From contig CANNZV010002501.1 of NCBI GenBank assembly GCA_947561585.1, positions 62,024 to 126,023 of the forward strand: a stretch of 64,000 nucleotides of DNA, in the 5' to 3' direction. A program made the position numbers and the translations under genes. The notes under the pieces were generated by a model that worked only from the letters and a program-made list of their open reading frames with translations, did no database searches and was not told where the DNA came from. Of this stretch, positions 1 to 64,000 are shown piece by piece. The stretch comes from Caprella mutica (Eukaryota; Arthropoda; Malacostraca; Amphipoda; Caprellidae). Numbering within the stretch: the stretch's first letter is position 1; each line of letters begins with the position of its first letter.

Positions 1-3000
1 GCTAAATAGTCTTTTGCTGAATAGTATTTTGCTAAATAGTCTTTTGCTAAATAGTCTTTTGCTAAATAGTCCTTTGCTAAATAGTCTTTTGCTAAATAGT
101 CTTTAAATGAATAGTCTTTTGCTAATTAGTCTTTTGCTAAATAGTCTTAAGTCTTTTGCTAAATAGTCATTAGCTAAATAGTCTTAAGTCTTTTGCTAAA
201 TAGTCTTTAAATGAATAGTCTTTTGCTAATTAGTCTTTTGCTAAATAGTCTTAAGTCTTTTGCTAAATAGTCATTAGCTAAATAGTCTTAAGTCTTTTGC
301 TAAATAGTCTTTTGCTAAATAGTCTTTTGCTAAATAGTCTTTTGCTAAATAGTCTTTTGCTAAATAGTCTTTTGCTAAATAGTCTTTTGCTAAATAGTCT
401 TTTGCTAAATAGTCTTTTGCTAAATAGTCTTTTGCTAAATAGTCTTTTGCTAAATAGTCTTTTGCTAAATAGTCTTTTGCTAAATAGTCTTTTGCTAAAT
501 AGTCTTTTGCTAAATAATCATTAGCTAAATAGTCTTTTGCTAAATAGTCTTTTGCTAAATAGTCTTTTGATAAATAGTCTTTTGCTAAATAGTCATTTGC
601 TAAATAGTCTTTTGCTGAATAGTCTTTTGCTAAATAGTCTTTTGCTGAATAGTCTTTTGCTAAATAGTCTTTTGCTGAATAGTCTTTTGCTAAATAGTCT
701 TTTGCTAAATAGTCTTTTGCTAAATAGTCTTTTGCTAAATAGTCCTTTGCTAAATAGTCTTTTGCTAAATAGTCTTTAAATGAATAGTCTTTATCTAATT
801 AGTCTTTTGCTAAATAGTCTTAAGTCTTTTGCTAAATAGTCATTAGCTAAATAGTCTTTTGCTAAATATTCTTTTGCTAAATAGTCTTTTGCTTAATAAT
901 CATTAGCTGAATAGTCTTTTGCTAAATAGTCTTTTGCTAAATAGTCTTTTGCTGAATAGTCTTATGCTAAATAGTCTTTTGCTGAATAGTCTTTTGCTAA
1001 ATAGTCTTTTGCTAAATAGTCTTTTGCTAAATAGTCCTTTGCTAAATAGTCTTTTTCTAAATAGTCTTTAAATGAATAGTCTTTGCTAATTAGTCTTTTG
1101 CTAAATAGTCTTAAGTCTTTTGCTAAATAGTCATTAGCTAAATAGTCTTTTGCTAAATAGTCTTTTGCTAAATAGTCTTTTGCTAAATAGTCTTTTGCTA
1201 AATAGTCTTTTGCTAAATAGTCATTAGCTGAATAGTCTTTTGCTAAATAGTCTTTTGCTAGATAGTCTTTTGCTGAATAGTCTTTTGCTAAATAGTCTTT
1301 TGCTGAAGAGTCTTTTGCTGAATAGTCTTTTGCTAAATAGTCTTTTGCTAAATGGTCTTTTGCTAAATAGTTTTTTGCTAAATAGTCTTTTGCTAAATAG
1401 TCTTTTGATGAATAGTCTTTTTCTAAATAGTCTTTTGCTGAATAGTCCTTAGCCGAATAGTCTTTTTCTAAATAGTCTTATGCTAAATAGTCTTTTGCTA
1501 AATAGTCTTTTGCTAAATAGTCATTAGCTAAATAGTCTTTTGCTAAATAGTCATTAGCTAAATAGTCTTTTGCTAAATAGTCTTTTGCTTAATAGTCTTT
1601 TGCTAAATAGTCTTTTGCTTAATAGTCTTTTGCTAAATAGTCTTTTGCTGAATAGTCTTTTGCTAAATAGTCTTTTGCTAAATAGTCTTTTGCTAAATAG
1701 TCTTTTGCTAAATAGTCTTTTGCTAAATAGTCTTTTGCTAAATAGTCTTTTGCTAAATAGTCTTTTGCTAAATAGTCTTTTGCTAAATAGTCTTTTGCTA
1801 AATAGTCTTTTGCTAAATAGTCATTAGCTAAATAGTCTTTTGCTAAATAGTCATTAGTTAAATAGTCTTTAGCTAAATAGTCTTTTGCTAAATAGTCATT
1901 AGCTAAATAGTCATTTGCTAAATAGTCTTTTGCTAAATAGTCTTTTGCTAAATAGTCTTTTGCTGAATAGTCTTTTGCTAAATAGCTTTTTGCTGAATAG
2001 TCTTTTGCTAAATAGTCTTTTGCTAAATAGTCTTTTGCTAAATAGTCCTTTGCTAAATAGTCTTTTGCTAAATAGTCTTTAAATGAATAGTCTTTTGCTA
2101 ATTAGTCTTTTGCTAAATAGTCTTAAGTCTTTTGCTAAATAGTCACTAGCTAAATAGTCTTTTGCTAAATAGTCTTTTGCTAAATAGTCTTTTGCTAAAT
2201 AGTCATTAGCTGAATAGTCTTTTGCTAAATAGTCTTTTGCTAAATAGTCTTTTGCTGAATAGTCTTTCGCTAAATAGTCTTTTGCTGAATAGTATTTTGC
2301 TAAATAGTCTCTGCTAAATAGTCTTTTGCTAAATAGTCCTTTGCTAAATAGTCTTTTGCTAAATAGTCTTTAAATGAATAGTCTTTTGCTAATTAGTCTT
2401 TTGCTAAATAGTCTTAAGTCTTTTGCTAAATAGTCATTATAAGCTAAATAGTCTTTTGCTAAATAGTCTTTTGCTAAATAGTCTTTTGCTAATTAGTCTT
2501 TTGCTAATTAGTCTTAAGTCTTTTGCTAAATAGTCTTTTGCTGAATAGTCTTTTGCTAAATAGTCTTTTGCTGAATAGTCTTTCGCTGAATAGTCTTTTG
2601 CTAAATAGTCTTTTGCTAAATAGTCTTTTGCTAAATAGTTTTTTGCTAAATAGTCTTTTGCTAAATAGTCTTTTGATGAATAGTCTTTTGCTAAATAGTC
2701 TTTTGCTGAATAGTCTTTAGCCGAATAGTCTTTTTCTAAATAGTCTTTTGCTAAATAGTCTTTTGCTAAATAGTCATTAGCTAAATGGTCTTTTGCTAAA
2801 TAGTCATTAGCTAAATAGTCTTTTGCTAAATAGTCTTTTGCTTAATAGTCTTTTGCTAAATAGTCTTTTGCTTAATAGTCTTTTGCTAAATAGTCTTTTG
2901 CTGAATAGTCTTTTGCTAAATAGTCTTTTGGTGAATAGTCTTTAGCTGAATAGTCTTTTGCTAAATAGTCTTTTGCTAAATAGTCTTTTGCTAAATAGTC

Positions 3001-4168
3001 TTTTGCTTAATAGTCTTTTGCTAAATAGTCTTTTGGTGAATAGTCTTTTGCTGAATAGTCTTTTGCTAAATAGTCTTTTGGTGAATAGTCTTTTGCTGAA
3101 TAGTCTTTTGCTAAATAGTCTTTTGCTAAATAGTCTTTTGCTAAATAGTCTTTTGCTTAATAGTCTTTTGCTAAATAGTCTTTTGCTAAATAGTCTTTTG
3201 CTAAATAGTCTTTTGGTGAATAGTCTTTTGCTGAATAGTCTTTTGCTAAATAATCTTTTGCTAAATAGTCTTTTGCTAAATAGTCTTTTTGATGAATAGC
3301 CTTTTGCTAAATAGTCTTTTGGTGAATAGTCTTTTGATGAATAGTCTTTTGCTAACTAGTTTTTTGCTAAATAGTCTTTTGCTAAATAGTCTTTTGATGA
3401 ATAGTCTTTTGCTAAATAGTCTTTTGCTGAATAGTCTTTAGCCGAATAGTCTTTTTCTAAATAGTCTTTTGTTAAATAGTCTTTTTCTAAATAGTCATTA
3501 GCTAAATGGTCTTTTGCTAAATAGTCATTAGCTAAATAGTCTTTTGCTAAATAGTCTTTTGCTTAATAGTCTTTTGCTAAATAGTCTTTTGCTTAATAGT
3601 CTTTTGCTAAATTGTCTTTTGCTGAATAGTCTTTTGCTAAATAGTCTTTTGGTGAATAGTCTTTTGCTGAATAGTCTTTTGCTAAATAGCCTTTTGCTAA
3701 ATAGTCTTTTGCTAAATAGTCTTTTGCTTAATAGTCTTTTGCTAAATAGTCTTTTGCTAAATAGTCTTTTGCTGAATAGTCTTTTGCTAAATAGTCTTTT
3801 GGTGAATAGTCTTTTGCTGAATAGTCTTTTGCTAAATAATCTTTTGCTAAATAGTCTTTTGCTAAATAGTCTTTTGCTTAATAGTCTTTTAATAAATAGT
3901 CTTTTGCTGAATAGTCTTTTGCTAAATAGTCTTTTGGTGAATAGTCTTTTGCTAAATAGTCTTTTGCTAAATAGTCTTTTGCTAATTAGTCTTTTGCTAA
4001 ATAGTCTTTTGCTAAATAGTCATTAGCTAACTAGTCTTTTGCTAAATAGTCTTTTGCTAAATAGTCTTTTGCTAAATAGTCTTTTGCTAAATAGTCTTTT
4101 GCTAAATAGTCTTTTGCTAAATAGTCTTTTGCTAAATAGTCATTTGCTAAATAGTCTTTTGCTAAATA
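1..4168. repeat. 15-bp satellite/minisatellite array
   Basis: About 270 tandem copies of a 15-bp unit close to TTTTGCTAAATAGTC fill the left edge and run off it. Point variants such as TGCTGAATAGT, TGGTGAATAGT and TCATTAGC are scattered through it. Because 15 is a multiple of 3, the array opens long low-complexity reading frames with an LLLNS repeat; these are not genes. A composite block (CTTTAAATGAATAG, then GCTAATTAG, then CTTAAGTC, then CATTAGC) recurs near 103, 205, 772, 1066, 2067 and 2366, so there is higher-order structure. Confidence 0.97.
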
Positions 4169-4650
4169 ATCTTTCATTTTGAATAATTGAATCTGCTCAA
4201 ATTTGCTACCTCACAATCTTTTTAATTTATTTTTAACATGACACTGGAACTACAAAGCAGTCAATTGAATTGGTTTTACTTTTTGAACATTTATATTTCA
4301 TGAATCACTATAAGTAGATAGGTATTTGTGAAAATTAAAAAAAATTTTTTTTTACTAATATTAAATGATGAGACACAAATATTTGAAAAAGTTTTCCCAC
4401 TGTCTATGCAATTCTCCCTCGATTTCTGAAAAGTAAAAACCAGTCAAATTCACCTTTTGGTAGTTCTAGTGTTAAAGTTTAAAAAAAATCATGCTCTGAA
4501 AACCAGTATTTCTTACGGTCACGAGCGTGAGTGGAGAATGAATGATACCAAGATGGACTCAATTCATTTAGCTCGTTATCTGATGAAATGATATTTTGTT
4601 ACAATCATACTTCTATAGTATATGCTTATTACTATTGTTATTTTTCACGT
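4169..4650. other. non-coding stretch, nothing recognised
   Basis: AT-rich unique-looking sequence between the satellite and the first candidate exon. I see no gene or repeat in it. Confidence 0.5.
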
Positions 4651-4656
4651 TGCAGA

Positions 4657-4781
4657 TTCTTTCAGCTGTTTCTAGCGAGGTGTTCTCTCCCTGCTTCTGA
4701 AGTCAAAGAATTGGCGAAGAAGTTAAGCGCCAAGAACCTCTTAACTGAGAATGAGGGAGTTACCAGGGCACTGGAACTCAG
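4657..4781 (+). CDS. candidate internal exon, unidentified protein
   Basis: An open stretch lies between an acceptor-like site (TTTTTCACGTTGCAG, ending at 4656) and a consensus donor (CTCAG then GTGAGTG). It reads ASEVKELAKKLSAKNLLTEN followed by EGVTRALEL, with balanced composition unlike the flanking AT-rich DNA. It ends with two bases of a codon. Joined to the candidate exon at 5731 it stays open. I do not recognise the family. It could be part of a gene whose other exons are outside the window, or a chance open stretch. Confidence 0.4.
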
Positions 4782-5730
4782 GTGAGTGTGTTAAAATGAA
4801 CCATTCAGTACGTGATTGTTTTATAATCTCTTTTCTATGTAAGGTATTATATTGGAACAAATAAGTATGAAACGTGAGGTTTTGGAGCCCCAATTTACTT
4901 TATTTAGGTATAGTTACGTTAATAATATAAAGGATTTAATTAAATGTGGATTTGTGAGATTGGTAGATATATAATTATTACTTAGAGGAATAGAAACGTA
5001 GAAATAGGTATGTGTTAATGTGGGATGCGTAGTAGGGTAAATCGAAGCCTCAATTAAGAGAAAACATAAAACTAAGAATAAATGAAGAACAATTGAGGAA
5101 AACAATGACACAACTATACACAATGAAATACTGGAGAAGAATGCCCATTCTGTGAGGTTTATCACTCACGGCTTGTCACTCAGTTCCAAAATGAACATAA
5201 CTATTTATCTAATTTAAACTAAAGAAATATTTAATATGAACATGAATGAGAGAAATAATGTTATACTTTTATTTATCTATTTAATACTAATAAGATTGCA
5301 AGTTAAGATATTAAATAAAAGATATTGAATAAACAAAACATTTTAATGAATAGAAAATAAATTAAAAATAAACTAAACATTATGATAACATGAGAAGCTT
5401 CGAGAATATTCTATAATTAAGTGTCAATCCTTTGTTGCAAAGCCAAAATTATATAAAACTAAAATTAATAATGAATACCTACAAACGTAAAATTAATTTT
5501 ATGAAAATTAATAAAAAAAATATTTTCTATACGTTAAAATTATAATTATTTTATTTTTTTGATACATTTCAATGAGAAAAATTATACAGATAAGATAATT
5601 ATGAAAATATTGCAAACAATTATCACTTTCTAACTTCTCAATAACACAATGATTACAGTAGAACAATAAATAAATGATTTAAGTTGATTTACTTATTTAA
5701 AGTTGAAAACACGTGTTATTCTATTTCAGT
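4782..5730. other. putative intron, AT-rich
   Basis: Very AT-rich sequence with a pyrimidine-rich acceptor (TTCTATTTCAG) at its right end. No gene seen. A reading frame at 4914-5165 on the minus strand is low-complexity and unsupported. Confidence 0.4.
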
Positions 5731-5809
5731 CCTGCACGCACTGAGTACTGCGAGGCTTGCCATGCCAATCACAAAGAGAACAACGTAATCTGCTACCAAC
5801 TACAACTGG
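5731..5809 (+). CDS. candidate internal exon, Cys-rich peptide, unidentified
   Basis: The exon lies between TTCTATTTCAG and the donor GCAAA|GTAAGA. In the phase left by the exon at 4657 it reads SPARTEYCEACHANHKENN and then VICYQLQL, with a CxxC pair and His residues that could bind zinc. Agreement of phase with the previous exon is the main support. I do not recognise the protein. Confidence 0.4.
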
Positions 5810-6580
5810 CAAAGTAAGAGAATACTCACTAATTCTAATTCATTTCGTAACTGTTAGCTACGACTACGAACAAAACTGAAATATCCCTCATTGCTCTATT
5901 TCTTATCTTTATCTGAGGTGTCTAGCTCTTTACTTCGGCTAAGATTGTTGTTAACTTGTTTTTGCTGTTATTTTGTCATACATTCTCTCACATGAAGGTA
6001 TTTCAGTGAACGAGAAATAGTGTTAGGTAATTAAAATAAAATATTATTCATTTGTTATGCACAAGCACAGAAAAATTTATTTGAGTCAAAATAGGCTATG
6101 TTTCAATTTAGTTAACAAACAAACAAAACTTTCGTCATAAATCAATAAATTTAAGTTTAATAACTATCAATTTGTAATTTCCTATTAGTATATTCATTAG
6201 GAAAATTCCTTATATGAAATATATCAAAAAAAAGTTACTTCAAATTGAACAAATTTGATATATTACGGCTGTAAAACATTTACTTTCGCTCTGCATTTAT
6301 TTTCTATAGCACATGTTCGTGTTGCTTTTTAATCTTTAGGTTGCACTAAAATCCACTGGAAAACTACTACAGTTTCATCAGTAATCACAGTTTATTCAAA
6401 ATGCATTAACTATTTAAATCATGGTACACTTATCACAGCATATAATTTCCACAGAGATACACAAAGACACATCACTGTGTAGTAGAGTTTGTAGTAGAGT
6501 TACATTTCAATGGGGCAACCAATCCTAGCAACAGTCTCGCAGCTACTGATTAGTATAGAGATTCTAGCTAACAATATCAG
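5810..6580. other. non-coding stretch
   Basis: AT-rich sequence. Nothing recognised. Confidence 0.5.
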
Positions 6581-7104
6581 ATGTCTAAGGTCACAAACAC
6601 ATTACAAGCGGAGCGGTACGAACAGTCATTAATGTTGTTTGGTATTTGTATGCAGAGACGCTTGGCTGGTCACACTGCAAGCAGAGCGGCTCTCCAAACA
6701 GATAACATCATTAATGGCGCTCCGCTTGTAGTGTGTACTGTGTACGTACCCTATAAGGGCTCAAACACACTACAAGCGGAGCGCCATTAATGAAGTTTGG
6801 TATTCGTATGCAGAGACACTCGGCTGTTCAGACTACAAGCGGAGCGGCGCTCCAAACAAAAAATACTATTATTGGCGCCCACTCCTCGCTGCTCCGCTCC
6901 ACTTGTATTGTGTACGTACCTTAAAGGCTCAAACACACTACAAGTTGAGCGGAGTGAGGCGGAGCGCCATTAATGATGTTTGGTATTCATATTCGGAGAC
7001 GCTTAGCTGTTCATACTGCGAGCGGAGCGGTGCTCCATAAAAATAATAGCATTAATGGCGCTCCGCTCCGGGCTGCTCCGCTCCGCTTGTAGTGTGTACG
7101 TACC
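6581..7104. mobile_element. three tandem fold-back units (short DNA transposon cluster)
   Basis: Three units (about 6581-6755, 6758-6924, 6928-7104) each start with a version of CTCAAACACACTACAAGCGG and end with its inverse, CGCTTGTAGTGTGTACGTACC. Each carries an inner inverted pair, GCGCCATTAATG versus CATTAATGGCGC. The units are GC-rich at their ends (GGAGCG/CGCTCC runs) in an AT-rich setting. No coding capacity. This is typical of non-autonomous inverted-repeat elements inserted or amplified side by side. Confidence 0.7.
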
Positions 7105-7908
7105 CTAAAGCTACAACTGGTTCTTAGATTCACAACTAAGTATTCCAAAAATCAGGATCATAAATTCTTAACAACGGCTACTATATTTGTTTTATTACTT
7201 ACTGTTCTATTCCATATTATTTAATTTATTCGAATGGTTAAGAGAGTGAAGCCAATTGTTATCTTTTGCTACGGATGGTAGAGAGTTTGAACACGCAGTA
7301 GCTTTATTGCGTTCACCATCCATTTGAGGATAATAAACAATATTCGAATTAACAGTTTTAGATGCTAATACTTTCATGTGTCAAAATTTTATTAATATAT
7401 ATGAAATATTAATTATTATATATGATCTAAACTAGCCAAACTGTAACTAAATAACTGTGTCATCAAATACTAAATTAATTATTTTCATTTGGCACCATCT
7501 GTTTATTATAATTATCTAAACTCTAAAGTAAGAAGAATGATTTCATCAATAATACTTAAACACTATTTTTATGATCAGATTCTCTAATATTTCTATTCAA
7601 ACCAGTTAAATATTAATCAATATTCTTTTCAAGACTGATTTGTATAATTATTCCAAAATCTATAGTATTTAGTAATACTCTTCTAATAATAACATTTATG
7701 GTCTAACAGCACTCTAACTCCATTAGCGTAATTTCTTCATCCACTAATCCTAGCGATTACAATCGGTAGTTAGGATCATAACTTGCTATAACTAAATGAG
7801 TCCTAATATCACCATCACAATTAGTCTTTGTGATAGACTGTATAATATATACTAATTATTATAGCATTGTTTTATTAGAAAGAGACTAACAGTGGTTCTT
7901 ATTTCAGG
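7105..7908. other. non-coding stretch
   Basis: AT-rich sequence. Nothing recognised. Confidence 0.5.
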
Positions 7909-8071
7909 TAAGAAAAAAGCATTTGAACAATCTCCTGAGCAGTACACACGAGAAAGAAAGAAACTCTTGAAATGTTTGGGACGCGAAAACCTCCTCCCAA
8001 CTTGCAGAGTTCGGGAGGAAATATTTGTTGGGTTTGACTTTGATTTTACTTATTGTAATGATTTACTATAG
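7909..8071 (+). CDS. possible terminal exon, unidentified
   Basis: After TTATTTCAG a frame reads AFEQSPEQYTRERKKLLKCL and then GRENLLPTCRVREEIFVG, ending at a stop at 8069-8071. The peptide looks non-random. However, its phase does not match the exon ending at 5809: joining them gives an immediate stop. Either an exon is missing between them or this is a chance frame. Confidence 0.2.
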
Positions 8072-8207
8072 AAACTTTTAAGCATAGGAGTGATTGGTTC
8101 TAGAGCTATTAGTTTAGTAGTATATATTTATAAGTTTCTTTTCATTAGCTTATATTTTTCAATTTGTACTTATTAGTTACCTCTACATATTTAATAGTTA
8201 ATTTATA

Positions 8208-8495
8208 TTTACTAGCAATACCCGTGGAAATTCCACGGGATGAGAACTAACAAAATGGTTTTGATAGAGATGATTATTAAATGACTCTGATTTGGACAGA
8301 AACCATATAAAACGCAAATTATGTGTTTAGTAACATGTTTATGAAATAATATCCTTTGTATTTAATTATCTTGGTCACATCACGTACTCGATTTACACCA
8401 ACTTTATGAGGTACTATTGAGAGAATGTCTGTGCAACCCGTTTTGTGACGGACAGACTGACTGACACGGCATATTTTATAATATTATATATAGAT
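8208..8495. mobile_element. small non-autonomous element with CCCGTGGAAATTCCACGGG palindrome
   Basis: The segment begins CTAGCAATACCCGTGG with a palindrome around AAATT and ends in a GACGGACAGACTGACTGACA motif followed by TATTTTATAATATTA. I know similar motif pairs from short dispersed insect repeats. A 30-bp piece (TTTACACCAACTTTATGAGG) is repeated at 8392 and 8534. A related GACGGACTCACTCACTCAC motif occurs at 9090-9113. The class is uncertain. Confidence 0.4.
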
Positions 8496-8639
8496 TACCC
8501 CTTATAAATATTCTATTGAAGACATTAATTTGATTTACACCAACTTTATGAGGTACTATTGATAGAGTTTTGTTCAGCACATAGAGCTTATGTTTTGTTT
8601 AGCACCGTAAAACATTTTTATAAACTATGTTATATTTTA

Positions 8640-8955
8640 GATCCACAGTCTCTCTCTCCACCCCATTTCACTTCCTCCACCTTCACTTCCACCACCTACA
8701 CTTCCCCACCTTCACTTCCACCACATACACTTCCACCATTTACACTTCACCATCTACTCTTCACCATCTTCATTTCCACCATCTGCACTTGCAACAAATT
8801 CACTTTCCTACTTTTACTTCCCCCATCTACACTTTCCCCGCCTACACCTCTCCCACCTTCACATTCCCCAACTATACTACTTCCATCTTCACTTCCCCCA
8901 CCTTCTCCTTCTCCCACCTTCCTTTCCCCCACCTTTATTTCCCCTACCTCCAATT
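8640..8955. repeat. pyrimidine-rich degenerate tandem repeat
   Basis: A degenerate run of 9-12-bp units like CTTCACTTCCACCACCTACA. All the reading frames in it are low-complexity and overlap on both strands, so I call no gene. Confidence 0.85.
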
Positions 8956-9191
8956 GCCTCATATATATAATAAAATATAATAAAATTGAAGCACACAATG
9001 AAAATAAGGGGAACAAAATATGAAAGACATAAGATGTGGTATAATTCATACCGACTTTGCTTATATATTCTAATTACTGAAAGCGTAACGGACGGACTCA
9101 CTCACTCACTCACTAAGGAAGGAACACGTAGAATTATAATATGATGATTCATAATTATACTTAAACAAGAGTATTGAATGTCGATGATTGA

Positions 9192-9473
9192 TTACAAACT
9201 GTTCCTATTAACCAAATACCAAACTCTCAGAAAGTCCTTTAAGTACCATCTAGGCAAATCTATCTTTTGTATAGCCATTGGTAATTTATATCCAATGTAT
9301 AGGCCAAGCAGTTTAATGCGATGATTGTAGTTTAGAAATACGCCAAGATATCTGCTATAGCCAGGGTAAGACTTTTCTCTATTTTTAAGCAAAGGCTTGG
9401 CTTTTCTCGGACTAGCATCTTCAAATGGTGCTTTCACCACTTTCTGACTAGGTACTCTCCTAACACCCCACAT
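9192..9473 (-). CDS. small basic ORF, 93 residues, unidentified
   Basis: A single-exon frame starts MWGVRRVPSQKVVKAPFEDA and ends WYLKDFLRVWYLVNRNSL. It is rich in Lys/Arg and aromatic residues and is not low-complexity, unlike most frames nearby. An ATG lies close upstream of a GAATCAAATGG context. It could be a small conserved protein (for example organellar), a retrocopy, or chance. I do not recognise it. Confidence 0.3.
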   Translation of the reverse strand: MWGVRRVPSQKVVKAPFEDASPRKAKPLLKNREKSYPGYSRYLGVFLNYNHRIKLLGLYIGYKLPMAIQKIDLPRWYLKDFLRVWYLVNRNSL

Positions 9474-10002
9474 TTGCTGTATTTTCCATTTGATTCAATA
9501 AACAATAACCAGTTGTTTGTTCACTTTCATTCCCTGTGCAATATATAAACAGTTATTGAATCAGTTATTGAATCAACTAAATCATTGAAATGAAGAAATA
9601 CCTCATTTGAAGCTAGAAAACTAATCGAAGCCTTCAATTCTAAAAAAATAACTTAGTCCATTAGCTGTATTCGAACTCGACAAAGGTATATATAATGATT
9701 GCACATCTTCTACTTTATAGGAATTTGAGTGCCTCTAGCTTCGAGTGTGTGTGGTGTTTTCGCTCGTGTTTTGGAGCTCAAAACACCCACTGAAAACGGA
9801 TCAGTGTAAATTCATCGCGGATCAATTCATCGCGGTAAATTCATCGCGTGGTAAATTCATCGCGTGATAAATTCATCGCGTGGTAAATTCATCGCATTAG
9901 TAAATCATCAGTGACATATAACAGGAAGGTAGATAATACAAATAATAGAGAGGTAAATAATAGATGAATATTTTAAAAAAGACATTGTAACGTTATAAAT
10001 AA

Positions 10003-10100
10003 TATGGTGCACAGACAATTGGGCCCCGACAATTGAGCCCAAGACAATTGGGCACCAGGACAATTGGGCCCACGATAATTGGGCCCCAAAACAATTGAGA
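10003..10100. repeat. CAATTGGGCCC short tandem repeat inside the fold-back element
   Basis: Six degenerate copies of ACAATTGGGCCCC, about 14-16 bp apart, lie inside the fold-back element. Confidence 0.8.
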
Positions 10101-10149
10101 GCATAAAAAGATGGGCAGAGGACACAATGAAGAAGTGTTACTTTGTTAT

Positions 10150-10760
10150 TACTAGGGTAGTGAAAATATTATCTTTGAAATATGTTTATATTCCCTAAAA
10201 ATATGTTTATAATTTTTTAATTCGATTGATATATACTTGACAAGGTATATAATAGGAAGCCCGTTAAATCACATTTGGATGCTAATCTCATGTTTCAATG
10301 CAATGGAAATCTTTGAAGTATTTAAATAAGTCGTATTAACTTGAATCATGTCATGTGGATTTAATGTGTAAGTGTGAATCGTCTAAAAAAATTGTCACAG
10401 TAATATTTTGTTGATAAAATGGGTAAATTTGAAAGATTTTCGTTACATTGAACTAATATAAAATGAACAGTTGTAGGGATAAAATGAGATCATGAGAATA
10501 CATATTGTAATAATAATTTATAAAACTCTTCTATATTGAACACTGACTGCAGTAAACACTGAACAGGTTTCAACAAATTCACATTAACTTTCAAGTCGAC
10601 TTGTATGTTCCAATAATTTCAGAATTTCTTGGTTATTTCTTTAAATACCCACATTCTTATTTTCCATTGACTCTTCATCTAAACTAGCTACATTCTTATT
10701 TTCTATTGGCTACATCCTAACTCATTTACTATATAGGAGTTCACTATAGTGGTACCATAA
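10150..10760. repeat. diverged copy of the 26418-27201 hAT-type element
   Basis: This part of the fold-back interior matches the hAT-type element at 26418, for example CACATTTGGATGCTAATCTC and the following TCATGTTT...GCAATGGAAATC. The start, CTAGGGTAGTGAAAATATT, resembles that element's terminus. It is an older insertion or shared interior. Confidence 0.55.
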
Positions 10761-11506
10761 CTAGGAAATTTATTGCTTACATGAATTATCTCATGTTGCT
10801 GAAGCAAACCGTTAATATTAAAAATGATATTCTATCGTTACAACTGCAGAAAAAATATATCTAAATTAATTTTTAAAAAATAAATTGTAAGAAATACTTC
10901 TTTAATAATTAGAGAACCTGGTTCCCATTTACTGATGCAATTATGCTTTGCTGATCATATTTTCAAAGAGGTGTAGCATTTACAGTTATTTTGTTGTTCA
11001 AACTATGAGTTGCTACCCAAATACGTTATTTGAGAATTAACATAAATTTAAATTAAAGAAAAATATTCATAACAAAAGTAGAATTATAAATTAATGCAAT
11101 TACTCATATATTAAATATTCTATAGTAATTGTATGATATACATACATTTGAAAATAATATGACATTATTATACAAAAAATTCAATCATTTAAAATAAACT
11201 AACAGCACAGATTCGTACAAACAAGTTACCCTAATCCAGCGAAAAATAAAGTAAGGTCGACGCAATTATTTGCAAAGAATTTATTTAAGTTTATCAATTT
11301 AGTTTTATAATGTACCATGCAATGAATTTACCCTGCGATGAATTTACCATGCGATGAATTTACCATGCGATGAATTTACCATGCGATGAATTTACCATGC
11401 GATGAATTTACCACGCGATGAATTTACCATGCGATGAATTTACCACGCGATGAATTTGCGGAGGAATTTACCGGCGATGAATTCACTGCGATGAATTAAC
11501 CGGATA

Positions 11507-12330
11507 CCACTGAAAACATCTTGAACAACTCGTAACTTTTTTATTTCGAAACTAATTTCAATTAACTTTACATCAATGAAAGTGGTTAGATAATAGGCTT
11601 TCAACTATCGAATTAAAGTTTTCTACCTAACACAAAATCAAAGACATCGTAGTTGAAGAGCATAACTCTAGCGCTATCCTCTAAAACTGCAAATAGCGTT
11701 AAAAAAATGACAAACATGGTAAAATTAAAAATAGAATAATAAACACAATTATTTTTATAGATATATGTGATTCTATTTATTAAATTGTGCTATACGAATT
11801 AAGTTACAGCAAAGAATATTATCAAATAATATTCCTATATTATTTGTTCAAATGTATAATAGTGTGTGAGTTTTTTGTAGTCATTATACATTCTGAGTAG
11901 GGGAAGATGGTCATCAATGGGACACTGGGATCAATGGGACATACCTAATAACTTTTTTATTTATTAGGTATGTCTTAGTGGTAATTAGGCATACTTCAGT
12001 GCATTCACTCGCATTGCATTCAGCTGTTGGAGTGCAGTCAGCTCTGCGTAAAAGCGAAAACGTGTTTTAGAGGTAGGAAAACTAAATTTTTCGTACTCTG
12101 TTTCAATTGTGATAAATTTGTCAATTTAACATATAATGCTTACGGCATTTTTACATAATATTAAATAATATGTAAAATATGATCACATGAAAAGATTGCC
12201 TTTATACTTTTGTAGTTGAGCCACAATACCCATATGTTTTCAAAATGGCATTATGTGATCTTGGGACAGAAAATTTGGTTAACAATGGGACAGTGCCGTA
12301 TTGTCAACCAAACTGTTTAGTTAGTCCATG
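11507..12330. other. non-coding; includes dispersed repeat and ATGGGACA motifs
   Basis: 11619-11725 belongs to a dispersed repeat also found near 28385 and 53873. ATGGGACA occurs three times in 11925-12295. No gene recognised. Confidence 0.5.
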
Positions 12331-12829
12331 CACAGAGAGAAAAAAGTACAACCCATGTGGTCATGTCACATGGGTCACCAATTTATGCTTTGAATCAATT
12401 TATTATGTGAGTTGGTTGGACTTTATTCAGGTTTTCAATTGTGTTAAAACAACTATGACGTGGTGTGTCATCAAACATTAGTTATTTCACTTCATTTTAT
12501 AGATTGAATCAACTCACTTTGAGAGTTAGAAATTATTTATTTGAGATTTTTAAAGTATGTTGAAACAACTATGACAGAGTGTATTGTAGTAACTCACAAA
12601 GACTCTTAATCTAATGTATCTGGTGTATAAATTAACTTACTATGCAAGTTGGCGCAACTTTTTTTAATTTTAAGAGTGAGTAAAAACGAATTTTTTGTTT
12701 TAACTAACGTCAATTTAACTACTTTTAAGTAGTACCTGCAACTCACCACGTAGGTAGGCGCAAAAAAAAACATTCATATGAGTCAAAACAAATCAAATTT
12801 GATTTGATTCAACTAATCCTTTCTCTGTG
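12331..12829. mobile_element. short element with CACAGAGA termini (copy A)
   Basis: It starts CACAGAGAGAAAAAAGT and ends CTAATCCTTTCTCTGTG, giving a short terminal inverted repeat. Its two halves match, in reverse, the right and left ends of the larger element at 13286-16625. It looks like an internally deleted derivative of that element. Internal duplications include AACAACTATGACGTGGTGTG. No target duplication is evident. The frame at 12245-12481 overlaps it and is not a gene. Confidence 0.65.
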
Positions 12830-13285
12830 TGTATGAATCAATAAATCGTTTGTTTGCGAGAACAGTGTCATAACTTTAAAAAATCTATTTTTCAGGAGAG
12901 GCATTTTAGTACTTGTAATGTACGTACATTTAATGGTATATCGTTAGGACATTTAGCCTTTCTAACGGTATATTTTTGAGTTACAATGATGATTTTTTTA
13001 CCAAAATGATCAGGATTTTATGATTTATATGTCTATATTGAAAACTCTAAAATACATATTTTTGTGTTTATGACGTTGTTGCTGCAAACAAGCGAAATAT
13101 CTATTTTGATACGATAACGTGAACTATAGCTTCAGGGATTCTTGTAGAAACAGAACTTCCAGCTGAAGCGGGACTTTCGACCATGTTCAAGGGCTTAAGC
13201 AATCTGAGGTCATCACAGAGCGCAGCATATAAAACAAATTTCACATGCATATAATTTGCATGACTATCTGTCTAATCTATATACA
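12830..13285. other. spacer between two head-to-head elements
   Basis: 456 bp of unique-looking AT-rich sequence. Nothing recognised. Confidence 0.5.
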
Positions 13286-13539
13286 CACAGAGAAAGGATT
13301 AGATGAATGAAATCATATTTGATTTGTTTTGACTAAATTTTATGGTTTATTTGTGTTCCTACCTACGTGGTGAGTTGCAGGTACTATTTAAAATGAGTTA
13401 AATTGACGTTGGTTAGAAACAACACATATGTGAGTTGATTATTTTTAATTCCCGATGGTCACAACAACTATCTGTGATAGTCAAAACTACTCATGATGGT
13501 TGAACCAATTATATGTAATGGTTATAATAACTACAGAAC

Positions 13540-13860
13540 AAGGTTAAATCAACTACTTCAGTATGTTTCTCCAATCACTCCTATGTGTTATACCAACTAC
13601 TCGTGTAGGTTAAACCAACTACTCGTGTATGTTGTAGGTATCAACAACTCGTGAAGGTTATACCAACTACTCGTGTAGGTTATATGCATCAACTACTCGT
13701 GTAGGTTATACCAACTACTCGTGTAGGTTATAACAACTACTCGTGTAGGTTATACCAACTACTCGTGTAGGTTATATCAACTACTCGTGTTGGTTATATC
13801 AACTAATAGTGAACTAAATAAATGTATATCAACTATTAGTGTAGGTTGAAAGTCACTCTA
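13540..13860. repeat. 22-bp tandem repeat
   Basis: About 12 copies of a unit close to CTACTCGTGTAGGTTATACC plus AA, degenerating at both ends. It lies inside element copy B. Confidence 0.9.
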
Positions 13861-15029
13861 TTAAATCATAATCTTGAGTTAGGTCCCGGTATCAATTAGA
13901 TTAGACTATCTATTTTCTAAGAACAAATCTAACATGATCATTTATTTTCTACTTTTGCTTCTGTGATATGCATACTATTTTGATTTAAAGAAATAATTGA
14001 TCACCTGGACTAATCTTTGCTTTTTGAGATGTTTTCGATCCAATGAATTTTTATGGTTATTAGTTGTAAATAAATAGATTAGATTGAATAAAAAACTTCA
14101 TCAGGTCAGTGAATAAATAATTAGTTAGATGACTTAAATAACTCCAATAGGTCAGTTGATAAATAGGTAGGCTATATAAATCTAATAACCAGGCTAGATT
14201 ACAAAAACAAATGTTGATAGAATAAATCTTTGATATACTGTAATTATACTATAACTTAATGAATAATATTAAAACCTTTATCTTCTAGACCATATTTTAG
14301 TGCAATTCATCTTTTTTATAGGCACTGATGTATAAATATGCTAATAGAATTACCAAGGTCAAATTGAAAACGAAATATAAAGGATTTAGTTTTAGATTTA
14401 TTATTTAAAAGTACAATCTGAATCCTCGTCACATTATGTTACGACTTTAGGTTTCTAATTCCTGAAATAAGAGATTCGTATATTAATATATGTTGATTAG
14501 AAACTCATAGTATCGTTTATATACATTATCAATTATATCACCTAGTCTTTTTCCTTTTGTGATGAGATAGCGACAGCTTTGATAATCTTTTCATGTCTGG
14601 AATCCCAGTAAATAAGAGCTAATCATATTGCAAATACATATTTAAAAATCATCTAACATTTTCAAATACTTACTTTGACCTAGCATAATAGTTCTTGAAT
14701 CATTCAAAGGAATTGAAGAGGACTCTGATGGTTGATGACGTTGATTTACTTCATTAATTCTTCGTCAAGATCTGAAAGTAGATTCAAGAAATATAGAAAA
14801 ACATATAATAAAGAAATGAAGAGAAATATTAACTGAGAATTGTTTCACATAGGTAAATCATTTATATAAAATGTTGAACTATTTTTAAATCTTCAGATGT
14901 AGTATAAATTTAGCTCTAATGAATGCAATGGATTCTCTATGCTATCCTCATAATTTTGTATATTATACACTCGTAATTTAGACTTTAATTAAATACCAAC
15001 AACTTATAATATATCAAAAGGCTCACCTC
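13861..15029. other. interior of copy B, non-coding
   Basis: AT-rich sequence with repeated TTAGATT/AATAAATAG motifs. No gene recognised. Confidence 0.4.
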
Positions 15030-15315
15030 TGGTTGGAGTTCTCACTGCCAAATCCCTGGACGGTATTCTTTTTATTTGCTGCCAGGAAGGAGTTCTGCCG
15101 AATACTTCCCTTGAGGGAATTCTTCCAGCTATAGCTCCCTGAAGGGAAATTTTCCTGCTACCTCCCTGGAGGGAGTTCTTCCAGCTACTTCCCTGGAGAG
15201 TGTTCTTCCAGCTATGGAAGGAGTTCTTTCAGTTACCTCCCTGGAGGGAGTTCTCTCTACTACTTTCCTTGAAGGAGCTTTCCCGACTACCTTCCTGGAC
15301 GGAGTTCTCCCGGTC
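15030..15315. repeat. 27-bp tandem repeat
   Basis: About eight imperfect copies of a 27-bp unit containing CTCCCTGGAGGGAGTTCTTC. On the minus strand it gives a short frame with repeated GRTPSREVA. The repeat explains the frame, so I call no gene. Confidence 0.85.
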
Positions 15316-16267
15316 ATAGAAAGCTAGGATCAAGAAGGTAAATTGTGGCCCTTTAACTAACTGCGTCTTCTTATCTCAGAAACATTAATAACCATCATGG
15401 CTTCAAAGCAATCGTGAAATAAATAGAACCTATCACAAATTGAGCTTATTATGATATTCAACAATTCAATATATAGCTAAACTAATTTCAGAAGGATTTT
15501 GATACTTTCTTAATAGGGCCACAATTAGAAATTAAAGTACCAAATTTACCTGTGTAACCAACCCTACATGTAGGTAGACTAACTAGTTTTAAAATATATA
15601 AATTACCAGAACACTTAACTTAAGATGCTAGGATGAGTTCCAAATTATCGGACGGCTCCACATTTTCGGTCACCTAAGAAAAACTATATAAAATAATTGA
15701 TCAACTTTTATTTTAATTAGCGATTAGGTAGCTATATACTATATTCCATACGTGACCGAAAATGTGAAATCGTCTTATAATTTGGAACTTAGCCTATCTG
15801 AGAACAGCTCAGTAACTGTCTAGCCTAGGTAGTAGGTATTTACATTATCGCCAAAGAAAAAACAGCTAGGTATAGGTATGATGCTTAAATAAGTTAACAT
15901 ATAATAATCTAGGAAAATTAGTTTGGATATCAGTTTACAAACTGGAAGGCAGTACAGTAATCAAAATTTATTATTATGACAAGTTATATACTGATAATCA
16001 ACTCTTCAAATAACTACCTAGCCGCCAGCCTATCAATCCCCAAAATTTTAGAATATTTAGGCAGACATTCATCAATGTATTAATGAAATTAATTAATAAT
16101 CGATCGGCAGAGACAATACTATTTAGTGCATATAACTCTACTGTTTGCACTTGAACTAAAATGGTATTGAGGAGCGTTCACATTCATCACGTAACACACT
16201 TGAAACAAGATTTGAACTGTAAAGTGTCAACTGATTAATTGGCTTTGAGTAAAGCATAAGTTGCCAC
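15316..16267. other. interior of copy B, non-coding
   Basis: Contains GGTAAATTGTGGCCCTTTAA at 15340, which resembles the terminus of the inverted-repeat element at 39323. No gene recognised. Confidence 0.4.
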
Positions 16268-16625
16268 ATACTCATTTAATTTAACTCACACCTAAACTTA
16301 AGAAAAGTAGCACCAACTCTCATAGTAAGTTAATTCATACACCGCAGAATACATTGGATTAACAGTCTTAGTGGGTTACTTTAACACACTATGTCATAGT
16401 TGTTTTAACATATGTTCAAACTCCCAAAATGTAACTCTAACTCTCATAGTAAGTTTATTCAATCTATAAAATGATTTGAATAACCTAATGTTTGGTGACA
16501 CACCACGTCATAGTTGTTTTGACACACGTGAAAATATGAAGAAAGTTCAACCAACTCACGTATAATAAATCAATTCAAAGCATAAATTGTTGACCCATTA
16601 AATATGAGTAAACTTTTTCTCTGTG

Positions 16626-17212
16626 TATCTTCTAATATTTCTATCGTAATAATATGATTGGAATTTATAAATTTACAATTCTTAGTCATATAAAACACCA
16701 CACTATAGTCACTAATTCGAAAGAAATCTTTTACATGTAATTATCGTAACTGGAAGAGGCTGATTACTAATTTCCCAAGCAATAATATGTGGCAGGCCAG
16801 TAGAAAAATTCTTAAGGTGGATATATAATAGCAATGCCCTCTGTAATATTACAGAGGGCATCGATAATAAATGGCTCACATACAAAAAAAAACAATACTG
16901 CAACTAAAGACCTCCAAATAACTCCTCAACCCAGGAGTGAATATTACAATATGGCAATATCCTCTATTAATTTTTCAGCATTAAAAAAATACCCTACAAG
17001 ATAAGTGCTATCATTATGAGCTTGATGAAACTGGTGGTCAAACTGATGGTTTAAATAATCTCAGGCGAAGAAAATTTAAAGGAATAATATATAGTATGTT
17101 TGATTTTAGTTGCAACTTTAAATTATGACTTTTCTCTTTCTCAATTTGATTATAGATCCTAAACGGAATTTTGAAACTATCGATATACGAGGGGGAAAGT
17201 TCATACTGTTGT
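16626..17212. other. non-coding stretch with a 28-bp perfect palindrome
   Basis: 16834-16861 is a perfect palindrome centred on TAATATTA. Otherwise nothing recognised; the 63-residue minus frame here is unsupported. Confidence 0.6.
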
Positions 17213-18310
17213 TAGAATAACTATATTATTTGAATAACTATATTATTGGAATAATTATATTATTTGAATAACTATATTATTGGAATAACTATATTATTTG
17301 AATAACTATATCATTTGAATAACTATATTATTGGAATAAATATATTATTTGAATAACTATATTATTTGAATAACTATATTATTTGAATAACTATATATTT
17401 GGAATAACTATATTATTGGAATAACTATATTATTTGAATAACTATATTATTGGAATAACTATATTATTGGAATAACTATATTATTGAAATAACTATATTA
17501 TTTGAATAACTATATTACTTGAATAACTATATTATTTGAATAACTATATTATTTGAATGACTATATTATTTGAATAACTATATTATTTGAATAACTATAT
17601 TATTTGAATAACTATATTATTTGAATAACTATATTATTTGAATAACTATATTATTTGAATAACTATATTATTTGAATAACTATATCATTTGAATAACTAT
17701 ATTATTTGAATAACTGTATTATTTGAATGACTATATTATTTGAATAACTATATTATTTGAAAACTATATTATTTGAATAACTATATTATTTGAATGACTA
17801 TATTATTTGAATAACTATATTATTTGAAAACTATATTATTTGAATAACTATATTATTGGAATAACTATATTATTTGAATAACTATATTATTTGAATAACT
17901 ATATTATTTGAATAACTATATTATTTGAATAACTATATCATTTGAATAACTATATTATTTGAATGACTATATTATTTGAATAACTATATTATTTGAATAA
18001 CTATATTATTTGAATAACTATATTATTTGAATGACTATATTATTTGAATAACTATATTATTTGAAAACTATATTATTTGAATAACTATATTATTGGAATA
18101 ACTATATTATTTGAATAACTATATTATTTGAATAACTATATTATTTGAATAACTATATTATTTGAATAACTATGTTATTTGAATAACTATATCATTTGAA
18201 TAACTATATTATTTGAATGACTATATTATTTGAATAACTATATTATTTGAATAAACATATTATTTGAATAACTATATTATTTGAATAACTATATTATTTG
18301 AATATCTATT
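17213..18310. repeat. 17-bp minisatellite
   Basis: About 64 tandem copies of TATTATTTGAATAACTA with variants (TTGGA for TTTGA, GACTA for AACTA, a 1-bp-shorter TTGAAAACTA). Blocks of variants repeat in the same order, for example near 17750, 17825 and 18060, which suggests segmental duplication inside the array. Confidence 0.97.
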
Positions 18311-18900
18311 ACAAGAACCAGTTTCAATTATTCGAATTTCTCATTTCAGTGTAAAATTCGAACTCTGGTCACAGAAGCATCACATTTTCATACGGCTAAA
18401 TTAACTTTGATTTAAATTTTGATTGCATTTAGATTTTGTATTAAAACCAAATTAACTATCGTAAAATACTTTTTTTTTAACTGCTAATCTGGATATTAAC
18501 TAAAATTTGAAATAAACTTTATAATTAGCTAAATCCCTCACAACGGACAGTACATTTACCGAAAAGTGTCCTCAATGCCGATCAATGGACGCTATGGCGG
18601 ACTCAGCTTTTACTTCAGGGTGGGATTTGAACTTTGCAAGTTTTTTTAGCATCATTTCAAAGAAACCTCAATAAAGATAAACAATCTCAAATTATTAGTA
18701 GATGAAAATTTTAATGAAAATCATATAAAATTCACATAACTTACTTATATTATATAAATGTACAAAATAATAAGGTAGTTCTTCTTCTTTTTATATCCTT
18801 AGAACTTTTCTAATCAAAGAAAATTAATAGGGATAGGGTAACTAGATCAAAATACTTAAAATCTGAAAACAATACAATAAAGTCCCAGCTAACCAAAATC
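18311..18900. other. non-coding stretch
   Basis: AT-rich sequence. 18590-18790 resembles 41000-41190 (CAAACTTTG...CATTTCAAAGAAAC...ATAAACAATC), so it is probably part of a dispersed repeat. No gene. Confidence 0.45.
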
Positions 18901-18904
18901 TGTT

Positions 18905-19425
18905 TGTCCCACGTCTTAAGACGTCTGATACCCCTCGCTATAGAGGGATTTAAGACGTGGGGCAAGACGTGGGGCGGGGGACATCAGACATCTTGCAGAC
19001 GTCTAACCCTCTTCATTTGCACAGAGGTCCCAAGACGTCTGATCCCACGTCTTGTCCCCCCTGACAGAGGGGGACATCCACCTGTCCCACGTCTTTCCCC
19101 ACTCCGTTTTCAAGACGTGGGACAGAGTGTAGATGTCCTTCGCTATAGAGGGATTCAAGACGTGGGACCCACGTGGGACAGAGTGCGGATGTCCCTCGCT
19201 ATAGAGAGAAGAGGGAAATAAGACGTGGGACCCACGTGGGGCAGAGTGCGTATTCAAGACGTGGGACAGAGTGGGAATATCCCCCTCTGCAAGACGTGGG
19301 ACAGAGTGCGGATGTCCCCCTCTGCAAGACGTGGGACAGAGTGCGGGTGTCCCCCTTTGCAAGACGTGGGACAGAGTGTGGATGTCCCCCTCTGCGAGGG
19401 GGCATATCTCTCTTCTGCTCAAACT
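18905..19425. repeat. GC-rich 35-bp tandem repeat with inverted segments
   Basis: Copies of a 35-bp unit containing CAAGACGTGGGACAGAGTGC and ATGTCCCCCTCTG are regular in 19280-19395. In 18905-19140 they are mixed with inverted pieces (CCCACGTCTTAAGACGTC). Its high GC leaves several overlapping frames open on both strands; none looks like a gene. Confidence 0.85.
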
Positions 19426-20469
19426 TCTTCGGTTAATTGGGGTATATAAATATGTATAAGAAATAAAAAAATAATACTAATCATTATTGCATTTTCTTAA
19501 TAGAATGATAATGTATTATATTTATTATTTTTTTAAATCTTGATAATGTAATTTAACAAACTCGATCCAATATAACCTAACTAGTGAATCGCCATTAGTA
19601 GCGGCTGTCGTTGTTAAACTCCAATATAATAATAATAATAATTTATTACTATAGCCTTTACTTTATTATATATACTAGTGTAATGTACGTTTGGGGCATA
19701 TCAATTGGATTAATGTTACACATCACATTCTTATATACATATTTAAATGGAAATGAATGAAGTTGTGTGTCTGGGACTCGGCCATCCTGGATGCATATTA
19801 AATTGATTCAGGTTTGATATTATAAGCAACTCTGAGACACTCGAATATTTTATAGTGAATATCAGATTTAAATTTATTTCAATAAATTTCGGATTTTATG
19901 TCACACAATTCGGAGCATTATGAATACACTTCGAACGGAATTCAGTAAGATAGTAGATATCTAATTACTGGTGTTGTTTCGATACATTTAGGTAGATATC
20001 GGAGTTGATCATAAATGATACGAAATTTTAGGTATCTATTCTAAAATGAAATTCAGTAATATAATAGATATCTAATTACTGGTGTTTGTTGGATAAGATT
20101 TCTAAACAGTCAAATAATTAAAGATTCATTCAGTTAGATTCCTAATTTAAGAGTATTTCATATCTATTAATTATAGGCATGCTCTACCAACGCAACGAAT
20201 TAGACACAACCCGGTATCGAATAGATTCGGACATGTTTTCTGGGATGTACCTATTTGTTTCTAAACTTTCTGATGTTCATGATAACAAAATATCCTTGAG
20301 TTAAAGAATTTCATATTCAGTTTTTTTCTTTTTTCATAAATATGAAGGATCTTATATATGTATATAATATATATATAAATGAATATAAATATTAGCCCCT
20401 AGTTTAAAAACAAGAAAATCAGTCTATAGGTGAATTACATTTTATAATTACTGTATCTTTTAAGTTTTC
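19426..20469. other. non-coding stretch with AAT microsatellite
   Basis: (AAT)n at 19626-19645 and an AT dinucleotide run near 20355-20380. No gene. Confidence 0.5.
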
Positions 20470-20560
20470 AAAGTTAGATTTCCTCCTATTACCAGCTGAA
20501 ATATTCTTGTACTGAGAAAATATCCCCCCCTCTACATCACATGGAACTAAAGGTGCGTAT
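20470..20560 (-). pseudogene. relic of hAT transposase C-terminal (hATC) region
   Basis: On the minus strand it encodes pieces matching the hATC segment seen at 42500-42625: a CDVE box and then SQYKNI with NRRK. A frame break and substitutions lie between the pieces. It aligns base by base with 25085-25175. Too short to say more. Confidence 0.6.
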
Positions 20561-21004
20561 AGACGACTCGCCATATTTGATGGGCCAAGTTATTTTAGCA
20601 TTTCATTTTCATTGTCTTGTGCAGGTTCTCCTGTCAGAATTGAAGTCTTTTATGATCGAATACCCTTCATTTTTGTATAATACTGATATAAGCTTTACGT
20701 AATATCTCTGGTCATAAATATTCTTTAGAATATTTCAGATCACTAGCAGTTGAGATAAGAAGCAGCATTCAACCAAGTTCCCACCTCGTTTTAACCTAGC
20801 CTATAATATTTAAATTACTGAAATAGAAAGAAAATGTAGCTCATATATTAATCCGTCTGATGTTTTTCATATATTTACGTAAAATTTGCGTATAAATCCA
20901 TTCATTTTAATAACCCTTTTTATTTGCATATAATTTTTTTTTATTTGTATAGTATCTTTTTATTTGCATATTAATAATCTTTATATTATTTACCTATATA
21001 TATG
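20561..21004. other. non-coding stretch
   Basis: AT-rich sequence with repeated TTTTTATTTGCATA. No gene. Confidence 0.5.
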
Positions 21005-21594
21005 CAGAGGTGGGCACAGCGCCGCTACTTGTAGCGCACGCTAATAGCGGCGCTTCTTTTTGTGGAGGTTTTTGCGCTACAGCGCTGCCGCTTCTTTTAA
21101 AATCACAAATATTAAAGTTATCTGAGGAATCTAGATAAAAGTCTATACAAGTGCTAGACCCTAGATAGCTAATCAGTTGTAAGTGATATTCAGACAAATC
21201 CGCGCAGTGCGACCAACTGATATTCAAACAATGATTCATAGTACGACCATAATAATGATACAAAATGTGAATATTTGATATTAAGACAAAACCGCCTAAT
21301 ACGATCAACTTACACACCGTTTTACGATTTTATGCAGATAAACATAAAAAATTTTTTACATAAGTTCAAGCCGTTTTGAATTAAAAAAAAACTTTTTGGG
21401 CAAACGATTTATTTGAAAACCATTCAGATCAGAATTATTTATTAGACACACAAAAAACATATTCATAGTAAGTGAACATAATAATTTTAAAATAAGAAAA
21501 CATTTTTAAGTATAAAATACAATCTACAATACAGATATAAATTACAGTACATATAGAGAAAAGTGTTACATGTAACCATCAATATAATGAGTTC

Positions 21595-22550
21595 TCAGCA
21601 TAGTTTTAATTTAGCTAGAGTAGGGCAATTTTTAATGACATATGGTATCTCGTTCCAAATTTTTGGTCCTATAAAGTTCAAAGATCTTCTACATTGGGAA
21701 AGACGCTGGAAATCAGGGACTGCAGCACCACGATTCCGTGTGTTATAAGAGTGATTTGGATAATTAACTGAATTAGTTGCATTCAACTTGAACATGTGTA
21801 TGCCAACATGATATTCAAACAAATCACAAAACTTCAATATACCCGTCTTATAAAATAGTGGAGTTTTATGATCCAAATAACCACTATTTGTTATTATTCT
21901 AATTGCCCGTTTCTGCAAGAGCACAATGACATTAATATGCGTACAACTAGCATTTCCCCAAGCTAATAAACAATATGTCAGATAAGGATAAAAAAGAGAA
22001 TAATACAATGATTTCATAACAGACAAGGGAGTGAAACTGTGAATGCGATACAATATTCCAATAATTTTAGATAGCTTTGAAGCTGTATAATTGATATGTT
22101 TGGAAAAGTTTAATAATTCGTTATCAATTTTAGTCCTAAAAACATCAAGTCTTCAGTGAACCAAATACTCGAATCATTTAACCTAATCAAAGAAGGAGTT
22201 TCAACATCATTCAACCTGTTCGTCAATAACATAGAATAAGTTTTGTCAGTGTTCAAGGAGAGTCTATTTGAAAGAGTCCATCTATAGAGATCTTCAAGCA
22301 CAGATCCAGCCTTCATTATCAGATCAGAATAAGATGGGTCCCTCAATTATAAGGTGGTATCATCTGCAAAAAGAGTACTAGACATATTTATAGATAAGTT
22401 AGGAAGATCATTAACATATAAAATGAACAAAATTGGTCCTAAAACACTTCCCTGAGGTACGCCAACATTAACAAGAACACAGTTAGAAACGGAAGAACCA
22501 ACCCTGACATACATATATCTATCCGATAAATAACTCTGGAACCACCTGTG
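21595..22550 (-). pseudogene. LINE reverse transcriptase 3' fragment (CR1/jockey-like)
   Basis: Minus-strand frames, in order: GVPQGSVLGPILFILYVNDL followed by FADDTTL (reverse transcriptase palm with the catalytic ADD box), a thumb segment ending FLGLKL, then YYSLFYPYLTYCLLAWGNAS and LQKRAIRII, the usual C-terminal region of non-LTR retrotransposons. There are two frame breaks, near 22345 and 22100. The upstream part is cut off at 22551 by a hAT-type insertion. Endonuclease and ORF1 are absent, so this is a dead 5'-truncated copy. Confidence 0.85.
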
Positions 22551-23739
22551 CAGAGATGGCGAAAAGTACATTGAAAGTACTTAAGTACTAAGTACAAGTA
22601 TTCGTAAATCGAAGTTCTTGAACTAATTGCACAAGAACTCAAATAAAAAAGTACTTTCAAAGTACAAGTACCAAGTACTTTTAAAGTACTTTCAAGTACC
22701 AAGTACATTTCCTATACAAATTAAAAACTAATAATTTATACTGTTAACTCTGATAGTACATCATAACAGTGACTCTTTTCTCTGATAGTACATCATCACA
22801 GTGACTCTTTTCTCTGATAGTACATCATCACAGTGACTCTTTTTTCTGATGGTACATCACCACAGTGACTCTTTTCTCTGATAGTACATCATCACAGTGA
22901 CTCTTTTCTCTGATAGTACATCATCACAGTGACTCTTTTCTGTGATAGTACATCATCACAGTGACTCTTTTCTCTGATAGTACATCATCACAGTGACTCT
23001 TTTCTCTGATACTACATCATCATAGTGACTCTTTTCTCTGATAGTACATCATCACAGTGACTCTTTTCTGTGATAGTACATCATCACAGTGACTCTTTTC
23101 TCTGATAGTACATCATCACAGTGACTCTTTTCCCTGATAGTACATCATCACAGTGTCTCTTTTCTCTGATAGTACATCATCACAGTGACTCTTTTTAATG
23201 TACGCGTTGGCAATTATTGGTTGTGATATCTAGGTATCACAAAATAATTATAGGCATTGTACTTCAATTGGTCAATATAGCTCATGTACATGATTGTAAC
23301 TCAGAATATATAAAATTTCATCTTCACTTAAAATTATACAATGTCTTAGTTTGATTCTACTGTTTGACAAACAAGTTTCCAACATGTTGGACATCTCCTG
23401 GCTAGATTTCAGTGTTTGACAACTATAAAATCAAACAGTTTTTATCCAGTTTGACAGTATGTACGGTGCTGTAAATACATTTCTAGATGGGAAAGAGATT
23501 CAATTTTACAGAAATTATAGAACGAATGTAAAAAGTACCTTGTATAAATGTACTTTATACAAGGTACTTTTTACTTGGGAAGTAACAAGTACTTGTAAAA
23601 AGTACTTCAAAATAATTATTCAAAGTACTTTTTAGAAAGTACTTCAAGTAACAATAAAGTACTTCAAGTACTTGAAGTACTTACTTGTTACTTAGTACTT
23701 TTACTTTGTACTTGGAGAGTACAATCCCGCCCATCTATG
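22551..23739. mobile_element. hAT-type non-autonomous element with AAGTAC-rich ends
   Basis: Left end CAGAGATGGCGAAAAGTAC, right end GTACAATCCCGCCCATCTATG. Subterminal regions are rich in AAGTAC/GTACTT on both sides (22560-22710 and 23525-23725). The flanks CACCTGTG and CAGATGTA agree in 5 of 8. It interrupts the LINE fragment in the middle of a conserved WFQSYLS segment. The core is a 32-bp minisatellite. Confidence 0.65.
22745..23195. repeat. 32-bp tandem repeat
   Basis: About 14 copies of a 32-bp unit containing GATAGTACATCATCACAGTG followed by ACTCTTTTCTCT. A single similar piece (GACTCTTTTCTCCGATAGTA) lies at 60021 in a PAN2 intron. Confidence 0.95.
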
Positions 23740-24001
23740 CAGATGTAATTATTGCAATAAAATTGGTTTAACTCAATGGTTATTCTTGGAAATTTCAGTA
23801 AATGTGCATCTACATTGCGAGTAACTTTAAAAAAAATTGAAAGTATTTCAAATATTATTTTGGATGCTACAATCATTTTACTAAAAGTTACTCATTTTCA
23901 GTGTACCAAGCATAACACTTAAAATGCGTAAATAAACGTTTTAAATATTTCTATTGTAATTTTTTTAGCAATAGCGTTCATGTGTAGTTTAACTGCTAAT
24001 T

Positions 24002-24615
24002 TTAAGTCAATATCCGGTTTGATTTCCCCTCTTTTCCACCATTTCTAAAAGACGCATATCCATCAAATCTGTAAATTTCTGTTTTGTATCAGACGTTATC
24101 GTCTTACAAGAGTCTTCAGTATCCTTCCAGAGCTCATCATTCGACGAAAACTGACGTTTTCGCAAAGACACATTCTTATTCAGGATGGACTGAAGTTCTT
24201 CAATTGGGTTTGAATCTAGAGAGAGACTGGGCCATACCATCAACTTGTCATTGACGAACTTCTTACTGCTCTGGAAATACACAGTTGCCTTAGTAAATTG
24301 AGAAGAGCGTTGTCATGAATGCAAATAACTTGTATTTAACGCAGCAGGTTTCCTTTTCAGCCAATGAACAAATCCACAATTCAAAAAGTTAATATAATTA
24401 GCAGAATTTATTTTCACTCCTTTTGGAATCCTAGAAGATCCGACTAGTTCATTTCCAATGGTCTCAGCCCAAATTATCACACCTCCACTTCCATGTTGAC
24501 GTCAAATTCGTTGGCGATGTGGTGAGGCATGAGAGAGCCAAGCTTTAGCCAATCAGTCAGGGCCGTCGAGAGTTTTCACGCATTTTGTCTTTGTAGAGTA
24601 CTATTTGGTAATCAG
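24002..24615 (-). pseudogene. Tc1/mariner transposase C-terminal half, broken
   Basis: The minus strand encodes GSGGVIIWAETIGNELVG, then a frameshifted HDNA box (the second catalytic Asp region), then WPSLSLDSNPIEELQSIL, and ends at a stop after RGNQTGY. The WPS-SPDLNPIE-type motif and the order of boxes are those of Tc1 transposases. There is a stop and frameshift around 24310-24330. The N-terminal half continues at 25735-26000 beyond an inserted hAT-type element. Confidence 0.85.
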
Positions 24616-25726
24616 TAGGGATGTGACAATATGCAGCATAAAATATGCATAATTTTTGACATGATATGCAGCATATTATATGCCTGTTTCTGATATAATA
24701 TGCAAAAAGTCAATGTGCATATATGCAGAACCAAAATGCATATTGGAAATATGCATATTATATGCCAGAAATTATTCAATATAGTGTGCATATTACATGC
24801 CCAAAGTTAATAACGTCGAATTTAAAATAAAGTCAATCTGTATATAGTTATGTTTTGCATGTAATTGTACTTTGGTGATTTGAATGGAACTTACAATAAA
24901 TCGAAGGTGTAATCTCAAGTTTTTATTTTCACTGTGAAATGTTTAACGTTAGAAAACAAATATAACAAAGCTGTTTCAAATTTAGACTTTTTTAATAGTT
25001 AGTCAATTTCAAATATACACATTCAATTTCAAATATACACATTCAATTTCAAACAGTGGAATTGGACTTTATTGTTAAATGGTATTTCATATTTCCAACA
25101 GTGAATCTCCTTCTATTATCTGCTAATGTATTTTTGTACTGGGAAAACACCCGTTCTACATCACAAGAAACAAGAGGAGAAAATGTTTTATCAGCCAAAT
25201 CCAGTCTTCTAAACTATCTAACATTCATATATCACATTCTGTTCATTACTTTACTCATGACTCGAAAATCATAAACCATCTTGTTAGACCAGCGGTTCCC
25301 TTCAAATGATCCCCAACTATAAACATTGACACTACGTCATTAAATGGTAAAATTAAACCATTTTGTGTTTAATTACTTAAATAAATATAATATACGCTTT
25401 ATAAAGTTTTGATATATTTCGAATAGTACAACTCTCTAAAATAATTGTACCTATTCATTTATTCATCAATTACTACTAATATTTACTAAACAATAAGTGT
25501 CATATTATTTATTAATTCATTTGTAGTTTCAATATTCCACCTACAAACTTTTTAAATTTGAATAAGTAGTTTGATAAAATATACTTATGTCCACAGTTAA
25601 AACGGCAAAAATTGACCAAGAAGTGCATATTTCTCTGTTAGCATATATGCACACGTGCATATTATATGCTCTTGAAATATATGCAAAGGACTGCATATAT
25701 GCAATATGCACAATGTCACATCCCTA
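24616..25726. mobile_element. hAT non-autonomous element, copy 1 (TAGGGATGTGAC family)
   Basis: Terminal inverted repeats TAGGGATGTGACAATATGCA and its inverse, ending GTCACATCCCTA. The perfect 8-bp target duplication is GTAATCAG (24608-24615 and 25727-25734), which is diagnostic of hAT. Subterminal regions are full of ATGCATAT motifs. The interior, about 25050-25180 on the minus strand, keeps a decayed hATC-coding piece. It is inserted in a Tc1 relic. Confidence 0.92.
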
Positions 25727-25734
25727 GTAATCAG

Positions 25735-26000
25735 TTTAAGATACTTCTCCGCCCATAGTAACCTTGTGTGTATCCTTCAAAAGAGGCCTGGTAACAGGTG
25801 AAACATAAGAGGTAATTAGTTACAGTATTCTACAGTGGCGAGTTTCTCCACACAGACTCTTTTAAAAACTGCATCACTAGTTTCCAATGGTTTCCTCTTG
25901 AGTTCTCTCTTGATCAAGGACAGTTATGTTTCGTAGCTATTTGGAATTTGTTCCTATCCTCGTGGGAAATTTTTTTTCAGGGGATCAACAATTAATTTCT
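25735..26000 (-). pseudogene. Tc1/mariner transposase N-terminal half, broken
   Basis: The minus strand reads SLIKRELKRKPLETSDAVFK and then, after a stop, TRPLLKDTHKVT. The second resembles the RPLL-KKHK linker of Tc1 transposases. Its place and strand match the C-terminal half at 24002-24615, separated by the inserted hAT-type element. Confidence 0.6.
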
Positions 26001-26168
26001 ACACTGTACGTGGCCGTAAATATAATAAATACAATTTTACAGCATATATGATATTTTTTTGGAAGGTAGCGCTACATTCTGCTGTAGCGGCAGCGCCGCT
26101 GCTTTTCTGAAAATATAGCGGTAGCGCCGCTTCTTTTCAAAGTAGCGCTGCCCACCTCTGCCTATATG

Positions 26169-26409
26169 CAACTTTTCAACCCTAATAATGACTCCTTCTG
26201 GAGAACTTGTATTAGACTTCAGATTTAAATGGGATTTATCTATTTCCATACTCTAGCAACTGTTTTAATTAATTAATTACACAGGAAATGAAAGAGGGTT
26301 AAAACCGGTTATTTATTTTATTAACATACAGATTTGTTTAAAAAATAAATTTATATTCATATTGAAATTAATATCGACCATGTCAGCTCTTATTAGCTAT
26401 TGTAATAAG
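26169..26409. other. non-coding stretch
   Basis: Short AT-rich interval. Nothing recognised. Confidence 0.5.
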
Positions 26410-26417
26410 TTAATAAC

Positions 26418-27201
26418 TAGGGTTGTGTCAATACTCTTTTTGAAATATGCTTTATATTCTCAAGAAATATATTCTTTTATGTTCTGAAATATGCTTTATA
26501 TTCTTTTTATGCTGAATAATTATTATGTTTTTTAATGCTCAATTCATTAAGTGCTGTAATTAGCTTTATAAACATGATAAGGGATATTAACAATCTAATT
26601 AACTCATATTTGGATGCTAATCTCATGTTTCGGTGCAATGGAAATCTTTGAAGAGTTTAAATAAGTTTTATTAACTTAGGACATGTCACATGGATTCAAT
26701 GTGTACATCGTCTGACCAAGTTCAGTCACAGTAATATCGGGTTAATTTTAAATTTAAACTAAGAAATGTTGAAAAGTTGTTAGGATAAAATAAAAATGCA
26801 TTTTCTAATATTAATTTATGAAACTTTCAATATAGAACTGAGTTTTTCCAAGCATTAACCTTAATACATTTAATAATTCGGCTTGTATGTTCCAATAATT
26901 TGGGCATGAATCGTTCAGCAACGGTCTTCTAATATTCCTACATACCTACTTTCTATTGTTTTTTTTGTAAATATATATTCGTTAGTTGTATCAAGGTAAA
27001 TTTTGCATATCTCTGAACTGAGAAATATATTACTTTTATTATTTTTTCTATTTATTCTTGAAAAGAATACGTTTTATTACTTTTTAATAAAAAGAATATA
27101 TTTTTAATAATAAGAATATGTTTTTAATAAAAAGAATATGCTTTATTTTAAATATGCTAGAGATTATATTTTTATGCTAAAAGCATATTGTCACAACCCT
27201 A
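26418..27201. mobile_element. hAT-type non-autonomous element (TAGGGTTGTG family)
   Basis: Left end TAGGGTTGTGTCAATACTC, right end GCATATTGTCACAACCCTA, the same architecture as the TAGGGATGTGAC family. The flanks TTAATAAC and GTAATGAA agree in 5 of 8, so the duplication is eroded. The interior is rich in ATATGCTTTATATTC motifs. A diverged relative lies at 10150-10760. Confidence 0.7.
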
Positions 27202-28657
27202 GTAATGAATTTGTCAGATTTAGTTAGCCTATTGGATAATTGAACTTTTTCTTTGCTTGAAATTCAGAGGGTAGAAGAAAAACGGAAGAAATATTAAATT
27301 GCGTATAAAAATATAGAACCAAAATTGAAATGAATTGGAGTTTTATAATGAGTAACCTTAGTTCTAATAAATAGAGAAATAAGAGAGGAGGGTACCTTTA
27401 AAGGTTCTTTCTGGTTGTTCTGTAGATTATTATAGAACAATTAGTTTCTGTCTGACTTAATTATTATTACACAGAATATATTAAAAAATATTTAAATTTA
27501 TGTATATAACAGATATCCCTGTACACAAAGAGGTGATTTAAAGACATGAAGAGAAAAAGACCACGTAGAAGAGAGGACAGTGAAAGTAAGCTCCATAAAC
27601 TAGGTCAACGGCTTTGCTAGAACAGGTAATCGTATCGACCTAGCACATTAATGGCAAGAAATGCAATCCTCAGCTACCCAATAAGACCTATCACACACAG
27701 TCTACAATTACATGCTTACCCATGGATGTAGCAAGACAAATGGAAGATTCAAAATCAAGCTGAAAAAAAAAAGTACAAAACAAAAACCTATTAGCTAATA
27801 AATGAATGCCTACCTAGACTAACTGCAATAATGATTTTAAACCCAGGTAGTAAAGTTTGATTTTACCCGTTATTGTGGTCATTTCTCATTTAAACAAGTA
27901 TGAAAACACAATAAAGAGACCAGGAACATAACGAAAAAAATATGTATAAACAATTGTGTTGTGTTTGTGAGAAAATAATAGGACTTTTCTTAAATTTCTT
28001 AGCAGATTTCCATGATGTTATAGTATGAACAGAAATTGCCTGAGAAAGTTTAGCTAGATGGTTCTCTAGAATTAGTAAGTTCACATCTTTCCATTTATTG
28101 TTGAAGCTCAAAAACTAGCTGCTGATATCCCAATTTATTATTATATTTTTATATGCATTTATATCTAAAAACGGGTAAAAAATATACAGATGTTTGAAAA
28201 GGCAACCGATATTGGGTGGTTATATATAAGATGGTCTTTGACGATGGTCATGGATGCAGAAGAGCTACTCCAAGAAAGTAGTTTCTTAAAAAGGAATGTG
28301 ACGAAAAGGGACGCAAGCACCATTGATTGATCTAATCATTGAAGAGGAAAATGAAGAGGTTGTGGTAATCGGAGCTTACGAGTCTACCTAACACAAAATC
28401 TATGACCTCGTAGTTGAAGAGTATAAATTAACCCTAGTGCTATCCTCTAAAACTGCAGGTAGCGTTAAAAATAACAAACATGATAAGATCAAAAAATGAA
28501 AATACAATACACAGTTAAAATTATATAATAAAACCATAAATTTACATAACACATGCAAGCACTAATAAAAGTAGCTATAATTTGTAGTTCCCTTTTTTGA
28601 AACATTTTCTAACTATAAATAATACGAGAGAAACTCTAACAAATCTCGAAAATAGGC
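27202..28657. other. non-coding region downstream of the RNF168-type gene
   Basis: It contains two dispersed repeats. One, about 27540-27810, ends with CCCATGGATGTAGCAAGAC, matching the end of the 36-bp minisatellite at 44355. The other, 28240-28490, matches 53720-53975. No gene recognised. Confidence 0.55.
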
Positions 28658-28834
28658 TTAAGTTACTCCCATGAAGTAATGTACAATTATAGGTAGATAT
28701 CGACGACCTTTAAAGTAAATATATTGCACTGCATCAGTAGGCAGGGATCTACTCCCACTAGCTGTCTCTCGTGGTTCATTTCTTCGACTAGATCTAAGGC
28801 CATATTCCTCACCAGAGCCTTGCGTCCTGTCAAC
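28658..28834 (-). CDS. RNF168: RNF168-type gene, last coding exon (LR motif)
   Basis: After TTTACTCAG it reads VDRTQGSGEEYGLRSSRRNE, the LR motif that follows MIU2 in RNF168/169, then a short tail ending FMGVT and a TAA at 28658-28660. Confidence 0.85.
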   Translation of the reverse strand, partial: VDRTQGSGEEYGLRSSRRNEPRETASGSRSLPTDAVQYIYFKGRRYLPIIVHYFMGVT

Positions 28835-31800
28835 CTGAGTAAACACCAATAAAGTACATTGATTTGAGATTATAATAATATATAAACGATACAATTATTT
28901 TAATTTTATCAGTTATTTTCTATTTAAGATAGCCACATCTTTATGAAAGTGATATATCTCTGGATAAATGATAGCACATTTATAACTATGGGAGTATTCA
29001 GTATTTATTAACTAGCAACTTGCCTTGTACTTTTTAAACTGCCGCTCTAACTGGAGGGCTAATTTCTGATCTTCAGATTCTTGTTTCAATTTCTCAGCAA
29101 TGGCCTTTTGTTCCGCAATGAGAGATGAGACCTGCAACAAAACAGTAAATATTTTTAAGAAATTAATACTAGATCTTTCTAGAGATGAAATCAATGCTAA
29201 CCATTAACAAATTGATGAAATTATAATATTACACTCTTAAAACAAATTTCATAAACTTTGATACGTCAACTCTCTCAACAAAAGAAGAAATATTTCATTA
29301 ATAGACATCTTTTTCTCACGTTATCCATCTCCCCCTCATCCATGATAGCTTTTAAGACGTCAGTGAAATCCTCTGTAGAGGCATTCGTAGACAATTCACC
29401 TGACTTCCTTTTTCTCTTATTTGCTTCCTTGGATGTTTATTACTCTTAGGAATGATGGAGTTGTCGAGGGACCTCGTTCTGTGATTTGCTGATGAAGATT
29501 CTTTATTGCCCTTTTTATTCAATCTGCCGGAAACATTTCTAATTTGGGAGTCTAGAGATCTTTTCATAGCCATTTTACTCCCATACACTTTACTTCTCCT
29601 TCTGTTTTCATCTCCATTATTTGAAACAGTTTTTTCTTCAGTAACAATTTTCCCTACTTCATTCTCAATTTTCTTTGAATTTTCACCTTTATCTTTACAT
29701 TCATTTCTCATATTTTCAAGGTCAGTGGAGGATTCAGATATTTGCGGTTCTTTATCCTTTAATCCTTTCTTCATTTTACCCATAACTTTCATTTTATTAC
29801 TAGATTTTGATGTTTCTTTTGTGTCCTTTTCCTTACAAGACTCGCTATCATTGTTATCGATACTGATAGGAGGCTGAATAATAGAGTCATCCATAGGTAA
29901 AGCTGATGTTCCATCAATAATTGGCTTCATGGTGCACCCAGGAAAAAGTTTAGTCTTATTTTTCATTACCATTTTCTTCTGTTTACGTCTTCCAGAAACA
30001 ATGGGTGTTTCCACATTTTCTTTGCCTAGATTCTTCTTCTTGATTTTACTCAAAAGATCATCACTGGTCAATTCTTCAGAAGAAGTGTTGCACAAGCTTC
30101 GGAATAATTTACGAGAAGATTTCTTAGAGTCTGTCTCTTCCTCTTCACTCTCTGTTTCACTGATGATGCTTGCATCCGATTCGTGAATATCTTCGACAAT
30201 TAGACTCGATGTGGGAGTCTCCTGGATGACAGAGGTGGAAGTGGAGGGACTGGAAACTGAAGAGACCAAAGGGGTACTGGAAGAGCGTCTGGACGTAGAA
30301 GTAGATGAGAGACTTTCCTGCAGCTCTCGAGCCATTTTCTCATCAGCCGCTTCTTGATCCAACTGAAAAAATTAATTAGGACTACATTAGATAAATATTA
30401 TCATCATCACACAGACTGAGATGTTTATCACGGCTGCATTAATATTAATTAAATTGTGATCTAATTAAGTATAGGATAAAAATCACAAACTATTATTAAT
30501 ATCAATTTGAAACAGTTTTTGATATTTATTCTTAAGAAAAAACTTACCACACTTTGGTCCTTCATCTTCATTTTCTGCAGCTGAAACTCCTTCATAATTT
30601 CCCCCGGCTCACAGAATTGCTCAATATTTACAAAGTTATTGCAATTCCCTTGGGATTTCATTTTCTGGCTTTTTAGTTGTTCACGAAACTGTTTCTTGAT
30701 TTCAGCCCAAAATTTGTGATCAACAAGGGTGCCAGTTTTTTCAGCTTTTCTCACAAATGTTCCAATTCTGATAAGAAATAATATAAATGTACAATATGAA
30801 AATAGTTCATATAATAACTTCCAGTATCATAGATTCACTTCATATTATATGAAGTAGGGATGGGACAAAGTATCGGTAGTATAGGCAAATTTTCTGGTAT
30901 CGATACTCAGTATCGGTATCAGCATTTTTATCTGGTATCGGTATAGGCAAAAAAGTGCCAATACCACTAGTATTTAAAAAAATTATAATATAATTTATTG
31001 TCTAATATTTATCTATTACAATGAAATTTTTTAATTTAAAGTGATGTAATGATGATTTCATATAGATAAGTAATCCTAATTTTCAAAATGATTAATCTCA
31101 TTTAAATAGTCAAAGTATTGGTATCAGCATCAGAAAAAATCTAGGTATCTGCATCAGAAGGGTATCAGTGAAAATCTAGGCATCGGTGTATAACTGAGAT
31201 ATCGGTATCGGCATGGTATCGGTATAAATTTTGGTATCATCCAATCTCTAATATGAAATGATAAAAATTAGGAAATTAAAATGATTATAAAGAAGTTTGA
31301 ATTTAATAAAATTAGAGAATTCATTTCCCTAGGCAAAGCGCACATAACATTTATAGAAAAATTGTAGCTAGTAATACAACAAGATTTATTACTAGTCATA
31401 GGTATTAGGATTTTTATCTGATAATAACTAGCTACAAGAATATAGATTTATGTAACTTATTTAACTTGAAATGTACTTTAATTTCAGTGCTAGCCATTCT
31501 CAAGACTCATTTAAGCCATAGATTAGCTATTATTTGAATATAAAATGCATCAATGCATAATCCAACCTCACTAGAACACAGTTAAATAATATTTATTGAA
31601 TAATAATACCATTGGCGAATCATCAAATTATTTACCTTACCCTTTAAAAACATTCCACTCAGATTAGCATCACCAACAATATATTATCTAAAGGCAGGTT
31701 CCTCACCTGCGTCTGCAGACAGGACACTGCAGAGATGTTCTGTTGACTACTCCCTGAAGACATTCTTTGCAGAGGCAGTGGTTGCAAGGCATGCGCACAG

Positions 31801-31879
31801 GCTCAACCAAAATGTAGAGGCAGATTGAACACAGGACATCATCTTCTGATAATTTGGAAACTGTGTTTGACTTGGACAT
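28658..31879 (-). CDS. RNF168: RNF168-type E3 ubiquitin-protein ligase (RING, MIU1, MIU2, LRM)
   Basis: A five-exon gene encoding about 573 residues; human RNF168 has 571. In order: N-terminal C3HC4 RING (CSICLYILVEPVRMPCNHCL to CPVCRRR), a basic/helical linker, a MIU1 ubiquitin-binding helix (DQEAADEKMARELQESL), a long Ser/Lys-rich disordered region, MIU2 (DQKLALQLERQFKK), then an LR motif (GSGEEYGLRSS) just after it. The MIU2-LRM pair is the UDM2 module that reads ubiquitylated histones in RNF168 and RNF169; the retained MIU1 favours RNF168. The family role is H2A ubiquitylation at DNA breaks in the nucleus. All splice phases agree. One frameshift lies in exon 3 (29400-29450), and the intron after exon 4 starts with GC. 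A 5' UTR intron probably ends just upstream of the ATG. Confidence 0.88.
29024..29131 (-). CDS. RNF168: RNF168-type gene, coding exon 4 (MIU2), GC donor
   Basis: It encodes VSSLIAEQKAIAEKLKQESE and then DQKLALQLERQFKKYK, the MIU2 helix. 108 bp, phase 0 at both ends. The donor is AAG|GCAAGT, a strong match to GC-AG introns. Reading through instead would give ASC and a stop, losing the LR motif. Confidence 0.85.
29320..30362 (-). CDS. RNF168: RNF168-type gene, coding exon 3 (MIU1 and disordered region), with frameshift
   Basis: It starts right after TTTTTTCAG with LDQEAADEKMARELQESL, the MIU1 helix. Then follow Ser/Thr-rich, acidic and Lys-rich tracts. The frame from 30362 would end in a stop at 29352. 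A second frame, open from about 29440, reads NKRKRKSGELSTNASTED and runs cleanly to the donor GATAAC|GTGAGA at 29320 in the phase needed by exon 4. The switch must lie between about 29400 and 29450. One extra base would restore it; this may be an assembly error or a real lesion. Confidence 0.82.
30548..30767 (-). CDS. RNF168: RNF168-type gene, coding exon 2 (post-RING linker)
   Basis: The exon encodes IGTFVRKAEKTGTLVDHKFW and a charged helical stretch to KMKDQSV. It matches the conserved region after the RING in RNF168 (an Arg/Thr-rich segment, then LV....W..I). It completes the split Arg codon and ends in phase 0 at GTG|GTAAGT. Confidence 0.85.
30768..31706 (-). other. RNF168-type gene intron 1
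   Basis: 939-bp GT-AG intron. It holds a 396-bp hAT-type element at 30855-31250 and otherwise AT-rich sequence. Confidence 0.8.
30855..31250. mobile_element. hAT-type miniature element with GGTATCGGTAT repeats
   Basis: It starts TAGGGATGGGACAAAGTATC and ends GGTATCATCCAATCTCTA. The flanks ATATGAAG (30847-30854) and ATATGAAA (31251-31258) agree in 7 of 8, as expected for an old hAT duplication. The interior is made of many GGTATCGGTAT motifs. It lies within intron 1 of the RNF168-type gene. Confidence 0.8.
31707..31879 (-). CDS. RNF168: RNF168-type gene, coding exon 1 (RING finger)
   Basis: The start ATG is at 31879, 12 bases after an acceptor-like AATGCAG, so a 5' UTR intron is likely. It encodes MSKSNTVSKLSEDDVLC and the RING up to the last CPVCRRR. 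Donor GCAG|GTGAGG; two bases of an Arg codon carry over. Confidence 0.88.
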
Positions 31880-33574
31880 TGTGAGATTACCTGCATTGGG
31901 AATATTGGAAAAAATAAATAAATTGTATAACATCTATCTATTCTATCACAGGGGATAGAATAGTGAAATCTGAATAATAAATTATATGCATAACACAATT
32001 ATATTTACATTACTATTTATTATCCCTTCACAACCTGAATGAATTTTCAAAAGTTGAAATATTATATAAACTACTTCTAATGTTAATAGTAAGTGACAAA
32101 TAGCTGTAATTATATAGCTAAGTAGGTAGGTGCTAATTTTTATATTTAATGAAAAAATATCAACAAGTTCACATTCGTTCACTCGAACAGACTCCACACA
32201 TTTCTTAGACATTAAATTATTAATCTGTACCAATCAGATTAAAATTACCTTCAAGACTTAACCCTAGTAACTTAGCCCTTACAAGTTTGCTCAGTAACCT
32301 AGCAACTGGCATGCACACACCAGTCCTAACTATAACTTGAAAAATCTTAAGGCTCATTAACTCTTCAGATTTCTACAAAATGCTTAATTTATCATAAATT
32401 CTCTACAAAATAACATTGTAGCATAGGAGAAAAATAGATATTTCTTGCCATTTGCAATTGAAGGGCCCAAAATAATTGTCCTAAACATGCTATATTACCT
32501 GGACAAGAATATTATTTTCAAAGGGGAAAAATTCCACCGACAAGTCGGTGCAATTTACCATGAAATACAGTTTGATCCAAAATGTCCAAAATTCTCTAAA
32601 ATGTCTCCGATAATAACATGTTAACATTGGAATTAATTAGGAATTTGTCTCCAAGATCTTCATCTTACAAAGATATTTTGAGTAACATACGGGAAGAAGA
32701 TGCGAACGCCACATGCGACTCACAGGAGGTTTCTCCTATGGGTCACGTTTTTTTTTTAATATTTCTATCTTTATCGTAATTCTTGATAATTTGACATTAA
32801 CAGTAGTTTAAAGAAGCCATTTTAAGACATTTTTAAGGAATTCCATTTGTTGTGAAAACTATTCGTTTTTGAGATGTAGCGCAATCAATTTTCCGATAGG
32901 TTAGGTTATGACCGTTATGTTTGGTGGTCTGGAAAGGTACATTTGCTGTTTATTTCAGATATAAAAACAAAAATACGTATAAAGGGAGGCGTGCCGCCCC
33001 CTGAACCCCATAGACAGGTCATTAAACAATCATGAAGTGTGCAGTACAACAAACTACTGGATACAGTGAACTATATTAACAGTTTCATATCACAAAAATC
33101 TAAAAGATTTATGTATCTTGAAGTGTGCATTTTAATATTATACCATGAGAATACTATTAGAATAGGCTAATCACACTCAAATTATATAAGAGTGACCCAC
33201 AGGTTGCGACCACGTACGGTTCTCATGAGTATAGTGTGACCCACAGGTTACGACTACGTACGGGTCTCATGTGTATTAAATGAGTAATCTAGTCATTTGA
33301 ATAGAGTTCAAGTGTTGATTTATAATCTTGAAGTGTGCATTTTAATATATACCATGAGAATACTATTAGAATACGCTAATCACACTCAAATAATATAAAT
33401 GTGGCCCGCAGGTGGCGACCACGTACCGTTCACATTAACTAGTCTAAAATAATAATATGCTCACTTCTACATTAAATATATTACTATTGTTGAGTGATAG
33501 GAAGTAAACAAAATTGCAAAAATTAAAGAAAACTTTGTTATCTCAAGGAAATGTGATCCACACGAGAAACCTCC
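31880..33574. other. non-coding region upstream of the RNF168-type gene
   Basis: 32985-33080 belongs to a dispersed repeat also seen near 40690-40800 (inverted) and 53280-53380. 33117-33200 and 33327-33410 are a local direct duplication. 33183-33260 holds a pair of GTGACCCACAGGTT units. The promoter must be in here or upstream, but no core element is clear. Confidence 0.5.
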
Positions 33575-33652
33575 NNNNNNNNNNNNNNNNNNNNNNNNNN
33601 NNNNNNNNNNNNNNNNNNNNNNNNNNNNNNNNNNNNNNNNNNNNNNNNNNNN
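33575..33652. other. assembly gap (N)
   Basis: 78 unresolved bases. Confidence 1.
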
Positions 33653-33709
33653 CTTTGGCGACATGTACGCGCTATGCAGACTGGCTTGAAAACATGGTTG
33701 CTCCACAGG
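33653..33709 (+). pseudogene. possible exon end truncated by the gap (serine-protease-like?)
   Basis: Right after the gap a frame reads LATCTRYADWLENMVAPQ up to CAG|GTAATA. TR-A-WLE-M resembles the last helix of trypsin-like proteases (CTRV..WI..), but the match is short. It could be chance. Confidence 0.2.
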
Positions 33710-33775
33710 TAATAAAGCAGTCCAAACTTGTCATTTTAATGGCAAGAAATCTCTAATTTTCTCATATGCTATAAT

Positions 33776-34115
33776 TGTTGAAATTTTAGTTAAATGTATT
33801 ACACACTCGTTATATGTTTAATATTTATTTCCTGTTAGACTAGCTCAGCTATATTAAATTACCTATTGTTTCAATAACCATGTATTACTTTTAATGAGAA
33901 ACGGACATAAGGTCCAAAGTCGATCACACTTCCGTCGAGGGTTAAATACCCCTGCTTGTAGTTTCTGAAGACAGTCTGTCTTTAACATTACTCAGAGAGA
34001 GATATGATTCACTCATCTCTCTATATAGACTTCTAATTGTATAACATATTTACTCTTTAAATAAACTCTATGTCTTAACGTTGTTAACCCACTGTTATTT
34101 AACCTAATTCTAACA
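33776..34115 (+). repeat. copia 5' LTR
   Basis: It starts TGTTGAAATT and ends CTAATTCTAACA (TG...CA). It is identical to the 3' LTR except one C/T difference in CATAAGGTCCAAAG. AATAAACTC near its end could serve as the polyadenylation signal. Confidence 0.95.
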
Positions 34116-34130
34116 GGTTATGGGCCCAGT
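34116..34130 (+). promoter_or_regulatory. copia primer binding site
   Basis: GGTTATGGGCCCAGT directly follows the 5' LTR. It resembles the initiator-Met-tRNA-complementary site used by many Ty1/copia elements. Confidence 0.7.
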
Positions 34131-34416
34131 GAACGATAAGAGTTTATAAATCAAATTATGTTTAAACAAATTAGAAGTTTATAACAGTAATAAAAACGAA
34201 GTGCTGTGAAAAAGTGTTAACCTATATGAAACATATCACTCAAAACGCTTGCGTAAGCATATCGTGTTCACGCGCTAATGAGGTCAATTATAATGATTGC
34301 TCTAGCGAAAAATGCACTTGTGTTACAATATAATTATTTAGTATTTGTGCGGAAGAGGTGTCAAGAGAGGTCACAAATTACCTTTAAATCTGTGACCTTA
34401 TCCTTTGGTAAACAGT

Positions 34417-34783
34417 CTTTCAACAAAAGGTTCTTGCGAACTAAGACTTGTGTTGCTGTTCCAATTAAATATTAATAATTATATTCAGTGAAGTTATTCT
34501 TATGAATTAGAATAATTTTAAAACATCAAATTCAGTTAAACAGTAAATCAATTTAACTGCTGTGGTTGTTTATGTTTGTTAAAGTATTGAATGATAATAA
34601 ATACTTTCAACAAAAGGTTCTTGCGAACTAAGACTTGTGTTGCTGTTCCAATTGAATATTAATAATTATATTCAGTTATTCTTATGAATTAGAATAATGT
34701 TGAAACATCAATTCAGTTAAACAGTAAATCAATTTAACTGCATTGGTTGTTTATGTTTGTTAAGTATTGAACGATAATAAATA
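34417..34783 (+). repeat. 187-bp tandem duplication in copia leader
   Basis: Two copies (34417-34603 and 34604-34783) of a unit starting CTTTCAACAAAAGGTTCTTG lie just before the gag ATG. They differ by small indels. Confidence 0.9.
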
Positions 34784-37700
34784 CTTTGAAAACATGTCTT
34801 CAAATAAGTTACAGGGGATTGTTCCCCTAGACGGAAATAATTACCCTACATGGAGGATACAAATGAAGATATATCTCTTACGAGAGAAACTGATGGATTT
34901 TGCGGATGGATCTAAACCAGTTCCAATTGATTCAGCTTCAACTGAGGCGAAGAATGCCTATGCTAATAATTATAATAAGGCTCTGGCAGATATAGTACTA
35001 TCTATTTCACCGGATCAATTGTACTTAGTTGGACAACCGACGGACCCTTCAAGAAACGTTTCAGAAAAACACGTGGGCTAACAAATTTCGTCTGAAGAAA
35101 AAGCTCTACAATCTAAAATTGAAGTCTCCTGAACTACTCGACTTTCATTTGAAGGAACTAACTGAAGTTTTTCAAGAGCTTGCCTTGTTAAATCAAGTGA
35201 TCAGTGAAGAGGATAAAGTGATTTGTCTTCTGTCATCTCTACCAGGGCCGTTTGAAGTGCTTGTCACTGCACTTGAAGCTCAGACAGACATCCCTAACTG
35301 GATTACCGTAGCTGACACACTCCGGAGAGAAGCTGAAAAGTTGAGTATTAAAACCAATAATGCATTAACATTATAAAATACTCAGAATTATGCTGGAGTA
35401 AACAAACAGTCCATCATTTGCCATTTCTGCAATAAGATGGGACACCTGAAAAAAGACTGCTTTAAATTTAAAAGGTCTTCTCAAACTAACAGAACTAAAA
35501 ACCAGCCAAATGTTGTAAATGTAAGTCATATAGAACTAAATCACACAATGTATGCTAATGATATCGCTCTTTGTAACAAATATGCCGACAGTAATATTTG
35601 GATAATAGATTCAGGCTCTTCATCACACATGAGTGGTGATAAAAATTTATGTAAAGATTTTGCAAATATTAGCAAACCTATCAATGTTAAAGTAGGAAAT
35701 GGAGATGTCTTACAAGCTATTTCACTAGGAAATGTTTCAATTATTGTGAATATACCAGGTGGTGGAAGTAGAATATGTAAAATAAATGATGTACTATATG
35801 TGCCAAATCTAGCTTTTATCTACTATCAGTGTCTAAAATGACAAGTAATAATAAATCTATTACTTTTGAAGATGATAAATGTAAAATTTTGAACGAAAAT
35901 AAAGAGTTAATGGCTTAGGCTAACTGTGTTGGTAAACTCTATTATCTTAATACTTAAGTTCATAAAGCTGCAGTAACTGTAGATCAAAATGAAGTAAACT
36001 TTCTATGGCACAGAAGGCTCGGTCATATAGGTAAAGATAACTTGACTAAAATGATCCGAACTAAATCAGTAAATGGTCTGGATAGTAAATTAAAAGCTAT
36101 AGAAGGCGTGTGTGAACACTGCTGTAATGGGAAAATGCATAAAATACCTTTTTCTACAAGCATTAAGAAAAATTGTAAACCTCTTGATTTAATCCACACC
36201 GATGTCTGTGGGAAAATTACTCCCATTTCAAGGGGTAATAATTCATATTTTCTGACCTTTATTGATCATGCTACTCGATACTCCTGGATATATGTTATTG
36301 CACATAAGAGTGATGTGTTTCAGAAGTTTTTGGAATGGAAAGCTATGGTTGAAAATATTTATGAAAGGAAAATTAAAACCTTGCAGTCAGATAATGGAGG
36401 AGAATATACCTCAAATAAGTTTGAATCATATTTACGAAATGAAGGTATAATTCACCAGAAATCCATTCCTAAAACTCCTGAACAAAATGGGTTAGCTGAA
36501 AGATTTAATAGAACTATTATGGAAAAAGTTAGATGTATGTTATCTGATTCAGGAATTGATAACGAATTCTGGGGTGAAGCACTATATACTGCAAATTATC
36601 TAAATAATAGATGCATTAATTCATTTTTAGCAAATAAAACTCCATATGAAGCTTTAAATCTTAGAAAACCCAACATCGGCCATATAAAAGTTTTTGGATG
36701 CACAGGGTACGCACATATTTCTCGAGAGGAAAGATCAAAGTTAGAAAATAAAGCTACCAAATGTCTGTTTATTGGCTATGGCACAGTTACTAAAGGGTAT
36801 AAGATGTATGATGTTGAATCTAAAAGAATCTTCTTTTCCAGGAATGTAACCTTTGATGAATCAATTTCATCTAAGATTGAGAGCCCTCAACTGAGTGAGA
36901 CTCCTACCTCTCCACTGGTGTTCCATTCAGAAGATTCAGAACCTGCTGGACCTGAGAATCAACCTCCTGACGATAACCCTCCAATAATCCTCCCTGAGGC
37001 GCAACCTGTACCAGCTATCAGCCCTAATGAGGATCCTAGACGATCGTCTAGAATTCGTCGAGCTCCTATTAGATATGGTAGTTGGGAGTATGATCATGTT
37101 GAGGAGGAGAAGGAGGGTTTATTAGTCAATGGGAATATCAATATCGAACCTAGGTCGGTATCTGAGGCTCTTAATAGCGGTTCTGAATCCTCTAAATGGA
37201 AACATGCCATAGAGAGGGAATTAAATGCTTTTGAGAAACATAAAGTTTTTGAACTCGTAAAACCTACCTCAGATTTAAATATAATTAAATCTAAATGGGT
37301 GTTTAAAAGAAAAAAGGGATCTGATGGTAGAGTGGTTTCATATAAAGCTAGATTAGTCGCTCAGGGTTTTTACAGAGACCTGGAATCGACTATGATGAAT
37401 TTTTTGCTCCTGTAGTGAGATTTGAATCGGTGCGAACCATGTTATCTTTAGCAGCTAACCAAAAATTATTTGTACATCACTTGGATGTCAATTCTGCTTT
37501 TTTGAATGGGGATCTTAAAGAAAATGTTTATATTAGACAGCCTCCTGGCTATGCTATTCCAGGAAAAGAAGATTTAGTATGTAAACTTAATAAATCTATG
37601 TATGAATTAAAACAATCACCCAAATGTTGGAATGATGCGTTGGATGCATATCTTAAATCCTTAGGCTTTATTCAGTCCTCTTGTGACTCTTGTATATATG

Positions 37701-38703
37701 TTAAATTAATCAATAACTCTCCATGCTTCATTTCTGTGTATGTAGATGATATTATTGTAGCATGTAAGAACTATGATGATCTGACTAAAATCAAGATTGA
37801 TTTAAGTGCTAAATTTGAGATGAAAGACTTAGGAAAATTATCCTATTTCTTAGGCATAAAAATCGTACAAGACGAAAATAAAATAGCCCTAAATCAATCT
37901 TTATTTGTCAACGAGTTATTAGATAGATTTGAATTCAATAATTGCAAACCTATTTCAACCCCTGCTGATGTTAATTCCCATTTGGAACCAACTACTGATG
38001 AGTGTGAACTAGTAGACAAAACTAAATATCAATCAGCTGTAGGTGCCTTACAGGCTTACTGTATCTATCTACTAAAACTAGACCTGACATAACTTATGCA
38101 GTTGGAAATGTCTCTAAATTTTGTTCCAATCCAAACACTAAGCACTGGTCTGCAATTAAGAGAATATTTAGATACCTAAAAGGCACACCGGATCTTGGCA
38201 TTACATATGGTAATGAAGATTCTGAGTTGATAGGTTATTCTGATGCCGACTGGGCAGGAAACAGAGTTGATAGGAAAAGTACTTCTGGCCAATGCTTTAT
38301 GTTAAATAATTCCATTATTTCTTGGCGCTCTGTGAAACAGTCATGTGTTGCTTTATCAACAGCTGAAGCTGAATATGTTTCCCTCTCTGGAGCCTCCCAA
38401 GAAGCTGTATTTCTAAATAAATTACTATTAGATCTTAAAGTACCAAATAAGAATCCTATAGTTTTGTTTGAGGATAATCAGTCAGCTATTTGTATTGCTA
38501 AAAATGCAAAAAATCATCCTAGATCGAAACACATTGATATTAAATTTCATTACATTAGAGATCTTGTTGCTTCAAACACAATTAAACTTGTGTATTGCCC
38601 CAGCGAAACTATGCTCGCTGACATATTCACTATACCGTTGCCTATTGATAGATTTACCAAATTAGTTGAATTAATAGGCATAAAAATATATAATGTCGTG
38701 TGA
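34767..38703 (+). pseudogene. copia gag-pol, interrupted
   Basis: Pieces in order: Gag N-terminus 34767-35081 (GNNYPTWRIQMKIYLL), then a frame switch; Gag 35029-35376, with a stop at about 35374; CCHC knuckle (CHFCNKMGHLKKDC, about 35421) and protease (IDSGSSSHMSG, about 35607), then a frame switch near 35815 and stops near 35918 and 35956. Integrase starts about 36000, with LWHRRLGH just before the frame and then HTDVCG, SDNGGEY and a later Glu. The RT start is in the same frame to 37415, then a switch. RT core 37415-38092 has the catalytic YVDD at about 37740. RNase H at 38092-38703 contains SDADWAG and STAEAEY. Confidence 0.92.
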
Positions 38704-38710
38704 GGAGGAG
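38701..38710 (+). promoter_or_regulatory. copia polypurine tract
   Basis: TGAGGAGGAG lies directly before the 3' LTR, the plus-strand priming site expected there. Confidence 0.8.
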
Positions 38711-39050
38711 TGTTGAAATTTTAGTTAAATGTATTACACACTCGTTATATGTTTAATATTTATTTCCTGTTAGACTAGCTCAGCTATATTAAATTACCTA
38801 TTGTTTCAATAACCATGTATTACTTTTAATGAGAAACGGACATAAGGTCTAAAGTCGATCACACTTCCGTCGAGGGTTAAATACCCCTGCTTGTAGTTTC
38901 TGAAGACAGTCTGTCTTTAACATTACTCAGAGAGAGATATGATTCACTCATCTCTCTATATAGACTTCTAATTGTATAACATATTTACTCTTTAAATAAA
39001 CTCTATGTCTTAACGTTGTTAACCCACTGTTATTTAACCTAATTCTAACA
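38711..39050 (+). repeat. copia 3' LTR
   Basis: 340 bp, one difference from the 5' LTR. Followed by the ATAAT target duplication. Confidence 0.95.
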
Positions 39051-39055
39051 ATAAT

Positions 39056-39322
39056 GTTATTTTGGAGAATTAATTATAATTGGATTCTTTTGAAGAGAAA
39101 TTTGGCATCTTTTTAGCTGGAGAGACATGTGGAGAGTTTATGAGCCATACTATTTTACTTGACTTGATGTAGAGTAGAAAATTAGAAGTTGGCAAGGAAA
39201 TTCAATCTGTCGATGTCTGTATTTTATGTATTTATGGTAATTTTCCGATTTCAGTGATGCTTAATAGGCTGGCAATTTTTGAGCCAAATTTTTTCAGAAA
39301 CTTTGAGTCTCTGAGATTGGTG
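39056..39322. other. non-coding stretch
   Basis: Nothing recognised. Confidence 0.5.
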
Positions 39323-39722
39323 GGGTCACGCAGGTAAATTGCGGCCCTTTAATTTTTAAATGCGGCCCTCTCAAGAGTCTCTAAAACATTCTGAACCGAA
39401 ATTACATTAAAATGTTGCATAGCTATGAGCTATCAAAAGAAGCGCCAGTTTGAAAAGTAGGTATCCTCAGACCGAGGATTTTTTTTACAGAAATTGGAAT
39501 TTGGGTGCAGCAAATTAAGTTGAAAATAACATAGGAATTAAATAAGACTTGGGCGCAGGATTAATCCACAAATCCTGCTCTACTTTTCAGACTGGAAGAA
39601 GTGCAGTGGCAGTGCATGCTATAACTTATTAATTTAAGTTTTAACGTGTGTTTTGAATGTATGATGTTTCTGTTGTAAGAGGCCGCAGTTAGTCAGTGTG
39701 CCGCAATTTACCTGCGTGACCC
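39323..39722. mobile_element. 400-bp inverted-repeat element with perfect 23-bp termini
   Basis: The left 23 bases (from GGGTCACGCAGGTAAATTGC) are exactly the inverse of the right 23 (39700-39722). No coding capacity. A possible 2-bp TG duplication flanks it. A related end occurs at 15340. Confidence 0.85.
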
Positions 39723-40611
39723 TGGATTTTTACAGTTTTTTGAAAAAGTCAGTGGGATTTTGTGCACCAAATACAGACTGATCCATATGAATTGGTTCAT
39801 TTAAATTTGTGATATTTTGTATGGCAAAGGTAATAGTTTTATATTCATACTAGTTTTTGTTTTGTTTCTGTAATGTCTCTAAGGATTCTAGTCACATTTT
39901 GTGATAATATTTATATATATTTTTGTTTCATCATAAGTAACTCATAACTAGAAAATCAAATATATCTTATTATCTTTCATGATAACTCATAGAAAATCAA
40001 ATAAATATTGTGAAGTAACAATTATATACCTAGTATTTGTGACTTACCCCGGTCTTACAACAATTAGGCTATCAGAATGAATCGTGATTTAGTAATAAAG
40101 CAAGTCCTTTCTGTACATGTTTCAGACTGTTTACATTTGTTTAATGTTGTTCCGTTCGTCGCGCGCATATTTGTGCCATTTTATGACTAAAAGATTTAGG
40201 ATATACAGACATTGAACAACTCTGTCACAGAATTCTCAAAAAATGGGAGCAAAGGAAAATTACGGACCCGAAATTAACCAAATATAGATAACAAACCGGA
40301 TGATATTAACTAAAAGTGATGAAAATAATCTTTAAGTCGTTTCTAAAAACATATTTAGATCATTGATCAAAAAATTTTACTGCTTCAAATCTTGAATAAA
40401 ATATATGGTATTGGTATCTATGATTCCCAAATATTATTCAAATTTCAATTATTACGTGGATAGTAATAATTTAATCAGAAAATGAAGTGAACCAGAAAGA
40501 AATTAAGCGCAAAGCAGCAAAATTTTTATATCGGGCCTCTTTACGCCATCTTCTCTGGTTCAAAAGAAACTTCAAAATTGAAAAAAAAACAGGCACAAGG
40601 TAATCTCCTGG
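39723..40611. other. non-coding stretch
   Basis: AT-rich sequence. No gene recognised. Confidence 0.5.
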
Positions 40612-41530
40612 GTGGCCGGAAATATCGGTCTCGGAATATTTGGTCTTGAAATTTCGGTATCGGAATTATAAATGACATCTCAACATAAATGACCGTTATG
40701 TATTTTGCTGTATCCACTAGTTTGCTGTACTAGATACTTCATGATTGTTTAATGTCCTGGCAAGGAGGTTCGAGGGGCGACACGCCCCCCGAAACATCTA
40801 ATTCATAAGTTTTATTCATACATGAGACCGAATATTACGAAACTGAATTTTCTCATGTAAAATATGTGTGAAAACATGTCAAAATTAGTTAAATTATTGT
40901 TATCAGCTTTTAATAAATATATGTACTACAAATAAAGCTCTTAGAACGCCCAGTAGATGTACCGGAAAAGCGTTCGTTGTAACGATACATTATTTAGTTT
41001 AGTTTGAGATTTAAACTTTGTAAGTTATCTTTAACAGCATTTCAAAGAAACGCCAATGAAAGAAAACAATCCCAGATTATTAATAAAAGAAAATTTGACT
41101 GAAAACCTTTTGATATTTATATAACTTAATTACTTATATAAATGTACAAAACTGTTCTAAAATATAGAATAGTTACACTTCTCATTTTATTTCCTATAGA
41201 ATATTTTAAAAACTGAAAACAATACATTAAAGTGTTGATTGTAATTATGTAAATTGCAATACCTTTGAATATAATAAATGTTTGTAGCTATAGATACTTG
41301 GTAGATGGATAGGAAATTTAAACAATATTATTTAAAGAGGTCGTTGTAGCGGCAGTCCGTTAGAACAAACTATTTTTGTACGTCCTTTGTAGGGGGTTGT
41401 ACGTTTAAAGATCGTCCGTTGTAAGAGCTTTACCTGTACACATTTTAGTTCTCATAATTTAAACTTTTTCTATTATTGTTCTTTAATAACTGACACCGAA
41501 TTTTCCAAGACCGAAATTTCTTAGAAACAA
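40612..41530. repeat. dispersed repeat with TTTCGGTCTTGGAA-type ends
   Basis: The two ends (GGAAATATCGGTCTCGGAAT and GACCGAAATTTCTTAG) are imperfect inverses. A relative sits at 59705-59960. A pogo/Tc1-like element (40935-41430) and an inverted copy of the 32985 repeat (40690-40800) lie inside it. Confidence 0.5.
40935..41430. mobile_element. Tc1/mariner-pogo-like miniature element
   Basis: Inverted termini AAGCTCTTAGAACG and CGTTGTAAGAGCTT are flanked by TA on both sides (one mismatch in 16 with the TA included). Interior motifs GTTGTAACG and GTCCGTTGTAAG repeat the end motif. No transposase. Confidence 0.65.
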
Positions 41531-41849
41531 TTCCTTGACCGCAGACCAACTAAAAGTATTGTCATATTCTGATAATCAAAGGGACAGTAAAACTCCAGAG
41601 TTATGAAGTACTCGGGTAATGAAGAACCTCAGTTATGAAATGTACACCCAAGTTATGAATTTTTTTTCTATTTTTAAATTTTAGAAAACTATATGCGTCA
41701 AGAATTTTGTCTTAGGTATCCCTTAGGATACCTAAGGTATCCCTCAAAGACCATAGTTTTCTCCAAATTTCTAATAATAGAAAACTATCAGTGCCCTAAG
41801 ATATGAAGTGACTGAGTTATGAAGGAACCAATACTTCATAACTCATGAG

Positions 41850-43049
41850 TAGGGATGTGACATTGTGCATATATGCAGTTCTCTGCATATATTTCAAGAG
41901 CATATAATATGCACGTGTGCATATATGCTAACAGAGAAATATCATGGCCAGTTTAGAACTATAGACGGCTTTAAAATATGCACTTCTTAGTCAATTTTTA
42001 TTATGTAAATGTCTGACCTATGCCGTTTTCTTCTGGACCCCTGCATAGAAAACTATTTTAACTGTGGACCCAAGTAAATTTTATCAAAGGAATTATTCAA
42101 ATTTAAAAAGTTTGTAGGTGGAATATAGAAACTACAAATGTATTAATAAATAATATGACACTTGGTATTTAGTAAATATTAGTAGTTATTGATAAATAAA
42201 TGAACAGGTACAATTATTTTAGAGAGTTGCACTACTAAAAAAATATCAAAACTTATAGCACGTATATATGCATATAATTTATTTAAGTAGTTAAACATGA
42301 AACGGTTTAAATTTACCATTTAATAACTTAGTGTTGCTGCTTATAGCTGGGAATACTTTAAGTTTAAAGGGAACCGCTGGTCTAACAAGATGGTTTATGA
42401 TTTTAGAGTCATGACTAAAGTAATGAACGGAATGTGATATATGAATGTAGGATAGTTTAGAAGACTATGTTTGGCTGAAAAGAAACCTTTTTCCACTCTT
42501 GTTTCTTGTGATGTAGAACGGGTGTTTTCCCAGTACAAAAATACATTAGCAGATAATAGAAGGAGATTCACTGTTGGAAACCTGAAATACCATTTAACAA
42601 TAAAGTCCAATTCCACTGTTTGAAATTGAATGTGTATATTTGAAATTGACTTACTATTAAAAAAGTCTAAATTTGAAACAGCTTTGTTATATTTGTTTTC
42701 TAACGTTAAACATTTCACAGTAAAAATAAAAACTTGAGATTACACCTTCGATTTATTGCAAGTTCCATTCAACCACCAAAGTACAATTACATTCAAAACA
42801 TAACTAGGTTTAATTAATTAATTCCGTAATTAACTGTGGGCATGTAATATGCACATTATATTGAATAATTTCTGGCATATAAAATGCATATTTCCAATAT
42901 GCATTTTGGTTCAGCATATGTGCACATTGACTTTTTGCATATATATGCATATTGGTTCTGCATATATGCACATTGACTTTTTGCATATTATATGCAAAAA
43001 TTACGTCAAAAATTATGCATATTTTATGCTGCATATTGTCACATCCCTA
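41850..43049. mobile_element. hAT non-autonomous element, copy 2 (TAGGGATGTGAC family)
   Basis: Termini TAGGGATGTGACATTGTGCA and ATTGTCACATCCCTA, with perfect 8-bp target duplication CTCATGAG (41842-41849 and 43050-43057). It is inverted relative to copy 1 at 24616. Its interior keeps the C-terminal end of a hAT transposase gene on the plus strand. Confidence 0.93.
42500..42625 (+). pseudogene. hAT transposase C-terminal (hATC dimerisation) fragment
   Basis: The plus strand reads CDVERVFSQYKNTLADNRRR and then FTVGNLKYHLTIKSNSTV before a TGA. DVER-FS-YK...L..RR....NL...L is the hATC signature. Only this tail remains; the catalytic core is deleted. The minus-strand frame over it is a shadow. 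Confidence 0.88.
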
Positions 43050-43097
43050 CTCATGAGTTTCACTGTATAATCTAATGATCGCTGACCAATATCGGCA

Positions 43098-44370
43098 TCC
43101 ATGGATAAGAGACCTACACAGTCAGTCTGCCTACCCATGGAATGAGAGACCTACACAGTCAGTCTGCTTACCCATGAATAAGAGACCTACACAGTCAGTC
43201 TGCTTACCCATGGATAAGAGACCTACACAGGCAGTCTGCTTACCCATGAATAAGAGACCTACACAGTCAGTCTGCTTACCCATGGATAAGAGACCTACAC
43301 AGTCAGTCTGCTTACCCATGGATAAGAGACCTACACAGTCAGTCTGCTTACCCATGGATAAGAGACCTACACAGTCAGTCTGTTTACCCATGGATAAGAG
43401 ACCTACACAGTCAGTCTGCTTACCCATGGATAAGAGACCTACACAGTCAGTCTGCTTACCCATGAATAAGAGACCTACACAGTCAGTCTGCTTACCCATG
43501 GATAAGAGACCTACACAGTCAGTCTGCTTACTCATGGATAAGAGACCTACACAGTCAGTCTGCTTACCCATGGATAAGAGACCTACACAGTCAGTCTGCT
43601 TAACCATGGATAAGAGACCTACACAGTCAGTCTGCTTACCCATGGATAAGAGACCTACACAGTCAGTCTGCTTACCCATGAATAAGAGACCTACACAGTC
43701 AGTCTGCTTACCCATGGATAAGAGACCTACACAGTCAGTCTGCTTACCCATGGATAAGAGACCTACACAGTCAGTCTGCTTACCCATGGATAAGAGACCT
43801 ACACAGTCAGTCTGCTTACCCATGGATAAGAGACCTACACAGTCAGTCTGCTTACCCATGGATAAGAGACCTACACAGTCAGTCTGCTTACCCATGGATA
43901 AGAGACCTACACAGTCAGTCTGCTTACCGATGAATAAGAGACCTACACAGTCAGTCTGCTTACCCATGGATAAGAGACCTACACAGTCAGTCTGCTTACC
44001 CATGAATAAGAGACCTACACAGTCAGTCTGCTTACCCATGGATAAGAGACCTACACAGTCAGTCTGCTTACCCATGAATAAGAGACCTAAACACTCAGTC
44101 TGCTTACCCATGGATAAGAGACCTACACACTCAGTCTTCTTATGCATGGATAAGAGACCTACACACTCAGTCTTCTTACCCATGGATAAGAGACCTACAC
44201 ACTCAGTCTTCTTATGCATGGATAAGAGACCTACACACTCAGTCTTCTTATGCATGGATAAGAGAACTACACACTCAGTCTTCTTATGCATGGATAAGAG
44301 AACTACACACTCAGTCTTCTTATGCATGGATAAGAAACATACACACTCAGTCTACCTATCCATGGATATA
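43098..44370. repeat. 36-bp minisatellite, open on both strands
   Basis: About 35 copies of a 36-bp unit containing CCCATGGATAAGAGACCTAC and then ACAGTCAGTCTGCTTA. Because 36 is a multiple of 3 and the unit lacks stops, it opens 448 codons on plus (12-residue repeat MDKRPTQSVCLP) and 398 on minus. Copies from 44090 on change together (CACTCAGTCTTCTTATGCAT). I regard it as non-coding. Confidence 0.95.
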
Positions 44371-44608
44371 GCAAGGCAAGAGTTGTGGAAGATACACAAT
44401 AAAAACCTAAAAGCTGCATAAGAACAAAATGAAGGCCAACCTAGAGGTGGCCTCAGGGGCTACTATTCATTGGTTCGACCCTTTTTCAGTTTAAATCTGA
44501 TTTAACATCAAAATATTTGTATATCGGGGACCTATGCTATTATATTTACAAGCTATGCTTATGCACATAACGTTGCGTTTAAACTTTTTTCAGTATTCCT
44601 CATTCTGA
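44371..44608. other. flank of minisatellite, non-coding; left LINE target duplication
   Basis: The start (GATATAGCAAGGCAAGAG) matches 27722-27740. 44595-44608 is the left copy of the LINE target site duplication. Confidence 0.7.
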
Positions 44609-44699
44609 TTTTTTTATTTATTTTGATGGTTTGGCTTTCTAGCGCTTCAGATCAGCGGATCTATATCGCACCGAAATTCTTGATCAAAATTGGAGGTTA

Positions 44700-47600
44700 T
44701 TATATGGAGTTTCGCATGTTAAGTTGGTGTAGGTATTGTATTAGAGCTGTAATATTGGGAGAGAAATCGTTCTCACCAATCATCTGTTTCAGAGTCAGGG
44801 CAGAGTCATTGTTGTTCCGGGTTTGTGAGAATAGTCTATTTCTTAGATCTTGGTGTGAGGGGCATTCTGCAAGTAGATGTTTTACTGTGAGGGGGACAAT
44901 GCAGTCCTCACAGTATGGAGGGGGTCTGTGTTCCATGTGATGACCATGGGAGAAAAGGGTGTGCTAAGTGTGACCAATTCTTAGACGGCATAGTGTTGTT
45001 TCTGTGTTTCTGTTTCTGTATGTGCACAACTTCCATAGCTTTGTATTATCCTTAACTTGTCTCAGTTTGTTGTTTCCAATACCCCGCCACTCTATCTCCC
45101 ATTTCTGGGAAATGGTAATTCTGATTATTGGAAAGAAGTCTTTGTAGAAAGTTTTGGGGTTCCGGACTCTATCCCCTCCATCTGCTTTTTGGCGGGCAAC
45201 CCGGTCTGCCTCCTCGTTCCCATCCACTCCCACGTGGCTTGGGACCCAACAGAAACTTAATCTTCTTCCATGATTAACAGTTATCATAATAACATATGCC
45301 ATAATCTCACATATGATAGGGTGGCTACTATTGAAGGCCTGTATAGACATGATGGCACTCTGCGAGTCAGAGAAGATTACAGATCTTGCTACATCTGCCT
45401 CACTCACCAGCCTCACAGCCTTCAACAGGGCCATCAGTTCCGCAGTGAAGATACTTGAATGTATCGACAGTTTTTGTCCATAGTTTCTGTTATTGGTGTG
45501 GACACCGTATCCCACCCCATTTTCGGTTTTGGATCCGTCAGTGAATATTTGGAGAGTATTGCTATGGTCATGTCTTACGTGGTCTATGAACATATTCTTC
45601 AAGACATTTGGAGGAGTTCGCCCTTTATTTGGTGGATCGAAGCCACTACATACAACATCCGGGACCAACCAGATTTTGTCATTCATATTTGTGGCTTCAA
45701 TGATATCCAGGTTAGGGAAGTTCATAGCTGTCTCAATGAAAGTATTAATTCGATCACAGTATGTTTTAGTATCTGATTTTCTATTGGGAGTATCAACTTC
45801 ACGGGGAATAGGTTCAATTATGTTATGGTTAATATTTTGTTTACATCTGACGTAGTATTGTAGAGCAAGTTGAATGCGTCTATAGTAAAGACTTGGTTCG
45901 CTGCTTTCAGCGTATAGACTCTGTATTGGAGATGATTTAAAAGCACCTATACAGAGTCTAATACCTGCATTGTGGACTGGATCGACTTTCTTCAATACAT
46001 GATCGCTGGCTGTCCAGTAAATGAAACAGCCATAATCAAGTTTAGATCTGATTAGGGATCTATAAAGTCTCAATAAGGTGGTGCGCTCACCACCATATTT
46101 TGTTCTGGAGAGACTTTACAAAATATCTAGAGATTTGAGTGCTGTGGTTTTAATGCTCATTATATGTTCCTTCCATCTTAATCTTTCGTCCAGAATGAGG
46201 CCAAGATATCTTACAGAGGTTTTAAATAAAATAGGTCTATTATATAGAGTGAGTGAAGGTTCTTGTTGCAGACCACGTTTTCGATGAAAGTGTACTGCAA
46301 TAGTCTTCTGTTGTGAAAAACGAAAGCCATGTTTGTTTACCCATGTTTCTATTTTGGAAATGGCTGATTGAAGACGTCGTTCAATTGAAGGAATATGGTG
46401 GGATGAGCTGTAAATGACTAAGTCATCTACGTAGAGCATGCCTTTCACATACTGTGGAAGGTTTTGCAGAATTTTATTTATAGCAACAATGAAAAGAGAG
46501 CAGCTTAAAACGCTCCCTTGTGGTACTCCTTGTTCTTGATTATGATAGTCTGAATAATTATTTCCTATTCTTGTTTTGAATTTTCTTTCAGAAAAGAAAT
46601 TTTCAATAAACCATGCAAGGGGGCCTCTTAATCCAGCCTCATGTAACGACCTAAGAATACCGTATCGCCACGTGGTATCGTAAGCTTTCTCAAGATCAAA
46701 GAATACCGCCACCGTGCTGTCTTTTCGGGAGAAGGAGTCCATTATATCAGTTTGGATTTTAAGAAGGTTGTCTGTTGTTGACCTGCATCTTCTGAAGCCA
46801 AACTGTAGATCTGACAGTACGCGTTTACTTTCAAGGGTCCGAACGAGTCTTATATTGACAGCTCTCTCGAACATTTTACATATTGAGCTGGTTAGAGCTA
46901 TTGGTCTATAGCTAGTCAACTGTGTTGGGTCCTTACCAGGCTTCAGAAAGGAAAGAACAACCGCGTTCCTCCAAGCTGTAGGAAAGCTCCCCTCTTGCCA
47001 GGCTGAATTTATCAAGTTTATCAGCTCGTCGAGGCAGGATGGGTGAAGGTGTCTTAGCATTGAGTAGGTAATGAGATCCTCTCCTGGTGCTGAATCAGTA
47101 CAAGATCTCAGGGCTCTTGTTATTTCACCTTTGGTGAAAGGGGCGTTGTAGTCTTCTATCATACTGGGGGTGAAATCAAGGCGTTTTTGTTCTTCTGCTG
47201 TTCTGGTTCTATTAAAGTGATCGGAATAGTTGGTACTACTACTCACTTTTGAATAATGTTGTGCTAGGAGATGGCTAACTTGTTGGGAATTTGAGATTAA
47301 TTGGTTATTAATTTTGAGGCACGGTGGATGGTTTGATGGATATTTCCCAGAGATCTTGCGTATTCTAGACCAGATTTTGGACATAGGTGTATTCACATTT
47401 ATAGTGGATATGTAATCCTTCCATGAATCTTTCCTTATTTTCTTAATAGTTTTTTGAGCCTTAGCGCGTGCTCTGTGATACAGAATTTTATCAGCATTTA
47501 GTTGAGTTCTCTGATATCTACGGAGAGCTCGTTTCCGTTCTGAGCACAACTGAGTGCACTCGAGTGTCCACCATGGTACAGGGCTGGAGATTGTTCCTAT

Positions 47601-48425
47601 GCCACATTTTGGAATCGAATGGTTTGCTGCATTTCGAATATGATCGATTAATTTACTATAGCGTTGATCAACAGGTAGTTGACTGTTATTTTCAAAATAG
47701 GCAGTATTCCTTTGGAATTCTGACCATCTCGTTCGTTTTGTATTGAATTGTATTGGCCTTGTAGAGTTTCCGTTGTTGTTTATTGGTTCAATCATAATTG
47801 GATAATGGTCCCTACCATAGAGGTCATCAACAGTCCTCCATGTGTAGCTAATTGTGATGTCTGGTGTGCATAGTGAAAGATCTACTGCATGTAGGGTGCA
47901 GGTTTGTGAGTGGAAGTGGGTTTGGGATCCATCATTCAATATTGATATATTATTTTCAGTTATGAAATTTTCTACAGTTGTTCCTCTTCGGTCAGTGTTG
48001 TCATCTCCCCAGAGAGGGTGTTTGGAATTGAAATCTCCTAGTAGGATGTAAGGTTCAGGGAGCTGTTGGATTAGCATATCGAGGGAGTTTCTATTTAAAT
48101 TTTGTTGAGGGCTGACATATATATTACAAATAGTTACAAGTTCACCAAGATTGACTTGGATTGCATGGGCCTGCAGGTTGGTTCTGATATGTAGTGGGTT
48201 ATACGCAGTACTTGAGCTCACGAGGAAGGCCAGACCCTGCCCAGGTACCGCCTCAGCAGCCACAGGGCACGATATAAAAGAGTACCCCGTGGGAGGCTTT
48301 GGATTGCGGTTTCCAAGCATGGTCTCCTGTAAGCACACACATATGGGTGCTTCTACTGATAGGAGTTTTCTGAGGTCTTCATATTTTCTGAAATATCCGC
48401 ATATATTCCATTGGAGAATAGACAT
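44700..48425 (-). pseudogene. LINE ORF2 (endonuclease, reverse transcriptase, RNase H), two stops
   Basis: 1241 codons in one frame. Endonuclease: MSILQWNICGYF, LQET, LLGDFNSKHPLWG, GRDHYPI. Reverse transcriptase: FLKPGKDPTQLTSYRPIALT, FFDLEKAYDTTW, GVPQGSVLSCSLF, and catalytic YVDDLVIYSSS. RNase H: IFTDGSKTENGVGYG, AELMALLKAV, SDSQSAIMSI and WVPSHVGVDGNEEAD. Near the C-terminus is a CEDC...HLLAECP zinc motif. In-frame stops: TAA at 46116-46118 and TAG at 44964-44966. Confidence 0.93.
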
Positions 48426-48430
48426 TATAC

Positions 48431-49855
48431 TTAGGTGCAGCGTGCATCATTCATTTGTTTGGTATTTGATTTACTTGGAAGATTCTGAGGAATATTGAGT
48501 GTGATAGGGTATTGATTGGCTTTTACGTTTCGTTTAGTGGCTCGTTCGTCATCTGGGTCTAGTTCATCATTATGACGTCTAGAGTCACTCAAAGATCTTA
48601 TTCTCTTGAGGTTGTTTTTCGGAGATTGGTCTATCAGATTTAGTCGGCCTCTGTTAGGCTGCTCTATTGTTGTTTCATATTGATCAGATGGTTTTCTTCT
48701 ATATTCAGGATTTGTTTGGTAATAAACAGGTTTTGAACTGCTTGGAGTTTCATTTAGATTATTGCTTGCCTTTGGATGTGCTGGAGCCTTCTCCTGAGTG
48801 GAAGGTGTTGGTTTATTGGGTTGAGATTGGTTGATAGAGGTACTTGTATTTCTATTCTTTTCATTTGAATTTTGTTGTGTCGAGTTTTGGGTACTGGCTA
48901 TTACAGCTTGTTTGTAGCTCATATTTGGATTTATGGATCTACTATTTATTTCACGTTTAGCTTCAGCATATGTAATATGGTTATTTGCTTTAAGCGCTTG
49001 GATTTCTTGTTCTTTTATTTACACTGGACATTTACGGTGGAAGGAAGGGTGACTTCCACTGCAGTTTGAGCATTTTGGATCGCTTTGACAACTTTCATCA
49101 TGTTTAGGTTCAGAACAAATTGCACAGATTTCCATATCAGCTCTACATTTTATAGAGCTGTGGCCATAGCGCTGGCATTTAAAGCATCGTCTTGGTCTGG
49201 GGATATATAATCTTACTTGGCAGCTGGTCCAGCCAATATTTATTCTTGGGGGCAGTCTGGTTGAATTGAAAGTTAGAAGAATATATATCGGAGTATTTTC
49301 AACAGCTTTGGTCTGAGGGTTTCTTCTTGTAGTCTGGTATATGTTTGTAACGCCTTGTGACGTCAAAGTTCTTTTTAGTTTATCAATCGAGTATCCAGGA
49401 TGGTTTTCATACCGTATGGTTCCCTGGGTCTGATTAAGTTTATCATCCTTACGACATATTACCCCTACGCCCGCCAAGGATTTCAGGGTTACTAGTTTCT
49501 TAGCTTGTTCATCTGTATCCACGACTATAGTAAGGCTACCATCTTTTCTTTCATTTATTTTCCTCGGTTCTCCGTTCAATAAGGTCTTTATTTCTTGAAA
49601 AGCTGCAATAGTATCAATTGTCGATAAATTTTCTTGGTTCTTTCCTTCAATTAAGAAGAACTTATCTGTTCTGTTTCCAGAAAAAAGATTATTAAAGTTT
49701 TCTCTAGTGTTACTCGTATTTTCATAGTTAGTATTCTTTTCCTTATTTCGAACAGATACATTTCTGTTATTAGTCTTTGGTCTAACTGAGGGTTCAGTGA
49801 TATCTTCATTTAATAATTCAGAGCCTTTGATATATTTCCTTGAGGAAGAATCCAT
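48431..49855 (-). pseudogene. LINE ORF1 (Gag-like, CCHC zinc knuckles), one stop
   Basis: 475 codons. The central region has VGVICRKDDK and NIGWTSCQVRLYIPRPRRC. It is followed by three zinc knuckles (CFKCQRYGHSSIKC, CAICSEPKHDESC, CSNCSGSHPSFHRKC), which bind RNA in this family. An in-frame TAA at 49019-49021 follows CPV; beyond it the frame continues with IKEQEIQALKANNHITYAEA, the usual continuation after the knuckles, then a Ser/Asn/Pro-rich tail. ORF1 ends 5 bp before the ORF2 ATG, which suggests reinitiation or coupled translation. Confidence 0.9.
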
Positions 49856-50293
49856 GGTATATTGGGGCGCGTGACATTCTGACCATCTTTAATAATTCGT
49901 TGGAGATGGGGCCCAAACCTACTTCAAGAAAAATATAAACTGTAATGAAAAAGTATGAAAATAAGTAATGACAATAGGAGTGGTCCTACCCAATCAGGGC
50001 AAAGCGTGGCCTATGCCTTTGCTAATGAATACCGCTAGGAGGTGTCGAGTCTCCTAGTTTGGATAACCCAGGTGGGGGAGTATTTCTTAAAATACACAAA
50101 ATCTATCCCAGCTCCAGTAGGAGAGGGTAGGCAGACAGAAGGAGCTCTTTCGCCAGTGCACACCACATGGAGGTTGCAAATTATCAGGTAGTGCACTGTT
50201 GCCACCCCCACACCAACTATGAGGCGAAACTCCTTAACAGTTTGAGAGGTGCCTCCACTCTCAAACTGCCCCGAGGGGGATTCCTCATTCTGA

Positions 50294-50989
50294 AAAGTTA
50301 AGACTGTATATAAATGAAAGAACAGTAAAATTTTAATATTTATAGTAAAACTAATGTACAGTACACAGCCTATTTTATACTTAGAAATTACTGCACAATT
50401 GGACAGATTTGAAATACTAAAATCTACTTGTACTTCGATTAAAATCATATATTCTGTTCAATTCATTCAAGATAAACTCAATTCTTAAATTATTGTTTGC
50501 GAAGGTTTTTAGGTACAATTTAACATGTAATTCAAATCGAGTGGGAAAGATGATAAAGAATGAAATTCCTAATTTGGCCATTATCATTAGAGTGTGATTT
50601 TGAACATGTCGACCAGGTAAATTCGCAAAGAAGATGAAAATTCTCTCATCCAAAAGAGAGTTAGGTACCTGATAGGTACTTTAATAGCTACTATCATCAT
50701 TTGAAGATCATCAGATATTATTTCTCATTGAGGAATGAAGGGAAGAGTTAGATTAGAGAGAAGACTTTTCTCCCACAACAACAAGGCTGGTTTTTTAAAT
50801 CTTTCCACCAGACTGTTGCTAAGCTCCTCCTACTTTTCCTACGAGACTTTAGTGTATATCGTTTTTCTTATATGATTCAAAAGTTTGATGGTAAAAGTAG
50901 AAAAGTCTGGTGGAAAGACTTAAAAACCCCTGCGTGTGTACGGCCCTTTAGACTACAGGGGACACAATCTAATCCTGTCAGTCCTCTGT
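50294..50989. other. 3' flank of PAN2, non-coding
   Basis: It contains a hairpin: 50789-50814 (GGTTTTTTAAATCTTTCCAC...) is nearly the inverse of 50904-50929, a probable miniature inverted-repeat element. PAN2 3' UTR probably lies here. Confidence 0.55.
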
Positions 50990-51168
50990 CTAATCTTGCT
51001 CCTCTTCACCAGGAATTTTGTAATTAGTTTTCTTTCCCTTTTCGTATATCTTCAGGAGTTCCTCGGTAAGAGTCCCCTTCTCACAGAACTCAAGGTACTT
51101 CTGGTAGAGGAGCAGAGCAGTCCTAGCGTCCTCTACGCTGTCGTGAGTTTCCGACTGAATCTTCATAT
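50990..51168 (-). CDS. PAN2: PAN2 last exon (exonuclease motif III)
   Basis: Encodes MKIQS and then [20 protein letters not shown], with the catalytic His and final Asp (H-x4-D), a helical tail and TAG at 50990-50992. Acceptor TTTTTCCAG. Confidence 0.96.
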
Positions 51169-54100
51169 CTGGAAAAAGAGGCACAAGAGAAATGAGATTT
51201 CAACGGAAAATAGTTAGTAAAATATTCGTACTTTAGGGAGTAGCTATACATATGTATATTACACACAGCTAAATACATTTATACATTTGAAAACGAGTAA
51301 CTATGATCTCTATAATACAACAGTACCGTTTACAAACTATGATCTCTATGATACAACAGTACCGTTTACAAACTATGATCTCTATGATACAACAGTACCG
51401 TTTTCAAACTATGATCTCTATGATACAACAGTACCGTTTACAAACTATGATCTCTACAATACAACAGTACCGTTTTCAAACTATGATCTCTATGATACAA
51501 CAGTACCGTTTTCAAACTATGATCTCTATGATACAACAGTACCGTTTACAAACTATGATCTCTATGATACAACAGTACCGTTTTCAAACTATGATCTCTA
51601 TAATCACAGTAACTCACTGAGGAAATGCCAGGCCAAGAATCTGAGTGACAGCATTCTGTTTCGTGGCAGTTGGAAGAGGTGTACCGTGTCTATGAGTTGT
51701 GAAGATGGAACCACCATGTTAATCACTCTGAGGAAACAACAAATAGTTAGTAGCTACTTTAACTGTTCTGAAAACTTATTTCTGAAAGGAGCTACTGAAA
51801 AAATAGTTATATATATAAAAGTCCAAGCCACCCAATTACCATACTTATTTTTATAACTAACTTTAATCGATACTTGAACATAATTCCATATGAAATATTT
51901 TAGACCAAAAAAAATAATCAAAATATATTTCCAAGAGGAAGAATATCCTTAAAATAAAGAAAGATATATGCCAGAAGGCAATATTTGAAAGCTATAACTA
52001 AGATGACATAGCTAATCATATAGCTAACTAGTTTCAAAAATTTACTTTAAAGATATGGCTGCTGATAAAATTGGAAAGGATAAAAATATTCGACATAAGT
52101 AGCTAGAATATTGGAGTTAACATTCATCAAACTCGATTCAGAAGACTAATAATTATAAGTCACACAAGAGAAAAAGTAGATAGAATTAGAAATTCATAAG
52201 AATTTGTGTTGCTAAATGAATAGCTAGGGAGGTAATCTTTAGTTCTCGCTGTTCAAAATCCTAAATAACTACCTACAATGCAAGTAAAATATCATCTCAT
52301 TTCCACAGACCCATAGTATGCCTTACCTAAAATCATTCTTTAGTCCATGTCCCACAAACTTGACGCCCTGGTCCACGAGGTAGCGCAGCTTGACGTAAGT
52401 CGATTTGAGTTGTGTGAGATGTTTCTGAGAGTAGTTCGCGTCCAGATCTCCAGGGTTGATGCCAGAGAACTTAGTGAGGTAGTCCACCACCTGTTCCGGG
52501 GTGTTGATGTAATCATCCATAAAAGGGGTCTCCATTGCATCTCCTTGCCTGGGGAACAACGACAAAATACTCAGTCTGAAGTTTGGACTTTCACGTAGAT
52601 ACTCAGTCTTAAGTTATGAACTTTCTTTTCTTCAAAGCTAATGGAATATTAAATGCAATTAAATCACAATGAGATACCAAATCTATTCCCTAAAATATTT
52701 AATAAGAGCGGGGTGTGCCTTTAGCTATACCAATGATTACTTCCTCTTTCCAATCTCTCCCTCTCCTTCTAATTCAGGTAATTCTCTCTCTCTCTCTCCA
52801 ATCTTACCCTCTGATGCAGGTTATTCTCGCCACACTCTTGTGCGATGGCTTCACAGTAGAGCGAGTGCCGTCACTCCTAATCTCCGCCTCTTCTTTCTTC
52901 AAGTTGACAAACTCTGCGTCCATGGCCACGATATCATCTGAGGGACAGGAAAAACACTAATAGAGAACAAAGTCCTTATATTATACTACATTATTCTATT
53001 AAAATAAAATGTTTTATATAGAAAAGGATCTTCAATTATTAAAGTAAATCAGAATAGTATTTTTGTAGCTACTTGATTCTCAGATGTGTTTAGTGGTACT
53101 AAAATAGACTTCTTATGGGTGGCACCTCTCAGGTTAGAATCTCTGAGGTTACTACCAGTCTACCACTGAAAATATAGTTTTAAAAATATTGTTACTTGCG
53201 GATAAGTTTTTTAGGATAATGTGTTTTTAGCATAAGGTTACTAAGTCACTAATTGGCTATGAAGATTGGACAAAAGTGCATATAGGGGCGTGTCGGCCGC
53301 CGAACCTAATAGCCTACTAGGTCATTATAAAATCATAAGTGTGCATTACAACAAACTAGCAGATAAAGAAAACTACATTACAGCCATCTATAATGTTTCA
53401 AAGTTTTTTTTATTCCAAAAGTAATTTTATTCAACTCATAACTAAATGCAAGGAGGAGGAGCCAACAGGGGGCAGAACACTAACGGTTTAGTGCTACGCC
53501 CCCTGTTGGCTCTTCCTACTCCTTGTCGACAAATCAGAGAAGAATTAACCTTAAAAACATATTTGCAAAACTGTATCATGAAAAACTTAATTTAGTAGGG
53601 GTTTAACGTCTGCTTCGGAACCAAAGGCCATATCACTGACGTCAAAAGGAAATTAAATACAAGGAACTAGAAGAAGCAGTCAGAAAGAAAAGTGGCTCCA
53701 TGAACAAAGTCACTTACCACCGTCGGTGACAATGCTCATGGATGCAGAAAAGCTACTCCGTGAATACAGTCACTTACCAAGGAATGTGACGAAACGGGAC
53801 AAGCACCGGTGGCTGCACTCACGGATGGAAGAGGGAAATGAAGAGGTGATAGTAAATGAAGCCTACGAGCCTACCTAACACAAAAATCTAAGACTTCGTA
53901 GTTGTAGAGCATATTCCTAGCGCTATCCTCTAAAACTGCAAGTAGCGTTACAAAAATGATAAACATGGTAAAAATGAAAATAGATAATCCATAATCCAAA
54001 TTACAACAGTTTGGGGCCCAAGGGACGCCACCCCCTTCTCTTCCATTCACCACAGACAGCTTCAGGATAGAGCCCCTGGGGGCCATGAGAAACTTATGCG

Positions 54101-57100
54101 GTAGAGACAATATCTCAAAAACCTTATGCGCGGTTTACTATATTTTTAAAATTTTAAACGGAAGAAACGTAACATTTTTGGGCACACAGGTTTTAATTCT
54201 AATAAAAGAGCGAATTGAAATTAGTCATTAATGTTATATATGTTTATTTATTTAGATAGATATTATTTATGTTTTTAACAATCCATTTTCAGGCGATGCT
54301 CTTTAAAATATATATTGATACTTGTATATAATAGAAATTTATAGCGTATTAGAATTTATTAAGATTTATCAGATTATATTTAACCTATACTTCCTTCCAA
54401 TTACGTTATTACAATATAAAAAAAATCTACTTCAACTATACTGTAAATAAGTGTTACTGATATTAAATTAGCGAGAAACCTTGGAGAATTTCCTCAATCG
54501 TTAGTTTCTTTTCATTGTTAGCTCTATATAGATAAGTAGCTAGAGCTATAGTTGAAACCCGGTTCTGATAAACGTTCTTTTTATGTGAGCAATAGTTAAT
54601 AGGCAACTACCTACAAACGAAATAATCTACTAATTGAGTGTAAGAAGGTCTTTTAAGGGAATGGTTTCCGGTATTTTCCATTTTTTTCGTTTTTTTTTTT
54701 TTAATTTAGTTACCCTGCAAATCTACCAAAGAAAACTCATAAAAAATTCCATTCACCTAGTACGTTTGTACGTGTGTCAAACGCGCTTCTCAGTTTGGGG
54801 GTTAGGGAGTTATTCTCTTATAGAGAGTGGGTTTCACCCACTAACAATCTCTGTGCGCGCTCGTTTTGCTCTTCAGTTATAGCTGAAGAGTCCCAGTCTT
54901 CTTGGCTGGGACGAAAAGCATATAGTTTTTTTTTAAATTTAAAAAATTTATTGAAAAATATTTTTCTTCCTCCATTATCTCAGTACCATTTTTTCTCAAA
55001 TTCTCCACGTTCAAAAGTATAGAACTTTTTGGGGGTTGGTGCTACAGAAAAATGTATAAGAGCTAATATGTTCAGACCGAAATTCCTAAGGTCGTGGTGA
55101 AGCCCTTTTCCTATAACTTTTTCTATAAACTTAATTTTTTTTGAAAAACAAAAAAAAATAAAATAAAATATGACAATTTTTTTTAAAATTCAAATAAAAT
55201 TTTTTTCAGATAGAAATTCAAAAAAAAAGCTGCACCACGACCTTAGGATAGTAGTAGAGAACATATTAGCTTCAATAAATTTTTCTGTAGCACCAACCCC
55301 CAAGCCGTTCTATAGTTTCCCGGGGGGGGGGGTCGAAAAAGAAGGTTTTTCGACCCCCACGGGGGAGGGGGGCCCCAAAATGAAAAAATCTCAAAAGAGA
55401 GCATATGATTTCTTTTCACTTTACACCTTATGTTATAATCTCAGCTCAATCGGACAAGTATTATTGGTACATCCTAAATACCGGAAACCATCCCCTTAAT
55501 TTGAAGTAATGAACGAGGTGAAGAAGTGTGTGGCGTTTGGAGTAAGTTGAAGTTCACTTTTCGCTTGGAACAATCATTTCATTCCAGGCAACTTTGATTT
55601 GTGATTAGTAAATAATGTTTAAATCTATTGGGTTGCTTCCCAAACCTGTTTCTCACCTTTGCCTGGTATCTCGTGCTCATCCAGAGGCACGAAGGTGAAC
55701 GGCTTTGCTGTGCTGAAGTTGCTCTTCATCAGCCAACTCCTGTCGATGGGGTTGACTGGCTGCAGTTGCTCCAACTGTTGGGGCAGCTTGCGCCGTGTCC
55801 AGTAGAGCACACAGGGCACCTTCCACTCAGGGAACCAAAGAGCCTCTGCTACGTTGATTGGCGTGATGCTGAAAAAGAAAAAAAATTAGGGAGAATGAAA
55901 CACTAATAATATTTAATGATAAAAAAAATAAGTCACCAGATATCGTTGAAGAGGTACCAGTACTCACCTGATGTCATTGAAGAGGTACCAGTACTCACCT
56001 TATGTCGTTGAAGAGGTACCAGTACTCACTTGATGTCGTTGAAGAGGTATCAGTACTCACCTTATGTCATTGAAGAGGTACAAGTACTCACCTGATGTCA
56101 TTGAAGAGGTACCAGTACTCACCTGATGTCATTGAAGAGGTACCAGTACTCACCTGATGTCATTGAAGAGGTACCAGTACTCACCTGATGTCATTGAAGA
56201 GGTACCAGTACTCACCTGATGTCATTGAAGAGGTACCAGTACTCACCTGATGTCATTGAAGAGGTACCAGTACTCACCTGATGTCATTGAAGAGGTACCA
56301 GTACTCACCTGATGTCATTGAAGAGGTACCAGTACTCACCTGATGTCATTGAAGAGGTACCAGTACTCACCTGATGTCATTGAAGAGGTACCAGTACTCA
56401 CCTGATGTCATTGAAGAGGTACCAGTACTCACCTGATGTCATTGAAGAGGTACCAGTACTCACCTGATGTCATTGAAGAGGTACCAGTACTCACCTGATG
56501 TCATTGAAGAGGTACCAGTACTCACCTGATGTCATTGAAGAGGTACCAGTACTCACTTGATGTCATTGAAGAGGTACCAGTACTCACCTGATGTCATTGA
56601 AGAGGTACCAGTACTCACCTGATGTCATTGAAGAGGTACCAGTACTCACCTGATGTCATTGAAGAGGTACCAGTGCTCCACAGGGCTGACACCAGCTTTC
56701 TCATGGTACATTGCCCCTACTTTGATGGTAGCAACCAGATTGTTTTTCTCGGGATGGTTAGGGTCAGAAATGAGAGACACAGCTCCTGTCAGATCGTAAA
56801 TCACGCCATCTTCTTCAGAGTCTTCTACTTCACTCACCTTTAAAATGAATAGAGGAATTAGTACATTATTAAGTCAATAAAATTCAAAGGTTCATTTCGG
56901 TTGATAACAAATTAACAATACACAATTCATGTGTCTGTTAATGTTAGACAATGCCATTATCTTTCTAATAGAAATGGAACAATACAATGATAAACTGAAG
57001 CAGATCCATATTCCACCTACAGGTCCTAAACCAACCACTCTCCTTCCCCCCATCAACCACACCCTTACCTTGTCCACACCCTTACCTTGTCCACACCCTT

Positions 57101-60100
57101 AACTTCTCCACACAAACCTCCACCCACTCCCCCCTTACCTTATCCAGGGGTATATCAGAGAAGTGAATGTGTCCCTCTTCGTCTAGTTTGGCTCTCATTG
57201 CCAGGGGTAACCAGGAGTGACTCATTGCAGTCAGGAGGTAGGATAACGCATCGCTAGACCCGTCTGAAAGAGAGGAGAGCAGCCTATATGGAAGGAACAT
57301 TAACCTACATGGGGAAAACATTAACCTACATGGGGAAAACATTAACCTTCATGGGGAAAACATTAACCTTCATGGGGAAAACATTAACCTACATGGGAAA
57401 ACATTAACCTACATGGGGAAGACATTAACCTACATGGGGAAAACCTTAACCTACATGGGGAAAACCTTAACCTACATGGGGAAAACATTATCCTACATGG
57501 GGAAAACATTATCCTACATGGGGAAAACATTAACCTACATGGGGAAAACATTAACCTACATGGGGAAAACATTAACCTACATGGGGAAAACATTAACCTA
57601 CATGAGGAAAACATTAACCTACATGGGGAAAACATTATCCTACATGGGGAAAACATTATCCTACATGGGGAAAACATTAACCTACATGGGGAAAACATTA
57701 TCCTACATGGGGAAAACATTAACCTACATGAGGAAAACATTAACCTACATGAGGAAAACATTAACCTACATGGGGAAAACATTATCCTACATGGGGAAAA
57801 CATTAACCTACATGGGGAAAACATTATCCTACATGGGGAAAACATTAACCTACATGGGGAAAACATTAACCTACATGGGGAAAACATTATCCTACATGGG
57901 GAAGACATTATCCTACATGGGGAAAACATTATCCTACATGGGGAAAACATTAACCTACATGGGGAAAACATTATCCTACATGGGGAAAACATTAACCTAC
58001 ATGAGGAAAACATTAACCTACATGAGGAAAACATTAACCTACATGGGGAAAACATTATCCTACATGGGGAAAACATTAACCTACATGGGGAAAACATTAT
58101 CCTACATGGGGAAAACATTAACCTACATGGGGAAAACATTAACCTACATGGGGAAAACATTAACCTACATGAGGAAAACAAAACCTACATGGGGAAAACA
58201 AAACCTACATGGGGAAAACAAAACCTACATGGGGAAAACAAAACCTACATGGGGAAAACAAAACCTACATGGGGAAAACATTAACCTACATGGAGACTGG
58301 ACAGCATTAACTTACAAAAGACTGGACTTACTTACCTACAACCATTGTCATCTCATATCATTACATAGCTACAGTAACGTGCTAAAAGTGTTGCTATAGC
58401 TCCTCACCTTGTGGCTGACTGGCAGATCCTCCATTTCTGTTGGAGTGCCAGAATTTGCAGTCCGGTCTGGTGCATGCGTTCTTGTAGCGACATGGACGCA
58501 CCGTGAGGGGGGCATTCAGAGGGAACCCGAACTCATTGTCATCAGCAGGGTCATCCACCATCTTCTCTGGGGGAGCTATGAAACTGTTCAGCAGGAACCT
58601 CTGTTGGTCTCTCCAGTGGTTCAGGGCCTGGAACAATCATATAGTAAGTAAAGGAGGAAGGAAAACAATAAACTGATAAAATGAAATGATTGAGGCCATT
58701 TAATAAATTTACTATTTGATTCGGAACCAAATGTCACTTTGCTGAAGTTTTAAAGAAATTAAATACAAGGGACCGGAAGAAACAGTCGGAAGTTACTTGC
58801 ATTATATTTCCCAAGAATATGCAACTATAGGTAGTTTGACAGTGTACCTGACACTCATATCACCTATCTGCCCCACCTGTTCATTGTCAAGGCCAGTGTT
58901 CACCACGAGAGTGTTGGGGAGACTGTTGAATGTTCTGGTGTTCTGCTGCAGAGAGTATTTCTTGCACTGGTTGCACCAGCACTGAGTGGTCACTGCCTTG
59001 CACAGGGACGCCTCCAGCACTTTGCTGAAATCGATTTGAGAAGTGTTCAGCTCGCTGTACAACTCTGAAAACAAACAAAAGCAAGGAATTAGTCAGCAAC
59101 TAGATGACGAGCACTCATAGAGCACATAGCTAACTTTGTTGCCCTTTAAAAATAACCTTGACCCTTAACCTGTTCGCTAGCAAAATCTAATAAACTGGTT
59201 CCTGGACATTGATCAACTGTCCCACTAAATTTCAAGGAATTTGGTTGAAGACTTTTTAAGTAATGAGAGTAACAAAATGACAATTATATAAATGTGGCCT
59301 AAAATATAACATTCCGCAATCTGCGAAGGTAATGAAGGCACAATACAAGGATAGACTTGTATGTGGCACATAATTAAAACATAGCTACCACTTAAATTTC
59401 ACTTAACTTGTTTTGAACTTTAATTCTGATTGCTTTGTATAAAACTGAAAAGGCTAGAATTCTAGTTAGCTACCAAATAACTAAGATTTAATTTTAAAAC
59501 AGAATCCAGGAAAATGCTAAGAAAAAGGCAACAACCATTTGAGAACACAAATAAGATGCATTTTTGTTTTTAAAATCGTGCAAAGAAAAGATATGGTAGC
59601 TACTGTTGTTTAAACTGTAAAGTGGTAGGTGTTCCATTTCGGTCAGAGTTATACTTTCCTCATGAGTGTGCTTGTAATAAAAGTATTATATCAATTCATT
59701 GGTTCTAGGAAATTTCGGTTTGGGAAAATTCGGTATTGGTTTATAATGGAGTTATTTAAGAACAACAATTGAGAAAGTTAAAATTGTGAGTACTAAAATG
59801 CGTAGTGTATTTCTTAAAAGCGGATAACATCATTAACTGTTGTAAAATGATACGTAACATTAGTAATTTTGACATTTATTCAACATGAGATTTGAGCGGA
59901 GAATTCGGTCTCGGGTATACATAAAACTAACTTATGAATTAGATGTACCTACCATGGGGCTCTTATCATATAGTCGTTGAGTCAAATGTTCGGTTTATTA
60001 GCATACAATCATGTTAAAATGACTCTTTTCTCCGATAGTAGCTAAGATAGCATAACTACACAGTTTTATCCCACCTGGAATTATCTCATTGAGGTTCTGA

Positions 60101-63100
60101 AGGTGAATTTTTTAACTTTAAATGTTCGGTTTATTTGTAAAACAAAGTTCTCTGAGAGTATAATAGCATATATCACAGAGTTTTTCTCACCTGGCATTAT
60201 CTCATTGAGGTTCAGCACGTGAATGACTGCCTTAGAGTCTTTCTTCTCGTCAGTGTCACAGCGACTGCAGCGCAACCTCTGCTCAATGTCAAACCCAAAC
60301 AACTCGTCAATGGGGTTGGGAATGAGAGTAGGGGTGGTGTCAGCAGAGCCTGTAATAGACAGAGTGGCAATCAACATCTCACAAGTTATGAAGGTGAACT
60401 CTTTTCAACAATTTGTACAAAGATTGAAAATATTTCCAATAATTTATAATCAGATTGAATAATTTGGTAAATATTATTATATAGTTTAAATAATCTGACG
60501 AGTTTCTTTGAAGTAGCTAAATAAATTGATAGAACAGTTTAATTAGATAGTTCAAGTAGCTATTGCATCTAAAATAAAGATTTACTTGAAAGTGACAAGT
60601 TAATGCATTAAAATACTGAATATAGCTAATAGAGGCAGTCTGTAGTTAATATTGTACTATCTCTCTCTCTCGTGGATGTTTGATATATAGTCATTCATCT
60701 ATCAGTAGCCTGTTTGAAATAAAGTCATGAATAAACTACCAAAAACATCAATGTTGGTCTAGTATCGACTTGTATTATAATGTATATTTGAATAAATGAA
60801 TAGTATAATAAAATGACTATGTAGCTCAGACATTATTTTTTACAATATAATTTGTTTGTTTGTTATTTCTTGACACACCTTCATTTGCAGAGGCAGCTAT
60901 CTCTGCTTTTTCTTTGATGTCAGCCTGCAGTTCTGTCTTCACTTGCGTTAGGATGAACAGATTCCAACTCTGAGGAAACGAAGAGAATAACATCATCATA
61001 CAACTCTAAATGAAAGTATTGGTGCTATGAATCACCATGAAACTATTCATTCAACATTACCATAACTAGAATTAACTATTCTGATTAGGAAGATTTGAAA
61101 TAGATTCACCTAAGGATAAATACTATCTTATCTTAGCACCTAGGTGCACAGTACCATTATCTTAGTACCTAGGTGCACAGTACCATTATCTTAGTACCTA
61201 GGTGCACAGTACCTTTATCTTAGTACCTAGGTGCACAGTACCATTATCTTAGTACCTAGGTGCACAGTACCATTATCTTAGTACCTAGGTGCACAGTACC
61301 ATTATCTTAGCACCTAGGTGCACAGTACCATTATCTTAGTACCTAGGTGCACAGTAACATTATCTTAGTACCTAGGTGCACAGTACCATTACCCAGAGCT
61401 ATAACTTGTAATTCAGAATATAACTTTATAATTTGTACTAAGTTATATAACTTCATGATCTTAGTGCCTAGGTGCACAGTACCATTATCTTAGCACCTAG
61501 GTGCACAGTACCATTATCTTAGTACCTAGGTGCACAGTACCATTATCTTAGTGCCTAGGTGCACAGTACCATTATCTTAGCACCTAGGTGCACAGTACCA
61601 TTATCTTAGTACCTAGGTGCACAGTAACATTATCTTAGTACCTAGGTGCACAGTACCATTATCTTAGTGCCTAGGTGCACAGTACCATTATCTTAGCACC
61701 TAGGTGCACAGTACCATTATCTTAGTGCCTAGGTGCACAGTACCATTATCTTAGTGCCTAGGTGCACAGTACCATTATCTTAGTGCCTAGGTGCACAGTA
61801 CCATTATCTTAGTGCCTAGGTGCACAGTACCATTATCTTAGTGCCTAGGTGCACAGTAGCTCTGCTCTCAGCGTCAGGTAGGGTCAGCCCCATGGCAGAC
61901 ACCTCGGGTATGGTCCTGAAAGCTCGCAAGAAGTTGGAGGAGCTGCAGGGCATGCCTGTAAAGTTACACAAATGAGTACTTTGGACTTCTTCAATCAGTA
62001 GATTATAATCAGATAGATGGGTACCATTTCTGACAACTAACCAAGAGAACATTTTATGGCAAAATGAATTGACGAGTGAATATGGTAGACCCTATCTAGC
62101 ATTAGTGAGTAAAGGGTCTGTAGTTCAATAGAAACTTTAGCTACTTGCAAATAATCTTGGGTAGCTAAGTTAAATTAATGGTAAGCAAAGGGTCTAAGAA
62201 AGTTGTAGCTAAGTAGATCTCCTTTATCAGATATGATAAAAATTAGCATAATATTGGATCAGTTCTTTAAGCAGCTACCCTATTGCCCATAAATATGTTA
62301 ACTAGAACTAAGAGGAATAGCTACTTAATAACTACTCTAGCTGCAATATATACCCCACCCCCCACTACATTAGTACAGGATAGGGTTAATAAGCCCCAAG
62401 GCAGGCAGTTACCTTGGTGGTCCGCTCCCCCTGAACCACTGATGTCTATCATGTGGAACAGGAAGCCCAGCTCACAAGAGAGGCAGTATTCTCTGGAGCA
62501 GAGATGGGACAGGAGGATGGCGCGCAGGGGAGCTATGAAGTAGAACATCTGGGGAGTAGGAGGAGGTGAAACAATAGTAAATAAATAGAGAGGTATGTTA
62601 AGTTTCAATTTCAGTGACGGTGAACTTGATCCATTCTTCATAAACGATGTAAACAAATGAGTACAGTCCAATACTTCAAGTATTATTAGTTGAATATTAT
62701 GAATGAATTGGGTGTTAAATGTTATAGCTAAACAAAATTTTATTTAAGTAAATTTTCATAGAAAGGATTTACCTTTACAGTAGTATATTTCTTATTTAAA
62801 AACAAATATAGCTATACTCTGAGTGACGTCACAGAGTATTTTACGATATAGCTAGTAGCTACCAATATTGTACTCAGTATACTTCTCTATTTACTTACTA
62901 GCTTATGGGTAAAACTAGGTAGCTATGGTGAAGCGATCAGACTAGATGTATTAGTGAACATGCAATCGTAACGAGGTTCGTCAATGAGTCACCACCACAC
63001 TCACCTGAATCATAGGGTTGCAATATGAGTTGGGCAGAGATGAGTCCAAACCAACACAGTTAGTCCTGTTGTAGAAGTCGAAATCAAAGTCATCCATACC

Positions 63101-63559
63101 CAACTTTGTGTATTTGATCTCAAGGCGTCTGTAGCGTCTTGGTACTTTGAACTTCACATTGCTGCTAACGGAGTGACGCTCAGTGCCGCTACTTTTAGCC
63201 TTTTTGCAGCTATCGTAGGGAACCTGTGAAGAAGACAGTGATAGTATAACCATATGTTAGAGCTGAGAGAGGATACTGAAGTAACTGCTATTGAACAAGT
63301 AATGGATAATTAATCAAAAAAACATTTAGCAATGAACTAAGTGCCATTTCTTTTAACATTCATAGTAGCTAATATTTTGCAAGTGAAGAATATAATTTCT
63401 ATTGTAGTTACCACAAATTTTGTCACTTCTTAAAAAAATACACTAAATAATAAATAGCTTACGATGTTCCTCTTGTGGCCCAGATTGTTAGGGTAATAAC
63501 CCACAGAGCCGTGCATGTTCAGATTAGCCAGTATCTTGGAGTCAATTCTAGGAGTTCGA
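50990..63559 (-). CDS. PAN2: PAN2, catalytic subunit of the PAN2-PAN3 poly(A) deadenylase (C-terminal two thirds)
   Basis: Fifteen exons (2377 coding bp, about 792 residues) whose phases all agree. The first third (WD40 propeller and start of the PAN3-binding linker) is beyond the right edge; human PAN2 is about 1200 residues. The encoded part has the linker, the ubiquitin-hydrolase-like domain and the DEDDh 3'-5' exonuclease. The USP box reads [10 protein letters not shown], with Ser where active USPs have the catalytic Cys, so it is a pseudo-hydrolase as known for PAN2. The nuclease has AMDAEF (Asp, Glu), [10 protein letters not shown] (Asp) and THDSVEDA (His, Asp). The family trims poly(A) tails in the cytoplasm. 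Introns carry unusual arrays that duplicate splice donors. Confidence 0.96.
51290..51608. repeat. 36-bp tandem repeat in PAN2 intron, next to the donor
   Basis: About nine copies of a unit with AACTATGATCTCTATGATAC and then AACAGTACCGTTTACA. It begins about 10 bp inside the intron from the donor at 51617/51618. It opens plus-strand frames with a [12 protein letters not shown] repeat that are not genes. Confidence 0.93.
51618..51727 (-). CDS. PAN2: PAN2 exon (exonuclease)
   Basis: Encodes [10 protein letters not shown] and [20 protein letters not shown]. Acceptor TTTCCTCAG, donor CTCA|GTGAGT, leaving one base. Read as a plus-strand frame this region looks coding too, but that is the shadow of this exon and the adjacent array. 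Confidence 0.95.
52327..52548 (-). CDS. PAN2: PAN2 exon (exonuclease motif II)
   Basis: Encodes [20 protein letters not shown], a Leu-rich segment and [10 protein letters not shown] with the third catalytic Asp. Acceptor TTCCCCAG, donor TTTAG|GTAAGG. 222 bp. Confidence 0.97.
52808..52937 (-). CDS. PAN2: PAN2 exon (exonuclease motif I)
   Basis: Encodes [20 protein letters not shown] and then [19 protein letters not shown] carries the first Asp and the Glu of the DEDDh site. Acceptor GTCCCTCAG, donor AGAGG|GTAAGA. Confidence 0.96.
53449..53525. repeat. strong GC-rich hairpin
   Basis: The left arm CAAGGAGGAGGAGCCAACAG and the right arm ending GGCTCTTCCTACTCCTTG are inverses apart from a few mismatches. 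About 35-bp arms and a 6-bp loop. It could be a miniature element or give a stable RNA hairpin. Confidence 0.75.
53865..53975. repeat. dispersed repeat (third copy)
   Basis: CTACCTAACACAAAAATC, then GCGCTATCCTCTAAAACTGC, matches 11619-11725 and 28385-28490. The longer match with 28240-28490 starts at about 53730. Confidence 0.75.
54653..55499. mobile_element. TTAA-flanked fold-back element (piggyBac-like miniature)
   Basis: Left end TTAAGGGAATGGTTTCCGGT, right end ACCGGAAACCATCCCCTTAA. The TTAA at both ends fits piggyBac-type target use. Inner arms at 55022-55100 and 55225-55305 are long inverses (GGGGGTTGGTGCTACAGAAA versus TTTCTGTAGCACCAACCCCC). No transposase. Confidence 0.7.
55657..55868 (-). 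CDS. PAN2: PAN2 exon (end of USP-like domain)
   Basis: Encodes [31 protein letters not shown] and later [14 protein letters not shown]. Acceptor CTTTTTCAG, donor AAAG|GTGAGA. 212 bp; leaves one base completed by the nuclease exon. Confidence 0.95.
55938..56650. repeat. 31-bp array made of an exon end plus its splice donor
   Basis: Exactly 23 units of 31 bp (713 bp) lead up to the exon copy at 56651. The plus-strand unit contains TGATGTCATTGAAGAGGTAC and then CAGTACTCACC. In gene sense it is TGGTACCTCTTCAATGACAT-CAG|GTGAGTAC. Most copies are identical; a few near 55938-56060 vary (TATGTCGTTG, ACTTGATG). Confidence 0.98.
56650..56837 (-). CDS. PAN2: PAN2 exon (USP-like domain), end amplified 23 times
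   Basis: Encodes [20 protein letters not shown] and, after a linker, [18 protein letters not shown], ending HWYLFNDI. Acceptor TTTTAAAG, donor CATCAG|GTGAGTAC. The AG left over pairs with C of the next exon to give Ser. The last 23 exonic bases plus 8 intronic bases form the unit of the array at 55938-56650. Use of any later donor would bring an immediate TGA. Confidence 0.94.
57059..57110. repeat. short tandem copies of a splice-donor-like unit
   Basis: 18-bp units GTGTGGACAAGGTAAGGG in gene sense, two good and one degenerate (GAGAAGTTAAGGG), downstream of the real donor GATAAG|GTAAGGGG at 57138/57139. Confidence 0.8.
57139..57263 (-). CDS. PAN2: PAN2 exon (USP-like domain)
   Basis: Encodes [20 protein letters not shown] and [17 protein letters not shown], ending PLDK. 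Donor GATAAG|GTAAGGG. Two to three more GACAAG|GTAAGGG copies follow within 80 bp in the intron. Confidence 0.94.
57296..58287. repeat. 21-bp minisatellite in PAN2 intron, open on both strands
   Basis: About 47 copies of ACATTAACCTACATGGGGAA plus A, with variants (ATCCTACATG, ATGAGGAAAA). It lies just upstream, in gene sense, of the acceptor for the exon ending at 57263. In that sense each unit reads TTTTCCCCATGTAG|GTTAATG, an acceptor-like pyrimidine tract plus AG. 21 is a multiple of 3, so long frames (GKTLTYM, MFSPCRL) appear on both strands; they are not genes. Confidence 0.95.
58408..58627 (-). CDS. PAN2: PAN2 exon (CCCH-like motif)
   Basis: Encodes [20 protein letters not shown] and later [16 protein letters not shown], a CCCH-type zinc-finger pattern inside the USP-like domain. 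Starts in phase 0; donor CAAG|GTGAGG leaves one base. Confidence 0.93.
58877..59064 (-). CDS. PAN2: PAN2 exon (USP-like domain, second zinc half-site)
   Basis: Encodes [20 protein letters not shown], then [20 protein letters not shown] and [15 protein letters not shown]. The Cys cluster would pair with the CxxC of the previous exon. Donor CAG|GTGGGG. 188 bp. Confidence 0.95.
59065..60190 (-). other. PAN2 intron with donor duplicate and dispersed repeat
   Basis: 1126-bp GT-AG intron. 60073-60115 duplicates the end of the upstream exon. 59705-59960 is a relative of the repeat at 40612-41530. Confidence 0.8.
60191..60349 (-). CDS. PAN2: PAN2 exon (USP-like domain, zinc-binding Cys pair)
   Basis: Encodes [15 protein letters not shown] and [20 protein letters not shown], ending LNEIMP. 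CxxC is one half of a probable zinc site. Donor CCAG|GTGAGA. A decayed second copy of the exon end and donor lies downstream at 60073-60115. Confidence 0.94.
60879..60969 (-). CDS. PAN2: PAN2 exon (USP-like domain)
   Basis: Encodes [15 protein letters not shown] and an Ala/Glu-rich tail. Acceptor TTTCCTCAG, donor GAAG|GTGTGT. 91 bp; leaves one base of a Gly codon. Confidence 0.9.
61126..61854. repeat. 29-bp minisatellite in PAN2 intron, starting on the splice donor
   Basis: About 22 copies of a 29-bp unit (CCATTATCTTAGTACCTAGG, then TGCACAGTA) in two blocks, 61126-61391 and 61460-61857, split by 68 bp of other sequence. In the gene's sense each unit contains ACT|GTGCACCTAGG, the sequence of the exon end and donor at 61855. 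Confidence 0.95.
61855..61955 (-). CDS. PAN2: PAN2 exon (USP-like domain), donor copied in adjacent array
   Basis: Encodes [20 protein letters not shown] and then PDAESRAT. Donor GCTACT|GTGCAC, the only choice that gives phase 0 for the next exon. ACT|GTGCACCTAGG is exactly the core of the 29-bp array that follows in the intron. Confidence 0.9.
62413..62548 (-). CDS. PAN2: PAN2 exon (USP-like domain)
   Basis: Encodes [17 protein letters not shown] and then [18 protein letters not shown], a highly conserved PAN2 segment. Acceptor CCCCAG, donor CAAG|GTAACT. Confidence 0.95.
63005..63223 (-). CDS. PAN2: PAN2 exon (start of USP-like domain)
   Basis: Encodes [19 protein letters not shown], then the USP Cys-box equivalent [10 protein letters not shown] with Ser at the catalytic Cys position. 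Phase 0 to phase 0, 219 bp. Confidence 0.94.
63463..63559 (-). CDS. PAN2: PAN2 exon (linker)
   Basis: Encodes [10 protein letters not shown] and [19 protein letters not shown], the PAN3-binding linker region. Acceptor TTTACCATCAG, donor ATC|GTAAGC. Starts with the last base of a split codon, so more exons lie upstream outside the window. Confidence 0.88.
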
Positions 63560-64000
63560 CTGATGGTAAAAAAAAAACATTGTTAGACAATACGGTTAGT
63601 TACAATGATAATCTAATGTCAATATTGATAAACACCCATTTAAAAAGTAGTATAAGCCTATAAGTAGCTATCGGGATATTTCAATTAGCTACTAAAGCTC
63701 ATTAGATAATGTTGAATTTTTAAAAATTGTCGCAGATAAAATTGCAGAAAGATTTAATGATGTTAGTCTCATAAAATACTCCCATTACAAATTAAAAATA
63801 AGTGAGCTACACATTTAAAAATCAAGGGAAGTATAACCCAGACATCCTAAAATGAGCTGAACTATTTCTTTGAGTATCAAATTTAAAACAACTGAGGGTA
63901 GTTTACGTAATAGTTTCGAATTATCACTCGTGCAATTGACTTGCACAAACTCACCACTACTTGACTTAGCTACATCAACTCACCACTACTTGACTTGCAT

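Follow-up and report, generated by a model that had tools for sequence, protein, structure and literature searches.

A donor-spanning 31-bp array in the PAN2 gene of Caprella mutica, with a probable origin as a minisatellite seeded at the splice site

The intron that follows exon E10 of the PAN2 gene in Caprella mutica begins with 23 tandem copies of a 31-bp unit, each consisting of the donor hexamer GTGAGT and 25 bases of the preceding exon. The intron offers 24 GT sites, 23 of which read GTGAGT while the last reads GTGACT. We explain this arrangement, with a probability of about 0.7, by a duplication at the donor, with a short shared word as its seed and later growth in the manner of an ordinary minisatellite, which was tolerated since the exon-most donor is used. 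The analysis was carried out on a stretch of 64,000 nucleotides of contig CANNZV010002501.1 (C2501), hereafter the window, whose positions are used throughout, and was extended to the whole assembly where indicated.

PAN2, the catalytic deadenylase subunit, occupies the right part of the window on the minus strand, as indicated by matches to PDB chains and to proteins; among the 102 protein matches listed, many of them named PAN2, the best identity was 48-49% and amphioxus did not appear among the sources that carried a name. The joined exon pieces matched chain 9qtu_C, which we take to be human PAN2, with an E value of 1.7e-99, and the pair E10+E11 aligned with this chain without gaps across the junction (WYLFNDI..), confirming the gene and strand assigned in the preliminary description. 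The gene model comprises 15 exons placed within the window and the 14 introns between them, all of GT-AG type. The E7-E8 join does not keep the reading frame, so an exon or a splice site is absent from the model at that point. The features around the array are the following (a slash marks the exon-intron junction):

56650-56837, minus strand: PAN2 exon E10, ending in phase 2, whose last 25 bases recur in the unit as its exonic part
55937-56649, minus strand: the array proper, with the 31-bp unit (GTGAGT followed by 25 exon bases) in 23 tandem copies, which start with donors 1-23
55931-55936, minus strand: donor 24, CTG/GTGACT, weak (U1 duplex -5.1 kcal/mol), followed by the AT-rich remainder of the intron
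55657-55868, minus strand: the next PAN2 exon, E11, joined in frame from donor 1 and not from donors 2, 3, 4 or 24

Exon E10 opens with GTGAGT directly after the acceptor AAAG (AAAG/GTGAGT at 56837), acceptor and donor-like motif touching each other, and ends in ..GGAGCACTGGTACCTCTTCAATGACATCAG, the last 25 bases of which are repeated exactly. A unit-by-unit count on the minus strand, from 56649 down to 55937, returned the 31-bp unit and the 23 extra copies that had been reported; 18 of the 23 are exactly GTGAGTACTGGTACCTCTTCAATGACATCAG, while copies 3, 19, 20, 21 and 23 carry one to three differences each. Tandem Repeats Finder (TRF) described the same array with a 31-bp period, 24.1 copies, 97% matches and a score of 1408 at 55933-56678. 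Since the exact match with the exon spans 25 bases, the division into 23 exonic and 8 intronic bases first proposed is an admissible cut, but 25+6 is equally possible. Likewise, the interval originally given (55938 to 56837) includes the array but also covers the exon up to 56837. With a unit of 10-100 bp, repeated head to tail in a variable number, the array fits the criteria of a minisatellite or VNTR. Copies 4-18 are identical and, with the exception of copy 3, the diverged ones (19-21 and 23) are found towards the exon-distal end, which suggests that growth was recent and took place on the exon side.

The strength of the 24 donors was evaluated from their duplex energy with U1. Nineteen were at -13.6 kcal/mol and two at -12.1, and these 21 near-equal donors, within 1.5 kcal/mol of one another, rank with the strongest of the 14 donors scored in PAN2. 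The preliminary description spoke of 24 equal donors, which holds for these 21, whereas donors 4 and 21 (CAA/GTGAGT, both at -7.1 kcal/mol) and donor 24 (-5.1 kcal/mol) are weaker. Donor strength as the selector of donor 1 is thus unsupported. The same applies to a structural privilege of donor 1: the unpairing probabilities of donors 1-24 were all low and alike (0.0002-0.0077), so local RNA folding does not single it out.

From donor 1 the reading frame continues into E11, while the four later donors that were translated (2, 3, 4 and 24) all give ..NDIR and then TGA, in agreement with the earlier statement that only the first donor keeps the frame and that a TGA comes next. Frequent use of later donors would deprive such transcripts of PAN2 and, as the exon-join sequence at E10 is the same at a second locus presented below, donor 1 is probably used enough, as judged from the intact PAN2 frame.

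The 21 donors at -12.1 to -13.6 kcal/mol and the immediate stops at the four translated donors would also suit a regulatory decoy, in which many donors titrate U1 or divert transcripts to stop-containing isoforms and PAN2 output depends on the length of the array; human IFI6 does make use of downstream donors, according to the accessible text of PMC4526556. We regard this reading as improbable, because the length of the array is not conserved between two loci of one assembly (23 vs 7 copies) and three arrays in one gene look more like a mutational habit than a single switch. Recursive splicing, by which whole GT...CAG units would be removed stepwise, recreating CAG/GTGAGT each time before the final join, appears very unlikely. 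Perfect units do run from GT to CAG and the junction CAG/GTGAGT resembles a ratchet point; however, the 31-nt unit has no long pyrimidine tract and is far below the usual intron size, copies 3 and 20 end in CAA, and the units of a second array of 29 bp end in ATG instead of AG.

A search of the 903-Mb assembly with exon E10 and its donor returned one further locus, on contig C653, with 99% identity over 200 bases; the two loci are 98% identical across the adjoining 1.4 kb. The array on C653 has seven copies; it agrees with the window in the exon tail, in the last copy and in the terminal GTGACT, and differs from it in copies 3-6. The intron after E10 measures 781 bases in the window and 284 at the other locus. 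Matches to myosin are also paired in the assembly (C1840/C2332 and C238/C3351, with exon spacings differing by at most 4 and at most 18 bp, respectively, compared by hand). On the basis of the sequence identity and of the paired myosin loci, the window locus and C653 would represent two haplotypes, both present in the assembly. An assembly artefact, for which the repetitiveness itself could speak and which the preliminary description associated with a true content of one or two copies, is scarcely credible: the second locus has seven copies with matching ends, the two loci differ in copy number with the same end copies, and the last copies are diverged. The copy numbers given by TRF for the window locus and for C653, respectively, include:

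31-bp PAN2 array: 24.1 and 8.1 copies
30- or 28-bp PAN2 array: 15.6 and 42.6 copies
19-bp PAN2 array: 57.7 and 19.6 copies
16-bp PAN2 array: 2.5 and 2.5 copies

In total, the copy number is unequal at the two loci for seven of the nine PAN2 arrays, the exceptions being the 16-bp array and the 25-bp array described below. Of the three readings originally offered (decoy array, regulatory switch and neutral expansion seeded at a splice site), the neutral expansion fits best, because the copy number differs between loci, the other PAN2 arrays behave likewise and folding gives donor 1 no privilege; decoy and switch are less favoured. The two loci also showed other differences: C653 carries an estimated 5.8 kb of extra DNA in the E2-E3 intron, corresponding to window 62413-63005 and including a 45-bp array of five copies, and the E6 donor (window 60191) reads GTGAGA in the window and GTGGGA at C653.

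Two further donor-spanning arrays and several smaller or differently placed repeats were found in PAN2:

61128-61830, minus strand: second donor-spanning array, 29-bp unit, 24.9 copies by TRF (16.2 at C653), made of the tail of exon E4 (61955-61831) and the donor ATG/GTACTG
63973-64000, minus strand: third donor-spanning array (distal end), with a 25-bp unit, GTGAGTTGATGCAGGTCAAGTACCG, mostly outside the window (C2501:126628-125996), 25.4 copies by TRF (25.5 at C653)
60062-60108, minus strand: single copy of the tail of exon E6 (60349-60191) and its donor, the copied donor lying about 116 nt into the intron
57057-57113, minus strand: 17-bp array of 3.4 copies (2.4 at C653) with AAG/GTAAGG, a weak match (14/15) to the end of E9 and its donor at 57139
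51299-51601, minus strand: 36-bp array of 8.4 copies (5.4 at C653), from intron position 17 after exon 51727-51618, with no exon sequence
57296-58293, minus strand: 21-bp array of 47.8 copies (57.7 at C653), 33 nt from an acceptor, a counter-example that is not at a donor

The 29-bp array is interrupted after 13 copies, and reading through from the exon meets a TAG within the first unit. Its donor, ATG/GTACTG, is weak (-4.7 kcal/mol) and was picked for its phase match with the next exon, and it is therefore the least certain donor of the model. The 25-bp array succeeds an exon encoding ..EELMQVKYR and ending in ..SDWPEELMQVKYR; its units consist of GTGAGT and the exon tail, read-through leads to a TGA at once, and both loci contain 23 GTGAGT in the 660-base stretch from the first donor. 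The first copy differs from its own exon at 2 of 23 bases, and exon-to-array gene conversion is neither favoured nor disfavoured.

Donor copying was evaluated in the 14 PAN2 introns by comparing 40 exon and 12 intron bases around each donor with the rest of the intron, using as a control the best of 100 shuffles in two-base blocks. A donor-spanning segment was copied into its own intron, above the best shuffle, in four of the 14 introns (E4, E6, E9 and E10): 40 of 40 bases were recovered for E4, while the scores were 38.5 vs 12.0 for E10, 30.5 vs 14.0 for E6 and, only just, 12.5 vs 11.5 for E9. The same shuffle test detected acceptor-spanning segments copied into the intron in none of the 14. 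Two small donor duplications (E6 and a weak one at E9) stand beside the three donor-spanning arrays. The long arrays (at least five copies) at the window locus are seven, of which three span a donor, two start at intron positions 3 and 17, and two precede an acceptor by 33 and about 80 nt; the exon preceding the 30-bp array has a weak PAN2 match (20 residues, E 0.01). With units of 25-36 bp placed at random, a donor would be spanned 1.9-3.2% of the time (16 introns), which gives a probability near 0.001 for three of seven arrays, by a test devised after the data had been seen.

We then considered the possibility that donors throughout the genome act as mutational hot spots of tandem duplication, through the GTGAG/GTAAG motif or transcription-linked breaks, with PAN2 as one case. 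This possibility, which is compatible with the donor-seeded minisatellite and reaches beyond it, is a real one, although we would not expect it to hold. The excess of PAN2 arrays at donors speaks for it, within the limit of its post hoc test, as do the genome-wide counts of three AGGTRAGT at short distance, with 18,967 matches vs 7,998 for the reversed pattern; however, these matches overlap within arrays, and no recognisable exon was seen at the edges of the three motif arrays inspected by eye. In the chaperonin family, with 58 matches in the assembly, 39 of them in eight host gene regions, self-comparison, which can miss duplications shorter than about 25 nt, found exon-tail duplication at none of the 39 exon matches, which weighs against a general hot spot. 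One 25-bp array of 44 copies in a chaperonin region starts 11 nt into the intron. Another array, recorded as a candidate donor array, lies upstream of a chaperonin-like frame at C856:86589-90734; its units of 31 bp (TRF, 36.9 copies) open with GTGAGT.

As for myosin, 99 exon matches were obtained and 20 plus-strand ends were chosen before their sequence was seen. One of the 20 (C1789) has an array of about 60 bp spanning the exon tail ..DYHYLRQ and the donor CAG/GTAGGG, with a TAG in the first unit, and at a second end (C493) a 16-bp array begins about 11 nt into the intron. The other 18 windows were free of arrays according to TRF, and some of them may miss the donor as HMM ends are not always exon ends. 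Both arrays found in these windows thus sit at a donor, as a hot spot would predict, but these windows were drawn around the ends of exons and contain little beyond them. That such arrays occur in every gene was rejected on the grounds of the 0/39 chaperonin matches, the 18/20 empty myosin windows and the near-constant spacing of the C1840/C2332 pair (at most 4 bp, by hand). In all four donor-spanning arrays, three in PAN2 and one in myosin, read-through hits a stop inside the first unit. Donor-seeded arrays therefore recur in this genome; PAN2 is rich in them and they are rarer elsewhere.

Returning to the donor-seeded minisatellite, its origin may be reconstructed from the present sequence. 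In a short tandem duplication, the donor hexamer would have been joined to an exonic site some 25 bases away from the boundary; GAG is read on either side of this junction (exon ..GGAG-C-ACTGG, intron GTGAG-T-ACTGG), and the product would have been exon tail, donor, exon tail and donor in a row. The point in the exon at which the repeat starts reads GAG, as does the donor GTGAG, in both E10 and the 25-bp array, and at E4 both sides of the duplication read TACTGTGCACC; these matching short words fit a duplication between them across the boundary, and such seeding is probable. The array would subsequently have grown and shrunk like any minisatellite, to the present 23 and 7 copies. The spliceosome would use the exon-most donor, yielding the full-length protein, while use of a later donor would place a stop right after the exon and the RNA would be lost through nonsense-mediated decay; the array would be tolerated because the exon-most donor is used. 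A duplication on the donor side would leave donor 1 and the exon intact. An extra AG upstream of an acceptor is normally used first, and a duplication on the acceptor side would thus provide an upstream AG that shifts the frame, which may explain the 0/14 in PAN2.

Some observations count against this explanation, as two of the seven long PAN2 arrays are near an acceptor, the 25-bp and 16-bp arrays have equal copy numbers at both loci, none of the 39 chaperonin exon matches had a duplicated tail and 18 of the 20 myosin windows had no array. The acceptor side is not barred in general, since BflGb6 of amphioxus has an acceptor-side case (accessible text of PMC3087553). In human genes SRSF1 favours intron-proximal donors (accessible text of PMC5585400), which would disfavour donor 1, and in IFI6 downstream repeat donors are used, against an exclusive use of donor 1 (PMC4526556, accessible text). 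The wider proposal that donors in this genome are preferred birthplaces of minisatellites, donor-side arrays being common and acceptor-side ones purged, and that the exon-most of dozens of donors is chosen by position alone, is tentative and we hold it doubtful.

The PAN2 array belongs to a described class of repeats, known but rare, which is unusually dense in this one gene. One study reportedly described intron gain through tandem duplication of AGGT segments; the PAN2 case resembles it in the tandem duplication of a segment holding AG/GT and differs in that the repeat accounts neither for the whole of the intron nor for the acceptor used, although the ungapped protein alignment across the E10-E11 join would also be allowed by a gained intron. 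In human IFI6 (6-16, G1P3) the minisatellite unit is of 12 bp and keeps the frame, and its multiple splice donors were reportedly the subject of an original paper by Turri in 1995. PAN2 shares with IFI6 a minisatellite at an exon end whose units carry donors, known in PAN2 from the sequence, but its unit is of 31 bp and the four translated later donors lead to TGA at once instead of keeping the frame. Two downstream repeat units of IFI6 serve as donors, giving three mRNA species (accessible text of PMC4526556).

Boundary repeats are known in amphioxus as "mirages" in Adh3, the globins BflGb6 and BflGb9, troponin C and PGBD5, according to the accessible portions of PMC3087553 and PMC3902484. 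BflGb6 has six and three units on two haplotypes, and Adh3 data and globin RT-PCR suggest undisturbed splicing (PMC3087553), as is also reported in PMC3902484, within the same portions. Like these mirages, the PAN2 array repeats exonic and intronic bases (25 and 6, in 23 copies), its copies carry splice signals and its length differs between the inferred haplotypes (23 vs 7). Unlike amphioxus, where both sides are affected, no acceptor-side case occurs in the 14 PAN2 introns, and PAN2 has up to 23 short-unit copies and three such arrays in one gene. Variable repeats also occur at the exon-intron boundaries of human genes in segmental duplications, where they are said to give rise to novel introns (accessible text of PMC2812944), whereas the PAN2 copies enlarge an intron that joins conserved exons.

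These arrays extend the boundary repeats, known from amphioxus and human, to a further animal lineage, and suggest a reason for which duplications might not survive equally on the donor and the acceptor side. Engineered constructs with two sites are the usual means of studying how one of several equal 5' splice sites lying close together is chosen. In PAN2 three arrays occur naturally, each with about two dozen donors and with copies that share their exon context. Both the 31-bp and the 29-bp array are present in the assembly as a longer and a shorter version, and in both the first donor leads to protein and read-through to a stop in the first unit, making them a good natural test of positional donor choice. 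If donors were indeed preferred birthplaces of minisatellites, the genome would be a large natural experiment on the choice of the exon-most donor.

Finally, other features of the window and of the assembly were recorded. A 15-bp array of about 282 copies lies at the window edge (1-4174), and further arrays have units of 17 bp (65 copies, 17215-18309), 32 bp (14 copies, 22748-23195) and 36 bp (35 copies, 43099-44368). A piece of a Copia-like polyprotein (GAG-pre-integrase, integrase, SH3-like domain and the start of RVT_2) is found on the plus strand at 35958-37412, and a non-LTR retrotransposon frame with endonuclease and reverse transcriptase on the minus strand at 46122-48446. A RING-finger exon (31706-31933, minus strand) and a nearby serine-rich frame with no Pfam match (29358-30371, minus strand) together presumably resemble RNF168. 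The assembly also contains 14 uninterrupted full-length GroEL-like genes and one partial gene (contigs C1, C2, C3, C13 and others), which represent bacterial DNA; the GC content was 0.63-0.64 at the two C1 loci checked.
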